From IMG/VR virus record IMGVR_UViG_3300025110_000035, positions 1 to 42,243 of that record: a stretch of DNA of 42,243 nucleotides; one strand, 5' to 3'. Both the position numbers and the translations under genes were made by a program. The notes below the pieces were generated by a model that was not told the DNA's origin, did not search any database, and was given only the letters and a program-made list of their open reading frames with translations. This document shows, one piece after another, positions 1-42,243 of this stretch (position 1 is the stretch's first letter; each line of letters opens with the position of its first letter). The DNA comes from a virus.

Positions 1-322
1 CCATTGGTGTGCTAAGAATTTTAGCCTTACCAACGAAATTAGAACCACTTTCTTTAAGTGATACTATTTTATGTGAGACCCTATCGAGATTTACGGTAGG
101 ACCTTCTGGATGACCAAGTTCACCAAGTGCTCTTCCAGAGACAACATGATTTTCGTTATAACGTCCAACTTCCCTCCTAAGAGTTTCCATTGGATACATA
201 CGTCCATTACGGTTTTTGATATTTCCTTGTAAGAAAACACCCTCAATATACATCGACTTCTTACCGTTTCTGGTTTCGACAAGAAATTCTACTGATTCAA
301 TTTCTTCCGTAATGAGTTTCAT
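1..322 (-). CDS. 21: Prohead core scaffold and protease gp21, N-terminal part (cut by window edge)
   Basis: The reading frame begins at an ATG at 322-320 that overlaps the previous gene's TGA by one base (TGATG), behind a GGGGAAGG ribosome-binding site. About 107 residues are visible before the window ends, so the C-terminal part is missing. The start reads MKLITEEIESVEFLVETRNG, followed by a NRNGRMYP segment and the ELGHPEG motif. That motif is typical of T4 gp21-type prohead proteases, which have a herpesvirus-assemblin-like fold and use a conserved His. In this family the protease sits inside the prohead scaffold, cleaves core and capsid proteins during head maturation, and then digests itself. 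Its place after portal, core protein and a small gene matches T4 order 20-67-68-21. The catalytic Ser lies outside the window. The assignment rests on motif plus synteny. Confidence 0.9.
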   Translation of the reverse strand, partial: MKLITEEIESVEFLVETRNGKKSMYIEGVFLQGNIKNRNGRMYPMETLRREVGRYNENHVVSGRALGELGHPEGPTVNLDRVSHKIVSLKESGSNFVGKAKILSTPM

Positions 323-924
323 CAACCTTCCCCTGTGATTTGAACTTGTTGGAAATAGAGTGCGCCAGTTTTTCCACCAACACCAATTCCTAATGAACTA
401 ACTTTAAATGAACTTCTCAACTCCGCCCAATTGGTGGAAACATAATCAGTCTTAATACCAGAAGTATCAGCATTAACCGTAATTCTAGTTGAATAATGTC
501 CACCGATATTAGAAGCATTCCACACTTTCGTTACTGTACCGAAACCAATAGCAGCTTCAAAGTATGGTTGATCATCTACTCTTAAAGTAACCATATCATT
601 AACACCAAAAGGAGAACCTGTTCCTTCTGGGAAATCAATTAATGTGGTTGCTCCAGTAGTAATTCCAACGACTCTCTGTGAAGAGGGTCTAAAAATGTTA
701 ATGGTCGCAGGCTTATCTTTAAGAACTAGAAAATCGGTTGCATCTGCAGCAGGTGAAAATTCACTTTTAGAAATCGCAACATGTGCTCCTTGTAAATCTG
801 AATCACCAACAATGGCAACTCTCAATGTATCGGACATATGTGAAATTACTCCACTTGTCCTTGAATGACCTGGGTTAACAGACACTTCTATTGACGAGCC
901 AGTTCCTACGGGTTGATGTGCCAT
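322..924 (-). CDS. Unknown 200-aa protein in the T4 gene 68 position, probably a virion protein
   Basis: I do not recognise this 200-aa protein with certainty. It starts MAHQPVGTGSS at 924, behind an AAGG ribosome-binding site and a TATAAATA late promoter core at 963-970, and its stop overlaps the gp21 start. It is rich in Ser, Thr, Gly and Val. Segments such as GITTGATT and SLGIGVGGKTG resemble the beta-type segments of the other structural proteins in this window. There is no signal peptide, membrane segment or catalytic motif. Its place between the gp67 and gp21 genes corresponds to T4 gene 68 (prohead core), but the composition is not that of an acidic or helical scaffold protein. A structural or head-decoration role therefore fits at least as well. 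Late expression and tight coupling to gp21 suggest a head-related job. Confidence 0.75.
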   Translation of the reverse strand: MAHQPVGTGSSIEVSVNPGHSRTSGVISHMSDTLRVAIVGDSDLQGAHVAISKSEFSPAADATDFLVLKDKPATINIFRPSSQRVVGITTGATTLIDFPEGTGSPFGVNDMVTLRVDDQPYFEAAIGFGTVTKVWNASNIGGHYSTRITVNADTSGIKTDYVSTNWAELRSSFKVSSLGIGVGGKTGALYFQQVQITGEG

Positions 925-962
925 TTATACAAACCTTATAGTATTAAAATTCATTTACTAGT

Positions 963-970
963 TATTTATA
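963..970 (-). promoter_or_regulatory. T4-type late promoter core TATAAATA
   Basis: On the minus strand this is an exact TATAAATA, the T4 late -10 consensus. It lies in the gap between the 72-aa core gene and the 200-aa gene, about 39 bases upstream of the ATG at 924. No -35 element is expected for late promoters recognised by gp55/gp33-modified polymerase. Confidence 0.75.
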
Positions 971-971
971 A

Positions 972-1190
972 TTACTCTTCTTCCTCTGTTTCAACTTCTG
1001 TTTCAACTTCTAAAGCAGCATCAACTTCGGTTTGAGTAGGTGCATTATCAGAATTAAAAACGCCAGATGCCACAGCAGGACGGTATTCATCAACTCTACT
1101 TGCAGACTTAGCATATAAAAGATCTTTTATCTTATCGCTAACCTGTGAAGCTGAATCATCCGCAGCAATCATATCCATAAGTTCATCCAT
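972..1190 (-). CDS. 67: Prohead core protein gp67-like (72 aa)
   Basis: This short protein begins MDELMDMIAADD, continues with a helical Ala/Lys/Asp-rich stretch and ends in a run of glutamates from about residue 55. T4 gp67 has the same design: about 80 aa, a MEGLIEAIKSND-like start, a helical segment and a very acidic tail. The position just downstream of portal and upstream of the protease also matches. In T4, gp67 is an essential minor scaffold (prohead core) protein that is cleaved by gp21 during maturation. No strong ribosome-binding site is visible before the ATG at 1190, and a 9-bp inverted repeat lies directly upstream. Assignment is by pattern and synteny; such a short acidic protein gives little alignment power. 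Confidence 0.75.
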   Translation of the reverse strand: MDELMDMIAADDSASQVSDKIKDLLYAKSASRVDEYRPAVASGVFNSDNAPTQTEVDAALEVETEVETEEEE

Positions 1191-1193
1191 GTT

Positions 1194-1235
1194 AATAGTG
1201 TCAAATGAGTAACTATATTCTATTTAGACACTATT
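1194..1235 (-). repeat. 9-bp inverted repeat just upstream of the gp67-like start
   Basis: AATAGTGTC at 1194-1202 and its exact complement GACACTATT at 1227-1235 flank a 24-base spacer. The proximal arm ends four bases before the ATG at 1190. The distal arm overlaps the stop of the 73-aa gene and a late promoter core. Read-through transcripts from the gp20 unit could fold here, whereas transcripts started at the local promoters would lack all or most of the distal arm. Confidence 0.5.
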
Positions 1236-1239
1236 TATT
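1232..1239 (-). promoter_or_regulatory. T4-type late promoter core AATAAATA
   Basis: The minus-strand AATAAATA lies about 42 bases upstream of the gp67-like ATG at 1190 and contains the TAA stop of the 73-aa gene. A second, degenerate copy (TCTAAATA) lies at 1221-1228, closer to the start. Either could drive the core-protein gene independently of portal. Confidence 0.6.
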
Positions 1240-1456
1240 GTGACTTAAAATTATACTCAAGTATAATCTTATATAAAGTATCTTTCATAGCAACCATTTT
1301 CTCTTTTTCACCCTTAACATCCTTTAGATTTTTAGGATACATTCTATCCACATAGTAAGAAACGGCTGTATGTAACAACCGAATATGCCTTACATCCCAA
1401 TCTACTTTTAGAAATGGTCTGCCAGCCTCATCTTTCTGGGGCTGATCCATGTCCAT
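1235..1456 (-). CDS. Conserved small protein between portal and core genes (73 aa)
   Basis: This 73-aa protein of unknown function starts at an ATG that overlaps the portal stop by one base (TAATG), so the two are translationally coupled. It starts MDMDQPQKDEAGRPFLKVDW and continues with a helical, basic and aromatic C-terminal half (segments HTAVSYYVDRMYP and KMVAMKDTLYKIILEY). T4 has no gene in this place. The type occurs as a small hypothetical gene next to gp20 in marine T4-likes, as far as I recall. Coupling to portal suggests a role in head assembly or in portal handling, but nothing in the sequence proves it. Confidence 0.8.
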   Translation of the reverse strand: MDMDQPQKDEAGRPFLKVDWDVRHIRLLHTAVSYYVDRMYPKNLKDVKGEKEKMVAMKDTLYKIILEYNFKSQ

Positions 1457-3165
1457 TATATCTCTCCGCCTTTAGGTTTAACTGTATTTGTATCCATAGT
1501 TGTAGCTTTACTATCTACATCCATAGATCTTAAAGGAGCATCAGGTTCTCCACCAGCACCATTATCACCAAGTTCTCCTTCAATTGGCATTGGTCTCATA
1601 CCACCAGAACCTTCAGGATCTAACATCATATCAGCAGGATCAGGAATAATACCATCCTTAATTTCCTGTTCAATTTTCTTATCTTCTTCTAGAATCTCAT
1701 CCTCTGTTTGACGAATAATCTTACGACGGACATAATCCTGAGAATAATACTTACCAATATAAGGTTCTACAGTAGCAAGTAATGCCATTCTTTCATTCAC
1801 TAATTCTGCTTCTTTTAATTCAGTGAAGTGATTATCATATAAGAAATCATATTGAATATGCTCACTCATCACCTCCCAATCTTCAGGGGTAATTACATTC
1901 GTTAGAAGTAATTGAGTTTTAAGCATATCAGTGAACATATTTGAGAATCTCTTTCTCAAACGTCCAACAAACTTACTAAATTTAACTTCGTCTCTTAATA
2001 TCTCAGAGGATCTTCCCAGATTGAATCCTCCCTCTCCGTCCATTCTTGATGGGGGTACATTGAGCGACCTATATAATTTCTTTTTGAAGTACTCAATATC
2101 CGTGATTTCACCAAGGTTTTGGCCTCCAGGAAGAGTAGAAATTTCAGTGCCACGACCTCCTTCCCTTCTAGGGAGCCAGAAATCTTCAAGCATTGCCATG
2201 TACTTCTTGTCATCACGAACTTCTCCTGTATCGGCGTTGTATACAAGTTTATTCCGATATCTCATCATCACGTCACGGAGATATTGCTCTGCCTTAACTT
2301 TCGGTAAGTTTCCTACATCAATGTAGAAAATCCTGCGCTCTGGAGCACGGGATAGTCTATATATAACCAAACTATCCTCAATCATCCTTAATTGATTAAG
2401 AGATTTGATTGCTTTGTGTAAATATGAGAGAGTAATTCCTTTATTTCTATCAACAAGACCTGAAGTTACATATGTAATTGAGTCCTTTGCCATTTTAATT
2501 CCAGCATTTGCACCCATTGCACCTGGGCTTCCAACTGGATATGTCTGTTTAGGATTGTATATAAAATATTCTTCCAACTTTGGAAATTCATATTCCATTG
2601 GATTATCCTGTGTCATACTAGAGACACGATACTTATCTTCTTTATTCTTCTTTTGCTGTCTTACATAACGCATTTTCATTGCGTCAATATATCTTATCTC
2701 CTGTAAACCTGCTTGGGGATTCTTTAAATCTATAATTTTATGATAATATAATCTACCGTCTACGTACCAATTCCTATAAATCTCATGTGCTTTTTTATCA
2801 AAATCCATTAAATCTTTAACGAATTTAAAAGCATCTCTAACTTTAGTTTTTATACCATCACTTGCATTAAGATTATCTAAATTAATTTCTACTGGACTAT
2901 CGTTCGTATCTGATACTAATGCTTCACTTATAATATCTTCTATCGCACTATCCGCTTCTGGATGAAGTGCCATTTCACGGTATCTTTTAATCAACTCAAA
3001 CTCAGTTTTATAAACTCCTTCAATATCAACATAGGAACCAAAAAAACCACTACTCAAATAATGATCATTCCCGTCCTCGTTATTTGGAGGAACGGGAGAG
3101 ACCGCACTTGGTGGTAGTGATTGTTCGTCTGTGCCCTCTATCGAGAACCCAAAGAGTTTAGCCAT
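1456..3165 (-). CDS. 20: Portal vertex protein gp20 (569 aa)
   Basis: This is the T4 gp20-type portal, which forms a dodecameric ring at one head vertex, nucleates prohead assembly, docks the terminase motor and later joins the neck. The best-matching segment is around residues 255-400: a DSLVIYRLSRAPERRIFYID block, a YRNKLVYNADTGEVRDD block and an EDFWLPRREGGRGTEISTLP block. These follow T4 gp20 closely in order and spelling. At 569 aa it is somewhat longer than T4 gp20 (524 aa). The last 60 or so residues are Pro/Gly/Asp-rich and probably disordered. The gene starts at the ATG at 3165, behind a GATAAATA late promoter core at 3185-3192. It overlaps the next gene by one base. No oddities in the reading frame. 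Confidence 0.97.
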   Translation of the reverse strand: MAKLFGFSIEGTDEQSLPPSAVSPVPPNNEDGNDHYLSSGFFGSYVDIEGVYKTEFELIKRYREMALHPEADSAIEDIISEALVSDTNDSPVEINLDNLNASDGIKTKVRDAFKFVKDLMDFDKKAHEIYRNWYVDGRLYYHKIIDLKNPQAGLQEIRYIDAMKMRYVRQQKKNKEDKYRVSSMTQDNPMEYEFPKLEEYFIYNPKQTYPVGSPGAMGANAGIKMAKDSITYVTSGLVDRNKGITLSYLHKAIKSLNQLRMIEDSLVIYRLSRAPERRIFYIDVGNLPKVKAEQYLRDVMMRYRNKLVYNADTGEVRDDKKYMAMLEDFWLPRREGGRGTEISTLPGGQNLGEITDIEYFKKKLYRSLNVPPSRMDGEGGFNLGRSSEILRDEVKFSKFVGRLRKRFSNMFTDMLKTQLLLTNVITPEDWEVMSEHIQYDFLYDNHFTELKEAELVNERMALLATVEPYIGKYYSQDYVRRKIIRQTEDEILEEDKKIEQEIKDGIIPDPADMMLDPEGSGGMRPMPIEGELGDNGAGGEPDAPLRSMDVDSKATTMDTNTVKPKGGEI

Positions 3166-3184
3166 GATTACGAAACTTTTTTAC

Positions 3185-3192
3185 TATTTATC
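3185..3192 (-). promoter_or_regulatory. Late promoter core GATAAATA before portal gene
   Basis: Minus-strand GATAAATA lies in the 36-base gap between the tail tube and portal genes, about 20 bases before the portal ATG. It fits the NATAAATA pattern reported for T4-like cyanophage late promoters. Confidence 0.7.
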
Positions 3193-3201
3193 AACCCTAG
3201 A

Positions 3202-3795
3202 TTAGTTAGGATTGCCAGCTCCAGTTAAATTAAGTGATTGAACTTGGAATTCAACTGTATACTCTTCTATAGTATCACCTGTATCGTAAGATAAGTCAAT
3301 AGCCGATACGTTAGATGGCCATATATCAATAAATTCATATTCTTTCAATACTACATTATCTCCAGAACCAGCACTCTGACTGCTCTTTTCTGATCCTCTA
3401 CCAAGTTGATAAACTTTGGCATTGGTCATATAAGCAGATGGGTCAGTAGTACCTAAATTGGTATCTAGGTCAGCAATTTGTTGTGTCCATCCTTCAAAAG
3501 CATTTCTGAATCTAAAGTCTTCATCATTAATTACGGTTACAGTCCAAGTATCAATTGTTCTGTCTCCAGCAACTTTAAAGATTCGACCTCTGAATGGAAC
3601 ATCGATGTTAGCAATATTCTGGGCAGGTAAAGATGCTGCTTTACACATGAAACTAAAAACTTCTGCATCCCAATTTGACGTAACACTAGGTGGGAGAGTA
3701 GTAAGTTCTACCTCAAATAAATTCGGTCTAGCACCGCCACCTATCAGTTTCGACTTAAACTGTGAAATGTTTCTGTTTGTTCTAGTAGTTGCCAT
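3202..3795 (-). CDS. 19: Tail tube protein gp19 (197 aa)
   Basis: The protein follows sheath and precedes portal, exactly as T4 gene 19 does. It starts MATTRTNRNISQFKSKLIGG, and residues about 20-120 (ARPNLFEVEL, SLPAQNIANIDVPFRGR, KVAGDRTIDTWTVTVIND) match the gp19 tube fold, a beta-barrel whose hexameric rings stack into the inner tail tube. The length of 197 aa exceeds T4 gp19 (163 aa); the extra residues lie mainly in a Gly/Ser-rich loop around residues 130-150. An AGGAGGA ribosome-binding site lies eight bases before the ATG, one of the strongest in the window and in keeping with a protein needed in very many copies. A degenerate late promoter core (TCTAAATA) is just upstream. Confidence 0.96.
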   Translation of the reverse strand: MATTRTNRNISQFKSKLIGGGARPNLFEVELTTLPPSVTSNWDAEVFSFMCKAASLPAQNIANIDVPFRGRIFKVAGDRTIDTWTVTVINDEDFRFRNAFEGWTQQIADLDTNLGTTDPSAYMTNAKVYQLGRGSEKSSQSAGSGDNVVLKEYEFIDIWPSNVSAIDLSYDTGDTIEEYTVEFQVQSLNLTGAGNPN

Positions 3796-3803
3796 TGATT
3801 GAT

Positions 3804-3824
3804 TCCTCCTGTTGTATATTTAGA
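3804..3824 (-). promoter_or_regulatory. Strong ribosome-binding site and degenerate late promoter core before gp19
   Basis: The minus strand carries AGGAGGA at 3804-3810, eight bases before the gp19 ATG, and TCTAAATA at 3817-3824. The latter differs from NATAAATA at the second base, like the cores before gp15 and gp13. The ribosome-binding site is firm; the promoter is a weaker call. Confidence 0.5.
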
Positions 3825-3832
3825 GCTAGAAC

Positions 3833-6058
3833 TTAAACTCTACCTGCGACTTCTTCAAAGCTGATACCAGTTCTGGTAGCAACGAAAGTCAAGGTAACGT
3901 AGTTGATAGACTTTGCAGGCTTCAGGAAGATGTCTGCTCGGAATTCGTTATTGTCAATAACATCAGGAGTGTTATTTGTGGTGTCACAAACAACGAGGAA
4001 TCCATAAAGTCCTCTCTTTGCCTGAATATCACGTAGATATGGTTCCACAATATTGCGGAAGTTTGCTCTTGTTAACTCGTCGTTGAGTTCAAAGAGTTGA
4101 GCCTGTGCTGCTTTTTCAAGTGCTTGCTCGATTGTAAGGAACAGACGACGAACGTTGATTCTGTCGAATGCTGATGCATATCCAAGTGCAGTCTTATCAC
4201 CGAAGAGAAGTGTTCCAATACCAGGTGTGGTAATGAAAGAGTTAATTCTTTGAGGATAAAGTCTGTCTCTTTGTGTCTTACTTGGGTTATATGCAAGTTT
4301 AACTGCATTATTAATAACACCTCTTTGCTGTCCAGCAGGTGAGAACCAAGGATAAGCAACGATATTTGTGCGTGTCATTAGACCAGCAACGTCTCCGTTA
4401 CAAGGTACATAACGGAATTCATTGTTGAATCTGTCATACATGTACTTGTAACCACTGTCAAATACACCGTAAGAAGATGATTGAAGTGGACTAAAGAAGT
4501 TAATTACGTTCTCAGTCTGAGTCTCAGTATTAGTAACGTTAACAACGTTTGCTCTATGTGGACTAATTGTTGCCATGCAATCCTTTCTATCTCCAGCAAT
4601 TGAAAGCAATTGATTTGCTTTTGCTTGAGAATCAAATTCATTACTGCATCCTGGTCCCATAATTAGGTAATCTACTGCGACTTCATCTTTATTAGAGAAC
4701 AATCTATAAGATGTCATCAAGTCGGCTAATGTAGCACTCATTCCACCTTTTGTTTCACCAGATGGAATTGCACCATAATCTTGACCACCCGTTAGGCTAT
4801 AGGCTACGTTGCCCAAACCAGAGAAAGTAACACCCTGTGCATCTAATCCCCATAATCCATCACCAGTTGTGACTGGAGTACATACTGTAGAGAATCCTGC
4901 AGCACGAGGATTAGTTCCCCACTGATTGTCTTTAGCAGCAGATGGGTTCTTACCTGCATAGAGATTATCTGAATAAAGTGCGAGATAATCCTTATAGTAA
5001 GTTTTTTGTGGTGGATTTATTGAAGAAACAGTATCCTTTGCCTTAGAAAGGTTAAGATGCCTCTCAACAATATTTCCTTTAATGCCTGTTAGTCTACCTT
5101 CATCATCAACTAGAACAACATGTAATCCGTCATTCTTACCCTTCCTTTCAGTAACAAAGCTACTATCTAAAGGTTTAGGTGCTAATGTCTTCCAGTAAAC
5201 AACAGCATTATTAATTCCTAATGTTTGCTCATCATACCAGTCTTTAACTGTTGCTGGAGTATATGCTGCACTAGCAGATTGTCCAGTAGTAACACCAGAG
5301 TTATTAAGGAACTGAATAGATGAAGTTGATTTAAACGCAGCAATTGCATTTCCTTCAGCATAATCAATTGGGAAGTATGAAGTTATACCACCAACTGATG
5401 ATATTCTATCAGTAATCTTAACATCAAATGTACTATTACTATTAGTAGAATCTGTGCTTACACCAGTAATAATTCCTTTAAGGAATCCTGTGAGTGAACC
5501 AGTTGTTCCAATTCCTGGAATAACTTGTCCATCTATATTTGCAGTAACAGCAAATCCAACACGAGCACCAGCATCAAATAAGTTATTTGTGCTAATACCA
5601 ATAGTTTGGTCTGCGAAATTATCGATCTGACAAACTTTTAATGTGTTTGCCCAAGTTCCTGGGTTCTTAGAGCAATATGTAAATGTTGCATCGCTCTGAT
5701 GATTGTTTAAATAATCGTCGTAGTTGTAAACTTGAAGGACTGCTGTAGAAGCAACACCAACACCTGCGTTTGCGTTATTTAAATTACTACCTGCTGTTCT
5801 AACTACTTTAAGAACACCACCGTATGAAAGGAATGATGATGCACTCATCCAGTACTGATACTGTGCATCAGTTCCCATTGGTGAACCAAAAGTATTAACT
5901 AATTGTTCTTCTGTACTAATTTCAATGATTTCATCAACAGGTCCGATTTCAAACGGTCCTGCAATAGCACCGATATTGTCTAATACGTTCTCAGCTCTTC
6001 CTATTGTTAAATCAACCTCCCTTACCAGTACTCCAGGAGATAATTGAGGAGTTGCCAT
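3833..6058 (-). CDS. 18: Contractile tail sheath protein gp18 (741 aa)
   Basis: The N-terminus MATPQLSPGVLVREVDLT is the standard start of T4-type sheath proteins. The C-terminal 120 residues hold the conserved sheath core: LTIEQALEKAAQAQLFELND, VCDTTNNTPDVIDNNEFRAD and SINYVTLTFVATRTGISFEE. These follow T4 gp18 almost residue for residue. The protein polymerises around the gp19 tube and contracts to drive the tube through the host envelope. At 741 aa it is longer than T4 gp18 (659 aa). The extra length lies in the variable outward-facing middle (about residues 90-400), which is rich in Gly, Ser, Thr and Asn. A GGAG ribosome-binding site sits nine bases before the ATG at 6058, with a GATAAATA late promoter core at 6093-6100. 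Confidence 0.98.
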   Translation of the reverse strand: MATPQLSPGVLVREVDLTIGRAENVLDNIGAIAGPFEIGPVDEIIEISTEEQLVNTFGSPMGTDAQYQYWMSASSFLSYGGVLKVVRTAGSNLNNANAGVGVASTAVLQVYNYDDYLNNHQSDATFTYCSKNPGTWANTLKVCQIDNFADQTIGISTNNLFDAGARVGFAVTANIDGQVIPGIGTTGSLTGFLKGIITGVSTDSTNSNSTFDVKITDRISSVGGITSYFPIDYAEGNAIAAFKSTSSIQFLNNSGVTTGQSASAAYTPATVKDWYDEQTLGINNAVVYWKTLAPKPLDSSFVTERKGKNDGLHVVLVDDEGRLTGIKGNIVERHLNLSKAKDTVSSINPPQKTYYKDYLALYSDNLYAGKNPSAAKDNQWGTNPRAAGFSTVCTPVTTGDGLWGLDAQGVTFSGLGNVAYSLTGGQDYGAIPSGETKGGMSATLADLMTSYRLFSNKDEVAVDYLIMGPGCSNEFDSQAKANQLLSIAGDRKDCMATISPHRANVVNVTNTETQTENVINFFSPLQSSSYGVFDSGYKYMYDRFNNEFRYVPCNGDVAGLMTRTNIVAYPWFSPAGQQRGVINNAVKLAYNPSKTQRDRLYPQRINSFITTPGIGTLLFGDKTALGYASAFDRINVRRLFLTIEQALEKAAQAQLFELNDELTRANFRNIVEPYLRDIQAKRGLYGFLVVCDTTNNTPDVIDNNEFRADIFLKPAKSINYVTLTFVATRTGISFEEVAGRV

Positions 6059-6092
6059 GTTGTCTTTCTCCGAGTCTCAGTTTATCTGAAAA

Positions 6093-6100
6093 TATTTATC
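6093..6100 (-). promoter_or_regulatory. Late promoter core GATAAATA before sheath gene
   Basis: Minus-strand GATAAATA lies 35 bases before the gp18 ATG, in an 81-base gap after the zinc-finger gene. It would let sheath and tube be expressed at a higher level than the terminase upstream. Confidence 0.72.
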
Positions 6101-6139
6101 AAAAGGGGTATTTTCAGCGGGGAAACATGGAGTGAACAG

Positions 6140-6367
6140 TCACCAATCTGGATATGCCCAATCACTAAAAGGTTTCTTTTTTCTTCTTTCTACTATCCTT
6201 CTTATGGTACATATCTTGCATTCATAAGAGTATGATGACGCAACTGCTCCTCTACTTTTTCTAGTTCTATAGAATCCATCTATCAAATTTTTCTCTTCTC
6301 CACATACTCTACACTTTCTATCAACAAGCAACAAATGCCCTAGTTTTAATTGCTTATCAAATTCCAT
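6140..6367 (-). CDS. Small CxxC...CxxC zinc-finger protein between terminase and sheath (75 aa)
   Basis: This 75-aa protein starts at the base directly after the gp17 stop (TAA|ATG). It holds two Cys pairs: CRVCGEEKNLIDGFYRTRKS around residues 20-39, and CKIC about 30 residues in from the first pair, followed by a basic stretch (RRIVERRKKK). The Cys-pair spacing and the FYR segment resemble the zinc-binding front part of endonuclease VII/HNH-type phage proteins. There is no room for, and no sign of, the catalytic part. It could be a stand-alone DNA/RNA-binding zinc finger or a remnant of a mobile endonuclease. T4 has no gene between 17 and 18. The function is unknown. Confidence 0.75.
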   Translation of the reverse strand: MEFDKQLKLGHLLLVDRKCRVCGEEKNLIDGFYRTRKSRGAVASSYSYECKICTIRRIVERRKKKPFSDWAYPDW

Positions 6368-8023
6368 TTATCGGTAATTCCACATATAATCCATACCACC
6401 ACCTTTATCACCATATTCATCCGTAAACCATCTGTCTCCATCTTCATCAACAAAACTCTCATTACTCATACCATCATCCATAAACCCAAATGGAGCCATG
6501 TCTTGTTCTATCTGATTTTTCTGTTCCTCATATAATCTCTTACGAACATCTTGGTCTGTTAATTCTTTGAAGTAATCATTCTGAACTAACCATGCATATA
6601 TGACTAAACACATTGCAAGGTCATCATTACACCCTTCTTCTGCCTCAAATGAATTTGCTTTTTGTATAAATGTCGTTAATTCAGATATAATTTCATAATC
6701 CTTAAATATAATCTTATCAGATTCGATAAGTGCTTTTAAATTAAGAGATCCAACCTTCTTAACAGTCTTGGACATCTTAACTCCAAGTTGTGTTTTCTTA
6801 CCAGAGAATCCTTGACCTACAACTTGACCTGCTCTACCTCTCATAGAACACATTAATAAGTTTTCATATTCAAGATCAAAGTTTAGAATAGATGCAACCT
6901 GATCACCAATATCATTTACCTCACACATTATAAATGCATTATTATATTTCTTTGCTATCTCCCAAATTATGTTAGGAAATATCATAGGTTTGATTTCATT
7001 ATTTCTATACTTACCTACAATCTTATGAGGGAACTCCGTAATATCAATAAGGACAAAGGCAGAATAATCCTCTGCAACTCCTCTTGCTACATCAACAGTC
7101 ATTAGATAATCATGACCTTTTACAGGATCTTCATAGATATCCATTCCTGCACTTCTTGTTATAGGATTTTCATACACTAAAGTTCTAAGTTTGGATGGAT
7201 TAATAAGAGTATCAACAGATCCTAAGAACTCACACTCAAACTCAATCTTAAACTGTTGCTCAGATGTGTTGGCAATAGTTTGCCTTCTCCACTCACTATC
7301 TCTTCCAGGAACCTGAGACCAATGAACATCGGTTGGAATATATTCATTCTTACCTTTCTCTGCATCATGCCAATACCTATAAAAATGATTCATCCCGTGT
7401 GGGGTTGAAACCATTATGACTTTAGTTGTTTTACCAGAAGTAATAGTAGGATAAACACTAGAAAAGAAAGCTTCAGCGATGTGATTGGGAACAAAAGCAA
7501 ACTCATCGAGGAATAGGATATTGAAAGACATACCCCTAACAGCACTAGCAGAAGTAGAAGCCGCCAAGATTTTACTACCATTTTCTAACTCCAACGAACC
7601 TTTATTCCATGATATAATACCCTGTTGCATCCATTTAGGTAAATTCTCATATGCAGTCTGCAATCTACCTAATAAATCTCTAGCAGTTGCTGCTTTGTTT
7701 GCAAGAATACCAATATTAACACTGTCATTAAAAACAACATAGTGTAGCAAATATGATACAGACGTGGTGGATTTACCAGTCTGACGAGGCATCTTACATA
7801 TATTAAATCTATTCTCGTGGAAATTTTTAATTAATCTCTCTTGAAAATCATAAGGATGAAACTGAACAAGTCCCTCATCAAGAGAAACGATCTTCATATA
7901 AGTCTTAGCAAAATATACGGGATCTTGAGCACATTTCATAAACTCAAGAATTTGTTCTTCACTGAACTCTTGAGCAACATTTGCTTTTTTTAGATTGGGG
8001 TTACCTAAATAAATGTCATCCAT
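6368..8023 (-). CDS. 17: Terminase large subunit gp17 (551 aa)
   Basis: This is the packaging ATPase-nuclease that docks on the portal, pumps DNA into the prohead and cuts the concatemer. In the ATPase domain, Walker A is PRQTGKST at about residues 79-86, Walker B is LFLDEF at about 170-175, and the coupling motif is VSTPHG at about 205-210. The RNase H-like nuclease domain carries the expected acidic residues: D311 in TVDVARG, E368 in CEVND, and D467/D468 in CNDDLAMCLV. At 551 aa it is a little shorter than T4 gp17 (610 aa). The C-terminal tail (from about 510) is Asp/Gly-rich. The ATG at 8023 follows the previous stop by two bases and the ribosome-binding site is weak, so coupling to the 67-aa gene upstream is likely. 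Confidence 0.98.
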   Translation of the reverse strand: MDDIYLGNPNLKKANVAQEFSEEQILEFMKCAQDPVYFAKTYMKIVSLDEGLVQFHPYDFQERLIKNFHENRFNICKMPRQTGKSTTSVSYLLHYVVFNDSVNIGILANKAATARDLLGRLQTAYENLPKWMQQGIISWNKGSLELENGSKILAASTSASAVRGMSFNILFLDEFAFVPNHIAEAFFSSVYPTITSGKTTKVIMVSTPHGMNHFYRYWHDAEKGKNEYIPTDVHWSQVPGRDSEWRRQTIANTSEQQFKIEFECEFLGSVDTLINPSKLRTLVYENPITRSAGMDIYEDPVKGHDYLMTVDVARGVAEDYSAFVLIDITEFPHKIVGKYRNNEIKPMIFPNIIWEIAKKYNNAFIMCEVNDIGDQVASILNFDLEYENLLMCSMRGRAGQVVGQGFSGKKTQLGVKMSKTVKKVGSLNLKALIESDKIIFKDYEIISELTTFIQKANSFEAEEGCNDDLAMCLVIYAWLVQNDYFKELTDQDVRKRLYEEQKNQIEQDMAPFGFMDDGMSNESFVDEDGDRWFTDEYGDKGGGMDYMWNYR

Positions 8024-8025
8024 AA

Positions 8026-8196
8026 TTAAGTCATCTCATATTTACCAAATTGTTTAGGTTGTTGTAATTTCATTTCTTTGTCATGATCTAGGGTTTTCTT
8101 TACTAATTCTAATGTTCTTTCTAATTGATCTACTTTCTTCTCTAAATCTTTAGTTTTATTTTCCTCCGACTTGGAGGAGTGGTTCTCCTGGTTCAT
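8026..8196 (-). CDS. Short coiled-coil protein before large terminase (56 aa from the preferred start)
   Basis: The open frame extends up to an ATG at 8229, but the start I prefer is the ATG at 8196 (MNQENHSSKSEENKTK). The longer version would overlap the previous gene by 74 bases rather than 41. The core is a charged helix with heptad spacing (LEKKVDQLERTLELVKKTLD), ending KQFGKYEMT. This looks like a small coiled-coil adaptor. It lies between the two terminase genes, so a role near the packaging machine is possible but unproven. The 41-base out-of-frame overlap with the 159-aa gene is unusually long for this genome. Confidence 0.65.
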   Translation of the reverse strand: MNQENHSSKSEENKTKDLEKKVDQLERTLELVKKTLDHDKEMKLQQPKQFGKYEMT

Positions 8197-8635
8197 AGTC
8201 CGAAACTTTGTAATTCCAGAGTTTAGCATTAGGATACACTTTTCTCACTTGATCCTGTACTTCTCTGCGTGAGGGGGTTTTGATATGGGGGAAGAACATC
8301 TGAATACTGTACTGACTTCCTCTCCATGCCAACATTGCTGTTATTATATTTCCTGTTTTTCTTGGTAGGTATGTGGATTCACTTACTCCTCCACCACCAT
8401 TAGAGCCGTTAGAACTCCCACCATTGCTAGACTGGTTACCACCATTACCATTACCATTTGAACCATTCCCATGTCCGTTAGAAGATCCGTTAGATTTTTT
8501 GCCATTACCATTTTTCTTTTTATGATCCTCATCCCTCATTATATAACCACCACGCATGACATGCCATCCTTTAGGGATGGGTTTGCACTTTTTACTATCA
8601 TTACAATAGTATTCGCCTTGGGGACACTTTTTCAT
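8156..8635 (-). CDS. Small protein with Cys-rich head, Gly/Asn/Ser linker and conserved C-terminal domain (159 aa)
   Basis: This protein has three parts. Residues 1-35 (MKKCPQGEYYCNDSKKCKPI...) hold three Cys and many Lys, like a small metal- or disulphide-stabilised knot. Residues about 40-85 are a low-complexity linker of Gly, Asn, Ser and Lys. Residues about 88-159 form a compact domain (MLAWRGSQYSIQMFFPHIKT, PSRREVQDQVRKVYPNAKLW). I recall similar C-terminal domains in marine T4-like hypothetical proteins but know no function. The ATG at 8635 has a CATAAATA late promoter core 25 bases upstream, so it begins a late unit leading into the large terminase. There is no signal peptide or membrane segment. 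Confidence 0.82.
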   Translation of the reverse strand: MKKCPQGEYYCNDSKKCKPIPKGWHVMRGGYIMRDEDHKKKNGNGKKSNGSSNGHGNGSNGNGNGGNQSSNGGSSNGSNGGGGVSESTYLPRKTGNIITAMLAWRGSQYSIQMFFPHIKTPSRREVQDQVRKVYPNAKLWNYKVSDYEPGEPLLQVGGK

Positions 8636-8659
8636 AAAAAGAGACAGACTCTGTATGTT

Positions 8660-8667
8660 TATTTATG
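8660..8667 (-). promoter_or_regulatory. Late promoter core CATAAATA before the 159-aa gene and terminase
   Basis: Minus-strand CATAAATA lies in the 46-base gap after the 710-aa gene, 25 bases before the ATG at 8635. It would serve the 159-aa, 67-aa-frame and gp17 genes. Confidence 0.7.
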
Positions 8668-8681
8668 TTACTTTCAACTTA

Positions 8682-10814
8682 TCAGCTTACTGTGAGAGTT
8701 TTTGAGATCTTAAACACAGTGGAATCTGAGGATGTTGGAGTTGCTAAAAGTCTTAAGTTTCCACTATTAATATCTGCATCAAACGTAGCAAGATTTACTC
8801 CAGTCTTTATAGTTCCAAATTCTGAAAGATATGCATTAGTCCCATCATGCAATACATTAATGGTTGTCATCTGATAAACAGACCCTCTTGTTATTTGCAC
8901 TTGATATTGTGCCGACCTGTATGATGAAGCAGTAAAACTATCTACAGATGCTTGAGATGTGGAGGTCTTTGTAGATGATGCACTTTCAATTCTTAGAACA
9001 GCAGGACTACCAAAATCAACACCACTTCTAGCAGTTATAAGACCAACAACATCTATATTAGTTACATCTTCATAAGTAAGAGTTCCTCCAATAGTTACAT
9101 TACCAGTGAATGTGGCAGCAACACCAGTTAAATTTTGTATTGCAATACTAGGAGTTCCTGAGATTCCCTGTGATGTGGTTGATATACCTGCTGTCTTTGC
9201 ATATCCAGCATTTGTGGCATCGGTAGAGATTCCTGCAGTTATTGCATACGTTGAAATTGTTGATATACCTGCTGTTTTCGCATATCCAGAATTGGTTGCA
9301 TCAGTAGCAATTCCAGCAGTTATTGCATATGTTGATATTCCTGCTGTATTTGCATATCCAGCATTACTACCACTCTCTTCTGCAAATTTAAACTTATATG
9401 GTGCGTCTAAGGAAGTATCAACCTTTAAAACATAACCATTATATGCACTTAAATTAGTGGCAACACCAACAATATCATCAAGGTATTGAAGTTTGGTTTC
9501 TCCACCACCACCAAATGATGCTAATTGCTGTTGAACCCTATTAACAAATAATCTGTAATGTTCTTGTAATTGGTCAAGGGTTACAAAATTTGTATCTAAT
9601 GGAGTTAATGGATCTTCATTATCAACTTCTGGTGGTTCTGCTAATAAATTCTCTTGAAGATCTTGATGTTGTTTTTGTGTTTCCTTTATTTCTTTAACAA
9701 TATTACGCAATTCGGTAATATCTAAACCAGTATCAGTAAATTTGGTTTTTAATTTGGAAAGATCTTTTCTTACATCTTTAATATCACTATCATAATATTT
9801 TACTTCTGGGAGGTTTGTAATTTTCTCTTGCAGTTCATCAAAATACTCTTTAAGAGAAGTGGTAATGACATTTTGGGATTCAACATTTTTAGTATTAAAA
9901 TCCTTTACCTTCTTATCAATATTCTCTTTTAGAATATTATACTGTCCAAGTATTTGTTTCTTTAATTTTCTATCATCATCCTTTAGATGAAGTCTATACT
10001 CATGTATCTTCTCAGATGATTTCTTTAACTCTTCATATATTTTATCAGTAGTTTCTTTTAAATTTGTTTTAACAGTATCAACATCAACTCTAGTTTCAAA
10101 ATCTTTTACTTCAATACTTTCTGATATTTGTTGAATATCATAACTAAACTTATCTCTAAGAGAATTTAATTCATCATCATAATACTTAACTTCAGGTAGA
10201 TTATCAATCTTTTTATCAAGTTCATTTACCTGCTCATCATAATATTTTACCTCTGGTAGATTGGAGATTGATTGTTTAACATCATCTATTTCTTCATCAT
10301 AATACTTTACTTCAGGAACTACTGGTATCTCAGAGCGTAACTCTTCAATAGTTTCTGATATTTTTTCAAGGTCATCATCATAATATTTTATTTCTGGTAT
10401 ATCTGGTATATTATCTCTTACCTCATTAACAAGACCAACTAATTCCTTCCACTCAGGTCTTTTGATAATATCAATAAATTCATAATCTCTAAATTGCATT
10501 TCAGGACTATAATCCTGAAAAGAAACACCACCAGTAATTTCAATATCCTCTTCTTTTTCTACTTCTTCTTCTTCCTCAATATAATCTTCAATAGTTGGTA
10601 AAGACTCATCAACTATTTTATCTTCTACTGAAGGTAAATCTTCTACTACATTGTTGGGTATACAACCGAGTGCTTCTTCTATATCTACAACATACTCTTC
10701 AACAGAAGGTAATTCTTCTACAACTTTCTCTTCTGTTATAAATTCATCGACTGATGGTAATTCTACAGGATTTTCTGTAAAATCATCCAACGACGGCAAT
10801 TCGTCTTTCGGCAT
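8682..10814 (-). CDS. Repeat-rich coiled-coil and fibre-like structural protein (710 aa) between the terminase genes
   Basis: The domain order is clear. Residues 5-80 carry five acidic short linear repeats of the form [DES]LP[ST][VLI][DE][DE]. Residues about 140-390 are coiled-coil, punctuated by five PE[VI]KYYD repeats (KYYD at about 143, 170, 190, 210 and 339). Residues about 485-545 hold Ala/Gly/Thr repeats (AGISTYAITAGI, NAGYAKTAGIS). Residues about 575-605 hold a VTNIDVVGLITARSGVDFG segment common in marine phage fibre proteins. A C-terminal beta module with IxVLHDGTNAYLSEFG (about 630-705) closes the protein. This suggests an elongated virion appendage anchored by its N-terminus, perhaps a head or neck fibre. 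T4 has nothing between genes 16 and 17. Upstream is an AATAAATA late core; the ribosome-binding site is poor. Confidence 0.88.
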   Translation of the reverse strand: MPKDELPSLDDFTENPVELPSVDEFITEEKVVEELPSVEEYVVDIEEALGCIPNNVVEDLPSVEDKIVDESLPTIEDYIEEEEEVEKEEDIEITGGVSFQDYSPEMQFRDYEFIDIIKRPEWKELVGLVNEVRDNIPDIPEIKYYDDDLEKISETIEELRSEIPVVPEVKYYDEEIDDVKQSISNLPEVKYYDEQVNELDKKIDNLPEVKYYDDELNSLRDKFSYDIQQISESIEVKDFETRVDVDTVKTNLKETTDKIYEELKKSSEKIHEYRLHLKDDDRKLKKQILGQYNILKENIDKKVKDFNTKNVESQNVITTSLKEYFDELQEKITNLPEVKYYDSDIKDVRKDLSKLKTKFTDTGLDITELRNIVKEIKETQKQHQDLQENLLAEPPEVDNEDPLTPLDTNFVTLDQLQEHYRLFVNRVQQQLASFGGGGETKLQYLDDIVGVATNLSAYNGYVLKVDTSLDAPYKFKFAEESGSNAGYANTAGISTYAITAGIATDATNSGYAKTAGISTISTYAITAGISTDATNAGYAKTAGISTTSQGISGTPSIAIQNLTGVAATFTGNVTIGGTLTYEDVTNIDVVGLITARSGVDFGSPAVLRIESASSTKTSTSQASVDSFTASSYRSAQYQVQITRGSVYQMTTINVLHDGTNAYLSEFGTIKTGVNLATFDADINSGNLRLLATPTSSDSTVFKISKTLTVS
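9179..9370 (-). repeat. Tandem coding repeat, 2.5 units of 72-81 bases
   Basis: Within the 710-aa gene, near-identical DNA blocks begin on the plus strand at about 9179, 9260 and 9332, each opening TTGATAT[AT]CCTGCTGT. They encode the GYAKTAGIST/ISTYAITAGI repeats. Spacings of 81 and 72 bases keep the frame. Such blocks favour recombination and length variation. Confidence 0.75.
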
Positions 10815-10854
10815 TTTATGAGTATATTAATACTTTGAGATTTTTCTCTCTGTT

Positions 10855-11283
10855 TTATTTATTCTGTTCCTTTGCTCCATTCTTTAGGAGCTTAGCAAGT
10901 TCTGCTGTTGAACCAACAAATAAAGCATTATTAACAGTAGATGGACCTTTTTGTTGTGTCTCTTCTTCTACATCTTTTAGTTTCTTCTGCAAATCCATCA
11001 ACTTATCAGTTGCATCAGAGACACTCTTAATCAACTGCCCTGCGACCTCATATGCCCTTGGCATCTCACTTTCCTGTGCAAGTTCAAGAATACCATTAAT
11101 TGCTTCCTGACCCTTCTCTATGATGCTATAAAGATTACCACGAGTATACTCATAGTCTTTTGTTATATCATCTTTAGCAAGTCTATCTGGTTTCTCTCTA
11201 TCAACTCCAACTACAACATCACTCTCATCTACCTCAACTTGAGTAGGGGTTATATTGAAAGCATCATCTAAATTATTTTTCAC
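10855..11283 (-). CDS. 16: Terminase small subunit gp16 (142 aa)
   Basis: This is a helical 142-aa protein directly after gp15, as in T4. The core region of about residues 45-110 (YEYTRGNLYSIIEKGQEAIN, LELAQESEMPRAYEVAGQLI, then SVSDATDKLMDLQKKLKDVE) is characteristic of T4-type small terminases, which form rings that bind packaging-initiation DNA and stimulate the gp17 ATPase. T4 gp16 is 164 aa. The start is GTG (11283-11281), supported by an AGGAG ribosome-binding site six bases upstream that lies in the end of gp15; the gp15 stop is one base before the GTG. The N-terminal 45 residues are acidic and probably flexible. Confidence 0.95.
   Translation of the reverse strand: MKNNLDDAFNITPTQVEVDESDVVVGVDREKPDRLAKDDITKDYEYTRGNLYSIIEKGQEAINGILELAQESEMPRAYEVAGQLIKSVSDATDKLMDLQKKLKDVEEETQQKGPSTVNNALFVGSTAELAKLLKNGAKEQNK
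10856..10863 (-). promoter_or_regulatory. Late promoter core AATAAATA before the 710-aa gene
   Basis: Minus-strand AATAAATA lies 42 bases before the ATG at 10814 and overlaps the TAA stop of the small terminase gene (10855-10857). Confidence 0.65.
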
Positions 11284-11284
11284 T

Positions 11285-12307
11285 TTAATCTCCTACTAAA
11301 GTTCCACTGAATCCAAAGTCATCTCCTTCCTCCACTAATGCATTATCAGTAGATGTGATTGATTTGACTGATGTACCTCTTATATGGGCAAGTTTTGTAG
11401 TTCCATCCTGACCTCTCTTAACAGTCAGTTTATTACCATCTACTGCCTTAACATAGAGTTCCTCTCCACCAAGGTCAATATAGACACTTGTAGAACCAGA
11501 AGATGCTGTTATACCACTACCATCTTCAACCTCAAATGTTGTTTGAGTCTTAGTAATATCTGCTGCTAAGTTGGTTAGAACAGTACCGTCATAGTTCTGA
11601 ATTGCTCTTGGAACAACAGAGTATGTAAGATTGCGTTGTGCGTTTGATGTATCTGTACCAGTAAGGTAATTGACAGTAGACTTGGTAATAATATCCTTGG
11701 AAGCATCTGTGACAGGACCGAATAGGTATGTCTTAGCAGTGAATCTTAGAGTATACATAAGAACTCTTCTAGACTCAAAATCTCCTTCATAATCATCCTG
11801 CATAGTAATGTTTTCAAGTATTACTGGAATATCTCTTTTCTCATTAATAGCTCCTACCAAATTAACTGTTAGATTATAAGAAGGTTGGAAATATGGTAAT
11901 ATTTGTTCTACGATTTGTAATGCATCATCATTTAATTTACACATAACAGCAAGTTCAAATTGCATGTTATATGGAACGGGCATATATACTTTCTTTTCAT
12001 CTGGAGTAGAAGAATCTGGATTTTGAACTACAATCTTTTGAGTAGTAGTAACTTTTCTACTTGGATCATATGTCAAACCAGTAAACTCAAAAGACATCCT
12101 TGGTAAAGATAAAGATGTTGCTTTATTCAAATCTGGTGATTGAGTTAATCTTGCTAAGAACTTTTGAGTAGGTCCATATGCAAGAGGAACACGGATAATA
12201 CTAGCGTCAGTATCCCCTCCACTTTGCTTAATGGAAATACTATTGAAAAGAGTACCAAAACCAATAATGGTCCTCCTCAAAATTTCGTTATAAAAATATT
12301 CAAACAT
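11285..12307 (-). CDS. 15: Tail terminator / proximal sheath stabiliser gp15 with extra C-terminal domain (340 aa)
   Basis: The N-terminus MFEYFYNEILRRTIIGFGTL and the block LQIVEQILPYFQPSYNLTVN at about residues 130-149 match T4 gp15, which caps the finished tail as a hexamer and joins it to the neck. T4 gp15 is 272 aa. This protein is 340 aa because residues about 243-320 add a module: TQTTFEVEDGSG, then ...YIDLGGEELYVKAVDGNKLT and VKRGQDGTTKLAH. Related modules occur in the two giant proteins of this window. The gene starts at the ATG at 12307 with an AGGA ribosome-binding site and a degenerate CCTAAATA core upstream. Confidence 0.95.
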   Translation of the reverse strand: MFEYFYNEILRRTIIGFGTLFNSISIKQSGGDTDASIIRVPLAYGPTQKFLARLTQSPDLNKATSLSLPRMSFEFTGLTYDPSRKVTTTQKIVVQNPDSSTPDEKKVYMPVPYNMQFELAVMCKLNDDALQIVEQILPYFQPSYNLTVNLVGAINEKRDIPVILENITMQDDYEGDFESRRVLMYTLRFTAKTYLFGPVTDASKDIITKSTVNYLTGTDTSNAQRNLTYSVVPRAIQNYDGTVLTNLAADITKTQTTFEVEDGSGITASSGSTSVYIDLGGEELYVKAVDGNKLTVKRGQDGTTKLAHIRGTSVKSITSTDNALVEEGDDFGFSGTLVGD

Positions 12308-12328
12308 TGTTATAGTCCTAGTATCTTA

Positions 12329-12336
12329 TATTTAGG
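12329..12336 (-). promoter_or_regulatory. Degenerate late promoter core CCTAAATA before gp15
   Basis: Minus-strand CCTAAATA contains the TAA stop of gp14 and lies about 22 bases before the gp15 ATG. The second base differs from NATAAATA, but the same variant occurs before gp13 and, as TCTAAATA, before gp19. Confidence 0.45.
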
Positions 12337-13768
12337 GAATACCGAATGGGTTCTGTTCACTGAAGTCTAAAATATCATCTGCAGCAGATTCTATATTGAC
12401 GTTATCAGCAAATCCATCTTCTGGTGGATCTTCACTCACAACACGTAATGCATGAACAGCACCAGAAGAATTACCAGTTATACTTTCTCCAATACTAAAC
12501 ATTCCAGATACATTTGCTACTTCTAGAACATTTGTTGTTGCACTCCATGTTCTTACTCTACCCTTCACACCAGTAATAGATCCTGTAACAATTTCATTAA
12601 ACTTGAAGTTGCCACTATTATTAAGTGCAGGATTACCAATTGTAATTGTTGGACTTGAAGTATATCCAGCACCAGCATTTGTAATATTAATAGCAGTAAT
12701 GGTTCCAGCAGAACTTACGACTGCTTCAGCAGTTGCCCGTGTATTTCCTGCACCAACAGGTGCTGTAATGGTCACAGTAGGTGCTGTAGTGTATCCAGAA
12801 CCTGCGTCAGTAAGTGTAACGATACCAACAGTTCCATCACCAATAAAGACGGTTCCTGCAGCACCTGCACCCCCTCCACCAGTAACTTGTAGGGTTGGTG
12901 CAAGAGTATATCCAGCACCTGGATTTGTAATTACAACCTGCTGAACAGATTTATGATTATTACTAATATTTAAATTACATACATTAATACCACTAATCAT
13001 TGTAGCAGTAAGAATACCAGTAACCTTTCCTGAAGGAGCAGAACTTACTCCAATAGTAGGAATAGCAGTATATCCACCACCCCTATTGCTTAATGTAATT
13101 AATCTAATAGAACCTTCAGTGTTGAATCCAACTACAGCAGATGCAGTAGCACCAGTTCCAACTAAAGTTAAAGTCTGAGAAGAACCAAGAAGAGTGGATA
13201 AACCATCTTCAGAAGTTCCATCTGCATTATCACCAGTTAGAGTATCATCAATCTCAGAAACTCCAGTATCAATAACCTCATCCTCGTAACGGAAGAGTTC
13301 ACATTTAAGAGTATAAACGTAATTCTTTTTTAACTGATAGAATGGCTTTTCGTGCTCTACATATTTGATTTCAAATAAACGATCACCTAGTGGAAAATAA
13401 ACTAAATCACCCTCTTTAGGTCGGGTAGTTAACTTTACATTAGATTCGTTTTTAAGTAATGGTTGAATATATGTTTCCCATCTTTCTCTAGAAATAACAA
13501 GAGTTACTTCATTAGTTTGCTCAATACCAAACTTTGAAAGTAAAGTTGGATTGTCTGCATATCCATCAAAATTATCTACATATGCTTCAAGTGGATATGA
13601 ATCATCAAATACTGATTGAACCACTTCCCTTAATATAGTCTTCTCATTCATATATTTGCGAGGAAGATAATGTATCTCAACACCATACATCCTCAACTGT
13701 TCGTTGATTAAATCTTGTACTAGATTCTGTTCTGAGTTAGACCCTTGTTGGAAAAATGGATTGAGCAT
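12332..13768 (-). CDS. 14: Neck protein gp14 with long beta-repeat insertion (478 aa)
   Basis: Residues 1-180 match the gp14 neck protein of T4-like cyanophages: MLNPFFQQGSNSEQNLVQDL, EIHYLPRKYMNEKTILREVV, and a RPKEGDLVYFPLGDRLFEIK block. Gp14 with gp13 closes the packaged head and forms the site for tail attachment. T4 gp14 is 256 aa, so this is nearly twice as long. The extra part, residues about 195-440, is made of imperfect repeats of the form Gly-x-Gly-Tyr-x(4)-Pro-Thr-(hydrophobic)3 (GGGYTAIPTIGV, GAGYTLAPTLQV, GSGYTTAPTVTI, GAGYTSSPTITI). These probably form outward-pointing beta structures. The end is acidic (EDPPEDGFADN...). It is coupled to gp13: TAG, three bases, ATG, with AGGAT as ribosome-binding site. 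Confidence 0.95.
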   Translation of the reverse strand: MLNPFFQQGSNSEQNLVQDLINEQLRMYGVEIHYLPRKYMNEKTILREVVQSVFDDSYPLEAYVDNFDGYADNPTLLSKFGIEQTNEVTLVISRERWETYIQPLLKNESNVKLTTRPKEGDLVYFPLGDRLFEIKYVEHEKPFYQLKKNYVYTLKCELFRYEDEVIDTGVSEIDDTLTGDNADGTSEDGLSTLLGSSQTLTLVGTGATASAVVGFNTEGSIRLITLSNRGGGYTAIPTIGVSSAPSGKVTGILTATMISGINVCNLNISNNHKSVQQVVITNPGAGYTLAPTLQVTGGGGAGAAGTVFIGDGTVGIVTLTDAGSGYTTAPTVTITAPVGAGNTRATAEAVVSSAGTITAINITNAGAGYTSSPTITIGNPALNNSGNFKFNEIVTGSITGVKGRVRTWSATTNVLEVANVSGMFSIGESITGNSSGAVHALRVVSEDPPEDGFADNVNIESAADDILDFSEQNPFGIP

Positions 13769-13771
13769 AAT

Positions 13772-14626
13772 CTATCCTATCATATCCAACGGTGGAAGTT
13801 CATAAGTGTTGGACATTTGCTCTCTAATAATTTCTAATTCCTTTTCTGCATCATCATAAATTTGTCTTCCATTCATTTCAATTCCACCAGGCAACTTAAC
13901 ACCCTGGAACTTAAGTAAATTTTGACCCCACTGCTTCTTAATAAGAGCAGTAGTATATTTCTTTAAGAATGAATCATTCCATACCCTAGTATAATCATTT
14001 GGATTCATAAGTCTAAAACACTCAAGAACAATAAATTCATCAACTTCACATGCTGACCAATCAATATCAAGATATAATCTATCTTGTCTTTGATTAAATC
14101 TAATTTGTTTCTCAGTAGTTAATAGGAAATCAATATCAGACAAATAAGTCTGTGTCATTGCATAACTTAAAAGTCCATTATATCCCATATTAAAAGCAAT
14201 ATCATTTAAGAATAACTGATATTTAATACTGAACATATTATTGGATATTGAATTACTTCCACCAAAACGGAATATCTTTTCTACTCCTATTACTGATGGT
14301 GGAACTTGTATATAATTACTATTCTCATACCAACTAAAATCAGTATCTGTTCCTGCAATATTAGCAGTTGCAGTTTCTGTTGTTATTCCTGTTCTTTTCT
14401 TTCCAGTTAAAACAGATGCTCTTCCTCTATCAATATCAGCTTGAGTTATTTGATATTTCAAATAAGTCCTAACTACTCCATCAAAATGCCTTTCTTGAAA
14501 AAATTGAATAGCATCATCAATTCTATCTTCACATTGCTCATCAGCGACATTAATCTCCAGCACTGGAGCACCTAATTGCCTCAAGCAGTACTGTTTAAAT
14601 TCGGATCTACTTCCTGGTTGTGCCAT
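13772..14626 (-). CDS. 13: Neck protein gp13 (284 aa)
   Basis: The N-terminus (MAQPGSRSEFKQYCLRQLGA, then VLEINVADEQCEDRIDDAIQ) is the usual signature of gp13 in T4-like phages. The region around 140-240 (MTQTYLSDIDFLLTTEKQIR, RLYLDIDWSACEVDEFIVLE) belongs to the same family. T4 gp13 is 309 aa. The protein binds the portal after packaging and, with gp14, makes the head-tail connection. There is an AGAGGT ribosome-binding site before the ATG at 14626 and a degenerate late core (CCTAAATA) at 14646-14653. Confidence 0.95.
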   Translation of the reverse strand: MAQPGSRSEFKQYCLRQLGAPVLEINVADEQCEDRIDDAIQFFQERHFDGVVRTYLKYQITQADIDRGRASVLTGKKRTGITTETATANIAGTDTDFSWYENSNYIQVPPSVIGVEKIFRFGGSNSISNNMFSIKYQLFLNDIAFNMGYNGLLSYAMTQTYLSDIDFLLTTEKQIRFNQRQDRLYLDIDWSACEVDEFIVLECFRLMNPNDYTRVWNDSFLKKYTTALIKKQWGQNLLKFQGVKLPGGIEMNGRQIYDDAEKELEIIREQMSNTYELPPLDMIG

Positions 14627-14645
14627 TTATACTCTACCTCTTTAA

Positions 14646-14653
14646 TATTTAGG
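14646..14653 (-). promoter_or_regulatory. Degenerate late promoter core CCTAAATA before gp13
   Basis: It contains the TAA stop of the 134-aa gene and lies 20 bases before the gp13 ATG. It is the same variant as before gp15, so the neck genes can be transcribed apart from the giant genes upstream. Confidence 0.45.
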
Positions 14654-15053
14654 GTGCGGAAGCAATTCCAGCATGAACTAATATATTTCCATTTACTATA
14701 TTATAAATTGTTGCTCCAGAACTTACTAGAACATTATACTCATATCTACCTTCTGACAAATCTCTTGTAGCAGTAGATCCCATTGATATTTCAAATATAC
14801 CACCACCAGCACTTGTAAATCCTACATTAAAAGTTCCTGCAGGTGTCGTGGTTGCACCAATACCTGCACTTTTCTGCATTTGTGAAGATCCAGTCCAAAC
14901 TGAAGTGGTTGTTAATCCTTGAAAATCATAAGCAACATCAGAAGTATCAACTACATTAAAAGTAGTCTTAAAATCTGCACCAGTATATAATGCTAAATTA
15001 GCAGCATATGGAACTCCTGCATTTGGATCAAATGTCAGATTTTTACTTGCCAT
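14649..15053 (-). CDS. Small beta-rich structural protein (134 aa)
   Basis: I cannot name this 134-aa protein with confidence. It begins MASKNLTFDPNAGVPYAANL and is predominantly beta-forming: FKTTFNVVDTSDVAYDFQGL, then Ser/Thr/Gly segments, then RDLSEGRYEYNVLVSSG and IVNGNILVHAGI. The RDLxxGxYxYxV...IVxGxxxV layout resembles small phage beta-sandwich domains such as the N-terminal domains of baseplate or tail-fibre adaptor proteins; that is an inference from pattern only. It overlaps the 74-aa gene by 11 bases and has an AAGGA ribosome-binding site eight bases before its ATG. Its position, next to the giant structural gene and before gp13, is where T4 carries wac (fibritin), but it has no coiled coil. 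Confidence 0.85.
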   Translation of the reverse strand: MASKNLTFDPNAGVPYAANLALYTGADFKTTFNVVDTSDVAYDFQGLTTTSVWTGSSQMQKSAGIGATTTPAGTFNVGFTSAGGGIFEISMGSTATRDLSEGRYEYNVLVSSGATIYNIVNGNILVHAGIASAP

Positions 15054-15267
15054 TGACTAATTCCTTTAGTAGAGATTTGATTTCACCAATTTCACCTTTT
15101 AAACTAGCAAGATCATGTTCCATAGATTCCACTCTTTCATTTCTTGATCTTTTTGCCTTACGGCCAACAGTATAATGAGTATAATCTAAAGAATTAACAT
15201 TCACTATGGCATTTGTTTTAGGATCTCTTGCGAGATCCTGATGCCCCTCAATGTTGTAATGTTCCAT
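15043..15267 (-). CDS. Small protein with C-terminal coiled coil (74 aa)
   Basis: This 74-aa protein starts one base after the 2530-aa gene's stop and overlaps the next gene by 11 bases. The first half (MEHYNIEGHQDLARDPKTNA, then VNSLDYTHY) is polar. The second half, after a basic RKAKRSRNERVE stretch, is a regular heptad helix (MEHDLASLKGEIGEIKSLLK). Proteins of this kind are found as small hypotheticals in marine T4-like genomes, as I recall. The function is unknown; coupling on both sides implies co-expression with virion proteins. Confidence 0.82.
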   Translation of the reverse strand: MEHYNIEGHQDLARDPKTNAIVNVNSLDYTHYTVGRKAKRSRNERVESMEHDLASLKGEIGEIKSLLKELVNGK

Positions 15268-15268
15268 G

Positions 15269-18200
15269 TTAAGCTAATGCCATAACTCTTAGATCCTTCA
15301 CTCTAGGAACATAAACTTGGTCAGAAGATATTAATAGAAGTTTAATTCTATAATACCTAAATGCTGGAAGATCATCAGCAGTAAAGGTGTAATCACTAAA
15401 TTGAACTGCATCACCAAAACCATATTGATTAGTCTTAGGAACAAAGGAATCAGACTGACCATTATTATTGGCAGCATTAATTACTTGACCTCTATTATTA
15501 AGATTATCAAATCCAGGGAAAGGTGTAAAGATTGGTTGGAAACCAGTTTTATCACCAATAGAATAGAATGCTCTAATATCAGCATCAGCATGTACATGAC
15601 CAGCCAATAATATCTTAATAGAAGTAGCAGCATTTTCTAAAGATATTTCTTTAGTAATATACTGACATCCAGTAGGATCATCTTTCATTGATTTCACTCT
15701 ATTATCAGTAGCATAATTACTAATCACATCATTAACTCTATTAGAAGTTAATATAGTGCTAACTCTTTGAGCATCAATAACAGGAGATAATCTAGGATCA
15801 GTTGTTCCAAGAGTTAATCTCATCTGCATAGATTTGTTTCCTTCAACATTACTCAATCTATCATCTTCATTAACTTTTGAATAAACTGCTCTAGGGCTTG
15901 TTAAGTAATTACTTTCGCCGATAGTGATAGATTCCCATCCTTGATCGATATAAGGAATTTCATCTCCACTTAAACTAGTAGCAGAAGTAGTTCTAATTTC
16001 AGCACCAATTGTAGTTCCTGTAACTGTCATATTATGACAAATAGGAGTAATAATTTGGAAAGGCATATTTTGAGTTGCCCTTACCTGATATCCACCAGAA
16101 GTTTGAGTTTGACCCAAGTATAATTTAGGGAATCCAACATCAGTGCTTCTATCAGTAGTATCATTATGTGATATACCATCAATATTATCTTCACCAGACA
16201 TATCTAATTTGATGTTATAAGAATCAAATCCAATTGAACCAGAAGTTGCTAAAGAAGTTGAAGTTGATAAACCATGATTTCGGTTTATTCTTGCTAGAGA
16301 AATTCCACTAAGTTCATACTTCTGAACAGGAGTACCAACTGCATAATTAATCTTATTACTTCCTCTATTGGCAATAGTAAGAACATTACCAGAAACGTTG
16401 TTATATTGAATAACCTCATCTCCAATCTTAACTAATCCTATGTTAGTTGTTCCAACTCCGACATTTTCAAAATTAGAATAAACACTTCCATCATCTACAG
16501 TAAAGGAACTTGAATTACCAACATCTAAAGCAAGACTTAGTTTTGATGGTTTAACATTTCCAACAACACCAGATATCTTAACTATATTTTCAGTGTCATA
16601 CATTCCATGATTCTGATGATTAACTTTAATATGTAATCCATCAGATTCATTATCTAATGAACTTATAGTGACATTACCACCATGACTAAAGTTTAATTCT
16701 GTAGTAACACCAGCACTGTTTGTATACCTCATGGTTTTACCAGCACCAGTAGCAAAATTACCTTGAACGTTATCCAATGTAATTTCATTGGTCATTCCAA
16801 TACCAGCAATGGTAAATTGACCATCTCTACCAACAGTTCCACTAGCACCAGTAGAAAGACCAATGGTAGTAATTCCAACAACATCACCTACTTCATATCC
16901 ACTTCCACCAGAAGTAATAGTGCAAGCACCAACTTGACCATTTGCAATATAAACATTACCTACAGCACCTCTTCCTTGCCCTGTAACAGTTTCTAAATTG
17001 ACACCAGTAAATGTAAGGTTTCCATCGAGAGGAGTATATCCAATACCTATATTAGCAATCGTAAGTGCTCCTGTAGCAGAACCACCAGCACCTACTAGAT
17101 TACCTGTAGCATTTGTTCCATCCTGTGAGAATGTATTACCTAATTCATAACTATCTGCAACAGTGGTTGCAAGTCCAACTCTCACTTTTCGTGAATTGAT
17201 TATCAATGGATCAGGTCTAAGAGTTGGAATTTGATTATTTCCTCTTGTTAACTCAGGACTATAGAATTCAACAGTTCCATTAGGTTCAAAGTCTGCCCTA
17301 TACATTGTAAATTTAAGATCTTCCCACTGACTTGGTTCCCATGTAGAAGCATTCTGCGACTTAAAGAGAGAACCTAAGTAAGGCTGGTTAGAAATAAATG
17401 TATCTGTAAGTAGATCGGTTTCACCAATTCTAGAAATATAAACACTATATTTGGTGGAGTTAGATGCTAATGCTATAGCATATTCAGTGTTTCCACCTTC
17501 AAGGTAAACTGGTGCCTTAAATTCTACAGTAGTTGCTACAGAACCATCTGAAGAAACTGCAACATCTGCTGGATCTAATACAATTTCTGCGAACGGAAGA
17601 ATATGTTGTGTTGGGAATCCATTCTTCATAGACCTTAACTGGAATACACAAGGTATATCCATATCATCTTTTGTTCTAAAGAAGATATCACATTTGGTTA
17701 CAAATACTCCACCAGGGTCTTCTACTAAGAAAGATTGTGCTAGAGGGTCATACCATCCAGTATTTGCTTGATTACTATTTTGTCCAACAACATTACTACC
17801 AACAACTTCTGTTCCAAGATCAGTATGAACTATTTGTTCTTGGAATTCATGTCTCTGTTCAATTCTTGCATTTCTAATAGAAAGAATATTTTCCTGAACA
17901 GTTTCTAAAGTTCCTGCAGCAGTATATGTTTCATCAGTAAGTGTATTACACTCATCTTGATTATTATCTGCATCATCTATTAATGTAAATGTCTTAGTTC
18001 CAGTCTCAAATCTTGGGAAATTGATATTATTTGGGTTAGGAATAAAGAATGAACCACCACAGAATGCTGAAACATCTGAAAGAAGTTTAACATCATTAAT
18101 GGTTGCAAGTGCTCCACTACTTTGACCTTCAAGTATCATTCCACTTTCTACCCATCCATAATAAGCACCTTGTGCTTCGGTAGATAATGAGAATGTATCT

Positions 18201-21200
18201 ACATTAACTATGTCAGAAGTTGATGAATAAGAAGCTGGTAATGCTGAATTGGTATAAGGATTATCTCTAAATGTCTTGGTAGGAACATTATATGGTCCTT
18301 CCCTATGATTTGATTGAGAAACCCTAAATTGAATTTCAGGTATACTATCATTAGTTATTTGACTCAATCCAGTATTATTAACCCTACCTCTTACAGTTTC
18401 GCCAACCTGGAATGTTCCAGAAGTCATAGTTACATCAAGTAACTTGGGAACACAATACTTAGTAACATTCTGACCATCCATGAATGCATATAACTGTGTT
18501 AAAGGCTTAACTTTTTTAGCAACAAATTCAATATTTCTTGATCTCATATATGGAACAAGATCTCTACTTACAACTCTATCACCAACAGATTGTTCATCAA
18601 ATGTCTCATGAACAATAGTTCTAAGACCATCTCTTTGTTGATGATCAGTTCTAGTAGTCTGCCTTAATACTTCTTGTGTTGTTGTAGTTGTTGTTTCTGT
18701 TATCCACTGAGCAGGGTTATTATCTGGTTCACCATTAATCCAACCACCTTGACCCCAAGTATTTGAGTTACTAGTCGTAGATTGTGCTCCATCAAATTCT
18801 ACAGCAGATTGTCCTGTCCATGTAGTTTCCCATGCATTCCAAACGACAGGACCCATACCAGTTTGAGGATCAACACCCTCATTTCTTGCCAAATTATCCA
18901 TTGTGGCAGCATAATTACCTTCAGTTTGAATAATCTTAGCATCAAGTCTTGCAGTATCAACCCATGTATCGGATGCAGGATTTAATTCCATAGTTCCCTG
19001 CCAGAAACTAATCAAGAAAGGAGTAACACTTTCAGATCTTGTAGCAAAATTTTGCTTAATCCATTCAACTTCACCATAATCTAATGTTATAACATCTTCT
19101 TGTTTTTTAACATTAATACCTTCAATAGTAGAGAATTGTAGATCATCATTAGGATCATTACCTACAACTGGTCCAAATACACAATCAACAGAATTGGTGT
19201 AATGTCTTGGACGCAATTCTTTACGTTTTCTGTCTATACTATTGTTAATTTTAACTTTACTTTCCTGTGGTTGGAACCCAGTAAAGTTATCAACAAAGAA
19301 TCCAGACTTAAATCTATTAGCACCATCTTGATCAGGAACAAAGAAGTTTGCGGTATTCGTTTCTAATAGAGAAAGTGTAGTGTAGTATTCAAGATTTTTA
19401 ATTCTAGTATCAAGTTTCTTAATATCAGTCATCGTATATCTACGATGATTTAAGAATTGTAGTGCAGCATCCTTAGTGGTATAAAGATATGCAGGAAGAC
19501 CTACATCTCCTATTTCTATAGCATCATCTACAGGAACTGGTTTCTTAGGATCTTCTGAAGGATCTCCATATTTTACTTGGAATTCTCCATTTTTATTTAA
19601 GAATATTCTATCAATTCTAGGAAGGTAGAATGAAAAATCTATAACAATTGATTCATCAGATGCTAAAATATTAGGAGCAGAATCTCCAGACCCAGTAAAA
19701 GTTCTTCCAAGGAATTCTAAAGGAGATCTATCCCCCTGTGCAACAGAAGAAATTTCAACAACTCTTGGTCTTATATCAATAATATCAGCACAACTATGTG
19801 TATCAACTCTTGGTATATTGAAACCATACTTAAATTGATCATAAGAATTGATTGTTGTTATATCACCATTATCCCCAGAATCATATGAACCACTTTGGAA
19901 GTATATTTTTATCTTCTTAGAAGGTGCATCAGAATCAGGTTTTCTCTTAATTATTCCATAATCATAGAAAGTTGACTCTCCACCATCAGCAAATGTATAA
20001 TTTGAACCTATAGCAAAACTAGGAGAAGTTAAACTTGAAACAACTGCCTGTGCATTAGATTCTTGGAAAGTTACTGTTTCTCCTTCTTTTAAAAGAATTT
20101 CATTTTTATAAAGAATAGCAATCTGAGAATCAGTTATTTTTTCTGCTACAATAGCAACTGCCTCACTATCCTGTCCAACTAATTGCTCTCCAATTATTAA
20201 TTCATTGGTTGTTGTTGATTGAGTAATTATGGAAGTAAGATTTGCTTTAGGGCAAGATGGATCAGCACTATCTGCGGATTCAAATATACCATGAATTGCT
20301 ACAACATCAGGGTTATTTAAAGATATAATTTCATCTTGAACTCTAGTACCAAATGGATAACTACCATAAGTTAAACCATCATTTAAAGTTGTTGCACCAA
20401 CACCAGCACCTCTCTGTTTAGAGTAATTAATAACTATAGACTTAACTCTATTATTAATCTTCTGTTTTGCTTTTGGTTTTAATTTTTTAATAGTAGCAAC
20501 CAAAGTTCCAGTATTAGTACCAGCAGCCAATCCACGAATTTGAAGTTGTTGACTGGTACTTAAATCAACTTGATCTGCAGTTAAATCATATGTAGTACCA
20601 TCAGCACCTATTAAGGAATATCTCTTAGGTGTAAATGGTTGGAAAGTCTCATCAGATGCTATAGATGGTAATGGTGTACTTATCTGTCCATTAGCAATGG
20701 TAACATTAAATGTCTTCCTTATTACAATAGAAGCAGAAGTTAAATCAACATTAGAAACATTCTTCTTTGGAAGGGGTGTGTAAAGAGTATTATCGGATGA
20801 TCTATCCAACATACTAGTCAATATTCTTAAATCTGTTACACTTTTAACACTAGTTTGTGGCAATGTTCCATCACAAATATTAGTAACAGTTGTAACTCCC
20901 ACAATTTCTAAATGAGAAGATCCAACACTTACAACTCTTCCTCTTACAGGATCTTGTGATACATTTAAGTCAGTATATTGGACAAGATTACCAATAGTAG
21001 TAATTCCTGGGAAATTCTCATTGGCACTCTGTATAACTGATTGACCAGTAAATGTCTGAACACCAACTGTCGCTACTCCAACATTAAACAATATTGCTGG
21101 AACTACATTAGCACTAAAAGTATTAATACCAACTAAATTATCATCAGTTCCATAAACAGATTTTACATCAGATACTGAATACTCAGTAATACCTACAGCA

Positions 21201-22861
21201 ATTCTTCCATTATTAACACCATTAACGATAATTTGTTCATTTCTAATAAACTTACCACTTACTTCATAAACAGTTAATCCTACACCTGCAGTCACAGAAC
21301 CTTGTAAAAATGCAGTTGCACCACTCCTTTTTCCTTTAATATATGCAGGAACAGATTGAGTAATAGGATTATTTAATTCTAATTCAGTAAATGTTTGAAC
21401 ATCATATAAAGATAAGTCCCATTCATCCAAATTTGAATTATCAGAATTATATGATTGAGATTCTAATCTAAAATCATATACTCTAGCATATCCAATTTCA
21501 TTACCTGGAGCATTTTCAGAATTAGATCCCTTTCTTTGATCTCTTAAACTTAGAACATATGTACTACCAATACCTACGGTGGGAGTTCTATATACACTAT
21601 TCAACCTATAAGTTGGACCAGTGTTATAAACTATTGACTGATTCTCTATAAGTTTAGTAGTTCTTGGTTTTGGACAATCAATATATGTGGGATCTATAGT
21701 TTCAATCTCATAACCTTTTACATATGCCTTTCCTGGAGATATCTTATATAATGCTAAATCATCAGATGGAGTTCCACCACTAGGTGTAAATTGACCAGCT
21801 TTAAAAACTCCTCTATTTCCAATGTTATCATCTAATGAATTCATCAAAGTAACATCAAAAGGTTTTATATCATAGTTACCACTTTCATCATAAGTTCTTC
21901 TTGCAAGAGTATCTGTTAAGTCCCAACCACCAGATCCTCCACCAAATCCACCTATTAGTCCTCCACTACTACCTTTACCATTTCTACCACTCTTGGCAGT
22001 TCTTAAAACTCCATCTTTTATAGTACCTAATTCAATAAAACTTGTATCATCAAAATCATCTATAGGCTTTTTAAATAAACTTAAAGAAATCTTTAATCTA
22101 TCTGCACCTGGAGCAGCATAGTTATTATATCCCTGAGAATTATCATTCAAACTTTCATCAATATCAGCATTAATTATCTCTTCATTTACAAATAAACCCA
22201 CTCTACAATTAGGCTTTGTTCCATATTGATCAAGAAGAAGAGTCTCTTGATTAACATTACAGAATTGGCCATGAACAAAATATACACCTTCTTGAATTTG
22301 GAAAGAAGAACCTGTTATAGCGGAACCATCTGCCACACTAATAGCAAAAGGAGCACCTGCAGCAATTGTTGTATTACCTAATAACCCAGAAGAAATGATT
22401 TGATTACTAATTAACTCTTCACCATCAAAAAAAGTTTGAGAAGAATTGTTAGTTGTACTTGATGTTAAGTAGTTAACATATAATGTAAGTTGTCCTCTAT
22501 CAGAATCTTCAGGTAATAAAATACTATCAACAACAGCAGTAACACCCGACCTTTGCCCTGTAATTTTATTTCCTACTAATTGATTAGCATATGCAGATAC
22601 AGGAACACCCTGGTAATTATTGTTTACCTGAATACCATAAAAAATTTGATTATATCCTGTATTTCCTGGAATTACTTTAGCACCTTCTTTAAAAAAGTGC
22701 TTACCAAACCTCTCAATTTGATTTTGCAGCATAGACTGCAGAGTTGTTAGTTCTCTTGCCTGAACAGGGAATCCTGGTTTAAACAGAACCCTATAAAAAT
22801 CATCAGACGGATCATAGTCATCAAAATATGGTGCTACATTTAAATTTGTATTTTGAGGCAT
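15269..22861 (-). CDS. Giant DUF4815-type virion structural protein (2530 aa), in place of T4 genes 9-12
   Basis: The N-terminal part (about 1-450) matches what I know of the DUF4815 phage family: FYRVLFKPGFPVQARELTTL, LQNQIERFGKHFFKEGAKVI, and later SPGKAYVKGYEIETIDPTYI. A second recognisable block at about 1700-1880 begins WYDPLAQSFLVEDPGGVFVT and includes YLGSLFKSQNASTWEPSQWE. It is widespread in marine phage tail or fibre proteins. Between about 1900 and 2200 lie a GxGY repeat segment and a KIGDEVIQYNNVSGNVLTIA module shared with other proteins here. The C-terminus ends DQVYVPRVKDLRVMALA. It follows gp8 by seven bases and probably belongs to the baseplate periphery or tail fibre attachment; that role is inferred from position. 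T4 has no single counterpart. Confidence 0.93.
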   Translation of the reverse strand: MPQNTNLNVAPYFDDYDPSDDFYRVLFKPGFPVQARELTTLQSMLQNQIERFGKHFFKEGAKVIPGNTGYNQIFYGIQVNNNYQGVPVSAYANQLVGNKITGQRSGVTAVVDSILLPEDSDRGQLTLYVNYLTSSTTNNSSQTFFDGEELISNQIISSGLLGNTTIAAGAPFAISVADGSAITGSSFQIQEGVYFVHGQFCNVNQETLLLDQYGTKPNCRVGLFVNEEIINADIDESLNDNSQGYNNYAAPGADRLKISLSLFKKPIDDFDDTSFIELGTIKDGVLRTAKSGRNGKGSSGGLIGGFGGGSGGWDLTDTLARRTYDESGNYDIKPFDVTLMNSLDDNIGNRGVFKAGQFTPSGGTPSDDLALYKISPGKAYVKGYEIETIDPTYIDCPKPRTTKLIENQSIVYNTGPTYRLNSVYRTPTVGIGSTYVLSLRDQRKGSNSENAPGNEIGYARVYDFRLESQSYNSDNSNLDEWDLSLYDVQTFTELELNNPITQSVPAYIKGKRSGATAFLQGSVTAGVGLTVYEVSGKFIRNEQIIVNGVNNGRIAVGITEYSVSDVKSVYGTDDNLVGINTFSANVVPAILFNVGVATVGVQTFTGQSVIQSANENFPGITTIGNLVQYTDLNVSQDPVRGRVVSVGSSHLEIVGVTTVTNICDGTLPQTSVKSVTDLRILTSMLDRSSDNTLYTPLPKKNVSNVDLTSASIVIRKTFNVTIANGQISTPLPSIASDETFQPFTPKRYSLIGADGTTYDLTADQVDLSTSQQLQIRGLAAGTNTGTLVATIKKLKPKAKQKINNRVKSIVINYSKQRGAGVGATTLNDGLTYGSYPFGTRVQDEIISLNNPDVVAIHGIFESADSADPSCPKANLTSIITQSTTTNELIIGEQLVGQDSEAVAIVAEKITDSQIAILYKNEILLKEGETVTFQESNAQAVVSSLTSPSFAIGSNYTFADGGESTFYDYGIIKRKPDSDAPSKKIKIYFQSGSYDSGDNGDITTINSYDQFKYGFNIPRVDTHSCADIIDIRPRVVEISSVAQGDRSPLEFLGRTFTGSGDSAPNILASDESIVIDFSFYLPRIDRIFLNKNGEFQVKYGDPSEDPKKPVPVDDAIEIGDVGLPAYLYTTKDAALQFLNHRRYTMTDIKKLDTRIKNLEYYTTLSLLETNTANFFVPDQDGANRFKSGFFVDNFTGFQPQESKVKINNSIDRKRKELRPRHYTNSVDCVFGPVVGNDPNDDLQFSTIEGINVKKQEDVITLDYGEVEWIKQNFATRSESVTPFLISFWQGTMELNPASDTWVDTARLDAKIIQTEGNYAATMDNLARNEGVDPQTGMGPVVWNAWETTWTGQSAVEFDGAQSTTSNSNTWGQGGWINGEPDNNPAQWITETTTTTTQEVLRQTTRTDHQQRDGLRTIVHETFDEQSVGDRVVSRDLVPYMRSRNIEFVAKKVKPLTQLYAFMDGQNVTKYCVPKLLDVTMTSGTFQVGETVRGRVNNTGLSQITNDSIPEIQFRVSQSNHREGPYNVPTKTFRDNPYTNSALPASYSSTSDIVNVDTFSLSTEAQGAYYGWVESGMILEGQSSGALATINDVKLLSDVSAFCGGSFFIPNPNNINFPRFETGTKTFTLIDDADNNQDECNTLTDETYTAAGTLETVQENILSIRNARIEQRHEFQEQIVHTDLGTEVVGSNVVGQNSNQANTGWYDPLAQSFLVEDPGGVFVTKCDIFFRTKDDMDIPCVFQLRSMKNGFPTQHILPFAEIVLDPADVAVSSDGSVATTVEFKAPVYLEGGNTEYAIALASNSTKYSVYISRIGETDLLTDTFISNQPYLGSLFKSQNASTWEPSQWEDLKFTMYRADFEPNGTVEFYSPELTRGNNQIPTLRPDPLIINSRKVRVGLATTVADSYELGNTFSQDGTNATGNLVGAGGSATGALTIANIGIGYTPLDGNLTFTGVNLETVTGQGRGAVGNVYIANGQVGACTITSGGSGYEVGDVVGITTIGLSTGASGTVGRDGQFTIAGIGMTNEITLDNVQGNFATGAGKTMRYTNSAGVTTELNFSHGGNVTISSLDNESDGLHIKVNHQNHGMYDTENIVKISGVVGNVKPSKLSLALDVGNSSSFTVDDGSVYSNFENVGVGTTNIGLVKIGDEVIQYNNVSGNVLTIANRGSNKINYAVGTPVQKYELSGISLARINRNHGLSTSTSLATSGSIGFDSYNIKLDMSGEDNIDGISHNDTTDRSTDVGFPKLYLGQTQTSGGYQVRATQNMPFQIITPICHNMTVTGTTIGAEIRTTSATSLSGDEIPYIDQGWESITIGESNYLTSPRAVYSKVNEDDRLSNVEGNKSMQMRLTLGTTDPRLSPVIDAQRVSTILTSNRVNDVISNYATDNRVKSMKDDPTGCQYITKEISLENAATSIKILLAGHVHADADIRAFYSIGDKTGFQPIFTPFPGFDNLNNRGQVINAANNNGQSDSFVPKTNQYGFGDAVQFSDYTFTADDLPAFRYYRIKLLLISSDQVYVPRVKDLRVMALA

Positions 22862-22867
22862 GATTTT

Positions 22868-24424
22868 CTAGAATTGCAATACTATTTTGATATCTTCTTT
22901 TTGGTTAACTGACCTAGTGATAGCTGGTCTATTGTCAACAAAAATAATGTTGCCACTATGTCGTTTAACTTCAGGATTGGAAAGACCATCCGTAAAATTT
23001 TGACCAAGATAATATGTGATATTATTTATTACGGTAGATATACCTGTAAATGCACTATCAATTTGTAAAGTTGATCCAGCAGTAGGAACAATTTCCAAAT
23101 TACCTCCTGTTCCAGGAGAAGCAGTGAATTTATTTAAGTTATAACCATATGTAGGAGCAGTTTGTGCAGTTCCAACAGTATTGAAACCAGCCATTGTCCT
23201 ATCTTGCCAATACTTTAAAACACCTGTAGTTGCATCATAATTAACAACTCTTCCTTGAGCTGTTGATCCAGCAGAAATTGTTTGTACAAAATAACTATCA
23301 GCCTCAAATGTAGCAGAACTATAACCAGAACCTGCTAATCTTAAAGCATTTACAGCACTTGCCTTATCTGCACTTAATAATGCAGTAGAGTCATATTTTT
23401 GAGGATTCTCTACTAACCCAACTCTTGCAACTTGGTTACCAGTAATAAAGTCGGGGTTTTCATTATCATTTTCAATTCGAGAATAAATGAGAACATTCAT
23501 TGCTCCCAACTCTCTATAAATGTCAGAACCGTGTCCCCCTTGAGGTGGAATAATAACATCAAAAGTTGGTATTGTAGTTCCTGTGGGAACTCCACCATCA
23601 TCTAATGCCACACTACCATAAGTATATCCTGATCCCTGTTTAGTAACAGTTATAGTATCAACCTGTTGGTCGTTAGTGGTAGTAATTGTGCATTCTGCAC
23701 CTGAACCATCTCCTTTGATAGGAACTTTAGTATACTCAGTACCACCAGAAGGTCCAATAGTTTCTCCACGAGCAGTAATAGTAATTATTTTAATAGATCC
23801 ATCTACAGCATTATCTCTCACTGCTGCATCATCTACATTAGTATCCCAATTCAAAGGAACTGGCATAAAATCAGTAGAATCAAATTTAATAATATCAGCA
23901 GGTTTAATAGTATAAAGATATTTCCAGATATAATTATCACCACTACTTCCAGCATTTCTTGGCTCTAAGTCAGTAAATGTTGGTTCATCCAATGAAGGTC
24001 TTCCATTTGGGTTATCTGGATCAGTACCATTTTGAAGACAAATATAAACCCTATAATCAGTGTTTATAACATAAAAAGTACTGGCATATAAATTTGTTGC
24101 ACCAGAAACAGGGGCAGTATTTGATCTACTATAATCACCTCTATACATGTCATATGTTGTACCAGATGACCATGTTCTTTTCTTAACAACCTGTCTACAA
24201 TCTCCTGCAGCAACTTTCTTCAAAGCAACCATATCATCCCAATAGTCATTCTCTTCCGAAAAATTATCTTTCGGAGAAGGTGGATCATTATTCCAATCGG
24301 AATCAAGATCAGTAGGATTTGGTAGACCAATAAAGGAATAATATGCGTTAGTAGTCGAAGTTACTCCCGCAACAAAATTACTTGCATTCAACAATCTAAT
24401 CTGGTCAGTTATAATTGCAGCCAT
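22868..24424 (-). CDS. 8: Baseplate wedge protein gp8 (518 aa)
   Basis: The N-terminus (MAAIITDQIRLLNASNFVAG) and the early block YDMYRGDYSRSNTAPVSGAT correspond to gp8 of T4-like cyanophages. The C-terminal RHSGNIIFVDNRPAITRSVN, followed by QKEDIKIVLQF, parallels the end of T4 gp8 (RHSGEMIYMENRPPIIMAMD and so on). T4 gp8 is 334 aa and acts as a dimer in each wedge, joining gp7 and gp10. Here 518 aa leaves extra sequence around residues 215-450, with GxGY-type repeats (VTKQGSGYTYGSVAL) and Thr/Gly-rich segments. A CATAAATA late core lies 20 bases before the ATG at 24424; the ribosome-binding site is weak. The 2530-aa gene follows after seven bases. Confidence 0.93.
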   Translation of the reverse strand: MAAIITDQIRLLNASNFVAGVTSTTNAYYSFIGLPNPTDLDSDWNNDPPSPKDNFSEENDYWDDMVALKKVAAGDCRQVVKKRTWSSGTTYDMYRGDYSRSNTAPVSGATNLYASTFYVINTDYRVYICLQNGTDPDNPNGRPSLDEPTFTDLEPRNAGSSGDNYIWKYLYTIKPADIIKFDSTDFMPVPLNWDTNVDDAAVRDNAVDGSIKIITITARGETIGPSGGTEYTKVPIKGDGSGAECTITTTNDQQVDTITVTKQGSGYTYGSVALDDGGVPTGTTIPTFDVIIPPQGGHGSDIYRELGAMNVLIYSRIENDNENPDFITGNQVARVGLVENPQKYDSTALLSADKASAVNALRLAGSGYSSATFEADSYFVQTISAGSTAQGRVVNYDATTGVLKYWQDRTMAGFNTVGTAQTAPTYGYNLNKFTASPGTGGNLEIVPTAGSTLQIDSAFTGISTVINNITYYLGQNFTDGLSNPEVKRHSGNIIFVDNRPAITRSVNQKEDIKIVLQF

Positions 24425-24443
24425 TTGACAGAGGTTTTTTGTT

Positions 24444-24451
24444 TATTTATG
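24444..24451 (-). promoter_or_regulatory. Late promoter core CATAAATA before gp8
   Basis: Minus-strand CATAAATA lies 20 bases upstream of the gp8 ATG and overlaps the last codons of the 4326-aa gene. It gives gp8 and the 2530-aa gene their own start after a 13-kb gene. Confidence 0.68.
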
Positions 24452-27400
24452 GTAATTTATAAAGTTTATATTTAAGAGACCTAGATCTTCTTACTACAGG
24501 AGAAGTTGAAATACCTCCTGTTCCACCTAATGTATATGCATCATATGCATTTTCTTCAGATCTTGAAGCAAAAGTCAATTTACCCCAACTATAAGAACCG
24601 AAGTAATTTCCAGTTTGGATACCTACTCCACTAAAGCTAGGCCATTGTCCATTCCAATCAAGATGTTCAGCAATTTTAACAAAGACTCTACTCATATGAG
24701 TAGTTCCAATTCCAACTCCATCAGAGGCAACACCCGTAGGAGATTGAACTATCTCAAAGTTATTTACCTCATATACATTATTAACAAACTGAGTTCCAAT
24801 TCCAATTACAGCACCATCAGCAGCAAGAGAACCAATAGATGTATCAGCTACTCCAACATTAGAATCATTAACAACAAAGTAATCACCAGTACTAATTCCA
24901 CTAATTGTAACTGCAGTTCCAGCAATATTGGCATCTCTTAATTGAGAATCAAGAGGAATATGCATATCAAATATTAATTGATATCCTGTAGCAACTCCAA
25001 CAGTTGTAGTACCAAATCCAACAATTATTCCAGAATCACCAGTGTAACTACCTACTGTATTTTCTTCTTCAGACCATACAGGAGGACTAATAAGAACAGA
25101 TGGTGGATTGGATGAAGTATATCCAGCACCAACGGAAGTAATTGCAATACCAGTAATAGTACCAGCAGCACTAATTACTGGAGTTCCATATGCTCTAGTA
25201 GATGTTGTAACAACACCTACTTCTGTATCACCGATAGAAGTAGATCCAAAACTTACCACTGCAGTGCTATATCCAATACCACCAGTAGAGATAGCAACAG
25301 AAGTAATAGTTCCTAAACCAGAAACAATAGCAGTTCCTGCAGCACCAGATCTTACTTCCTGAGAAATAAATTTAACTTTCTTCTGGAAATCATGAGCAGT
25401 AGCAGAAGGACTTGGATCATCAACCTCATCATAAGGATTGAAGTAAGGTCTTACATTTTCAACATAAACAATAGTTGATCCTATACCAACCGACTTAATG
25501 ATTGGTGAATATGGATTAATTACAGGTTCATAGATTTCCCTATCCTTACCTACACCCTTTTCATTAATAATCTTATCTTCCATTTGCCTACACCAAGCAA
25601 TAGGTCTTTCCAAATTAGGATCGGCAACATTACCTGGTCCGTAATATGGAGGTGTAGCAACACGATCAGTAGATTCTAAACTAAGAGGAACTCTAGTTTT
25701 TTCTGTTAACCAGAAATCTTGAGAAGGTAAATGTTTGATTTGTAAATCATCACCAGGTTTAACTGTTTCTATAATCATTCTCTCAACAACATCTTGAGAT
25801 CCAGTTCCTTTATAGAATAGTATTTCTATACTATCACCTACTTTAGGTGCTTCTGTAAATGTAATAGTACTACCACCTGGGAAGGTATAACCTTTACCAG
25901 GAACTTGAGGTATATCATTAACAAATACTAATAGAAGATCTTGTTCAATAATCTTAGAACCTTTCTTACCTCTAATTGTTAAAGTACCATTATCACGAGT
26001 TAATGGGAAATCTTTTCTAGTCCCAGTAATATATTTTTCAACATTATCTACTGTTTCAAATTCACCCATAGACCAACCAGTAAATTCATCATAGAAACAA
26101 GGGTCAAGTGTAAGTTGGAATTCCTTATAGGTCTTAGAAGGATCGGTAGGAATACCAGTAGGACCTCCAATAGGAATTGTTAAAATTTCATCATTACCAT
26201 AACCACTTCCTGTGTTAGTAATTCTAAAGCTGATTATACTTGATCCTTGTCCAACAACAACATCAACTACACCACCTGTTCCAACTCCACTAACAGAATC
26301 AGAACTATAAGTTAAAGCAATACCTGCATAAGGTAATGGAGCATCAACAATAACCTTAAGTGGTCTTCTTACAACACCACCTCTATTATAAAGATGAGGA
26401 TTAGTATTAATTCCTGTATTAACTACAAACTTAGTAGTATCGATTACTTGAAGTACGGGTGTACCATTATAAGCAGGATCACCATCAGTATCAGTACTAT
26501 TAGACTTTCTAGGTGCAACAATCACTTTCTGAACTGTACCACCTGAAGTGTATTCCATTGCAGTACTACTTGTACCTACTTGAATAACAAAACTAGTAGC
26601 ATTTGGAACAGAACTAATTCTGGAACCTGTGTAATATGGATCTGATGATCTTGGATATGTAATATTAGTACTACCTTCAGTAACAGCTAATCCAGTAAGA
26701 ATTATATCATCATCTGCTGAATATCCATGAGCAGCAGAAGTAGTAACTGTTGCAATACCAGTTGCTTTAGTATAAACAAAATTACTTAATGCTTTAGTGC
26801 CAGAATAGTTACAAGTAAATGCAATACCAGAAAGAACTGCTTCCTCACCTAATGAGAATCCATGAGCACTAGATGTAGTAACCGTAGTTAATCCAGTAAC
26901 TGTATTATATCCTACATTAGAAACAAAAACAGGTTTGTTAAAGACATATCCATTAGTAATAGCAATACCAGAGATAAATCCACGTTCTGCAATAATAGCA
27001 GTTCCAATTCCTATTACACTTGTGCCTGGTAATGTTGAAGTTTGAATAGCAACATTACATACAGTTTGAACTCCTACTCTATAACCAGAACCAGTATTGG
27101 CAATACTTACAGACTCAATAGTACCTGCTGTAGAAACAACTGCAGTACCTCCTGCTGCTACTAATGGTTGATAACCAAATCCTTCAGTAGAAGCAACTGA
27201 AACAATAGCACCACCTAAAGGAAGTGTTCCTACATTAGGATCACTGGCAACAGAACTTCCTGTTCCTGTAAATGATATAGTAGTAATACCAGTAGTCGTT
27301 TGAGCTAAAGTATAGTTATTATCAGATCCAGGTATTTGGAATACGTCATTAACGAGAATAATTGCATTGTCTGTAGTCAATCCTGCAACATTTCCAGCAT

Positions 27401-30400
27401 CTGATTTAAGTGTAAAGTCTGCTTTTTGTCCAGTAAATTGAGCAGAAAGACTATCAAAAACATAGTTCCTATAATATGTCTCTTCTACAGTATCTGGAAC
27501 ACCAGATCTCATAAACATTCTTCCTTCAAAACTAGATCCAGTTGAAATACCAACCCAATCTCTATCATCAGGTCTGTTTGTAGCAGTACTTAATGGAACA
27601 TTACCACTTGGAGCAGCAACAAAGTTAATAGTATTATCAACAATATTATAATTACCAACCACTTTAGTAACTACAGTTGCAGTGCTATATCCAGCAAGTG
27701 CTGTTCCCATCCAAGGTCTTCTAACCTGTAACCTATTAGTAGCACCTATACCAACACCATCTACTCGCATTAATTCATTACCAACCTTAATCAAGTCTCC
27801 ACCAAAGATTGAAGTAATTCCTGAAAGAGTAATAAACTCATCAGTAGTTAAAACTTGAGAAGTTAAATGATTTGTAACTGCAGTTGCAACAATTGGAGAT
27901 TGAATTATATTATCAATCGATACCAAAAGTTTTGCATTCTGATTATGTGCAGTAAATCTATGAGAAGTTCCTATACCTACACTCGTAAGATCTACAACAT
28001 CTGGAATAGTCTTAAGTGCTTTCTCAGGAGTTTCTGCAAGTTTAATAGTGTCATCATCAATCTTAACAGCATATACTGTGGCAGGAAGTTTATTGGTTGT
28101 ACCAACTCCAACAAATCCACTAGTTGTTGCAACACCAACTGCCATTGTCTTACCAGCACCAGCATGGTTGTATGAAAGTTTTTCTCCAGTAACAAAGAAG
28201 TGGTTTGGTAGGACAATAACATTATCATCAGTTTTTACAATAGAACTATCTGCACCGAGGAATGATTTATCAAAGATATTATCAGTTCTATGCTTTAATT
28301 CAAATTGTCTCTTAACAGCACGATCAGTTCCTTCATAATCACCAAATCCAGATTCTATTGCACCATTTTCAAAGTCAATTGTATCTTTAAGATCATCTTC
28401 AATTTTTAATACATTACTCCATACATTTGTTTGAACATCCATACTTGCATTAGGAGTAAATACGATGGACATTGTTCCAGCAGCTGAAACCCTACTTCCA
28501 ATTGTTCCCAAACCTGCATTACCAGAATAAACATTACCATATTCAACATCATAACTTTCTTGTGTTTCATCCTGAACAAAATCATTAACACAAAGGAATT
28601 CAGACATTTGATATGCTTTATTGGTGCAATCAGTAACCTGAACATAACAATAAGCAGCTTGATAATCAGGTGGATATTCAGCTATAATATTTTCAATTGG
28701 AGATGTTGTAGAACCAATACCAGTACATCTAGACTCAAGAATAGAATGCTTTAATTCTACTGTTGATATTCCACTATATTCAGAAGATGCCATTCCAACT
28801 AACATGGTGTTAATAGCACCAGTAGTACCAATACCAACACCAGAATTTGGATGGAAATCAATTTTTAATAAATCATTCTCAATATATCCATGATAAGTTC
28901 CCATACCATTAGGAGTTACATATCCTTCCGTTATATTCGTAGATAATCGACCATATTCCATTAAATCAACAGTAGTTCCATCATGAATAATATTAAATTG
29001 ATTATATTCAAATTCTTCACGATTAATATCAGGATTAATTGATACCATTACATGAGCAGACCTATAAGTGCTTGCAATACCTACAATTGTTGTAGTACCA
29101 ATACCAACACCAATTGCTGCACTTTCAGTATCCACAATAGAAGGTCCAACGACTGTGCTTCCAGTGCTTAATGCATTATCATCCAAATTAAAGGAAAGAC
29201 TAGCAATCCAATAATCATTAACAGAGAATTTTACAGGATACCATCTCAACTCACCCAAACTACCAGAAATTGCGAAGTCAAAATCACCTTGATCATAAAC
29301 AGTATCTATTTTTCCATATTGGTTAAGATAACCAAAATCATTATCATGAACAATGTCAACAATAGTTAATTGTCTTTGAGCAGTGAATCTCTTATCTTTT
29401 ACATAAAGGAAATACTTTAATGCTCTTCTTTCTGCTAAAGTCCAAGAAGCAACTGTTGTATATCGAGTAGATCTTGGGAAACTATTAAATGTTCCACTAA
29501 AGTCATCAATTGAAACTGCTCTATTTCCAATCGATTCGTCATAATCTTTTAAAATTCTACTAGAGAAAGTTATTTCGGTAGAAACAGTATCATTACCAAT
29601 AATTAAACCATTTTCAGAAGCAAGATCAAAATCTTCAACACAATTCATATTAACTATGGAGAATTGTTCTGCAACAATACCATAAGCTGATAATTCAGTT
29701 GATAAACCAACCTTCAATGAATCTGTATCATCTGGAGTAGATTCTAACTGATAATCACTAAACTTCTTAAATCCTATTGTGTGATTTAATGTAGAAACAG
29801 GATCATCCCATACATCTAAGTCAACTCTCGAACTTAATGAGTATGAAAGGTTTTGATAGTAATCACTATCTTGGAATCTCTGTAAAGATCTATTAAAGAA
29901 TCCTGATTCTGTCTCCCAACCACCTTCTACTCTAGCAGTAGCACCTAATGTAAGATAAGCATCAAATGATTTAATAGATGAAGCAACTCCTTCAACCCCA
30001 GAAGCACTACCAACAATAATATCACCAAGTACAAAATCTTTCTGTGCAGAGATTCTTAGAATTCCAGTATTAGCACTCCAAGATTCAACTATTCCTGTAG
30101 TACTACTTAATGTACCTGTAACTGTTTCTCCTACAACATAATCACTTGAATCAGTAAGATCAATTCTAAATTTAGGGAAATTTTTCTGAGAAACAATTCT
30201 TCCAGCAGAGTTAACAAAATCAAATTGTCCTGGTGTTAACTCAGGAGCTAAATCTCCAAAGAAATCAGTAAGGTTATAAGTGATACTTCCAATACCACCA
30301 TAATTTTCCTCTATACCTGTTATATTAAAGAGTTTATAATCATATCCAGCAGAATTATATCCCCTTCCTGTCGATCCAACACCTACACTAATACCTTCAA

Positions 30401-33400
30401 TATATACCAATTCTCCAACTGAAAATGGGAAGGTATCTGCAGTACTATATCCAACCTGCAATTCAACTGTTACATCTTTACTAACTGTATTAAATCCAAC
30501 AGTGGAAATACCAACACCATTACTGTTGTGTATAGGAACTACAGTAGGAGGTGCATCATGCATACCAAATGTATTTTGCAAAATTTCTACATTTGGATTT
30601 CCTAGTTCATAAGATAATTTTAAATCTAAAACTGGTTTTCCAGTAAATCCATCAATTACAACTAAATCTGGATTAGCATTATAACCTCTACCAAAGGAAG
30701 TTACTCCTACTTTCTGTACAGATTTAAGAGCATCAAGCTGAATGATTTGAGGCATTGCAGCAGATGGCATTAATGTTGGATCAGATGGGAAATCATATCC
30801 AATATCAGAAAGTGTTACTGTTTTAATCTTACCTATAGAAGTACTAACTCCAGAAATAATTGCATTAGTTCCTAAAGCACTCTTAATAGTTGTAATTCCA
30901 GGAAGATTATAATAATTCTCACCTGGATTCTTTATTTCAAATGCAGATATTTCACCATATGCACTATCACTAGTAGTTTCATAAGTTAAATCAGATAATG
31001 CTCCATAAGATGCTCTTTCTGGAATCTTAGATAAAGTATATGTAAATTGATTGGTAGCAGCTATCGTAATCTTTTGACCATTCTCTCCACCTTCATTATA
31101 CAAACTTTCTAAAATTTCTATTTGATTTCCCGAAATAACCTCTTTATCTACTGAGATTTCTTTCTTTACATCAGGAAGATTACTATCATAAAGAGGATCT
31201 AATTTGTAGAATAATTCATGAGGAACTTCTTTTGTGACTTTTAAAGTAACATTAGCATTTGTCGTAATACCAGGAGCTCCATTTCTTACAACATTAAAAT
31301 CTTTAGTTAATGTAGAAGTATCCCAAATCTTAGTAAAGTTTTCATCCCTATAGAAATTTAATTTAAACGCAGAATAATCAGTTGACTGATTTACATATGA
31401 TAATGATGAATCGGAAAGATCAAATACTGCACTACAATCTTTATATAATTCTATTCGAGGATTTATTGGATTAATTGTACCACCATCACCAGCACTAGTA
31501 ATTCCAACTATAGGTGGTTTAGATTCAACTGATTCATGATATGTTGGAGATAATTTAATTGTATTATCATCAATTCTAACAATGTAATATATGTCATTAT
31601 CAGACAAACCACCAGGTACAGCAGATGCTACACCTACAGTATGAATAATCTTATCACCAGTCTTATATCCATGATTTGTTATAGTTAATTCATTAGTAGT
31701 TGTGTTTACTCCAGATGCTGCAAATGTCTTAGGATTGATTACAACATTTCTGTTATAATCATTATACTTAACTACAATCGAAGTTTCTATACCTGGACTG
31801 ACATTCATAAAGACTCTTTGATCATTTAATAGACCATGAGTTTCTCCAGTCGAAACAGTAACCTTAGTCCTATTAATTTCACCAGTAATAACATTATAAT
31901 TTGTTTTAAGACTGTGATATACTCCAGTTCCTATTCCAGCAAAGAAGAACGTTGTACTGTCCCTCTGTGTGCTTGCAATGCCCACAAAAGTACCAGTGGT
32001 ACCTAAACCTACCCTACAAGTAGATAACCCAAGTATGTCATCATTAACTCTTGCTGCAAAAAGAGTTTGTCCGTTTATTAATGTTTTTACCCCTGTTCCT
32101 GCTTTACCATCTTCCCAAATAGTAATACCTGTTCCATTACCAGGTGAATAAGTTAATTGATCACCAGTTATCAATCCATGTTGAGGAAGATACATTTCTT
32201 TGGTCTTCACATAAAGCATTGTTAGACCAACACCAGGATTAGAGAAGTGAAGTGTACTACCAATACCAACACCAGATAGAGTGGTTACACCAACAGTTTC
32301 TTTAGGTTCAAAGTATATCTGGGTGTTTTGTTTCCATTCATAACTTGAATTAATACCAGCACGAACAACCACTTTACGAGGGTCTTCAAGCAATATTGAT
32401 GTAACGGTATGAGATACCCCTGTAACCCCGTTGTAACCCCGTAGAACCCTTATTCGTGATAGATTATGATCTATGTTCAATACTTGAACTGTTTCCGTTC
32501 CTATACCTAAAATATCGTTAGGTCTGATAGCTGGGAATTTCAAATCACCTTGAACATGGAAATGAGTAATTATTCCTGTTGCACCATCAGTTCCAATAGC
32601 AACTGCAGTAGTTCCTATACCAGTTAAGACAAGACGATTTGAACTAATACCTGCATTATAAGTTCCTTCAATTTTAGATGAAGTTGTGGATAAACCCGTA
32701 ACATTCATAATGTCGGTATTAATCCAATTAATAGGTTCATCGTTTACAAGAGTATAATCACCTTTTTGTGGACCTGGATAAACTTCCAATCCACTTATTG
32801 AACTTGTAGCAACACTAACACCAGTAACATCTTTACCAACAAGTCTAGAAACTGCTGCAGCAGCCTTACCACCACTAGTTCCTTCATTATTGAATACTAT
32901 AGTATCACCAACTTTATAGTTCTTTCCACCTGTTGTAATTCCAATACTCTCAACAACTCCTGGAGCAACTCCTTTAAGATCTATATGTTGTTTGAGTTTA
33001 TTGGGAAGAGGCATATACTGATATTGCTCATCACCCTCAATCAAATTATATGGTGCAGTATTTCTATACCAATTAGTACTCCATGTAGCATCTTCCTTTC
33101 TATCATCTTGAGTAAGGAATCTTCTATCCTTTCCTTTAGTTAATAGATAATCATCTTGATTAGAATATTGTGTAAAGTTAAATTCTTCAGGTGTTGATTG
33201 ATAATTATCACCTATAAGATATGGGAATACGGGTAATTTATAACTATTGAATTGTCCACCCTGTTCAGCACCTGAATCATTAATAGTTGCGAAATAAGCA
33301 TATACTCCATTTGGATATTGTGGAGTAATACAAAATCTTCCGTTGTTGGCATCTAAAACAGTCTCATCAGTTTTTTCTTTAAAGGTAAAGTCTTCAGCAA

Positions 33401-36400
33401 AGAATCCTGGTCCAAAAATAGTTAATGGTGGTCTATTTGTTTTACTTGCAGATTCTTCTACATATCCAGATTTCATCTGAGTTACAGATCCACCTTCCTT
33501 TTTAACATATCCATAAGGACCGTAAATTGGATTTCCATCATATGCCCATCCAATAATAGGAGAATGATCAGCAGATTCAATTTCTTGTCCATTAACCCGT
33601 TTTAAGTCTGGTTGACCATATAAAGATACTCCCTCCTGATTCGTCGCATACATGCCCTCTCTGAGTTTCCTGGGAGCATATAAATGAGTATACTGAAGTC
33701 CATATCCTTTGTTTAATCCATTTACAATAATTCCATCGTCAGATGTTATTTGTTCACCTTGATAATATTTTTCAAATAAATTTATACTCCATTGTTGAAG
33801 ATTAGTCCTAAGTTTTACTTCAGTTCCTGGAGAGAGAACAGTAATAGAAGTAGTTGATGTGCCATATCCAGCTCCTTTATTAAGAACCTTAACTTCTTCT
33901 AAAAGATATGTTGCAGTAGTTCCAACTCCTACAGTTTTAAGAATAGGGGTTAATACAGCACCAAAACCAGGTCCGTTTATTTGAAGATCAGGAGGAGCAA
34001 TATAATCTTTACCCTTATACTTAACATAAACTTCAGTAATAGATCCACTATTAACAATAGGAATAACTTCTGCTCCAGTACCTGAAGATAAAGTTACATC
34101 AGGTTCTCTATCAAAATTAATAACTTCAGAAGACCCATATCCAACTCCCTTATCAATTAAATGAATAGATGTAACTTCTCCTCTGAATATAGGTTGGATT
34201 TTAGCTTCAAATGTTTCTACTCCAACAGATGTTACTCCCACCTTTCCTTTTACTTCTACACTAATAGGAGGATAATTAAATTGATGAGTTCCTACCCCAA
34301 TATAAGTAAGATCACGATATTGCTTAGTTCTATAATAGAAATCTTTAGCAGTAGTTCCTACACCAACACTTGTTAATCGGAAATTATCTTTATCAACTAC
34401 ATTAACATAATAATCAGTAGAAGTAGTTAATCCAGTAATAGGAGTTCCTGTACATGTGTAATTAATAACCTCTCCAGATTTGTAATCATGATTTTCAATT
34501 TTTATTGCATCTGTAGATGTGTTAATTCCTGCAGGTTGTGATGTTCTCTTCTTATTTTCATATCCTGAACCACTAGTAATTACATTAATAGATTCTACAA
34601 TAGATTTTGTATTATAAGCTTTTATGTGCTGTACACCATCACCACGAGCAGTGAGTACAACAGTATTAATACCAGCTAAAGCACCTGCTTCACCAGTATG
34701 GAGTCTTACTACAGTTCCACCTGTTCCAACTACAGAAACCCAATAACTAGCATCACTTGTTAATCCAGCAATAACACTTTGACCTTTAGGGTCATATATT
34801 ACCTTTTCACCATTAGCAAATTTGTGATAAGTTGAGAATCCAATTGTAGATGGTAAATCTCCTGTTGTACCAAGTCCAACTTTACTAGAATTTGAGAAGA
34901 AAGGAACAGTATGCGTCACTGACTGCATATTTACACCAACAGTCGCACCTTTACCATTTCCTCCAGTTATTGTCACTACAGGAGTTTCTTGATATCCAAA
35001 ACCAGGATCTATAAGTCTTATATCTTTAAGAGCTCCTTTAACAGCAACACATCCTGTAGCACCTGTACCAACAGCATCAGCAATTCTAGGAATAGGAGGA
35101 TTAATTACATCATATCCACTACCTCCCCCAAGAACATCTATTCCTGTAATTTCTCCATAATGAATTTTATCATAGGATTTATAATTTAAAATTTCTACAC
35201 CATTTGCAAGAATACCAGTAGAACCTGGAGTAGTTTCATATACAGTTCCTGTATTAATCGGTGGATTAATTGATCTTACAAGTTTTTGTGATCTTAAAGT
35301 CTCTCCATTAAAAGTAAAAGGTTCAATTCTATTATCTGTTACAATTCCTACATTATCAAGAGATATATAATTTTCAAAATAAAGGTCAGACCTACTTTTT
35401 GCAAGTTTAATACTATTTGCATCTACTCTCTTAACAAAATAAAGACCTTCTGAATTAGAGAATAATTCGGATTTAATAACGTAATTATCTAATTGAGTTC
35501 CACTGGTAGTATCTACATAAACTTCATTAATTATCTGGGGTGTATAGTAGATAGCATCTCCAGTATAATATCCGTGGTCAAAAATAGGTACACCAACAGG
35601 AGTAGTAGCATCGGCAATTATATTAAAAGTATCTCCCTCAAAACTTCCATTAAAGATAATTCTATTCGCATTAACACCCAAAGCAGAAGCATCATATGAT
35701 GGAATGGAAGGAGATGTAATTAAAAGTTTATCTTCTACTCTTTCTTTATAAACATTTTGAACATCACTAGAATATACAGATGCTTCTGGGAAGTTCAGTG
35801 CATTAACTTTTGCAATCTTTCTTTCAATTATATAAGGATTATCCTCAAGATAACGAGTAACATCAATTTCTCCTTGTTCTTTCATAATGAAAGATTTTGA
35901 AGAAGTTATTTGACTTATAAGAGAAGGTGGATAAGCAGTTCTTGCATCTGCAGATCTAGAAAGGACTGCCCTATCACCTACTTTAAATCCATGATCAACA
36001 TCAGTGAATACTTCATATGTCCAGTCTGAAACGTCAATTAATCCTAGTTGTTTTACTTTATAAGTTGGTGAAACATTATAGAACCAATTATCTAATCTAT
36101 AATCAGTATTACCAATTCCTAAAGTTTTGAGTTTTATACTATCTCCACTTCCATAAAGACAACTTGCTTTATCATATTCTAAATTATGAACAACGGAAGT
36201 AATTCTTACTTCAATAGTTTCATCTGGATTAACTACAGACTGTCCATATGCAAATGTATTAATACCAACTGATTCTGCACTTGTAATAGTTTTACCAATT
36301 CCACTTAGTCCAAAGAATTGAGTTAGGTTTTTACCTGTGTATGAACTTATACCTACACTACCATCAATATATCTCCAATGGAGTTCTCCATCTGTTGCAA

Positions 36401-37427
36401 ACCCAACTGTTGAGTCTACATCAAAAGTAGTAGCTCCTGCTGCTACTGCACCAACTATCCTAGTTCTAGGATGAGTGTTAAATGTACCATAAGTAGCACC
36501 TTCAACCCTTGAGTCTCTATTATAACCAGCATCTACACTAAACTTATAGAATGTCTCTCCAACACCCACTGCAATCTTTTCTACATGGGTTATAGGAGCA
36601 TATGCCTTCTCTAGGTCAGAACCTTCATACTCATCTTGGAATAAAGTAGATAATTCCAAATTCATTGGATCACCTACAATAGGCTCTACTACAAAATCTC
36701 TTGTAATTTTATAGTTGGCATTAGATGGAGTGAAAAGAAAATCACGAGGTCTTATAATGTTTACTTTTTCGTTATATAATGCTTTAAATAATATTTCAAA
36801 ACCTCTATCAGTTCCCTTACTTAAATAAAAGTCCTTTGACTGTTTTAAGAAAACTTCTTGATTTAATTCAGGTGTAAGTTGTCTTCCTTCTAAACCTGGA
36901 GTAATTTGATGCTTTGTTTTAGTTAAAAACTCCTTTAAGAATAAACAACTTAAATTTTCTATAGTTGATCCTTTAGGATGTTGTTCTGCTGTTGTAGATT
37001 CAAAAACTAACTCTTCAGCATTGGTAGGACTTCTATAAGAAGTAACACCACTAAATCCTCTAACACATCCAGTAAATCCAAAAGTAGTTATTCCAGTATA
37101 TGTAATAATTTCATCATTAATTTTCAACAATCCATAAGAATCTGGAAATCCCAACGTTCCTGTTGGGAAGTTCTGCATATCAATATCAATTGCATCACTT
37201 GCAATACCAACAGTTGCACCTAAACCAACAGATTCTGTAAGATTAGTAAGATTATCTATTTTTACGTATTGGTCAATATTATTAACTAAATCAACTGGAC
37301 CACCTTGATATTCCTGACCTTGATAATATGATTTTAAAAACTCTGCGACTAGGGGATAATCGGATCTTACATATCCAGGAAGTTGATTCTGAACTATGTT
37401 GCTAAACTTAACTCTTTTTGATGTCAT
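24447..37427 (-). CDS. 7: Giant gp7-position baseplate protein with YHYH domain and many beta repeats (4326 aa)
   Basis: The order gp6 - this gene - gp8 equals T4 6-7-8. Residues about 195-225 (SKDFYLSKGTDRGFEILFKA, then LYNEKVNI) resemble the C-terminal part of T4 gp7 as I remember it (DFYSTKG...FLFKVLYNEEV). The start, MTSKRVKFSNIVQNQLPGYV, precedes a LVAEFLKSYYQG helix. T4 gp7 is 1032 aa; this is about four times as long. The added length holds GxGY repeats, a YHYH-type domain from about residue 1280 (HSPIIGWAYDGNPIYGPYGY at 1288-1307), dozens of VGxGTT motifs, and three related modules at about 2650-3000 also found in the 710-aa protein. The frame is open for 12,981 bases. It probably forms the wedge plus outward extensions. 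Gene symbol by synteny. Confidence 0.85.
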   Translation of the reverse strand: MTSKRVKFSNIVQNQLPGYVRSDYPLVAEFLKSYYQGQEYQGGPVDLVNNIDQYVKIDNLTNLTESVGLGATVGIASDAIDIDMQNFPTGTLGFPDSYGLLKINDEIITYTGITTFGFTGCVRGFSGVTSYRSPTNAEELVFESTTAEQHPKGSTIENLSCLFLKEFLTKTKHQITPGLEGRQLTPELNQEVFLKQSKDFYLSKGTDRGFEILFKALYNEKVNIIRPRDFLFTPSNANYKITRDFVVEPIVGDPMNLELSTLFQDEYEGSDLEKAYAPITHVEKIAVGVGETFYKFSVDAGYNRDSRVEGATYGTFNTHPRTRIVGAVAAGATTFDVDSTVGFATDGELHWRYIDGSVGISSYTGKNLTQFFGLSGIGKTITSAESVGINTFAYGQSVVNPDETIEVRITSVVHNLEYDKASCLYGSGDSIKLKTLGIGNTDYRLDNWFYNVSPTYKVKQLGLIDVSDWTYEVFTDVDHGFKVGDRAVLSRSADARTAYPPSLISQITSSKSFIMKEQGEIDVTRYLEDNPYIIERKIAKVNALNFPEASVYSSDVQNVYKERVEDKLLITSPSIPSYDASALGVNANRIIFNGSFEGDTFNIIADATTPVGVPIFDHGYYTGDAIYYTPQIINEVYVDTTSGTQLDNYVIKSELFSNSEGLYFVKRVDANSIKLAKSRSDLYFENYISLDNVGIVTDNRIEPFTFNGETLRSQKLVRSINPPINTGTVYETTPGSTGILANGVEILNYKSYDKIHYGEITGIDVLGGGSGYDVINPPIPRIADAVGTGATGCVAVKGALKDIRLIDPGFGYQETPVVTITGGNGKGATVGVNMQSVTHTVPFFSNSSKVGLGTTGDLPSTIGFSTYHKFANGEKVIYDPKGQSVIAGLTSDASYWVSVVGTGGTVVRLHTGEAGALAGINTVVLTARGDGVQHIKAYNTKSIVESINVITSGSGYENKKRTSQPAGINTSTDAIKIENHDYKSGEVINYTCTGTPITGLTTSTDYYVNVVDKDNFRLTSVGVGTTAKDFYYRTKQYRDLTYIGVGTHQFNYPPISVEVKGKVGVTSVGVETFEAKIQPIFRGEVTSIHLIDKGVGYGSSEVINFDREPDVTLSSGTGAEVIPIVNSGSITEVYVKYKGKDYIAPPDLQINGPGFGAVLTPILKTVGVGTTATYLLEEVKVLNKGAGYGTSTTSITVLSPGTEVKLRTNLQQWSINLFEKYYQGEQITSDDGIIVNGLNKGYGLQYTHLYAPRKLREGMYATNQEGVSLYGQPDLKRVNGQEIESADHSPIIGWAYDGNPIYGPYGYVKKEGGSVTQMKSGYVEESASKTNRPPLTIFGPGFFAEDFTFKEKTDETVLDANNGRFCITPQYPNGVYAYFATINDSGAEQGGQFNSYKLPVFPYLIGDNYQSTPEEFNFTQYSNQDDYLLTKGKDRRFLTQDDRKEDATWSTNWYRNTAPYNLIEGDEQYQYMPLPNKLKQHIDLKGVAPGVVESIGITTGGKNYKVGDTIVFNNEGTSGGKAAAAVSRLVGKDVTGVSVATSSISGLEVYPGPQKGDYTLVNDEPINWINTDIMNVTGLSTTSSKIEGTYNAGISSNRLVLTGIGTTAVAIGTDGATGIITHFHVQGDLKFPAIRPNDILGIGTETVQVLNIDHNLSRIRVLRGYNGVTGVSHTVTSILLEDPRKVVVRAGINSSYEWKQNTQIYFEPKETVGVTTLSGVGIGSTLHFSNPGVGLTMLYVKTKEMYLPQHGLITGDQLTYSPGNGTGITIWEDGKAGTGVKTLINGQTLFAARVNDDILGLSTCRVGLGTTGTFVGIASTQRDSTTFFFAGIGTGVYHSLKTNYNVITGEINRTKVTVSTGETHGLLNDQRVFMNVSPGIETSIVVKYNDYNRNVVINPKTFAASGVNTTTNELTITNHGYKTGDKIIHTVGVASAVPGGLSDNDIYYIVRIDDNTIKLSPTYHESVESKPPIVGITSAGDGGTINPINPRIELYKDCSAVFDLSDSSLSYVNQSTDYSAFKLNFYRDENFTKIWDTSTLTKDFNVVRNGAPGITTNANVTLKVTKEVPHELFYKLDPLYDSNLPDVKKEISVDKEVISGNQIEILESLYNEGGENGQKITIAATNQFTYTLSKIPERASYGALSDLTYETTSDSAYGEISAFEIKNPGENYYNLPGITTIKSALGTNAIISGVSTSIGKIKTVTLSDIGYDFPSDPTLMPSAAMPQIIQLDALKSVQKVGVTSFGRGYNANPDLVVIDGFTGKPVLDLKLSYELGNPNVEILQNTFGMHDAPPTVVPIHNSNGVGISTVGFNTVSKDVTVELQVGYSTADTFPFSVGELVYIEGISVGVGSTGRGYNSAGYDYKLFNITGIEENYGGIGSITYNLTDFFGDLAPELTPGQFDFVNSAGRIVSQKNFPKFRIDLTDSSDYVVGETVTGTLSSTTGIVESWSANTGILRISAQKDFVLGDIIVGSASGVEGVASSIKSFDAYLTLGATARVEGGWETESGFFNRSLQRFQDSDYYQNLSYSLSSRVDLDVWDDPVSTLNHTIGFKKFSDYQLESTPDDTDSLKVGLSTELSAYGIVAEQFSIVNMNCVEDFDLASENGLIIGNDTVSTEITFSSRILKDYDESIGNRAVSIDDFSGTFNSFPRSTRYTTVASWTLAERRALKYFLYVKDKRFTAQRQLTIVDIVHDNDFGYLNQYGKIDTVYDQGDFDFAISGSLGELRWYPVKFSVNDYWIASLSFNLDDNALSTGSTVVGPSIVDTESAAIGVGIGTTTIVGIASTYRSAHVMVSINPDINREEFEYNQFNIIHDGTTVDLMEYGRLSTNITEGYVTPNGMGTYHGYIENDLLKIDFHPNSGVGIGTTGAINTMLVGMASSEYSGISTVELKHSILESRCTGIGSTTSPIENIIAEYPPDYQAAYCYVQVTDCTNKAYQMSEFLCVNDFVQDETQESYDVEYGNVYSGNAGLGTIGSRVSAAGTMSIVFTPNASMDVQTNVWSNVLKIEDDLKDTIDFENGAIESGFGDYEGTDRAVKRQFELKHRTDNIFDKSFLGADSSIVKTDDNVIVLPNHFFVTGEKLSYNHAGAGKTMAVGVATTSGFVGVGTTNKLPATVYAVKIDDDTIKLAETPEKALKTIPDVVDLTSVGIGTSHRFTAHNQNAKLLVSIDNIIQSPIVATAVTNHLTSQVLTTDEFITLSGITSIFGGDLIKVGNELMRVDGVGIGATNRLQVRRPWMGTALAGYSTATVVTKVVGNYNIVDNTINFVAAPSGNVPLSTATNRPDDRDWVGISTGSSFEGRMFMRSGVPDTVEETYYRNYVFDSLSAQFTGQKADFTLKSDAGNVAGLTTDNAIILVNDVFQIPGSDNNYTLAQTTTGITTISFTGTGSSVASDPNVGTLPLGGAIVSVASTEGFGYQPLVAAGGTAVVSTAGTIESVSIANTGSGYRVGVQTVCNVAIQTSTLPGTSVIGIGTAIIAERGFISGIAITNGYVFNKPVFVSNVGYNTVTGLTTVTTSSAHGFSLGEEAVLSGIAFTCNYSGTKALSNFVYTKATGIATVTTSAAHGYSADDDIILTGLAVTEGSTNITYPRSSDPYYTGSRISSVPNATSFVIQVGTSSTAMEYTSGGTVQKVIVAPRKSNSTDTDGDPAYNGTPVLQVIDTTKFVVNTGINTNPHLYNRGGVVRRPLKVIVDAPLPYAGIALTYSSDSVSGVGTGGVVDVVVGQGSSIISFRITNTGSGYGNDEILTIPIGGPTGIPTDPSKTYKEFQLTLDPCFYDEFTGWSMGEFETVDNVEKYITGTRKDFPLTRDNGTLTIRGKKGSKIIEQDLLLVFVNDIPQVPGKGYTFPGGSTITFTEAPKVGDSIEILFYKGTGSQDVVERMIIETVKPGDDLQIKHLPSQDFWLTEKTRVPLSLESTDRVATPPYYGPGNVADPNLERPIAWCRQMEDKIINEKGVGKDREIYEPVINPYSPIIKSVGIGSTIVYVENVRPYFNPYDEVDDPSPSATAHDFQKKVKFISQEVRSGAAGTAIVSGLGTITSVAISTGGIGYSTAVVSFGSTSIGDTEVGVVTTSTRAYGTPVISAAGTITGIAITSVGAGYTSSNPPSVLISPPVWSEEENTVGSYTGDSGIIVGFGTTTVGVATGYQLIFDMHIPLDSQLRDANIAGTAVTISGISTGDYFVVNDSNVGVADTSIGSLAADGAVIGIGTQFVNNVYEVNNFEIVQSPTGVASDGVGIGTTHMSRVFVKIAEHLDWNGQWPSFSGVGIQTGNYFGSYSWGKLTFASRSEENAYDAYTLGGTGGISTSPVVRRSRSLKYKLYKLP

Positions 37428-37444
37428 TGGATATCTTTCTTATC

Positions 37445-39445
37445 TTAGTAGGATGAAGCAGCAGATGTGCTAGGAACAGAAGATGTGGTGGTAGTATTTG
37501 TTGTATCACTATTACGACCCCCCGCACGAACTAGGTTGCCATTGGCATAACTCGAAGAGGTAATATAATTTGAACCAGATGGATCTAAACCAGAGGCAAT
37601 TTCATCCACAACAGTTTCAAATAAACTATTACTAATATCTAGTTGCAAATAAAGATCCTGTAATCCAATAACATCATTAGAAAGAGGACATGCTGAAATT
37701 TCAATTATGGTTTGACCATCTTTTATCATTCCAGATTGCACATTAATAGGATTAATAGTAATAACCCCACTCTTATAATCAATAGTTCCAATATTTCTTC
37801 TAATTATAGTAGGGGATTGTGACTCTACAGAAGGAAGTGAGAATAAGAATAATGAACCAGTTAATTTATTGGTATTTGGTAAATCAGAAATATAAACATC
37901 ATCCATTACTCCTGCCACTTTAAATGCAGATGACTTAATATTATATCCACTCATACTCTTAATATGGAATTCATTTCCAAAACCAATTTGATACTCTGCA
38001 AAGGCATTTAGTACTGCTCTTATATCTCTTCTTATATAAACCGTAGTAATATTGGATGTTATTGCTTCATTACTCTGATCAATAATATTCAAGAACTTAC
38101 TATACTTAAATCTAGCACCATATTTGTTCATGTCAGAAGATTCAGCATATTTTTCAGCATTATTCTGAACTATTGAAGAAACATATGCTGCAGTAGGAGC
38201 AAGATTGGTATTATAATAGATTTTTGTATTAACTTCGAGGTAAAGATACTTCAAATCAAGTATTTCTGGAACAATTCCTGCTACAGCATACTTTTTCAAC
38301 TTTAATTTTATCTTTTCTTTGATCAAACTTGGTAAAAAGTCACCAGTTCTTGGTTTTATACTAATAAAGACCTTTCCAAACTGAGGAGGCACTAAATCTT
38401 CACCTCCAAAAACAGAAATTGACTCAGTTTCGGGATAAATTCGTGATGGAATTAAAGATTCATAGTCATTTGAGGTTACTGCTCTGTTTTGAGAAGAATA
38501 AATCCTTGGAGCAAACTTTCTAACCGATTCTACCGACTCAATACCCTCTCCACCTGATGCAGATAACCCAGTTGTCATTAAAGAGATGCCAGAACTAATA
38601 TCATATGATTGAGAATTACGAGTATACTCAATTCTACCTGCAAAATTGAAAGAACTCAGTCCATTTGCAGCATCACCATCAGAAGTGATGTAATTTATTG
38701 TAATAAAGTTACCATCTTCTAGTGCTTTTCCAAAAATACCGTCTCCAAAGAATATTTGATATCTTTCATCTTCAATTTCCTGTAAATAATAAACTTTTGA
38801 GTCAGAATTTACATCAAAAAGACTATTTTGAATACTATATTTGGTTTCTGTGGTGGATGCTTCGTTTGGACGTACTGAAACAGTGATTAAATCAGTATCA
38901 ACTCCAACATTTGGTAAAATAAACTTCTGATTTGGAATTCTTGATGAATATGTGAAGGTTTGTGTTAAAAGAACACCTTCAAAAACCTCAACATCGTTAA
39001 ATTCTGCAATTCCATTAAAGACTGCAACCGTAATATCACTTAAAATTGAAAAAATGAAGGATTGACCACCAAATGCTGTTGATGATGCTGCCACAGGACC
39101 CTTCTTAAGAGTTAATGTAGCAGGTGCAGGGTTAATTCCACTCGTATTTACAAAGAATGATACAGTTGCTCTTGCTGCTTGTCTGGGACGGGGTACATAT
39201 CCTATATTTCTTGCTAACGAAACTATATTTTCTCTTAAAGTTGCAGTATCAATGAACACTTCATTAGTGATCATGTTCGCATTATAAGAAGTAATGTAAG
39301 TATTGTATGCCAAAACGTCCAAAATCGTCGAAAGGTTAGACCCATCGAAGTCATAATCAGTAAAATTAGAGTTCGATTTTAGATATTCTTGTAAAGTTGA
39401 CTTAACTTGGTCAAAATCCAAGTTAGAAAAGTTAGCTAATGGCAT
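37445..39445 (-). CDS. 6: Baseplate wedge protein gp6 (666 aa)
   Basis: The N-terminus MPLANFSNLDFDQVKSTLQE and the following DGSNLSTILDVLAYNTYITS and NEVFIDTATLRENIVSLARN blocks are classic gp6/J-like wedge sequence. The length of 666 aa is close to T4 gp6 (660 aa). Gp6 dimers form the continuous inner ring that holds the wedges together, contacting gp25, gp53 and gp7. The last 40 residues are Ser/Thr/Gly-rich (SGSNYITSSSYANGNLVRAG and on) and probably flexible. The ATG at 39445 follows the gp25 stop by two bases, so the genes are coupled. No internal stops or frameshifts. Confidence 0.97.
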   Translation of the reverse strand: MPLANFSNLDFDQVKSTLQEYLKSNSNFTDYDFDGSNLSTILDVLAYNTYITSYNANMITNEVFIDTATLRENIVSLARNIGYVPRPRQAARATVSFFVNTSGINPAPATLTLKKGPVAASSTAFGGQSFIFSILSDITVAVFNGIAEFNDVEVFEGVLLTQTFTYSSRIPNQKFILPNVGVDTDLITVSVRPNEASTTETKYSIQNSLFDVNSDSKVYYLQEIEDERYQIFFGDGIFGKALEDGNFITINYITSDGDAANGLSSFNFAGRIEYTRNSQSYDISSGISLMTTGLSASGGEGIESVESVRKFAPRIYSSQNRAVTSNDYESLIPSRIYPETESISVFGGEDLVPPQFGKVFISIKPRTGDFLPSLIKEKIKLKLKKYAVAGIVPEILDLKYLYLEVNTKIYYNTNLAPTAAYVSSIVQNNAEKYAESSDMNKYGARFKYSKFLNIIDQSNEAITSNITTVYIRRDIRAVLNAFAEYQIGFGNEFHIKSMSGYNIKSSAFKVAGVMDDVYISDLPNTNKLTGSLFLFSLPSVESQSPTIIRRNIGTIDYKSGVITINPINVQSGMIKDGQTIIEISACPLSNDVIGLQDLYLQLDISNSLFETVVDEIASGLDPSGSNYITSSSYANGNLVRAGGRNSDTTNTTTTSSVPSTSAASSY

Positions 39446-39447
39446 TT

Positions 39448-39849
39448 TTATCTACTAGATTGCAAAACAAATTGTAATTCTTGTGCTGGAATTTCAATTC
39501 CAATGATTTCATAAACGATAGCTACATCAAAAGCATTATTATCATAGTTAGGAAATGCTTTTACATCAATTAATTGCACTCTTGGTTCATAATTTTCTAT
39601 TGATTCACGTAATTCATCGATAATAATACTCGCAGTAATCTCATCTATGTTCTCAAATAAGGATTGAGTGATTTTAGAACCAAAGGACGGTTGAAAAAAC
39701 TTCTCTCCAGGTGTTGTGAACACTATATTACGAACAGAACGAGCAATTGCATTGGCATTTTTAAGAGCAATAAGGTCTTCATTCAGTGGATTAGACTGAA
39801 ATGTCATACTTATATCCTTAAATCCTTGACTAACCCGTTCTAGAGGCAC
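39448..39849 (-). CDS. 25: Baseplate wedge protein gp25 (133 aa)
   Basis: At 133 aa it is nearly the length of T4 gp25 (132 aa). It shows the GPW/gp25 family core: a LKNANAIARSVRNIVFTTPG block (about 29-48), GEKFFQPSFGS (about 48-58), and the family's EPR motif at residues 88-90 (NYEPRVQLID). Gp25 sits at the bottom of the sheath and links the wedge to the first sheath ring, starting sheath assembly. The start is GTG at 39849-39847 with only a weak ribosome-binding site. An AATAAATA late core lies 22 bases upstream. Confidence 0.97.
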   Translation of the reverse strand: MPLERVSQGFKDISMTFQSNPLNEDLIALKNANAIARSVRNIVFTTPGEKFFQPSFGSKITQSLFENIDEITASIIIDELRESIENYEPRVQLIDVKAFPNYDNNAFDVAIVYEIIGIEIPAQELQFVLQSSR

Positions 39850-39870
39850 TATATTACACCGATTATTGTT

Positions 39871-39878
39871 TATTTATT
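39871..39878 (-). promoter_or_regulatory. Late promoter core AATAAATA before gp25
   Basis: Minus-strand AATAAATA lies about 22 bases before the gp25 GTG, in the gap after the 51-aa gene. It likely drives the gp25-gp6-gp7-like unit. Confidence 0.7.
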
Positions 39879-39890
39879 AAGGATTATAAA

Positions 39891-40046
39891 CTAAAATTCT
39901 GTCAACGTTATCATATCGGATTCATAGTCCAATCCATCCTCCTCAAAATCACCAAAAATCTCACTTTGGACTAGATCATCACGTTTTTTAGGTGTAAGAT
40001 GGTCATTGGATACCTCTCTTAGCATTTTTTTCTTGGAGTTTTCCAT
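39891..40046 (-). CDS. Small acidic protein upstream of gp25 (51 aa)
   Basis: An ATG at 40046 opens a 51-codon frame starting MENSKKKMLREVSNDHLTPK, then KRDDLVQSEIFGDFEEDGLD, ending YESDMITLTEF and TAG. The basic first half and acidic second half look like a real, compact small protein rather than random frame. It fills the space between the terminator at 40075-40102 and gp25. A degenerate late-type core, GTTAAATA, lies at 40066-40073. I do not know a function. The position suggests co-expression with the baseplate genes. Confidence 0.65.
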   Translation of the reverse strand: MENSKKKMLREVSNDHLTPKKRDDLVQSEIFGDFEEDGLDYESDMITLTEF

Positions 40047-40074
40047 AATTTTGGTATGTTTTTACTATTTAACA

Positions 40075-40102
40075 TAAAAAAAGGAGGGACTTAACCCTCC
40101 TT
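40075..40102 (-). terminator. Strong intrinsic terminator, minus strand
   Basis: AAGGAGGG (40095-40102 read on minus) and CCCTCCTT (40081-40088) form a perfect 8-bp, GC-containing stem with a 6-base loop. A run of T follows directly on the minus strand (40075-40080 plus the stem end). It lies three bases after the 47-aa gene stop and separates the cassette upstream from the gp25 unit. Confidence 0.88.
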
Positions 40103-40104
40103 CA

Positions 40105-40248
40105 TTATTTTCCTTGCCCTCGGTATGCTTTCTTTGCCTTATTTCGAGACGTTGCGGATAGTAACGTTCGAGCCGAGCGGCCTTGACGAGTTTTTTTCGG
40201 TCTAGGTCCATTATAGTTCCCATCCTTTACCACAGTTAACATTGGCAT
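40105..40248 (-). CDS. Small basic protein (47 aa)
   Basis: The ATG at 40248 overlaps the stop of the previous gene (TAATG). The 47-aa product reads MPMLTVVKDGNYNGPRPKKT, then RQGRSARTLLSATSRNKAKK, then AYRGQGK. It has 13 Lys/Arg and a single acidic residue, so it would be strongly basic and could bind nucleic acid or ribosomes, but no known motif is present. Its stop is directly followed by the terminator. The coupled start, the codons and the composition support a real gene; the function is unknown. Confidence 0.7.
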   Translation of the reverse strand: MPMLTVVKDGNYNGPRPKKTRQGRSARTLLSATSRNKAKKAYRGQGK

Positions 40249-40403
40249 TACCTAAATTCCCCTATTTTACAAAGTTTAGCATCTACAGATTCGGGTGTTG
40301 CTTTCACCCTGTACTCAACACCATCTCTACGAGATAATTCGGTGAGGATCTCTGCGGAGAGATCCCATAACTCTTCTGTTTTTAGTTGAGTATTCACCGA
40401 CAT
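40248..40403 (-). CDS. Small protein after the glycosyltransferase (51 aa)
   Basis: The open frame reaches up to an ATG at 40481, but that would overlap the glycosyltransferase end by 77 bases. The ATG at 40403 lies one base after the glycosyltransferase stop, with AAGGG upstream, and is the likely start (MSVNTQLKTEELWDLSAEIL). The rest (TELSRRDGVEYRVKATPESV, then DAKLCKIGEFR) has a helix followed by a beta-like part. No known motif; unknown function. It is coupled to both neighbours. Confidence 0.7.
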   Translation of the reverse strand: MSVNTQLKTEELWDLSAEILTELSRRDGVEYRVKATPESVDAKLCKIGEFR

Positions 40404-40404
40404 C

Positions 40405-41172
40405 TTAAATAACCCTTGTCTTTTCATGTCCCACACGTATACGAGGGTCACACCATGTCTCAATACCCATTTCCTTAGCATCTAGGCAGAACGACACGTC
40501 CTCACCACACATATCCTGAACTGCACCTGACTCGAAGACTTGCATCTTAGGAGCAAACCAAGGATATTGCATGTCCTCGAAGACACCCTTCTTAATTAGA
40601 ACCCATCCAAAACCTGTATAATCAACTGTGAAAGGCTTGTTGCGTTTGCCCATTGACTCAACAGTCTCGTGATTCATAACTCCCCCATTCTTACGGAAGT
40701 CTTCCTCTTCTAACCAGTGAGCAACTGAGGTAGTATGTCCGTCCTCTGTAGCATACCAACCTGCTGCGATCTGTCTTTCTTCACCACTCGCAGGTAATGC
40801 TAAATCAGCAAGCTGCCAGAACTTCTCTACATTAAACACAATGTCATTATCAATCCATAGTTGATAATCATATTCTAATTTACCATCCCAAGGCTTTTGT
40901 TCAGCACCACGAAGAACATTTGCTCCAAGACACTTACATCTAGCAAAGTTAACCATAGAAGAGTAATCTTGTGATATCTGAATACTCATTCCAGACTGTA
41001 CCATATCAAAGGACAGTTGAACAAAATTCTTTAAGAATGTATATGAACATCCTCTACCAGGAAGACAGAATACTATTGTCTTCCCTTTCCATCTTTCTTT
41101 GATAGCAGGGATATCCCACTTTGCTTCTTCCTTTGTAGGAGCCTTTGCCTTAACAGTAAATCCTTTTGCCAT
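40405..41172 (-). CDS. GT-A-like glycosyltransferase (255 aa)
   Basis: The protein has a nucleotide-sugar transferase layout. A beta strand starts the fold at about residues 32-38 (KTIVFCLPGRG). There is a DxD-type metal site at D108-N-D110 in QLWIDNDIVF, and a YTGFGWVLIKKGVFE block at about 185-199. An acid-containing GEDVSFCLDAKEMG segment at about 223-236 and a final RVGHEK with H249 complete it. These are the usual GT-A landmarks (DxD, ED near the acceptor, C-terminal His). Length is as expected for a single domain; there is no signal peptide or membrane helix, so it should act in the cytosol. Sugar and acceptor are unknown. A perfect sigma70 promoter lies just upstream, and AAGG precedes the ATG at 41172. 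Confidence 0.75.
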   Translation of the reverse strand: MAKGFTVKAKAPTKEEAKWDIPAIKERWKGKTIVFCLPGRGCSYTFLKNFVQLSFDMVQSGMSIQISQDYSSMVNFARCKCLGANVLRGAEQKPWDGKLEYDYQLWIDNDIVFNVEKFWQLADLALPASGEERQIAAGWYATEDGHTTSVAHWLEEEDFRKNGGVMNHETVESMGKRNKPFTVDYTGFGWVLIKKGVFEDMQYPWFAPKMQVFESGAVQDMCGEDVSFCLDAKEMGIETWCDPRIRVGHEKTRVI

Positions 41173-41195
41173 AACCTTTAGTTACCTTCATTTCA

Positions 41196-41224
41196 ATTAT
41201 ACAGTGTAATTATGTATATGTCAA
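41196..41224 (-). promoter_or_regulatory. Perfect-consensus sigma70 promoter before the glycosyltransferase
   Basis: Minus-strand -35 TTGACA (41219-41224), a 17-base spacer, and -10 TATAAT (41196-41201): both hexamers are exact and spacing is optimal. The start site would be near 41189, giving a leader of about 17 bases before the ATG at 41172. The -35 overlaps the end of the oxygenase gene. Confidence 0.85.
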
Positions 41225-41760
41225 TCAATTAAATGCATATTGAAGGAAACCGAAACACGTTGTGTATCTAATGGATGTGGTTCAACATAGTGTGGAAGAT
41301 CTGATGGAAATATAAGTATCTCTCCTGCCTTTGCGTTTACATATACACCTTCTCCTATATCTAATTCTGGAAATGACATATACAAATTACTTCTACTATG
41401 TTGCATAGGATCTTCAAATACTAATGTGTTATTGTTATCAGTAATATACCATATACCTGATAAGTCACATTTAGGATGTGTATGTCTGAAGTTAAAATCT
41501 CCCTTCTCATTTACATTCAACCACCAGTTAGCCATTCTAACCTTCTTCATGAATGGAAAAGATTCTCGTATGTTATTAATAAAAGGAAGGGGAAGGTATT
41601 CAAAGGTCTGTGCAACACTCTGATACCCTCCCCTATTTGATCTTTGTTTATTATCGTTATCCTCTTTATAATCCATTGCCCACTCGAAGGCACCTCTTGG
41701 TAGTGGAGTATATGCTCTCCATATGGGAGAACCAAACTTCATTACCGTTTCAAGTTTCAA
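41221..41760 (-). CDS. Putative 2OG-Fe(II) oxygenase (179 aa from TTG start)
   Basis: The middle part matches the 2OG-FeII_Oxy_5 / TIGR02466-type family: NWWLNVNEKGDFNFRHTHPK at about residues 78-97, followed by SGIWYI, then AGEILIFPSDLPHYVEPH and QRVSVSFNMHL. Likely metal ligands are H93 or H95 and H157, with R168 for 2-oxoglutarate. The family uses an HxH-P spelling in place of classic HxD, with D99 nearby. Enzymes of this group hydroxylate an unknown substrate; many cyanophages carry relatives. The start is probably TTG (41760-41758), behind AGGAGG with nine bases' spacing; an ATG at 41742 is the alternative (173 aa). It overlaps the upstream gene by four bases. Confidence 0.8.
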   Translation of the reverse strand: MKLETVMKFGSPIWRAYTPLPRGAFEWAMDYKEDNDNKQRSNRGGYQSVAQTFEYLPLPFINNIRESFPFMKKVRMANWWLNVNEKGDFNFRHTHPKCDLSGIWYITDNNNTLVFEDPMQHSRSNLYMSFPELDIGEGVYVNAKAGEILIFPSDLPHYVEPHPLDTQRVSVSFNMHLID

Positions 41761-41996
41761 TATGAATCTCCTCCTGGTGGTTCTGCTGATATTCTGATAG
41801 GGCCTCCCACTCCTACTGTGGGGGCTGCTCTCTCATAACTCAAATCGTCCGACGTATAATCTGTCTTTAGCAACCCTACCATGACATTAAGTAACTCCCA
41901 TGTCTCCTCAAACTCCTCTTGTTTTAAATTATGGTACAAGCACCGATCCTTAGCATATATGTGATACGTTATTATGTTTTCCTTTTCAGACTCCAT
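41757..41996 (-). CDS. Conserved small phage protein (79 aa)
   Basis: This 79-aa protein starts MESEKENIITYHIYAKDRCL, continues YHNLKQEEFEETWELLNVMV and GLLKTDYTSDDLSYE, and ends in a Gly/Pro-rich tail. The YHIYAKDRCLYHNL...EEFxxTWxxLNxMVGLxKTDY pattern resembles a short protein that recurs in marine T4-like genomes, as far as I recall; its function is unknown. The fold looks like a strand followed by a helix. The ATG at 41996 lacks a good ribosome-binding site. The stop overlaps the oxygenase TTG. It is the first well-supported gene after the promoter at 42185-42213. Confidence 0.8.
   Translation of the reverse strand: MESEKENIITYHIYAKDRCLYHNLKQEEFEETWELLNVMVGLLKTDYTSDDLSYERAAPTVGVGGPIRISAEPPGGDSY
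41770..41775 (-). promoter_or_regulatory. AGGAGG ribosome-binding site that selects a TTG start
   Basis: Minus-strand AGGAGG lies nine bases before TTG (41760) but 27 bases before the first ATG (41742). The optimal spacing points to TTG as the oxygenase start. The site is inside the Pro-Gly-Gly codons of the 79-aa gene. Confidence 0.6.
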
Positions 41997-42058
41997 TTTT
42001 TCTGGGGGATTTTTTTATATAGCAAACCTTAGAAGGTCAAAAAAAATTTTCGTGGTTT

Positions 42059-42157
42059 TTATATATACATCTCGAATTCGGTTCGTTGTAGGTTAGGGAC
42101 TTTCACTTTTTTATAAACGGGGCAACGCGACGCAGGGCAATAACAACGAAGGGGCAT
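42059..42157 (-). CDS. Possible 32-aa leader ORF
   Basis: An ATG at 42157 has AAGGA eight bases upstream and lies about 20 bases after the predicted start of transcription. The frame of 32 codons (MPLRCYCPASRCPVYKKVKV, then PNLQRTEFEMYI) is Cys/Pro/basic-rich and ends at TAA 42059. Good initiation signals argue for translation; the short length and odd composition argue against a stable product. It could be a leader peptide. Confidence 0.3.
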   Translation of the reverse strand: MPLRCYCPASRCPVYKKVKVPNLQRTEFEMYI

Positions 42158-42243
42158 AAACCCTGTCCTTAACTGTTATAAACCATCATAACACTGTATG
42201 AGGTTTATGTCAACAACTGTGTAACCACTATGTAACATAAACC
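42156..42243. repeat. Repeated ATAAACC motif and 9-bp inverted repeat around the promoter
   Basis: ATAAACC occurs at 42156-42162, 42178-42184 and 42237-42243, with its complement GGTTTAT at 42202-42208 and a variant (ATAAACG) at 42113-42119. GGTTTATGT (42202-42210) and ACATAAACC (42235-42243) form a perfect inverted repeat with a 24-base spacer that covers the -35 element. Such clustering suggests a binding site for a regulator. Apart from the possible 32-aa ORF, I see no gene in 41997-42243. Confidence 0.5.
42185..42213 (-). promoter_or_regulatory. Sigma70-type promoter at the start of the small-gene cassette
   Basis: Minus-strand -35 TTGACA (42208-42213, exact), 17-base spacer, and -10 TATGAT (42185-42190, five of six). 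It should fire with host polymerase early in infection and read towards the 79-aa, oxygenase and glycosyltransferase genes. The -35 overlaps one arm of a 9-bp inverted repeat. Confidence 0.78.

Follow-up and report, generated by a model that had tools for sequence, protein, structure and literature searches.

The window, the whole stretch of 42,243 nucleotides analysed here, comes from an IMG/VR metagenome record and is a fragment of a phage genome. All genes identified on it are oriented leftwards and fit a module for tail formation and head completion of the T4 type, with gp25, gp6, a giant protein, gp8, a DUF4815 protein, neck proteins, terminase, sheath, tube, and portal. The giant gene has gp6 and gp8 as its neighbours, in the order gp25-gp6-X-gp8 given by Pfam and PHROG calls. 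It starts with ATG and continues for 4326 codons with zero internal stops, taking up 30.7% of the window, in agreement with a preliminary description of this DNA that had reported a single frame of 4326 residues over about 31%. The encoded protein has a predicted mass of ~466 kDa and pI of 4.9, and is rich in G, T, V, and S. The features discussed below are the following:

39448..39849, minus strand: gp25 (PHROG 261)
37445..39445, minus strand: gp6, presumed partner of the gp7 core (PHROG 219, E 1.6e-187)
24447..37427, minus strand: giant gp7 orthologue, 4326 aa (single open frame, PHROG 2885 end to end, collinear RN05-S orthologue)
36618..37427, minus strand: core half A, residues 1-270 (hhalign against the T4 gp7 family; PDB-wide best match)
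36708..36878, minus strand: motif A, residues 184-240 (KQSKDFYLSKGTDRGFEILFKALYNEKVNIIRP), corresponding to T4 gp7 ~730-758 (one match per core-bearing gp7)
29910..36707, minus strand: residues 241-2506, the insert separating motif A from motif B (gap of 2266 residues)
33279..33581, minus strand: residues 1283-1383, a YHYH-like domain lacking the YHYH motif (PF14240)
29718..30155, minus strand: core half B and preceding beta module, residues 2425-2570 (hhalign; blastp bridges; PDB-wide search)
29748..29909, minus strand: motif B, residues 2507-2560 (one match per core-bearing gp7)
24450..29747, minus strand: residues 2561-4326, the C-terminal extension of 1,766 residues, containing GxGY modules and fibre-like VNxxxQxP modules
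22868..24424, minus strand: gp8 (Pfam Phage-Gp8 and PHROG 438)
15269..22861, minus strand: DUF4815 ('VrlC') protein, 2530 aa (PF16075)

The giant reading frame is not a chance occurrence, since the PHROG 2885 profile ('baseplate wedge subunit', 4179 positions) matches residues 2-4320 with 3698 bits and the complete genome of the isolate Synechococcus phage RN05-S encodes a collinear orthologue of 4337 aa, with 37.5% identity over residues 1-3494 and further matching pieces up to residue 4324. The gene is an ordinary member of this already catalogued and abundant family: matches to its first 476 residues turn up in 486 phage records, almost every one of which is from a cyanophage. With 4.2 times the length of T4 gp7 (1032 aa), the protein is indeed about four times as long, as first described, yet it is mid-sized and unremarkable for its group, in which most cyanophages examined have ~3400-7350 aa. 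Its counterparts between gp6 and gp8 have 3411 aa in S-RIM32, 3884 in S-CAM9, 4225 in ACG-2014f, 4307 in P-TIM68, and 4337 in RN05-S, and reach 4454 in P-HM2, 5195 in P-SSM2 (where it is annotated gp7), 6076 in syn9, and 7351 in P-TIM40. Compact forms occur in Mendera (503 aa), Mosig (874 aa), and Melnitz (896 aa), and still shorter versions (291-314 aa), matching T4 gp7 at residues 652-933, are encoded on three viral contigs. By kinship, the host of the window phage is probably a marine picocyanobacterium. Giant proteins of this kind are part of the virion: mass spectrometry detected 71 peptides of the 6619-aa 'baseplate wedge initiator' S-SZBM1_208 (PMC9146016) and 91 unique virion peptides of the giant homologue ORF122 of S-CREM2 (PMC10665884).

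We identify the giant gene as an orthologue of T4 gp7, carried by a marine T4-like cyanophage, an assignment made from sequence because of its gene order, its profile match to T4 gp7, and the absence of any other gp7 in complete relatives; the gp7 position proposed at the outset is thereby confirmed by both order and profile. By sequence, the C-terminal core of T4 gp7 (T4 643-913) is present in the giant as two collinear halves, A and B. Half A corresponds to the first core segment (T4 ~643-796) and is the strongest single T4 gp7 match. A profile built from window residues 1-270 and relatives aligned to the T4 gp7 family with an hhalign score of 69.0 (E 3.9e-8), the best score among 60 column-shuffled profiles being 23.1, and in a search of 177,635 PDB sequences it ranked T4 gp7 first (E 1.8e-6). 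The match, at T4 729-758, falls on residues ~190-225, and this profile search of the N-terminus thus recovered the short segment near residues 195-225 in which a resemblance to the C-terminal region of T4 gp7 had been noticed initially. The hhalign values relied on here are from local mode; global mode overlooked half A in long slices. Profiles were required for these comparisons, as a phmmer search of the PDB with the full-length giant as query gave zero matches.

Half B corresponds to the second core segment (T4 ~820-913). Its profile aligned locally with T4 gp7 820-897 (hhalign score 47.8, E 7.8e-6; shuffled profiles at most 25.4), and its motif, ..DYYQNLSYSLSS..W..V..LNHTIGF.., is equivalent to T4 about 862-891. 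In the PDB-wide search, for which the window sequence headed the profile as it did for half A, both top matches were gp7, but they were weak (E 0.05-0.08). Direct blastp comparisons linked half B to Mosig (E 5e-12) and Melnitz (E 1.8e-6), whose proteins match the giant at residues 7-257 and then at 2430-2558, with nothing significant in between. A profile of compact relatives retrieved both solved gp7 sequences first from the PDB (E 2.3e-9 and 2.3e-8), in two stretches and in the same order, and small models of motifs A and B each found one match in every examined gp7 carrying the core. Half B is assigned through profile-profile evidence and intermediates rather than a strong match in a single database, and would be weak taken alone. 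Neither half matched T4 gp5, gp6, gp8, gp9, gp10, gp11, gp12, or gp53 by hhalign. Foldseek with an AlphaFold model of the 291-aa relative, of low confidence (mean pLDDT 46.8), placed the gp7 chains 9f4a and 5iv5 as its top two matches (E 6e-3 and 0.06); the AlphaFold model of window residues 1-350 was also of low confidence (mean pLDDT 38.3), and neither model was good enough to bear on the assignment. The N-terminal ~640 residues of T4 gp7 had no counterpart by hhalign in any slice of the giant, insert and tail included. They are also missing from the core-matching relatives of 291-896 aa, and are therefore a feature of the T4 branch and not one that defines the wider family.

Members of the family differ mostly in what lies between and behind the two motifs. 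Motifs A and B are separated by 10 residues in the 291-aa form, whereas five T4-like phages have 103-106 residues there, compact forms have 253-589, and giants have 1579-2796 (2266 here). With few exceptions, the insert of the giant cyanophage gp7 proteins examined measures ~2,100-2,800 residues. Motif B is followed by 16-3761 residues across the gp7s examined (1766 in the window protein). The ~105-residue linker of T4 contains a small beta domain, and since residues ~240-400 of the giant resemble that domain, growth at this site is best described as linker expansion. P-TIM40 and syn9 show a third growth site, where ~500 additional residues follow the first helices and precede motif A. The thousands of downstream residues initially described as beta-repeat modules do include 11 diverged copies of a GxGY-type beta module, also found three times in the gp14-like protein of the window and once in gp8, but they hold no close repeats: self-BLAST of the giant returned only the self match. 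Within the insert, a PF14240 match (E 1.6e-19, 71 bits against a cut-off of 25) covers model positions 87-183 of 193. The YHYH string was found neither in the giant nor in any gp7 examined, and we therefore name this domain YHYH-like only. Its core pattern occurs in 10 of 11 other cyanophage gp7 genes with core halves, ACG-2014f being the exception, and in none of the compact or T4-like gp7 examined. YHYH domains have been proposed to be metal-dependent hydrolases, with the YHYH motif possibly included in the proposed metal site (PMC7824862); a hydrolase activity of the giant's domain is doubtful because it lacks this motif.

Other readings of the gene itself are far less probable. The metagenomic origin of the record might suggest that the frames of several genes were wrongly merged during assembly, but collinear single frames of 4225-4337 aa in separate genomes (RN05-S, P-TIM68, ACG-2014f, and others) refute this, leaving it a practically negligible probability. 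In the literature, gp7 has been placed in the non-cyanophage core, with remarks on its divergence (PMC3037559). T4 gp7 has also been stated to be absent from cyano- and pelagimyophages and seemingly substituted by VrlC (PMC7029224). On this last reading, the DUF4815/VrlC protein would be the functional gp7 and the giant a fibre-like virion protein, in keeping with the PHROG label 'virion structural protein' under which related giants are filed. We consider this very improbable: the VrlC/DUF4815 profile shows no similarity to the T4 gp7 family by hhalign, and VrlC was rejected as a gp7 candidate, whereas the giant has both core halves and lies in the canonical slot. A separate gp7 encoded elsewhere, which would have argued against the original reading of the giant, was also absent: across nine complete cyanophage genomes, no locus other than the gp7 slot holds the core halves. 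As VrlC lacks gp7 similarity and the core halves lie in the canonical slot, these comparisons contradict the published statement, and cyanophages, as well as the tested pelagiphage, do have gp7.

Two further alternatives concern the architecture of the protein. The preliminary description envisaged an N-terminal wedge core to which one huge extension had been grafted, which would make the match at 2425-2570 a mere beta module. In favour of such a complete N-terminal core, half A alone gives the strongest T4 gp7 match, residues 201-400 align through the T4 linker beta domain, and the slice 201-500, in contrast to later ones, aligns with T4 735-894 and so reaches T4 894. Against it, the W..V....H..GF motif of T4 862-891 lies at 2507-2560, occurs once per protein, and trails motif A by only 10-589 residues in compact relatives, so that we regard a complete N-terminal core as improbable. 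The N-terminal location of the first core half is retained from the earlier proposal, which had overlooked the second segment at 2425-2570; because ~2,270 residues sit inside the core, the true C-terminal extension amounts to only ~1,766 residues. The end of this extension may have a history of its own. In phage B23 the part equivalent to residue ~3019 onward is a separate gene, and in S-SSM7 the protein breaks near 3231-3245 with the remainder in a second gene, which indicates that the last part of the giant is separable. Together with the fibre-like VNxxxQxP modules at residues 3169, 3359, and 3836, in the C-terminal third, this might reflect the fusion of a ~3,000-residue gp7 with a fibre or connector gene located downstream, in which case the final ~1,300 residues would act as a separate protein, perhaps after cleavage. 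The single frame in the window, RN05-S, P-TIM68, and others speaks against such a fusion, which we judge rather unlikely; it would be compatible with a split core.

The best explanation, to which we give a probability of roughly 0.8, is that the giant is a gp7 orthologue whose split core serves as the wedge scaffold and whose insert and tail form the outer baseplate. By analogy with T4 and the Vibrio phage XM1, halves A and B would meet in the folded protein, and the joined halves are predicted to pair with two gp6 chains, giving a wedge scaffold of composition (gp6)2-gp7; in XM1, the orthologue gp17 forms its wedge scaffold via a helix-turn-helix and binds spikes both via a loop interrupting its core domain and via its C-terminus (PMC10457771). 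The same analogy suggests one giant per wedge and six per baseplate. T4 has six copies of gp7 (PMC3004832), and six giants would therefore add ~2.8 MDa. With less confidence, and again by analogy, the insert would loop out of the core and, with the C-terminal extension, make up the baseplate periphery, where both may hold fibres or receptor-binding parts or touch the host. The giant would in that case cover the jobs of the T4 gp7 N-terminal domains and of gp9-gp12. More tentatively, the insert, with its degenerate YHYH-like domain, might build a distinct outer baseplate layer replacing the work of T4 gp9-gp12, which we regard as possible rather than probable. A single chain, folded from segments that are not contiguous, would then serve as both wedge scaffold and host-contact layer. 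In some relatives a distinct fibre-connector gene still lies between gp7 and gp8, an observation that we counted against a takeover of gp9-gp12.

The picture of the cyanophage baseplate is corrected by these comparisons, with gp7 present and its core discontinuous, and the split core supplies the exact segments to seek in a cyanophage baseplate map. The range from 291 to 7351 residues also offers a testable case of a scaffold protein growing at fixed insertion sites.

Among known systems, the nearest complete relative is the RN05-S 'baseplate wedge initiator' (XYR95743.1, 4337 aa), collinear almost end to end, although in RN05-S gp7 is followed by a separate fibre-connector gene before gp8 and the window has none there. 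Prochlorococcus phage P-SSM2 gp7 (YP_214343.1, 5195 aa) shares with the giant the gp6-gp8 slot, the split core, the YHYH-like core pattern, and an insert of similar length (2222 versus 2266 residues), but it has ~900 more residues behind motif B and only ~28% identity. The proteins of Pelagibacter phage Mosig (QOI69069.1, 874 aa) and Methylophilales phage Melnitz (QZI94887.1, 896 aa), annotated as hypothetical, carry the same core halves at the N-terminus with beta modules between them, in only 364-382 residues between the motifs. T4 gp7 (PDB 5IV5) has both C-terminal core halves and the order gp6-gp7-gp8 in common with the giant; it has the ~640 N-terminal residues that the giant lacks, has just ~105 residues between the motifs, and is without the YHYH-like domain and the giant insert. 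XM1 gp17 (242 aa), compared by description, is far smaller and its spikes are separate proteins, but as a scaffold that carries them through a core loop and the C-terminus (PMC10457771) it would follow the same logic as the giant's insert and tail, a likeness of design that does not imply equivalence of sites.

The GxGY-type beta module occurs at 11 places in the giant gp7 and is also found in other proteins encoded in the window. The features of the window considered here are:

8682-10814, minus strand: tail-fibre-like gene, 710 aa (PHROG 28263)
12332-13768: gp14-like protein, three copies of the GxGY-type module
15269-22861, minus strand: DUF4815/VrlC protein, 2530 aa
22868-24424: gp8, one copy of the GxGY-type module
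36948-37205: region of gp7 carrying an RGFxG-type beta module

Being common to several virion proteins of the phage, the GxGY-type module gives the impression of a mobile unit from which tail proteins are built. The DUF4815/VrlC protein exceeds the corresponding PHROG profile (2056 positions) in length, which makes it a second enlarged tail protein of this phage. The tail-fibre-like gene is flanked by the genes for the small and large terminase subunits.

Natural two-gene forms of gp7 are present in phage B23 (L094:4409-16188), split at the equivalent of window residue ~3010, and in S-SSM7 (L097:3062-22156), split near the equivalent of residue 3240. Both splits are C-terminal to core motif B and, therefore, the C-terminal part of gp7 can be a separate protein. 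The smallest forms seen, of 291-314 aa, are encoded by three viral contigs (L206, L210, and L215) and have only 10 residues separating the two core motifs, and they are good targets for structural work. At the other extreme, the gp7 of cyanophage P-TIM40, annotated solely as a virion structural protein, reaches 7351 aa in a single frame (L099:1083-23138), its ~22 kb gene representing 12% of the genome.

The RGFxG-type beta module has three copies in the giant gp7 (at residues 122, 1663, and 3236), one of them within core half A, after the first helices and before motif A. Near the equivalent place, the gp7 proteins of cyanophages syn9 and P-TIM40 carry ~500 additional residues.

Follow-up and report, generated by a model that had tools for sequence, protein, structure and literature searches.

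The window analysed here, the whole 42,243-nt stretch, is a fragment of a T4-like cyanophage in which two sigma70-type promoters (P1 and P2), a short gene unit, a terminator and late-type promoters stand in series; all the features described below lie on the minus strand. This junction is probably the final host-polymerase transcription unit ahead of the baseplate genes, equipped with a cis-acting leader element. The succession of host-type promoters, terminator and T4-type late promoters supports a sharp boundary between two regulatory classes in one strand, as the initial annotation had proposed, and this boundary is kept in relatives. Promoters, terminator, late cores and their conservation are read directly from the DNA, and from these we infer polymerase use and timing. 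Loci L087 and L088 duplicate contigs already represented by L025 and L024, respectively, and are excluded from the locus counts for P1, P2, the late cores, the terminator, the oxygenase slot, the leader frequency and the P2 spacer.

P2 (41196..41224; TTGACA-17-TATAAT) matches the sigma70 consensus at 12 of 12 positions, and such sites are rare, at 0.025 per shuffled window (one in 40 shuffles). When up to 120 nt upstream of the putative glycosyltransferase start was scanned in relatives, a site with at least 10/12 matches was found 22-26 nt before the gene in 80 of 80 scoreable loci, with at least 11/12 in 75 and 12/12 in 58 of the 80. Control scans for sigma70 sites of at least 11 gave 0/82 before gp25, 0/84 before the 47-aa gene and 7/258 at random places. 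P1 (42185..42213; TTGACA-17-TATGAT, with TG before the -10) matches at 11 of 12 positions. Sites of at least 11/12 are not rare, with five in the window against 3.2 expected from shuffles; hence P1 alone could be a chance match, and conservation decides for both promoters. Stretches upstream of the leader score at least 11 in 99 of 250 instances, versus 13 of 249 random stretches, and by this measure P1 is common but not universal among relatives. Both sites combine near-consensus hexamers, a spacer in the 16-18 range and conservation before a gene start, and the two sigma70-type promoters with 17-base spacers claimed in the initial annotation are thus upheld as predicted sites.

P1 overlaps a stem-loop (42202..42243), in which an 8-bp inverted repeat, GGTTTATG (42236-42243) and CATAAACC (42202-42209), flanks the -35 hexamer; the stem may be longer, since the window ends at 42243. 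The perfect repeat occurs in 7 of the 13 distinct sequences of the window's type, the window included. Among other relatives, 42 of 108 strong P1 sites have their -35 within a different stem of at least 6 bp, against none with shuffled flanks. The scans for P1 and for its stem used leader instances picked by an exact core match with a nearby A run. In T4-type phages, Arbiol 2010 and Comeau 2014 are said to define the promoter early stem-loop (PeSL) as a promoter overlapping a stem-loop, which recurs at many shuffling sites and serves in recombination. As in the PeSL, named in the available part of PMC4503421, a sigma70-type promoter is here merged with a stem-loop at a site of gene shuffling, but here the single site leads into a long conserved leader. 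A few further stem-enclosed promoters were noticed by eye among the sigma70 sites of Syn9 and S-SM2.

Some 188 nt (41997..42184) separate P1 from the 79-aa gene, and they are non-coding and conserved, which corrects the initial annotation. The element that they hold, overlooked there, is the main point of the junction. Its profile matches positions 42178-42025 (E 4.7e-27), and its core (42072..42098) consists of CCCTAACCTACA (42087-42098), an exchangeable block ACGAACCGAATT (42075-42086) and CGA (42072-42074). Across leader alleles, CTAACCTACA is constant and is accompanied by alternative blocks of ~12 nt. The element lies upstream in 53 of 54 loci that were chosen by their glycosyltransferase gene and extend far enough upstream. 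It is present in 157 phage records, at one place in each, and is single copy in Syn9 (around 53,432-53,600) and in S-SM2. At locus L076 the glycosyltransferase is present and the leader absent, and S-PM2 has only a weak, degenerate match in the same gap (E 0.055). A leader match in 245 of 264 sequences is a biased figure, since many of these were fetched by the core itself; 53/54 is the unbiased one. Judged by this conservation, the element is real. The structure, allele and first-gene analyses used instances with an exact core match and a nearby A run; selected in this way, they are uninformative on how often the core varies.

Two other origins of the conservation were considered and rejected. 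A 32-aa mini-ORF in the leader (42059-42157) encodes a peptide that is not common to relatives, no shared mini-ORF was found among 26 loci, and the core-to-CGA spacing, assessed by eye, varies between alleles by 11-14 nt. As for a host origin, the exact 19-mer occurs in five genome contig stretches, none of them titled as a cyanobacterium, and three of the five also carry cyanophage genes. A literature search, with most subscription journals outside it, returned no description of the leader among the matches listed, and the ten papers listed for the core letters are all unrelated.

We favour a site that acts in cis, as DNA or RNA, rather than a riboswitch specific to one gene. Specifically, we give about even chances to the leader being an undescribed single-copy non-coding element across T4-like cyanophages, fixed while the genes behind it change and with an exchangeable central block of ~12 bases; a factor of the phage would recognise it, with a specificity that differs between clades, for origin function, antitermination or packaging. 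If the leader were instead a structured RNA, such as a riboswitch, that regulates the gene after it, this would agree with the position in the mRNA 5′ leader, with the SD-like GAGGTGA inside the commonest allele, and with the occurrence of wcaG, manA, glnA and PhotoRC-II RNAs in cyanophages, as given in the available parts of PMC9964418 and PMC2864571. Those Rfam RNAs and the present element are all conserved non-coding cyanophage leaders, but the former are structured, whereas the window's leader shows neither covariation nor an Rfam match. Across 149 representative sequences, RNAalifold gave no structure, and RNAalifold with mutual information gave no base-pair covariation, so that conserved structure with compensatory changes is not seen; the strongest couplings join neighbours within the exchanged block, not complementary pairs. 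Rfam searches returned only sub-threshold chance matches over the whole window, none in the leader, and no match in 20 short core-carrying loci, a set that does not include the Syn9 and S-SM2 leaders. Moreover, the family of the gene behind the leader differs between phages, the first genes being unrelated (phrog_2626, phrog_707, phrog_661 and others). We therefore regard a riboswitch as unlikely.

A binding site for an antiterminator or regulator of the phage, whose specificity shifts with the exchanged block, would explain why blocks alternate beside a constant sequence. It would also agree with the association of alleles with the first-gene family, AAGGTWCCC being paired with phrog_707 in 13 of 15 cases and AAGTGTTAC with family 3 in 18 of 21. 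However, phrog_2626 accompanies at least three block alleles, and the association could come from common descent alone or could indicate a gene-specific role; in this specific form, we consider the proposal somewhat unlikely. T4 origins combine a promoter of the P1 kind with an unwinding element. An R-loop-type replication origin, at which P1 would make the RNA and the AT-rich leader would unwind, is consistent with a single-copy, non-coding element that has AT-rich stretches and keeps a fixed place after a strong promoter, whichever gene follows. In Syn9 and S-SM2, the cumulative GC skew makes no turn at the leader, although transcription direction would mask one, and we hold an origin to be improbable. 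The preferred reading, an undescribed cis-acting element, suits direct testing, as the leader element is single copy, short and provided with natural block alleles.

The unit behind the leader begins with the 79-aa gene (41757..41996), a member of phrog_2626 (E 2.3e-14), a family without assigned function. A variable slot follows, filled here by a 2OG-Fe(II) oxygenase (41221..41760), for which profile matches above cut-off (PF13759, TIGR02466), residues and fold agree; H93, H95, H157 and R168, which we take to be the metal and 2OG residues, are invariant in 13 sequences, and the model (pLDDT 89.8) has 3bvc as its best PDB match. The putative glycosyltransferase (40405..41172; 255 aa) has invariant W-I-D-x-D, G-E-D and H249. 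Assessed as a candidate GT-A glycosyltransferase, it has an invariant D108-x-D110; its best family, phrog_1574, is without assigned function, and the glycosyltransferase family phrog_34859 matches only at E 1.8e-6; it has no Pfam match and no convincing PDB sequence relative, its predicted model (pLDDT 52) is too poor for a fold search, and some records label it a glycosyltransferase. A 51-aa gene without assigned function (40248..40403) and a 47-aa gene (40105..40248; phrog_516), widely kept and present in Syn9, complete the unit.

The initial annotation had described five or six coupled genes in what may be a self-contained module. The unit is indeed short, but the -35 of P2 overlaps the oxygenase stop codon, so the oxygenase and glycosyltransferase are not coupled, and the sixth gene (39891-40046) lies past the terminator. 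The module proposal is borne out in part: the glycosyltransferase and the 47-aa gene are steady across relatives, whereas many of these lack the oxygenase or have it replaced. The suggested comparison of the junction across relatives thus finds P2, the gp25 late core and the terminator recurring, but a variable oxygenase slot. This position, with early small genes on one side and gp25 on the other, is that of the gp46-gp25 hot-spot of T4-like cyanophages (Sullivan 2010, PMC3037559), which likewise holds variable small and auxiliary genes, also in S-SM2; the available part of that description includes neither a fixed promoter before the glycosyltransferase nor a conserved leader.

The unit is closed, as initially annotated, by an intrinsic terminator (40074..40103) with a GC-rich stem of nine pairs (40103-40080) followed by a T run (-14.5 kcal/mol). 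A terminator-like hairpin is found in the glycosyltransferase-to-gp25 interval of 60 of 82 loci; the 22 without one by the rule used mostly have extra cargo before gp25. Directly past it, a late-type core GTTAAATA (40066..40073) lies 27 nt upstream of a 51-aa gene (39891..40046), the first on the late side; this core stands before the gene at all 49 loci with a copy at least 70% identical. The core before gp25, AATAAATA (39871..39878), is kept in 82 of 82 loci; gp25 itself (39448..39849), a baseplate wedge protein, is identified by profile matches. ATAAATA occurs nine times in the window, nine on the minus and none on the plus strand, all on the coding strand, with 23 expected by composition; eight of the nine start 26-48 nt upstream of a gene start. 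All four NCTAAATA and one GTTAAATA (40066-40073) are placed 27-38 nt before gene starts. Hence the late cores described elsewhere in the window are present, but the core is broader than the NATAAATA given initially. As in the T4 late promoter (TATAAATA), strand-biased TAAATA-type cores stand at a fixed distance before late genes; here, however, the first base is free and the second is A, C or T.

In Syn9 or S-SM2, sigma70 sites of 11-12/12 also precede gp55, the DNA polymerase, hli and psbA, and the "early" of the initial annotation is therefore not established. According to Doron et al. 2016, host-like promoters reportedly drive middle genes in Syn9. The window's P2 spacer contains TACATA, and TA[ACG]ATA is embedded in 30 of 36 distinct P2 spacers versus 2.05 in shuffles; P2 may therefore be a dual promoter, a feature that also argues against an immediate-early host-takeover module. 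In P-HM2, auxiliary metabolic genes, with psbA and hli among those labelled, are expressed solely in the middle cluster, as stated in the available part of PMC5082946. An immediate-early module would fit the sigma70 type of the promoters, the neighbouring small genes of a kind expected early, and the sigma70-like motifs of early genes in S-PM2 and Syn9 (review PMC2984593, available part), yet on balance we find it doubtful. Middle expression is at least as likely as early, and we lean slightly towards it.

Taken together, we propose that unmodified host RNA polymerase would initiate at P1, within the promoter/stem-loop, and produce a long leader with the conserved cis-acting element, followed by the small genes. 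A second start at P2 would serve the glycosyltransferase and the 47-aa gene, whichever cargo fills the oxygenase slot. Host-polymerase transcription would end at the terminator, and the phage late machinery (gp55-type) would initiate a few bases downstream, at GTTAAATA and AATAAATA. The available part of PMC2984593 calls it an open question by what means T4-like cyanophages, in the absence of MotA, AsiA or Alt, pass from transcription by the host polymerase to the late mode. The junction is one fixed place, in many T4-like cyanophages, that brings host-type and late-type promoters, a terminator and a conserved element together within ~2 kb.

The window, a virus record of 42,243 bases, comes from a T4-like cyanophage, with gp25, gp6 and a long series of structural genes on the minus strand; the records closest to it are Marine virus AG-345-E15 and Synechococcus phages Bellamy and S-SM2. 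Sullivan 2010 (PMC3037559) described a small-gene hot-spot that runs from gp46 to gp25, and the region studied is its final portion.

The promoter before the putative glycosyltransferase (P2, 41196-41224, minus strand) is a perfect sigma70 site, of which 0.025 are expected per shuffled window. In each of 80 scoreable loci (IMG/VR, phage records and the window), the 120 nt next to the glycosyltransferase start were scanned for their best site: at least 10 of the 12 hexamer bases matched in all 80 and all 12 matched in 58, and the distance to the start codon was invariably 22-26 nt. An identical scan before gp25 found sites of at least 11 in 0 of 82 loci, while random places gave 7 in 258. Furthermore, a site of at least 10 is retained in all 25 upstream regions that are less than 75% alike, and P2 persists with protein identity of the glycosyltransferase down to 76% in P-SSM2 and 68% in P-TIM68. 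Hence, the sigma70-type promoter claimed here by the initial annotation is well supported.

TA[ACG]ATA lies inside 30 of the 36 distinct P2 spacers (shuffles, 2.05; largest, 6), and a complete late-like core, HTAAATA, is present in 7 of the 36. P2 may thus combine a host-type with a late-type promoter, which according to a review (PMC2984593) is thought to hold for S-PM2 middle genes. The late half of the window's own P2 is uncertain, since its spacer has TACATA instead of TAAATA. The relatives' loci with the full core between the hexamers are L074, L075, L076, L078, L080, L083 and L005.

At the far end, the terminator stem (40080-40103) follows the 47-aa gene (40105-40248), beginning immediately after its stop codon, and a hairpin with a T run separates the glycosyltransferase from gp25 in 60 of 82 loci, with differing stems. 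GTTAAATA (40066-40073) directly follows the T run, 27 nt upstream of a 51-aa gene (39891-40046), and is retained in 49/49 loci having that gene at ≥70% identity; AATAAATA (39871-39878) precedes gp25 (39448-39849) in 82/82. The 51-aa gene is thus a late-side member, and the boundary between regulatory classes measures about ten bases. Both the proposed terminator and the clean boundary of two promoter classes within one strand are thus borne out. NCTAAATA also occurs on the coding strand 27-38 nt upstream of gene starts (14646-14653, 12329-12336, 3817-3824 and 1221-1228); from these four sites, N[ACT]TAAATA seems to describe the phage's late core.

The cassette had also been put forward as a possible self-contained module. 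Its oxygenase slot (41221-41760) is empty in many relatives; elsewhere it is occupied by other oxygenases or by two or three genes. The window's oxygenase matches the PF13759 profile and TIGR02466 and gives a good structure model (pLDDT 89.8); PDB entries 3bvc and 2rg4 are the best matches to this oxygenase. Loci L048, L050 and L051 have two or three genes in the slot, where additional 2OG-type oxygenases share 25-47% identity with that of the window. In S-SM2, insertions of purM and other genes separate the glycosyltransferase from gp25. The 255-aa protein (phrog_1574, 40405-41172) is annotated as a glycosyltransferase in some records and has an invariant WIDxD; a Pfam search gave no match, a PDB sequence search nothing convincing, and the predicted fold is not usable. 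The 47-aa gene (phrog_516) is retained in Syn9 without the glycosyltransferase (57834-57929, or 7834-7929 of locus L091).

P1 (42185-42213, minus strand) scores 11/12, in keeping with the sigma70-type promoter initially called there. In the window, an 8-bp inverted repeat overlaps its -35, as it does in 6 of the 12 distinct relatives that belong to this type. A different stem of at least 6 bp, varying in sequence, surrounds the -35 in 42 of 108 strong P1 sites of other relatives; none arose in shuffled flanks. This arrangement agrees with the PeSL motif. In some relatives (e.g. L105, L114 and L127), short TTATTCGTATTCG-like repeats replace a clear P1 upstream of the leader core.

With regard to timing, Syn9 middle genes are reportedly driven by host-like promoters and early genes by a novel element, in 2016 work by Doron. 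Coding-strand sigma70 sites of 11-12/12 also precede gp55, DNA polymerase and hli in Syn9 and S-SM2, and psbA in Syn9. Auxiliary metabolic genes of P-HM2, psbA and hli among those labelled, fall only in the middle cluster (PMC5082946). Together, these observations would rank middle timing of the unit somewhat above early.

Between P1 and the 79-aa gene (41757-41996) lies a non-coding leader of ~188 nt (41997-42184, minus strand), with conserved blocks in the alignment of relatives. Requiring at least 1,200 nt upstream, with the window also admitted, left 54 glycosyltransferase loci; 53 have the element and 48 its exact ten-base core, and the element is absent from locus L076. Syn9 and S-SM2 have one copy each, and a 161-base S-SM2 query matches 157 of 50,697 phage records, in one place each, all cyanophage by name; all 60 listed matches fall in stretches lacking any annotated gene. 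S-PM2 gives only a weak match, at the corresponding gap. The first gene behind the element is phrog_707 in Syn9, ACG-2014d, S-RIM4, S-RIM8, S-H35 and S-SSM4, phrog_661 in P-SSM2, and phrog_2626 in S-SM2, Bellamy and the window, with several unrelated families in a wider set of 265 instances. By tblastn, Syn9 has neither the glycosyltransferase nor the 79-aa gene, and the element is present there. After the core, CTAACCTACA, comes one of several ~12-base blocks; the strongest alignment couplings fall within it, and none is a complementary pair. Since the element persists where the gene behind it is lost and no pairing is seen, its behaviour would be unlike that of a gene-specific riboswitch. 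The best fit would be a cis-acting site that a phage or host factor recognises, candidate roles being those of a replication origin, an antitermination site or a packaging site.
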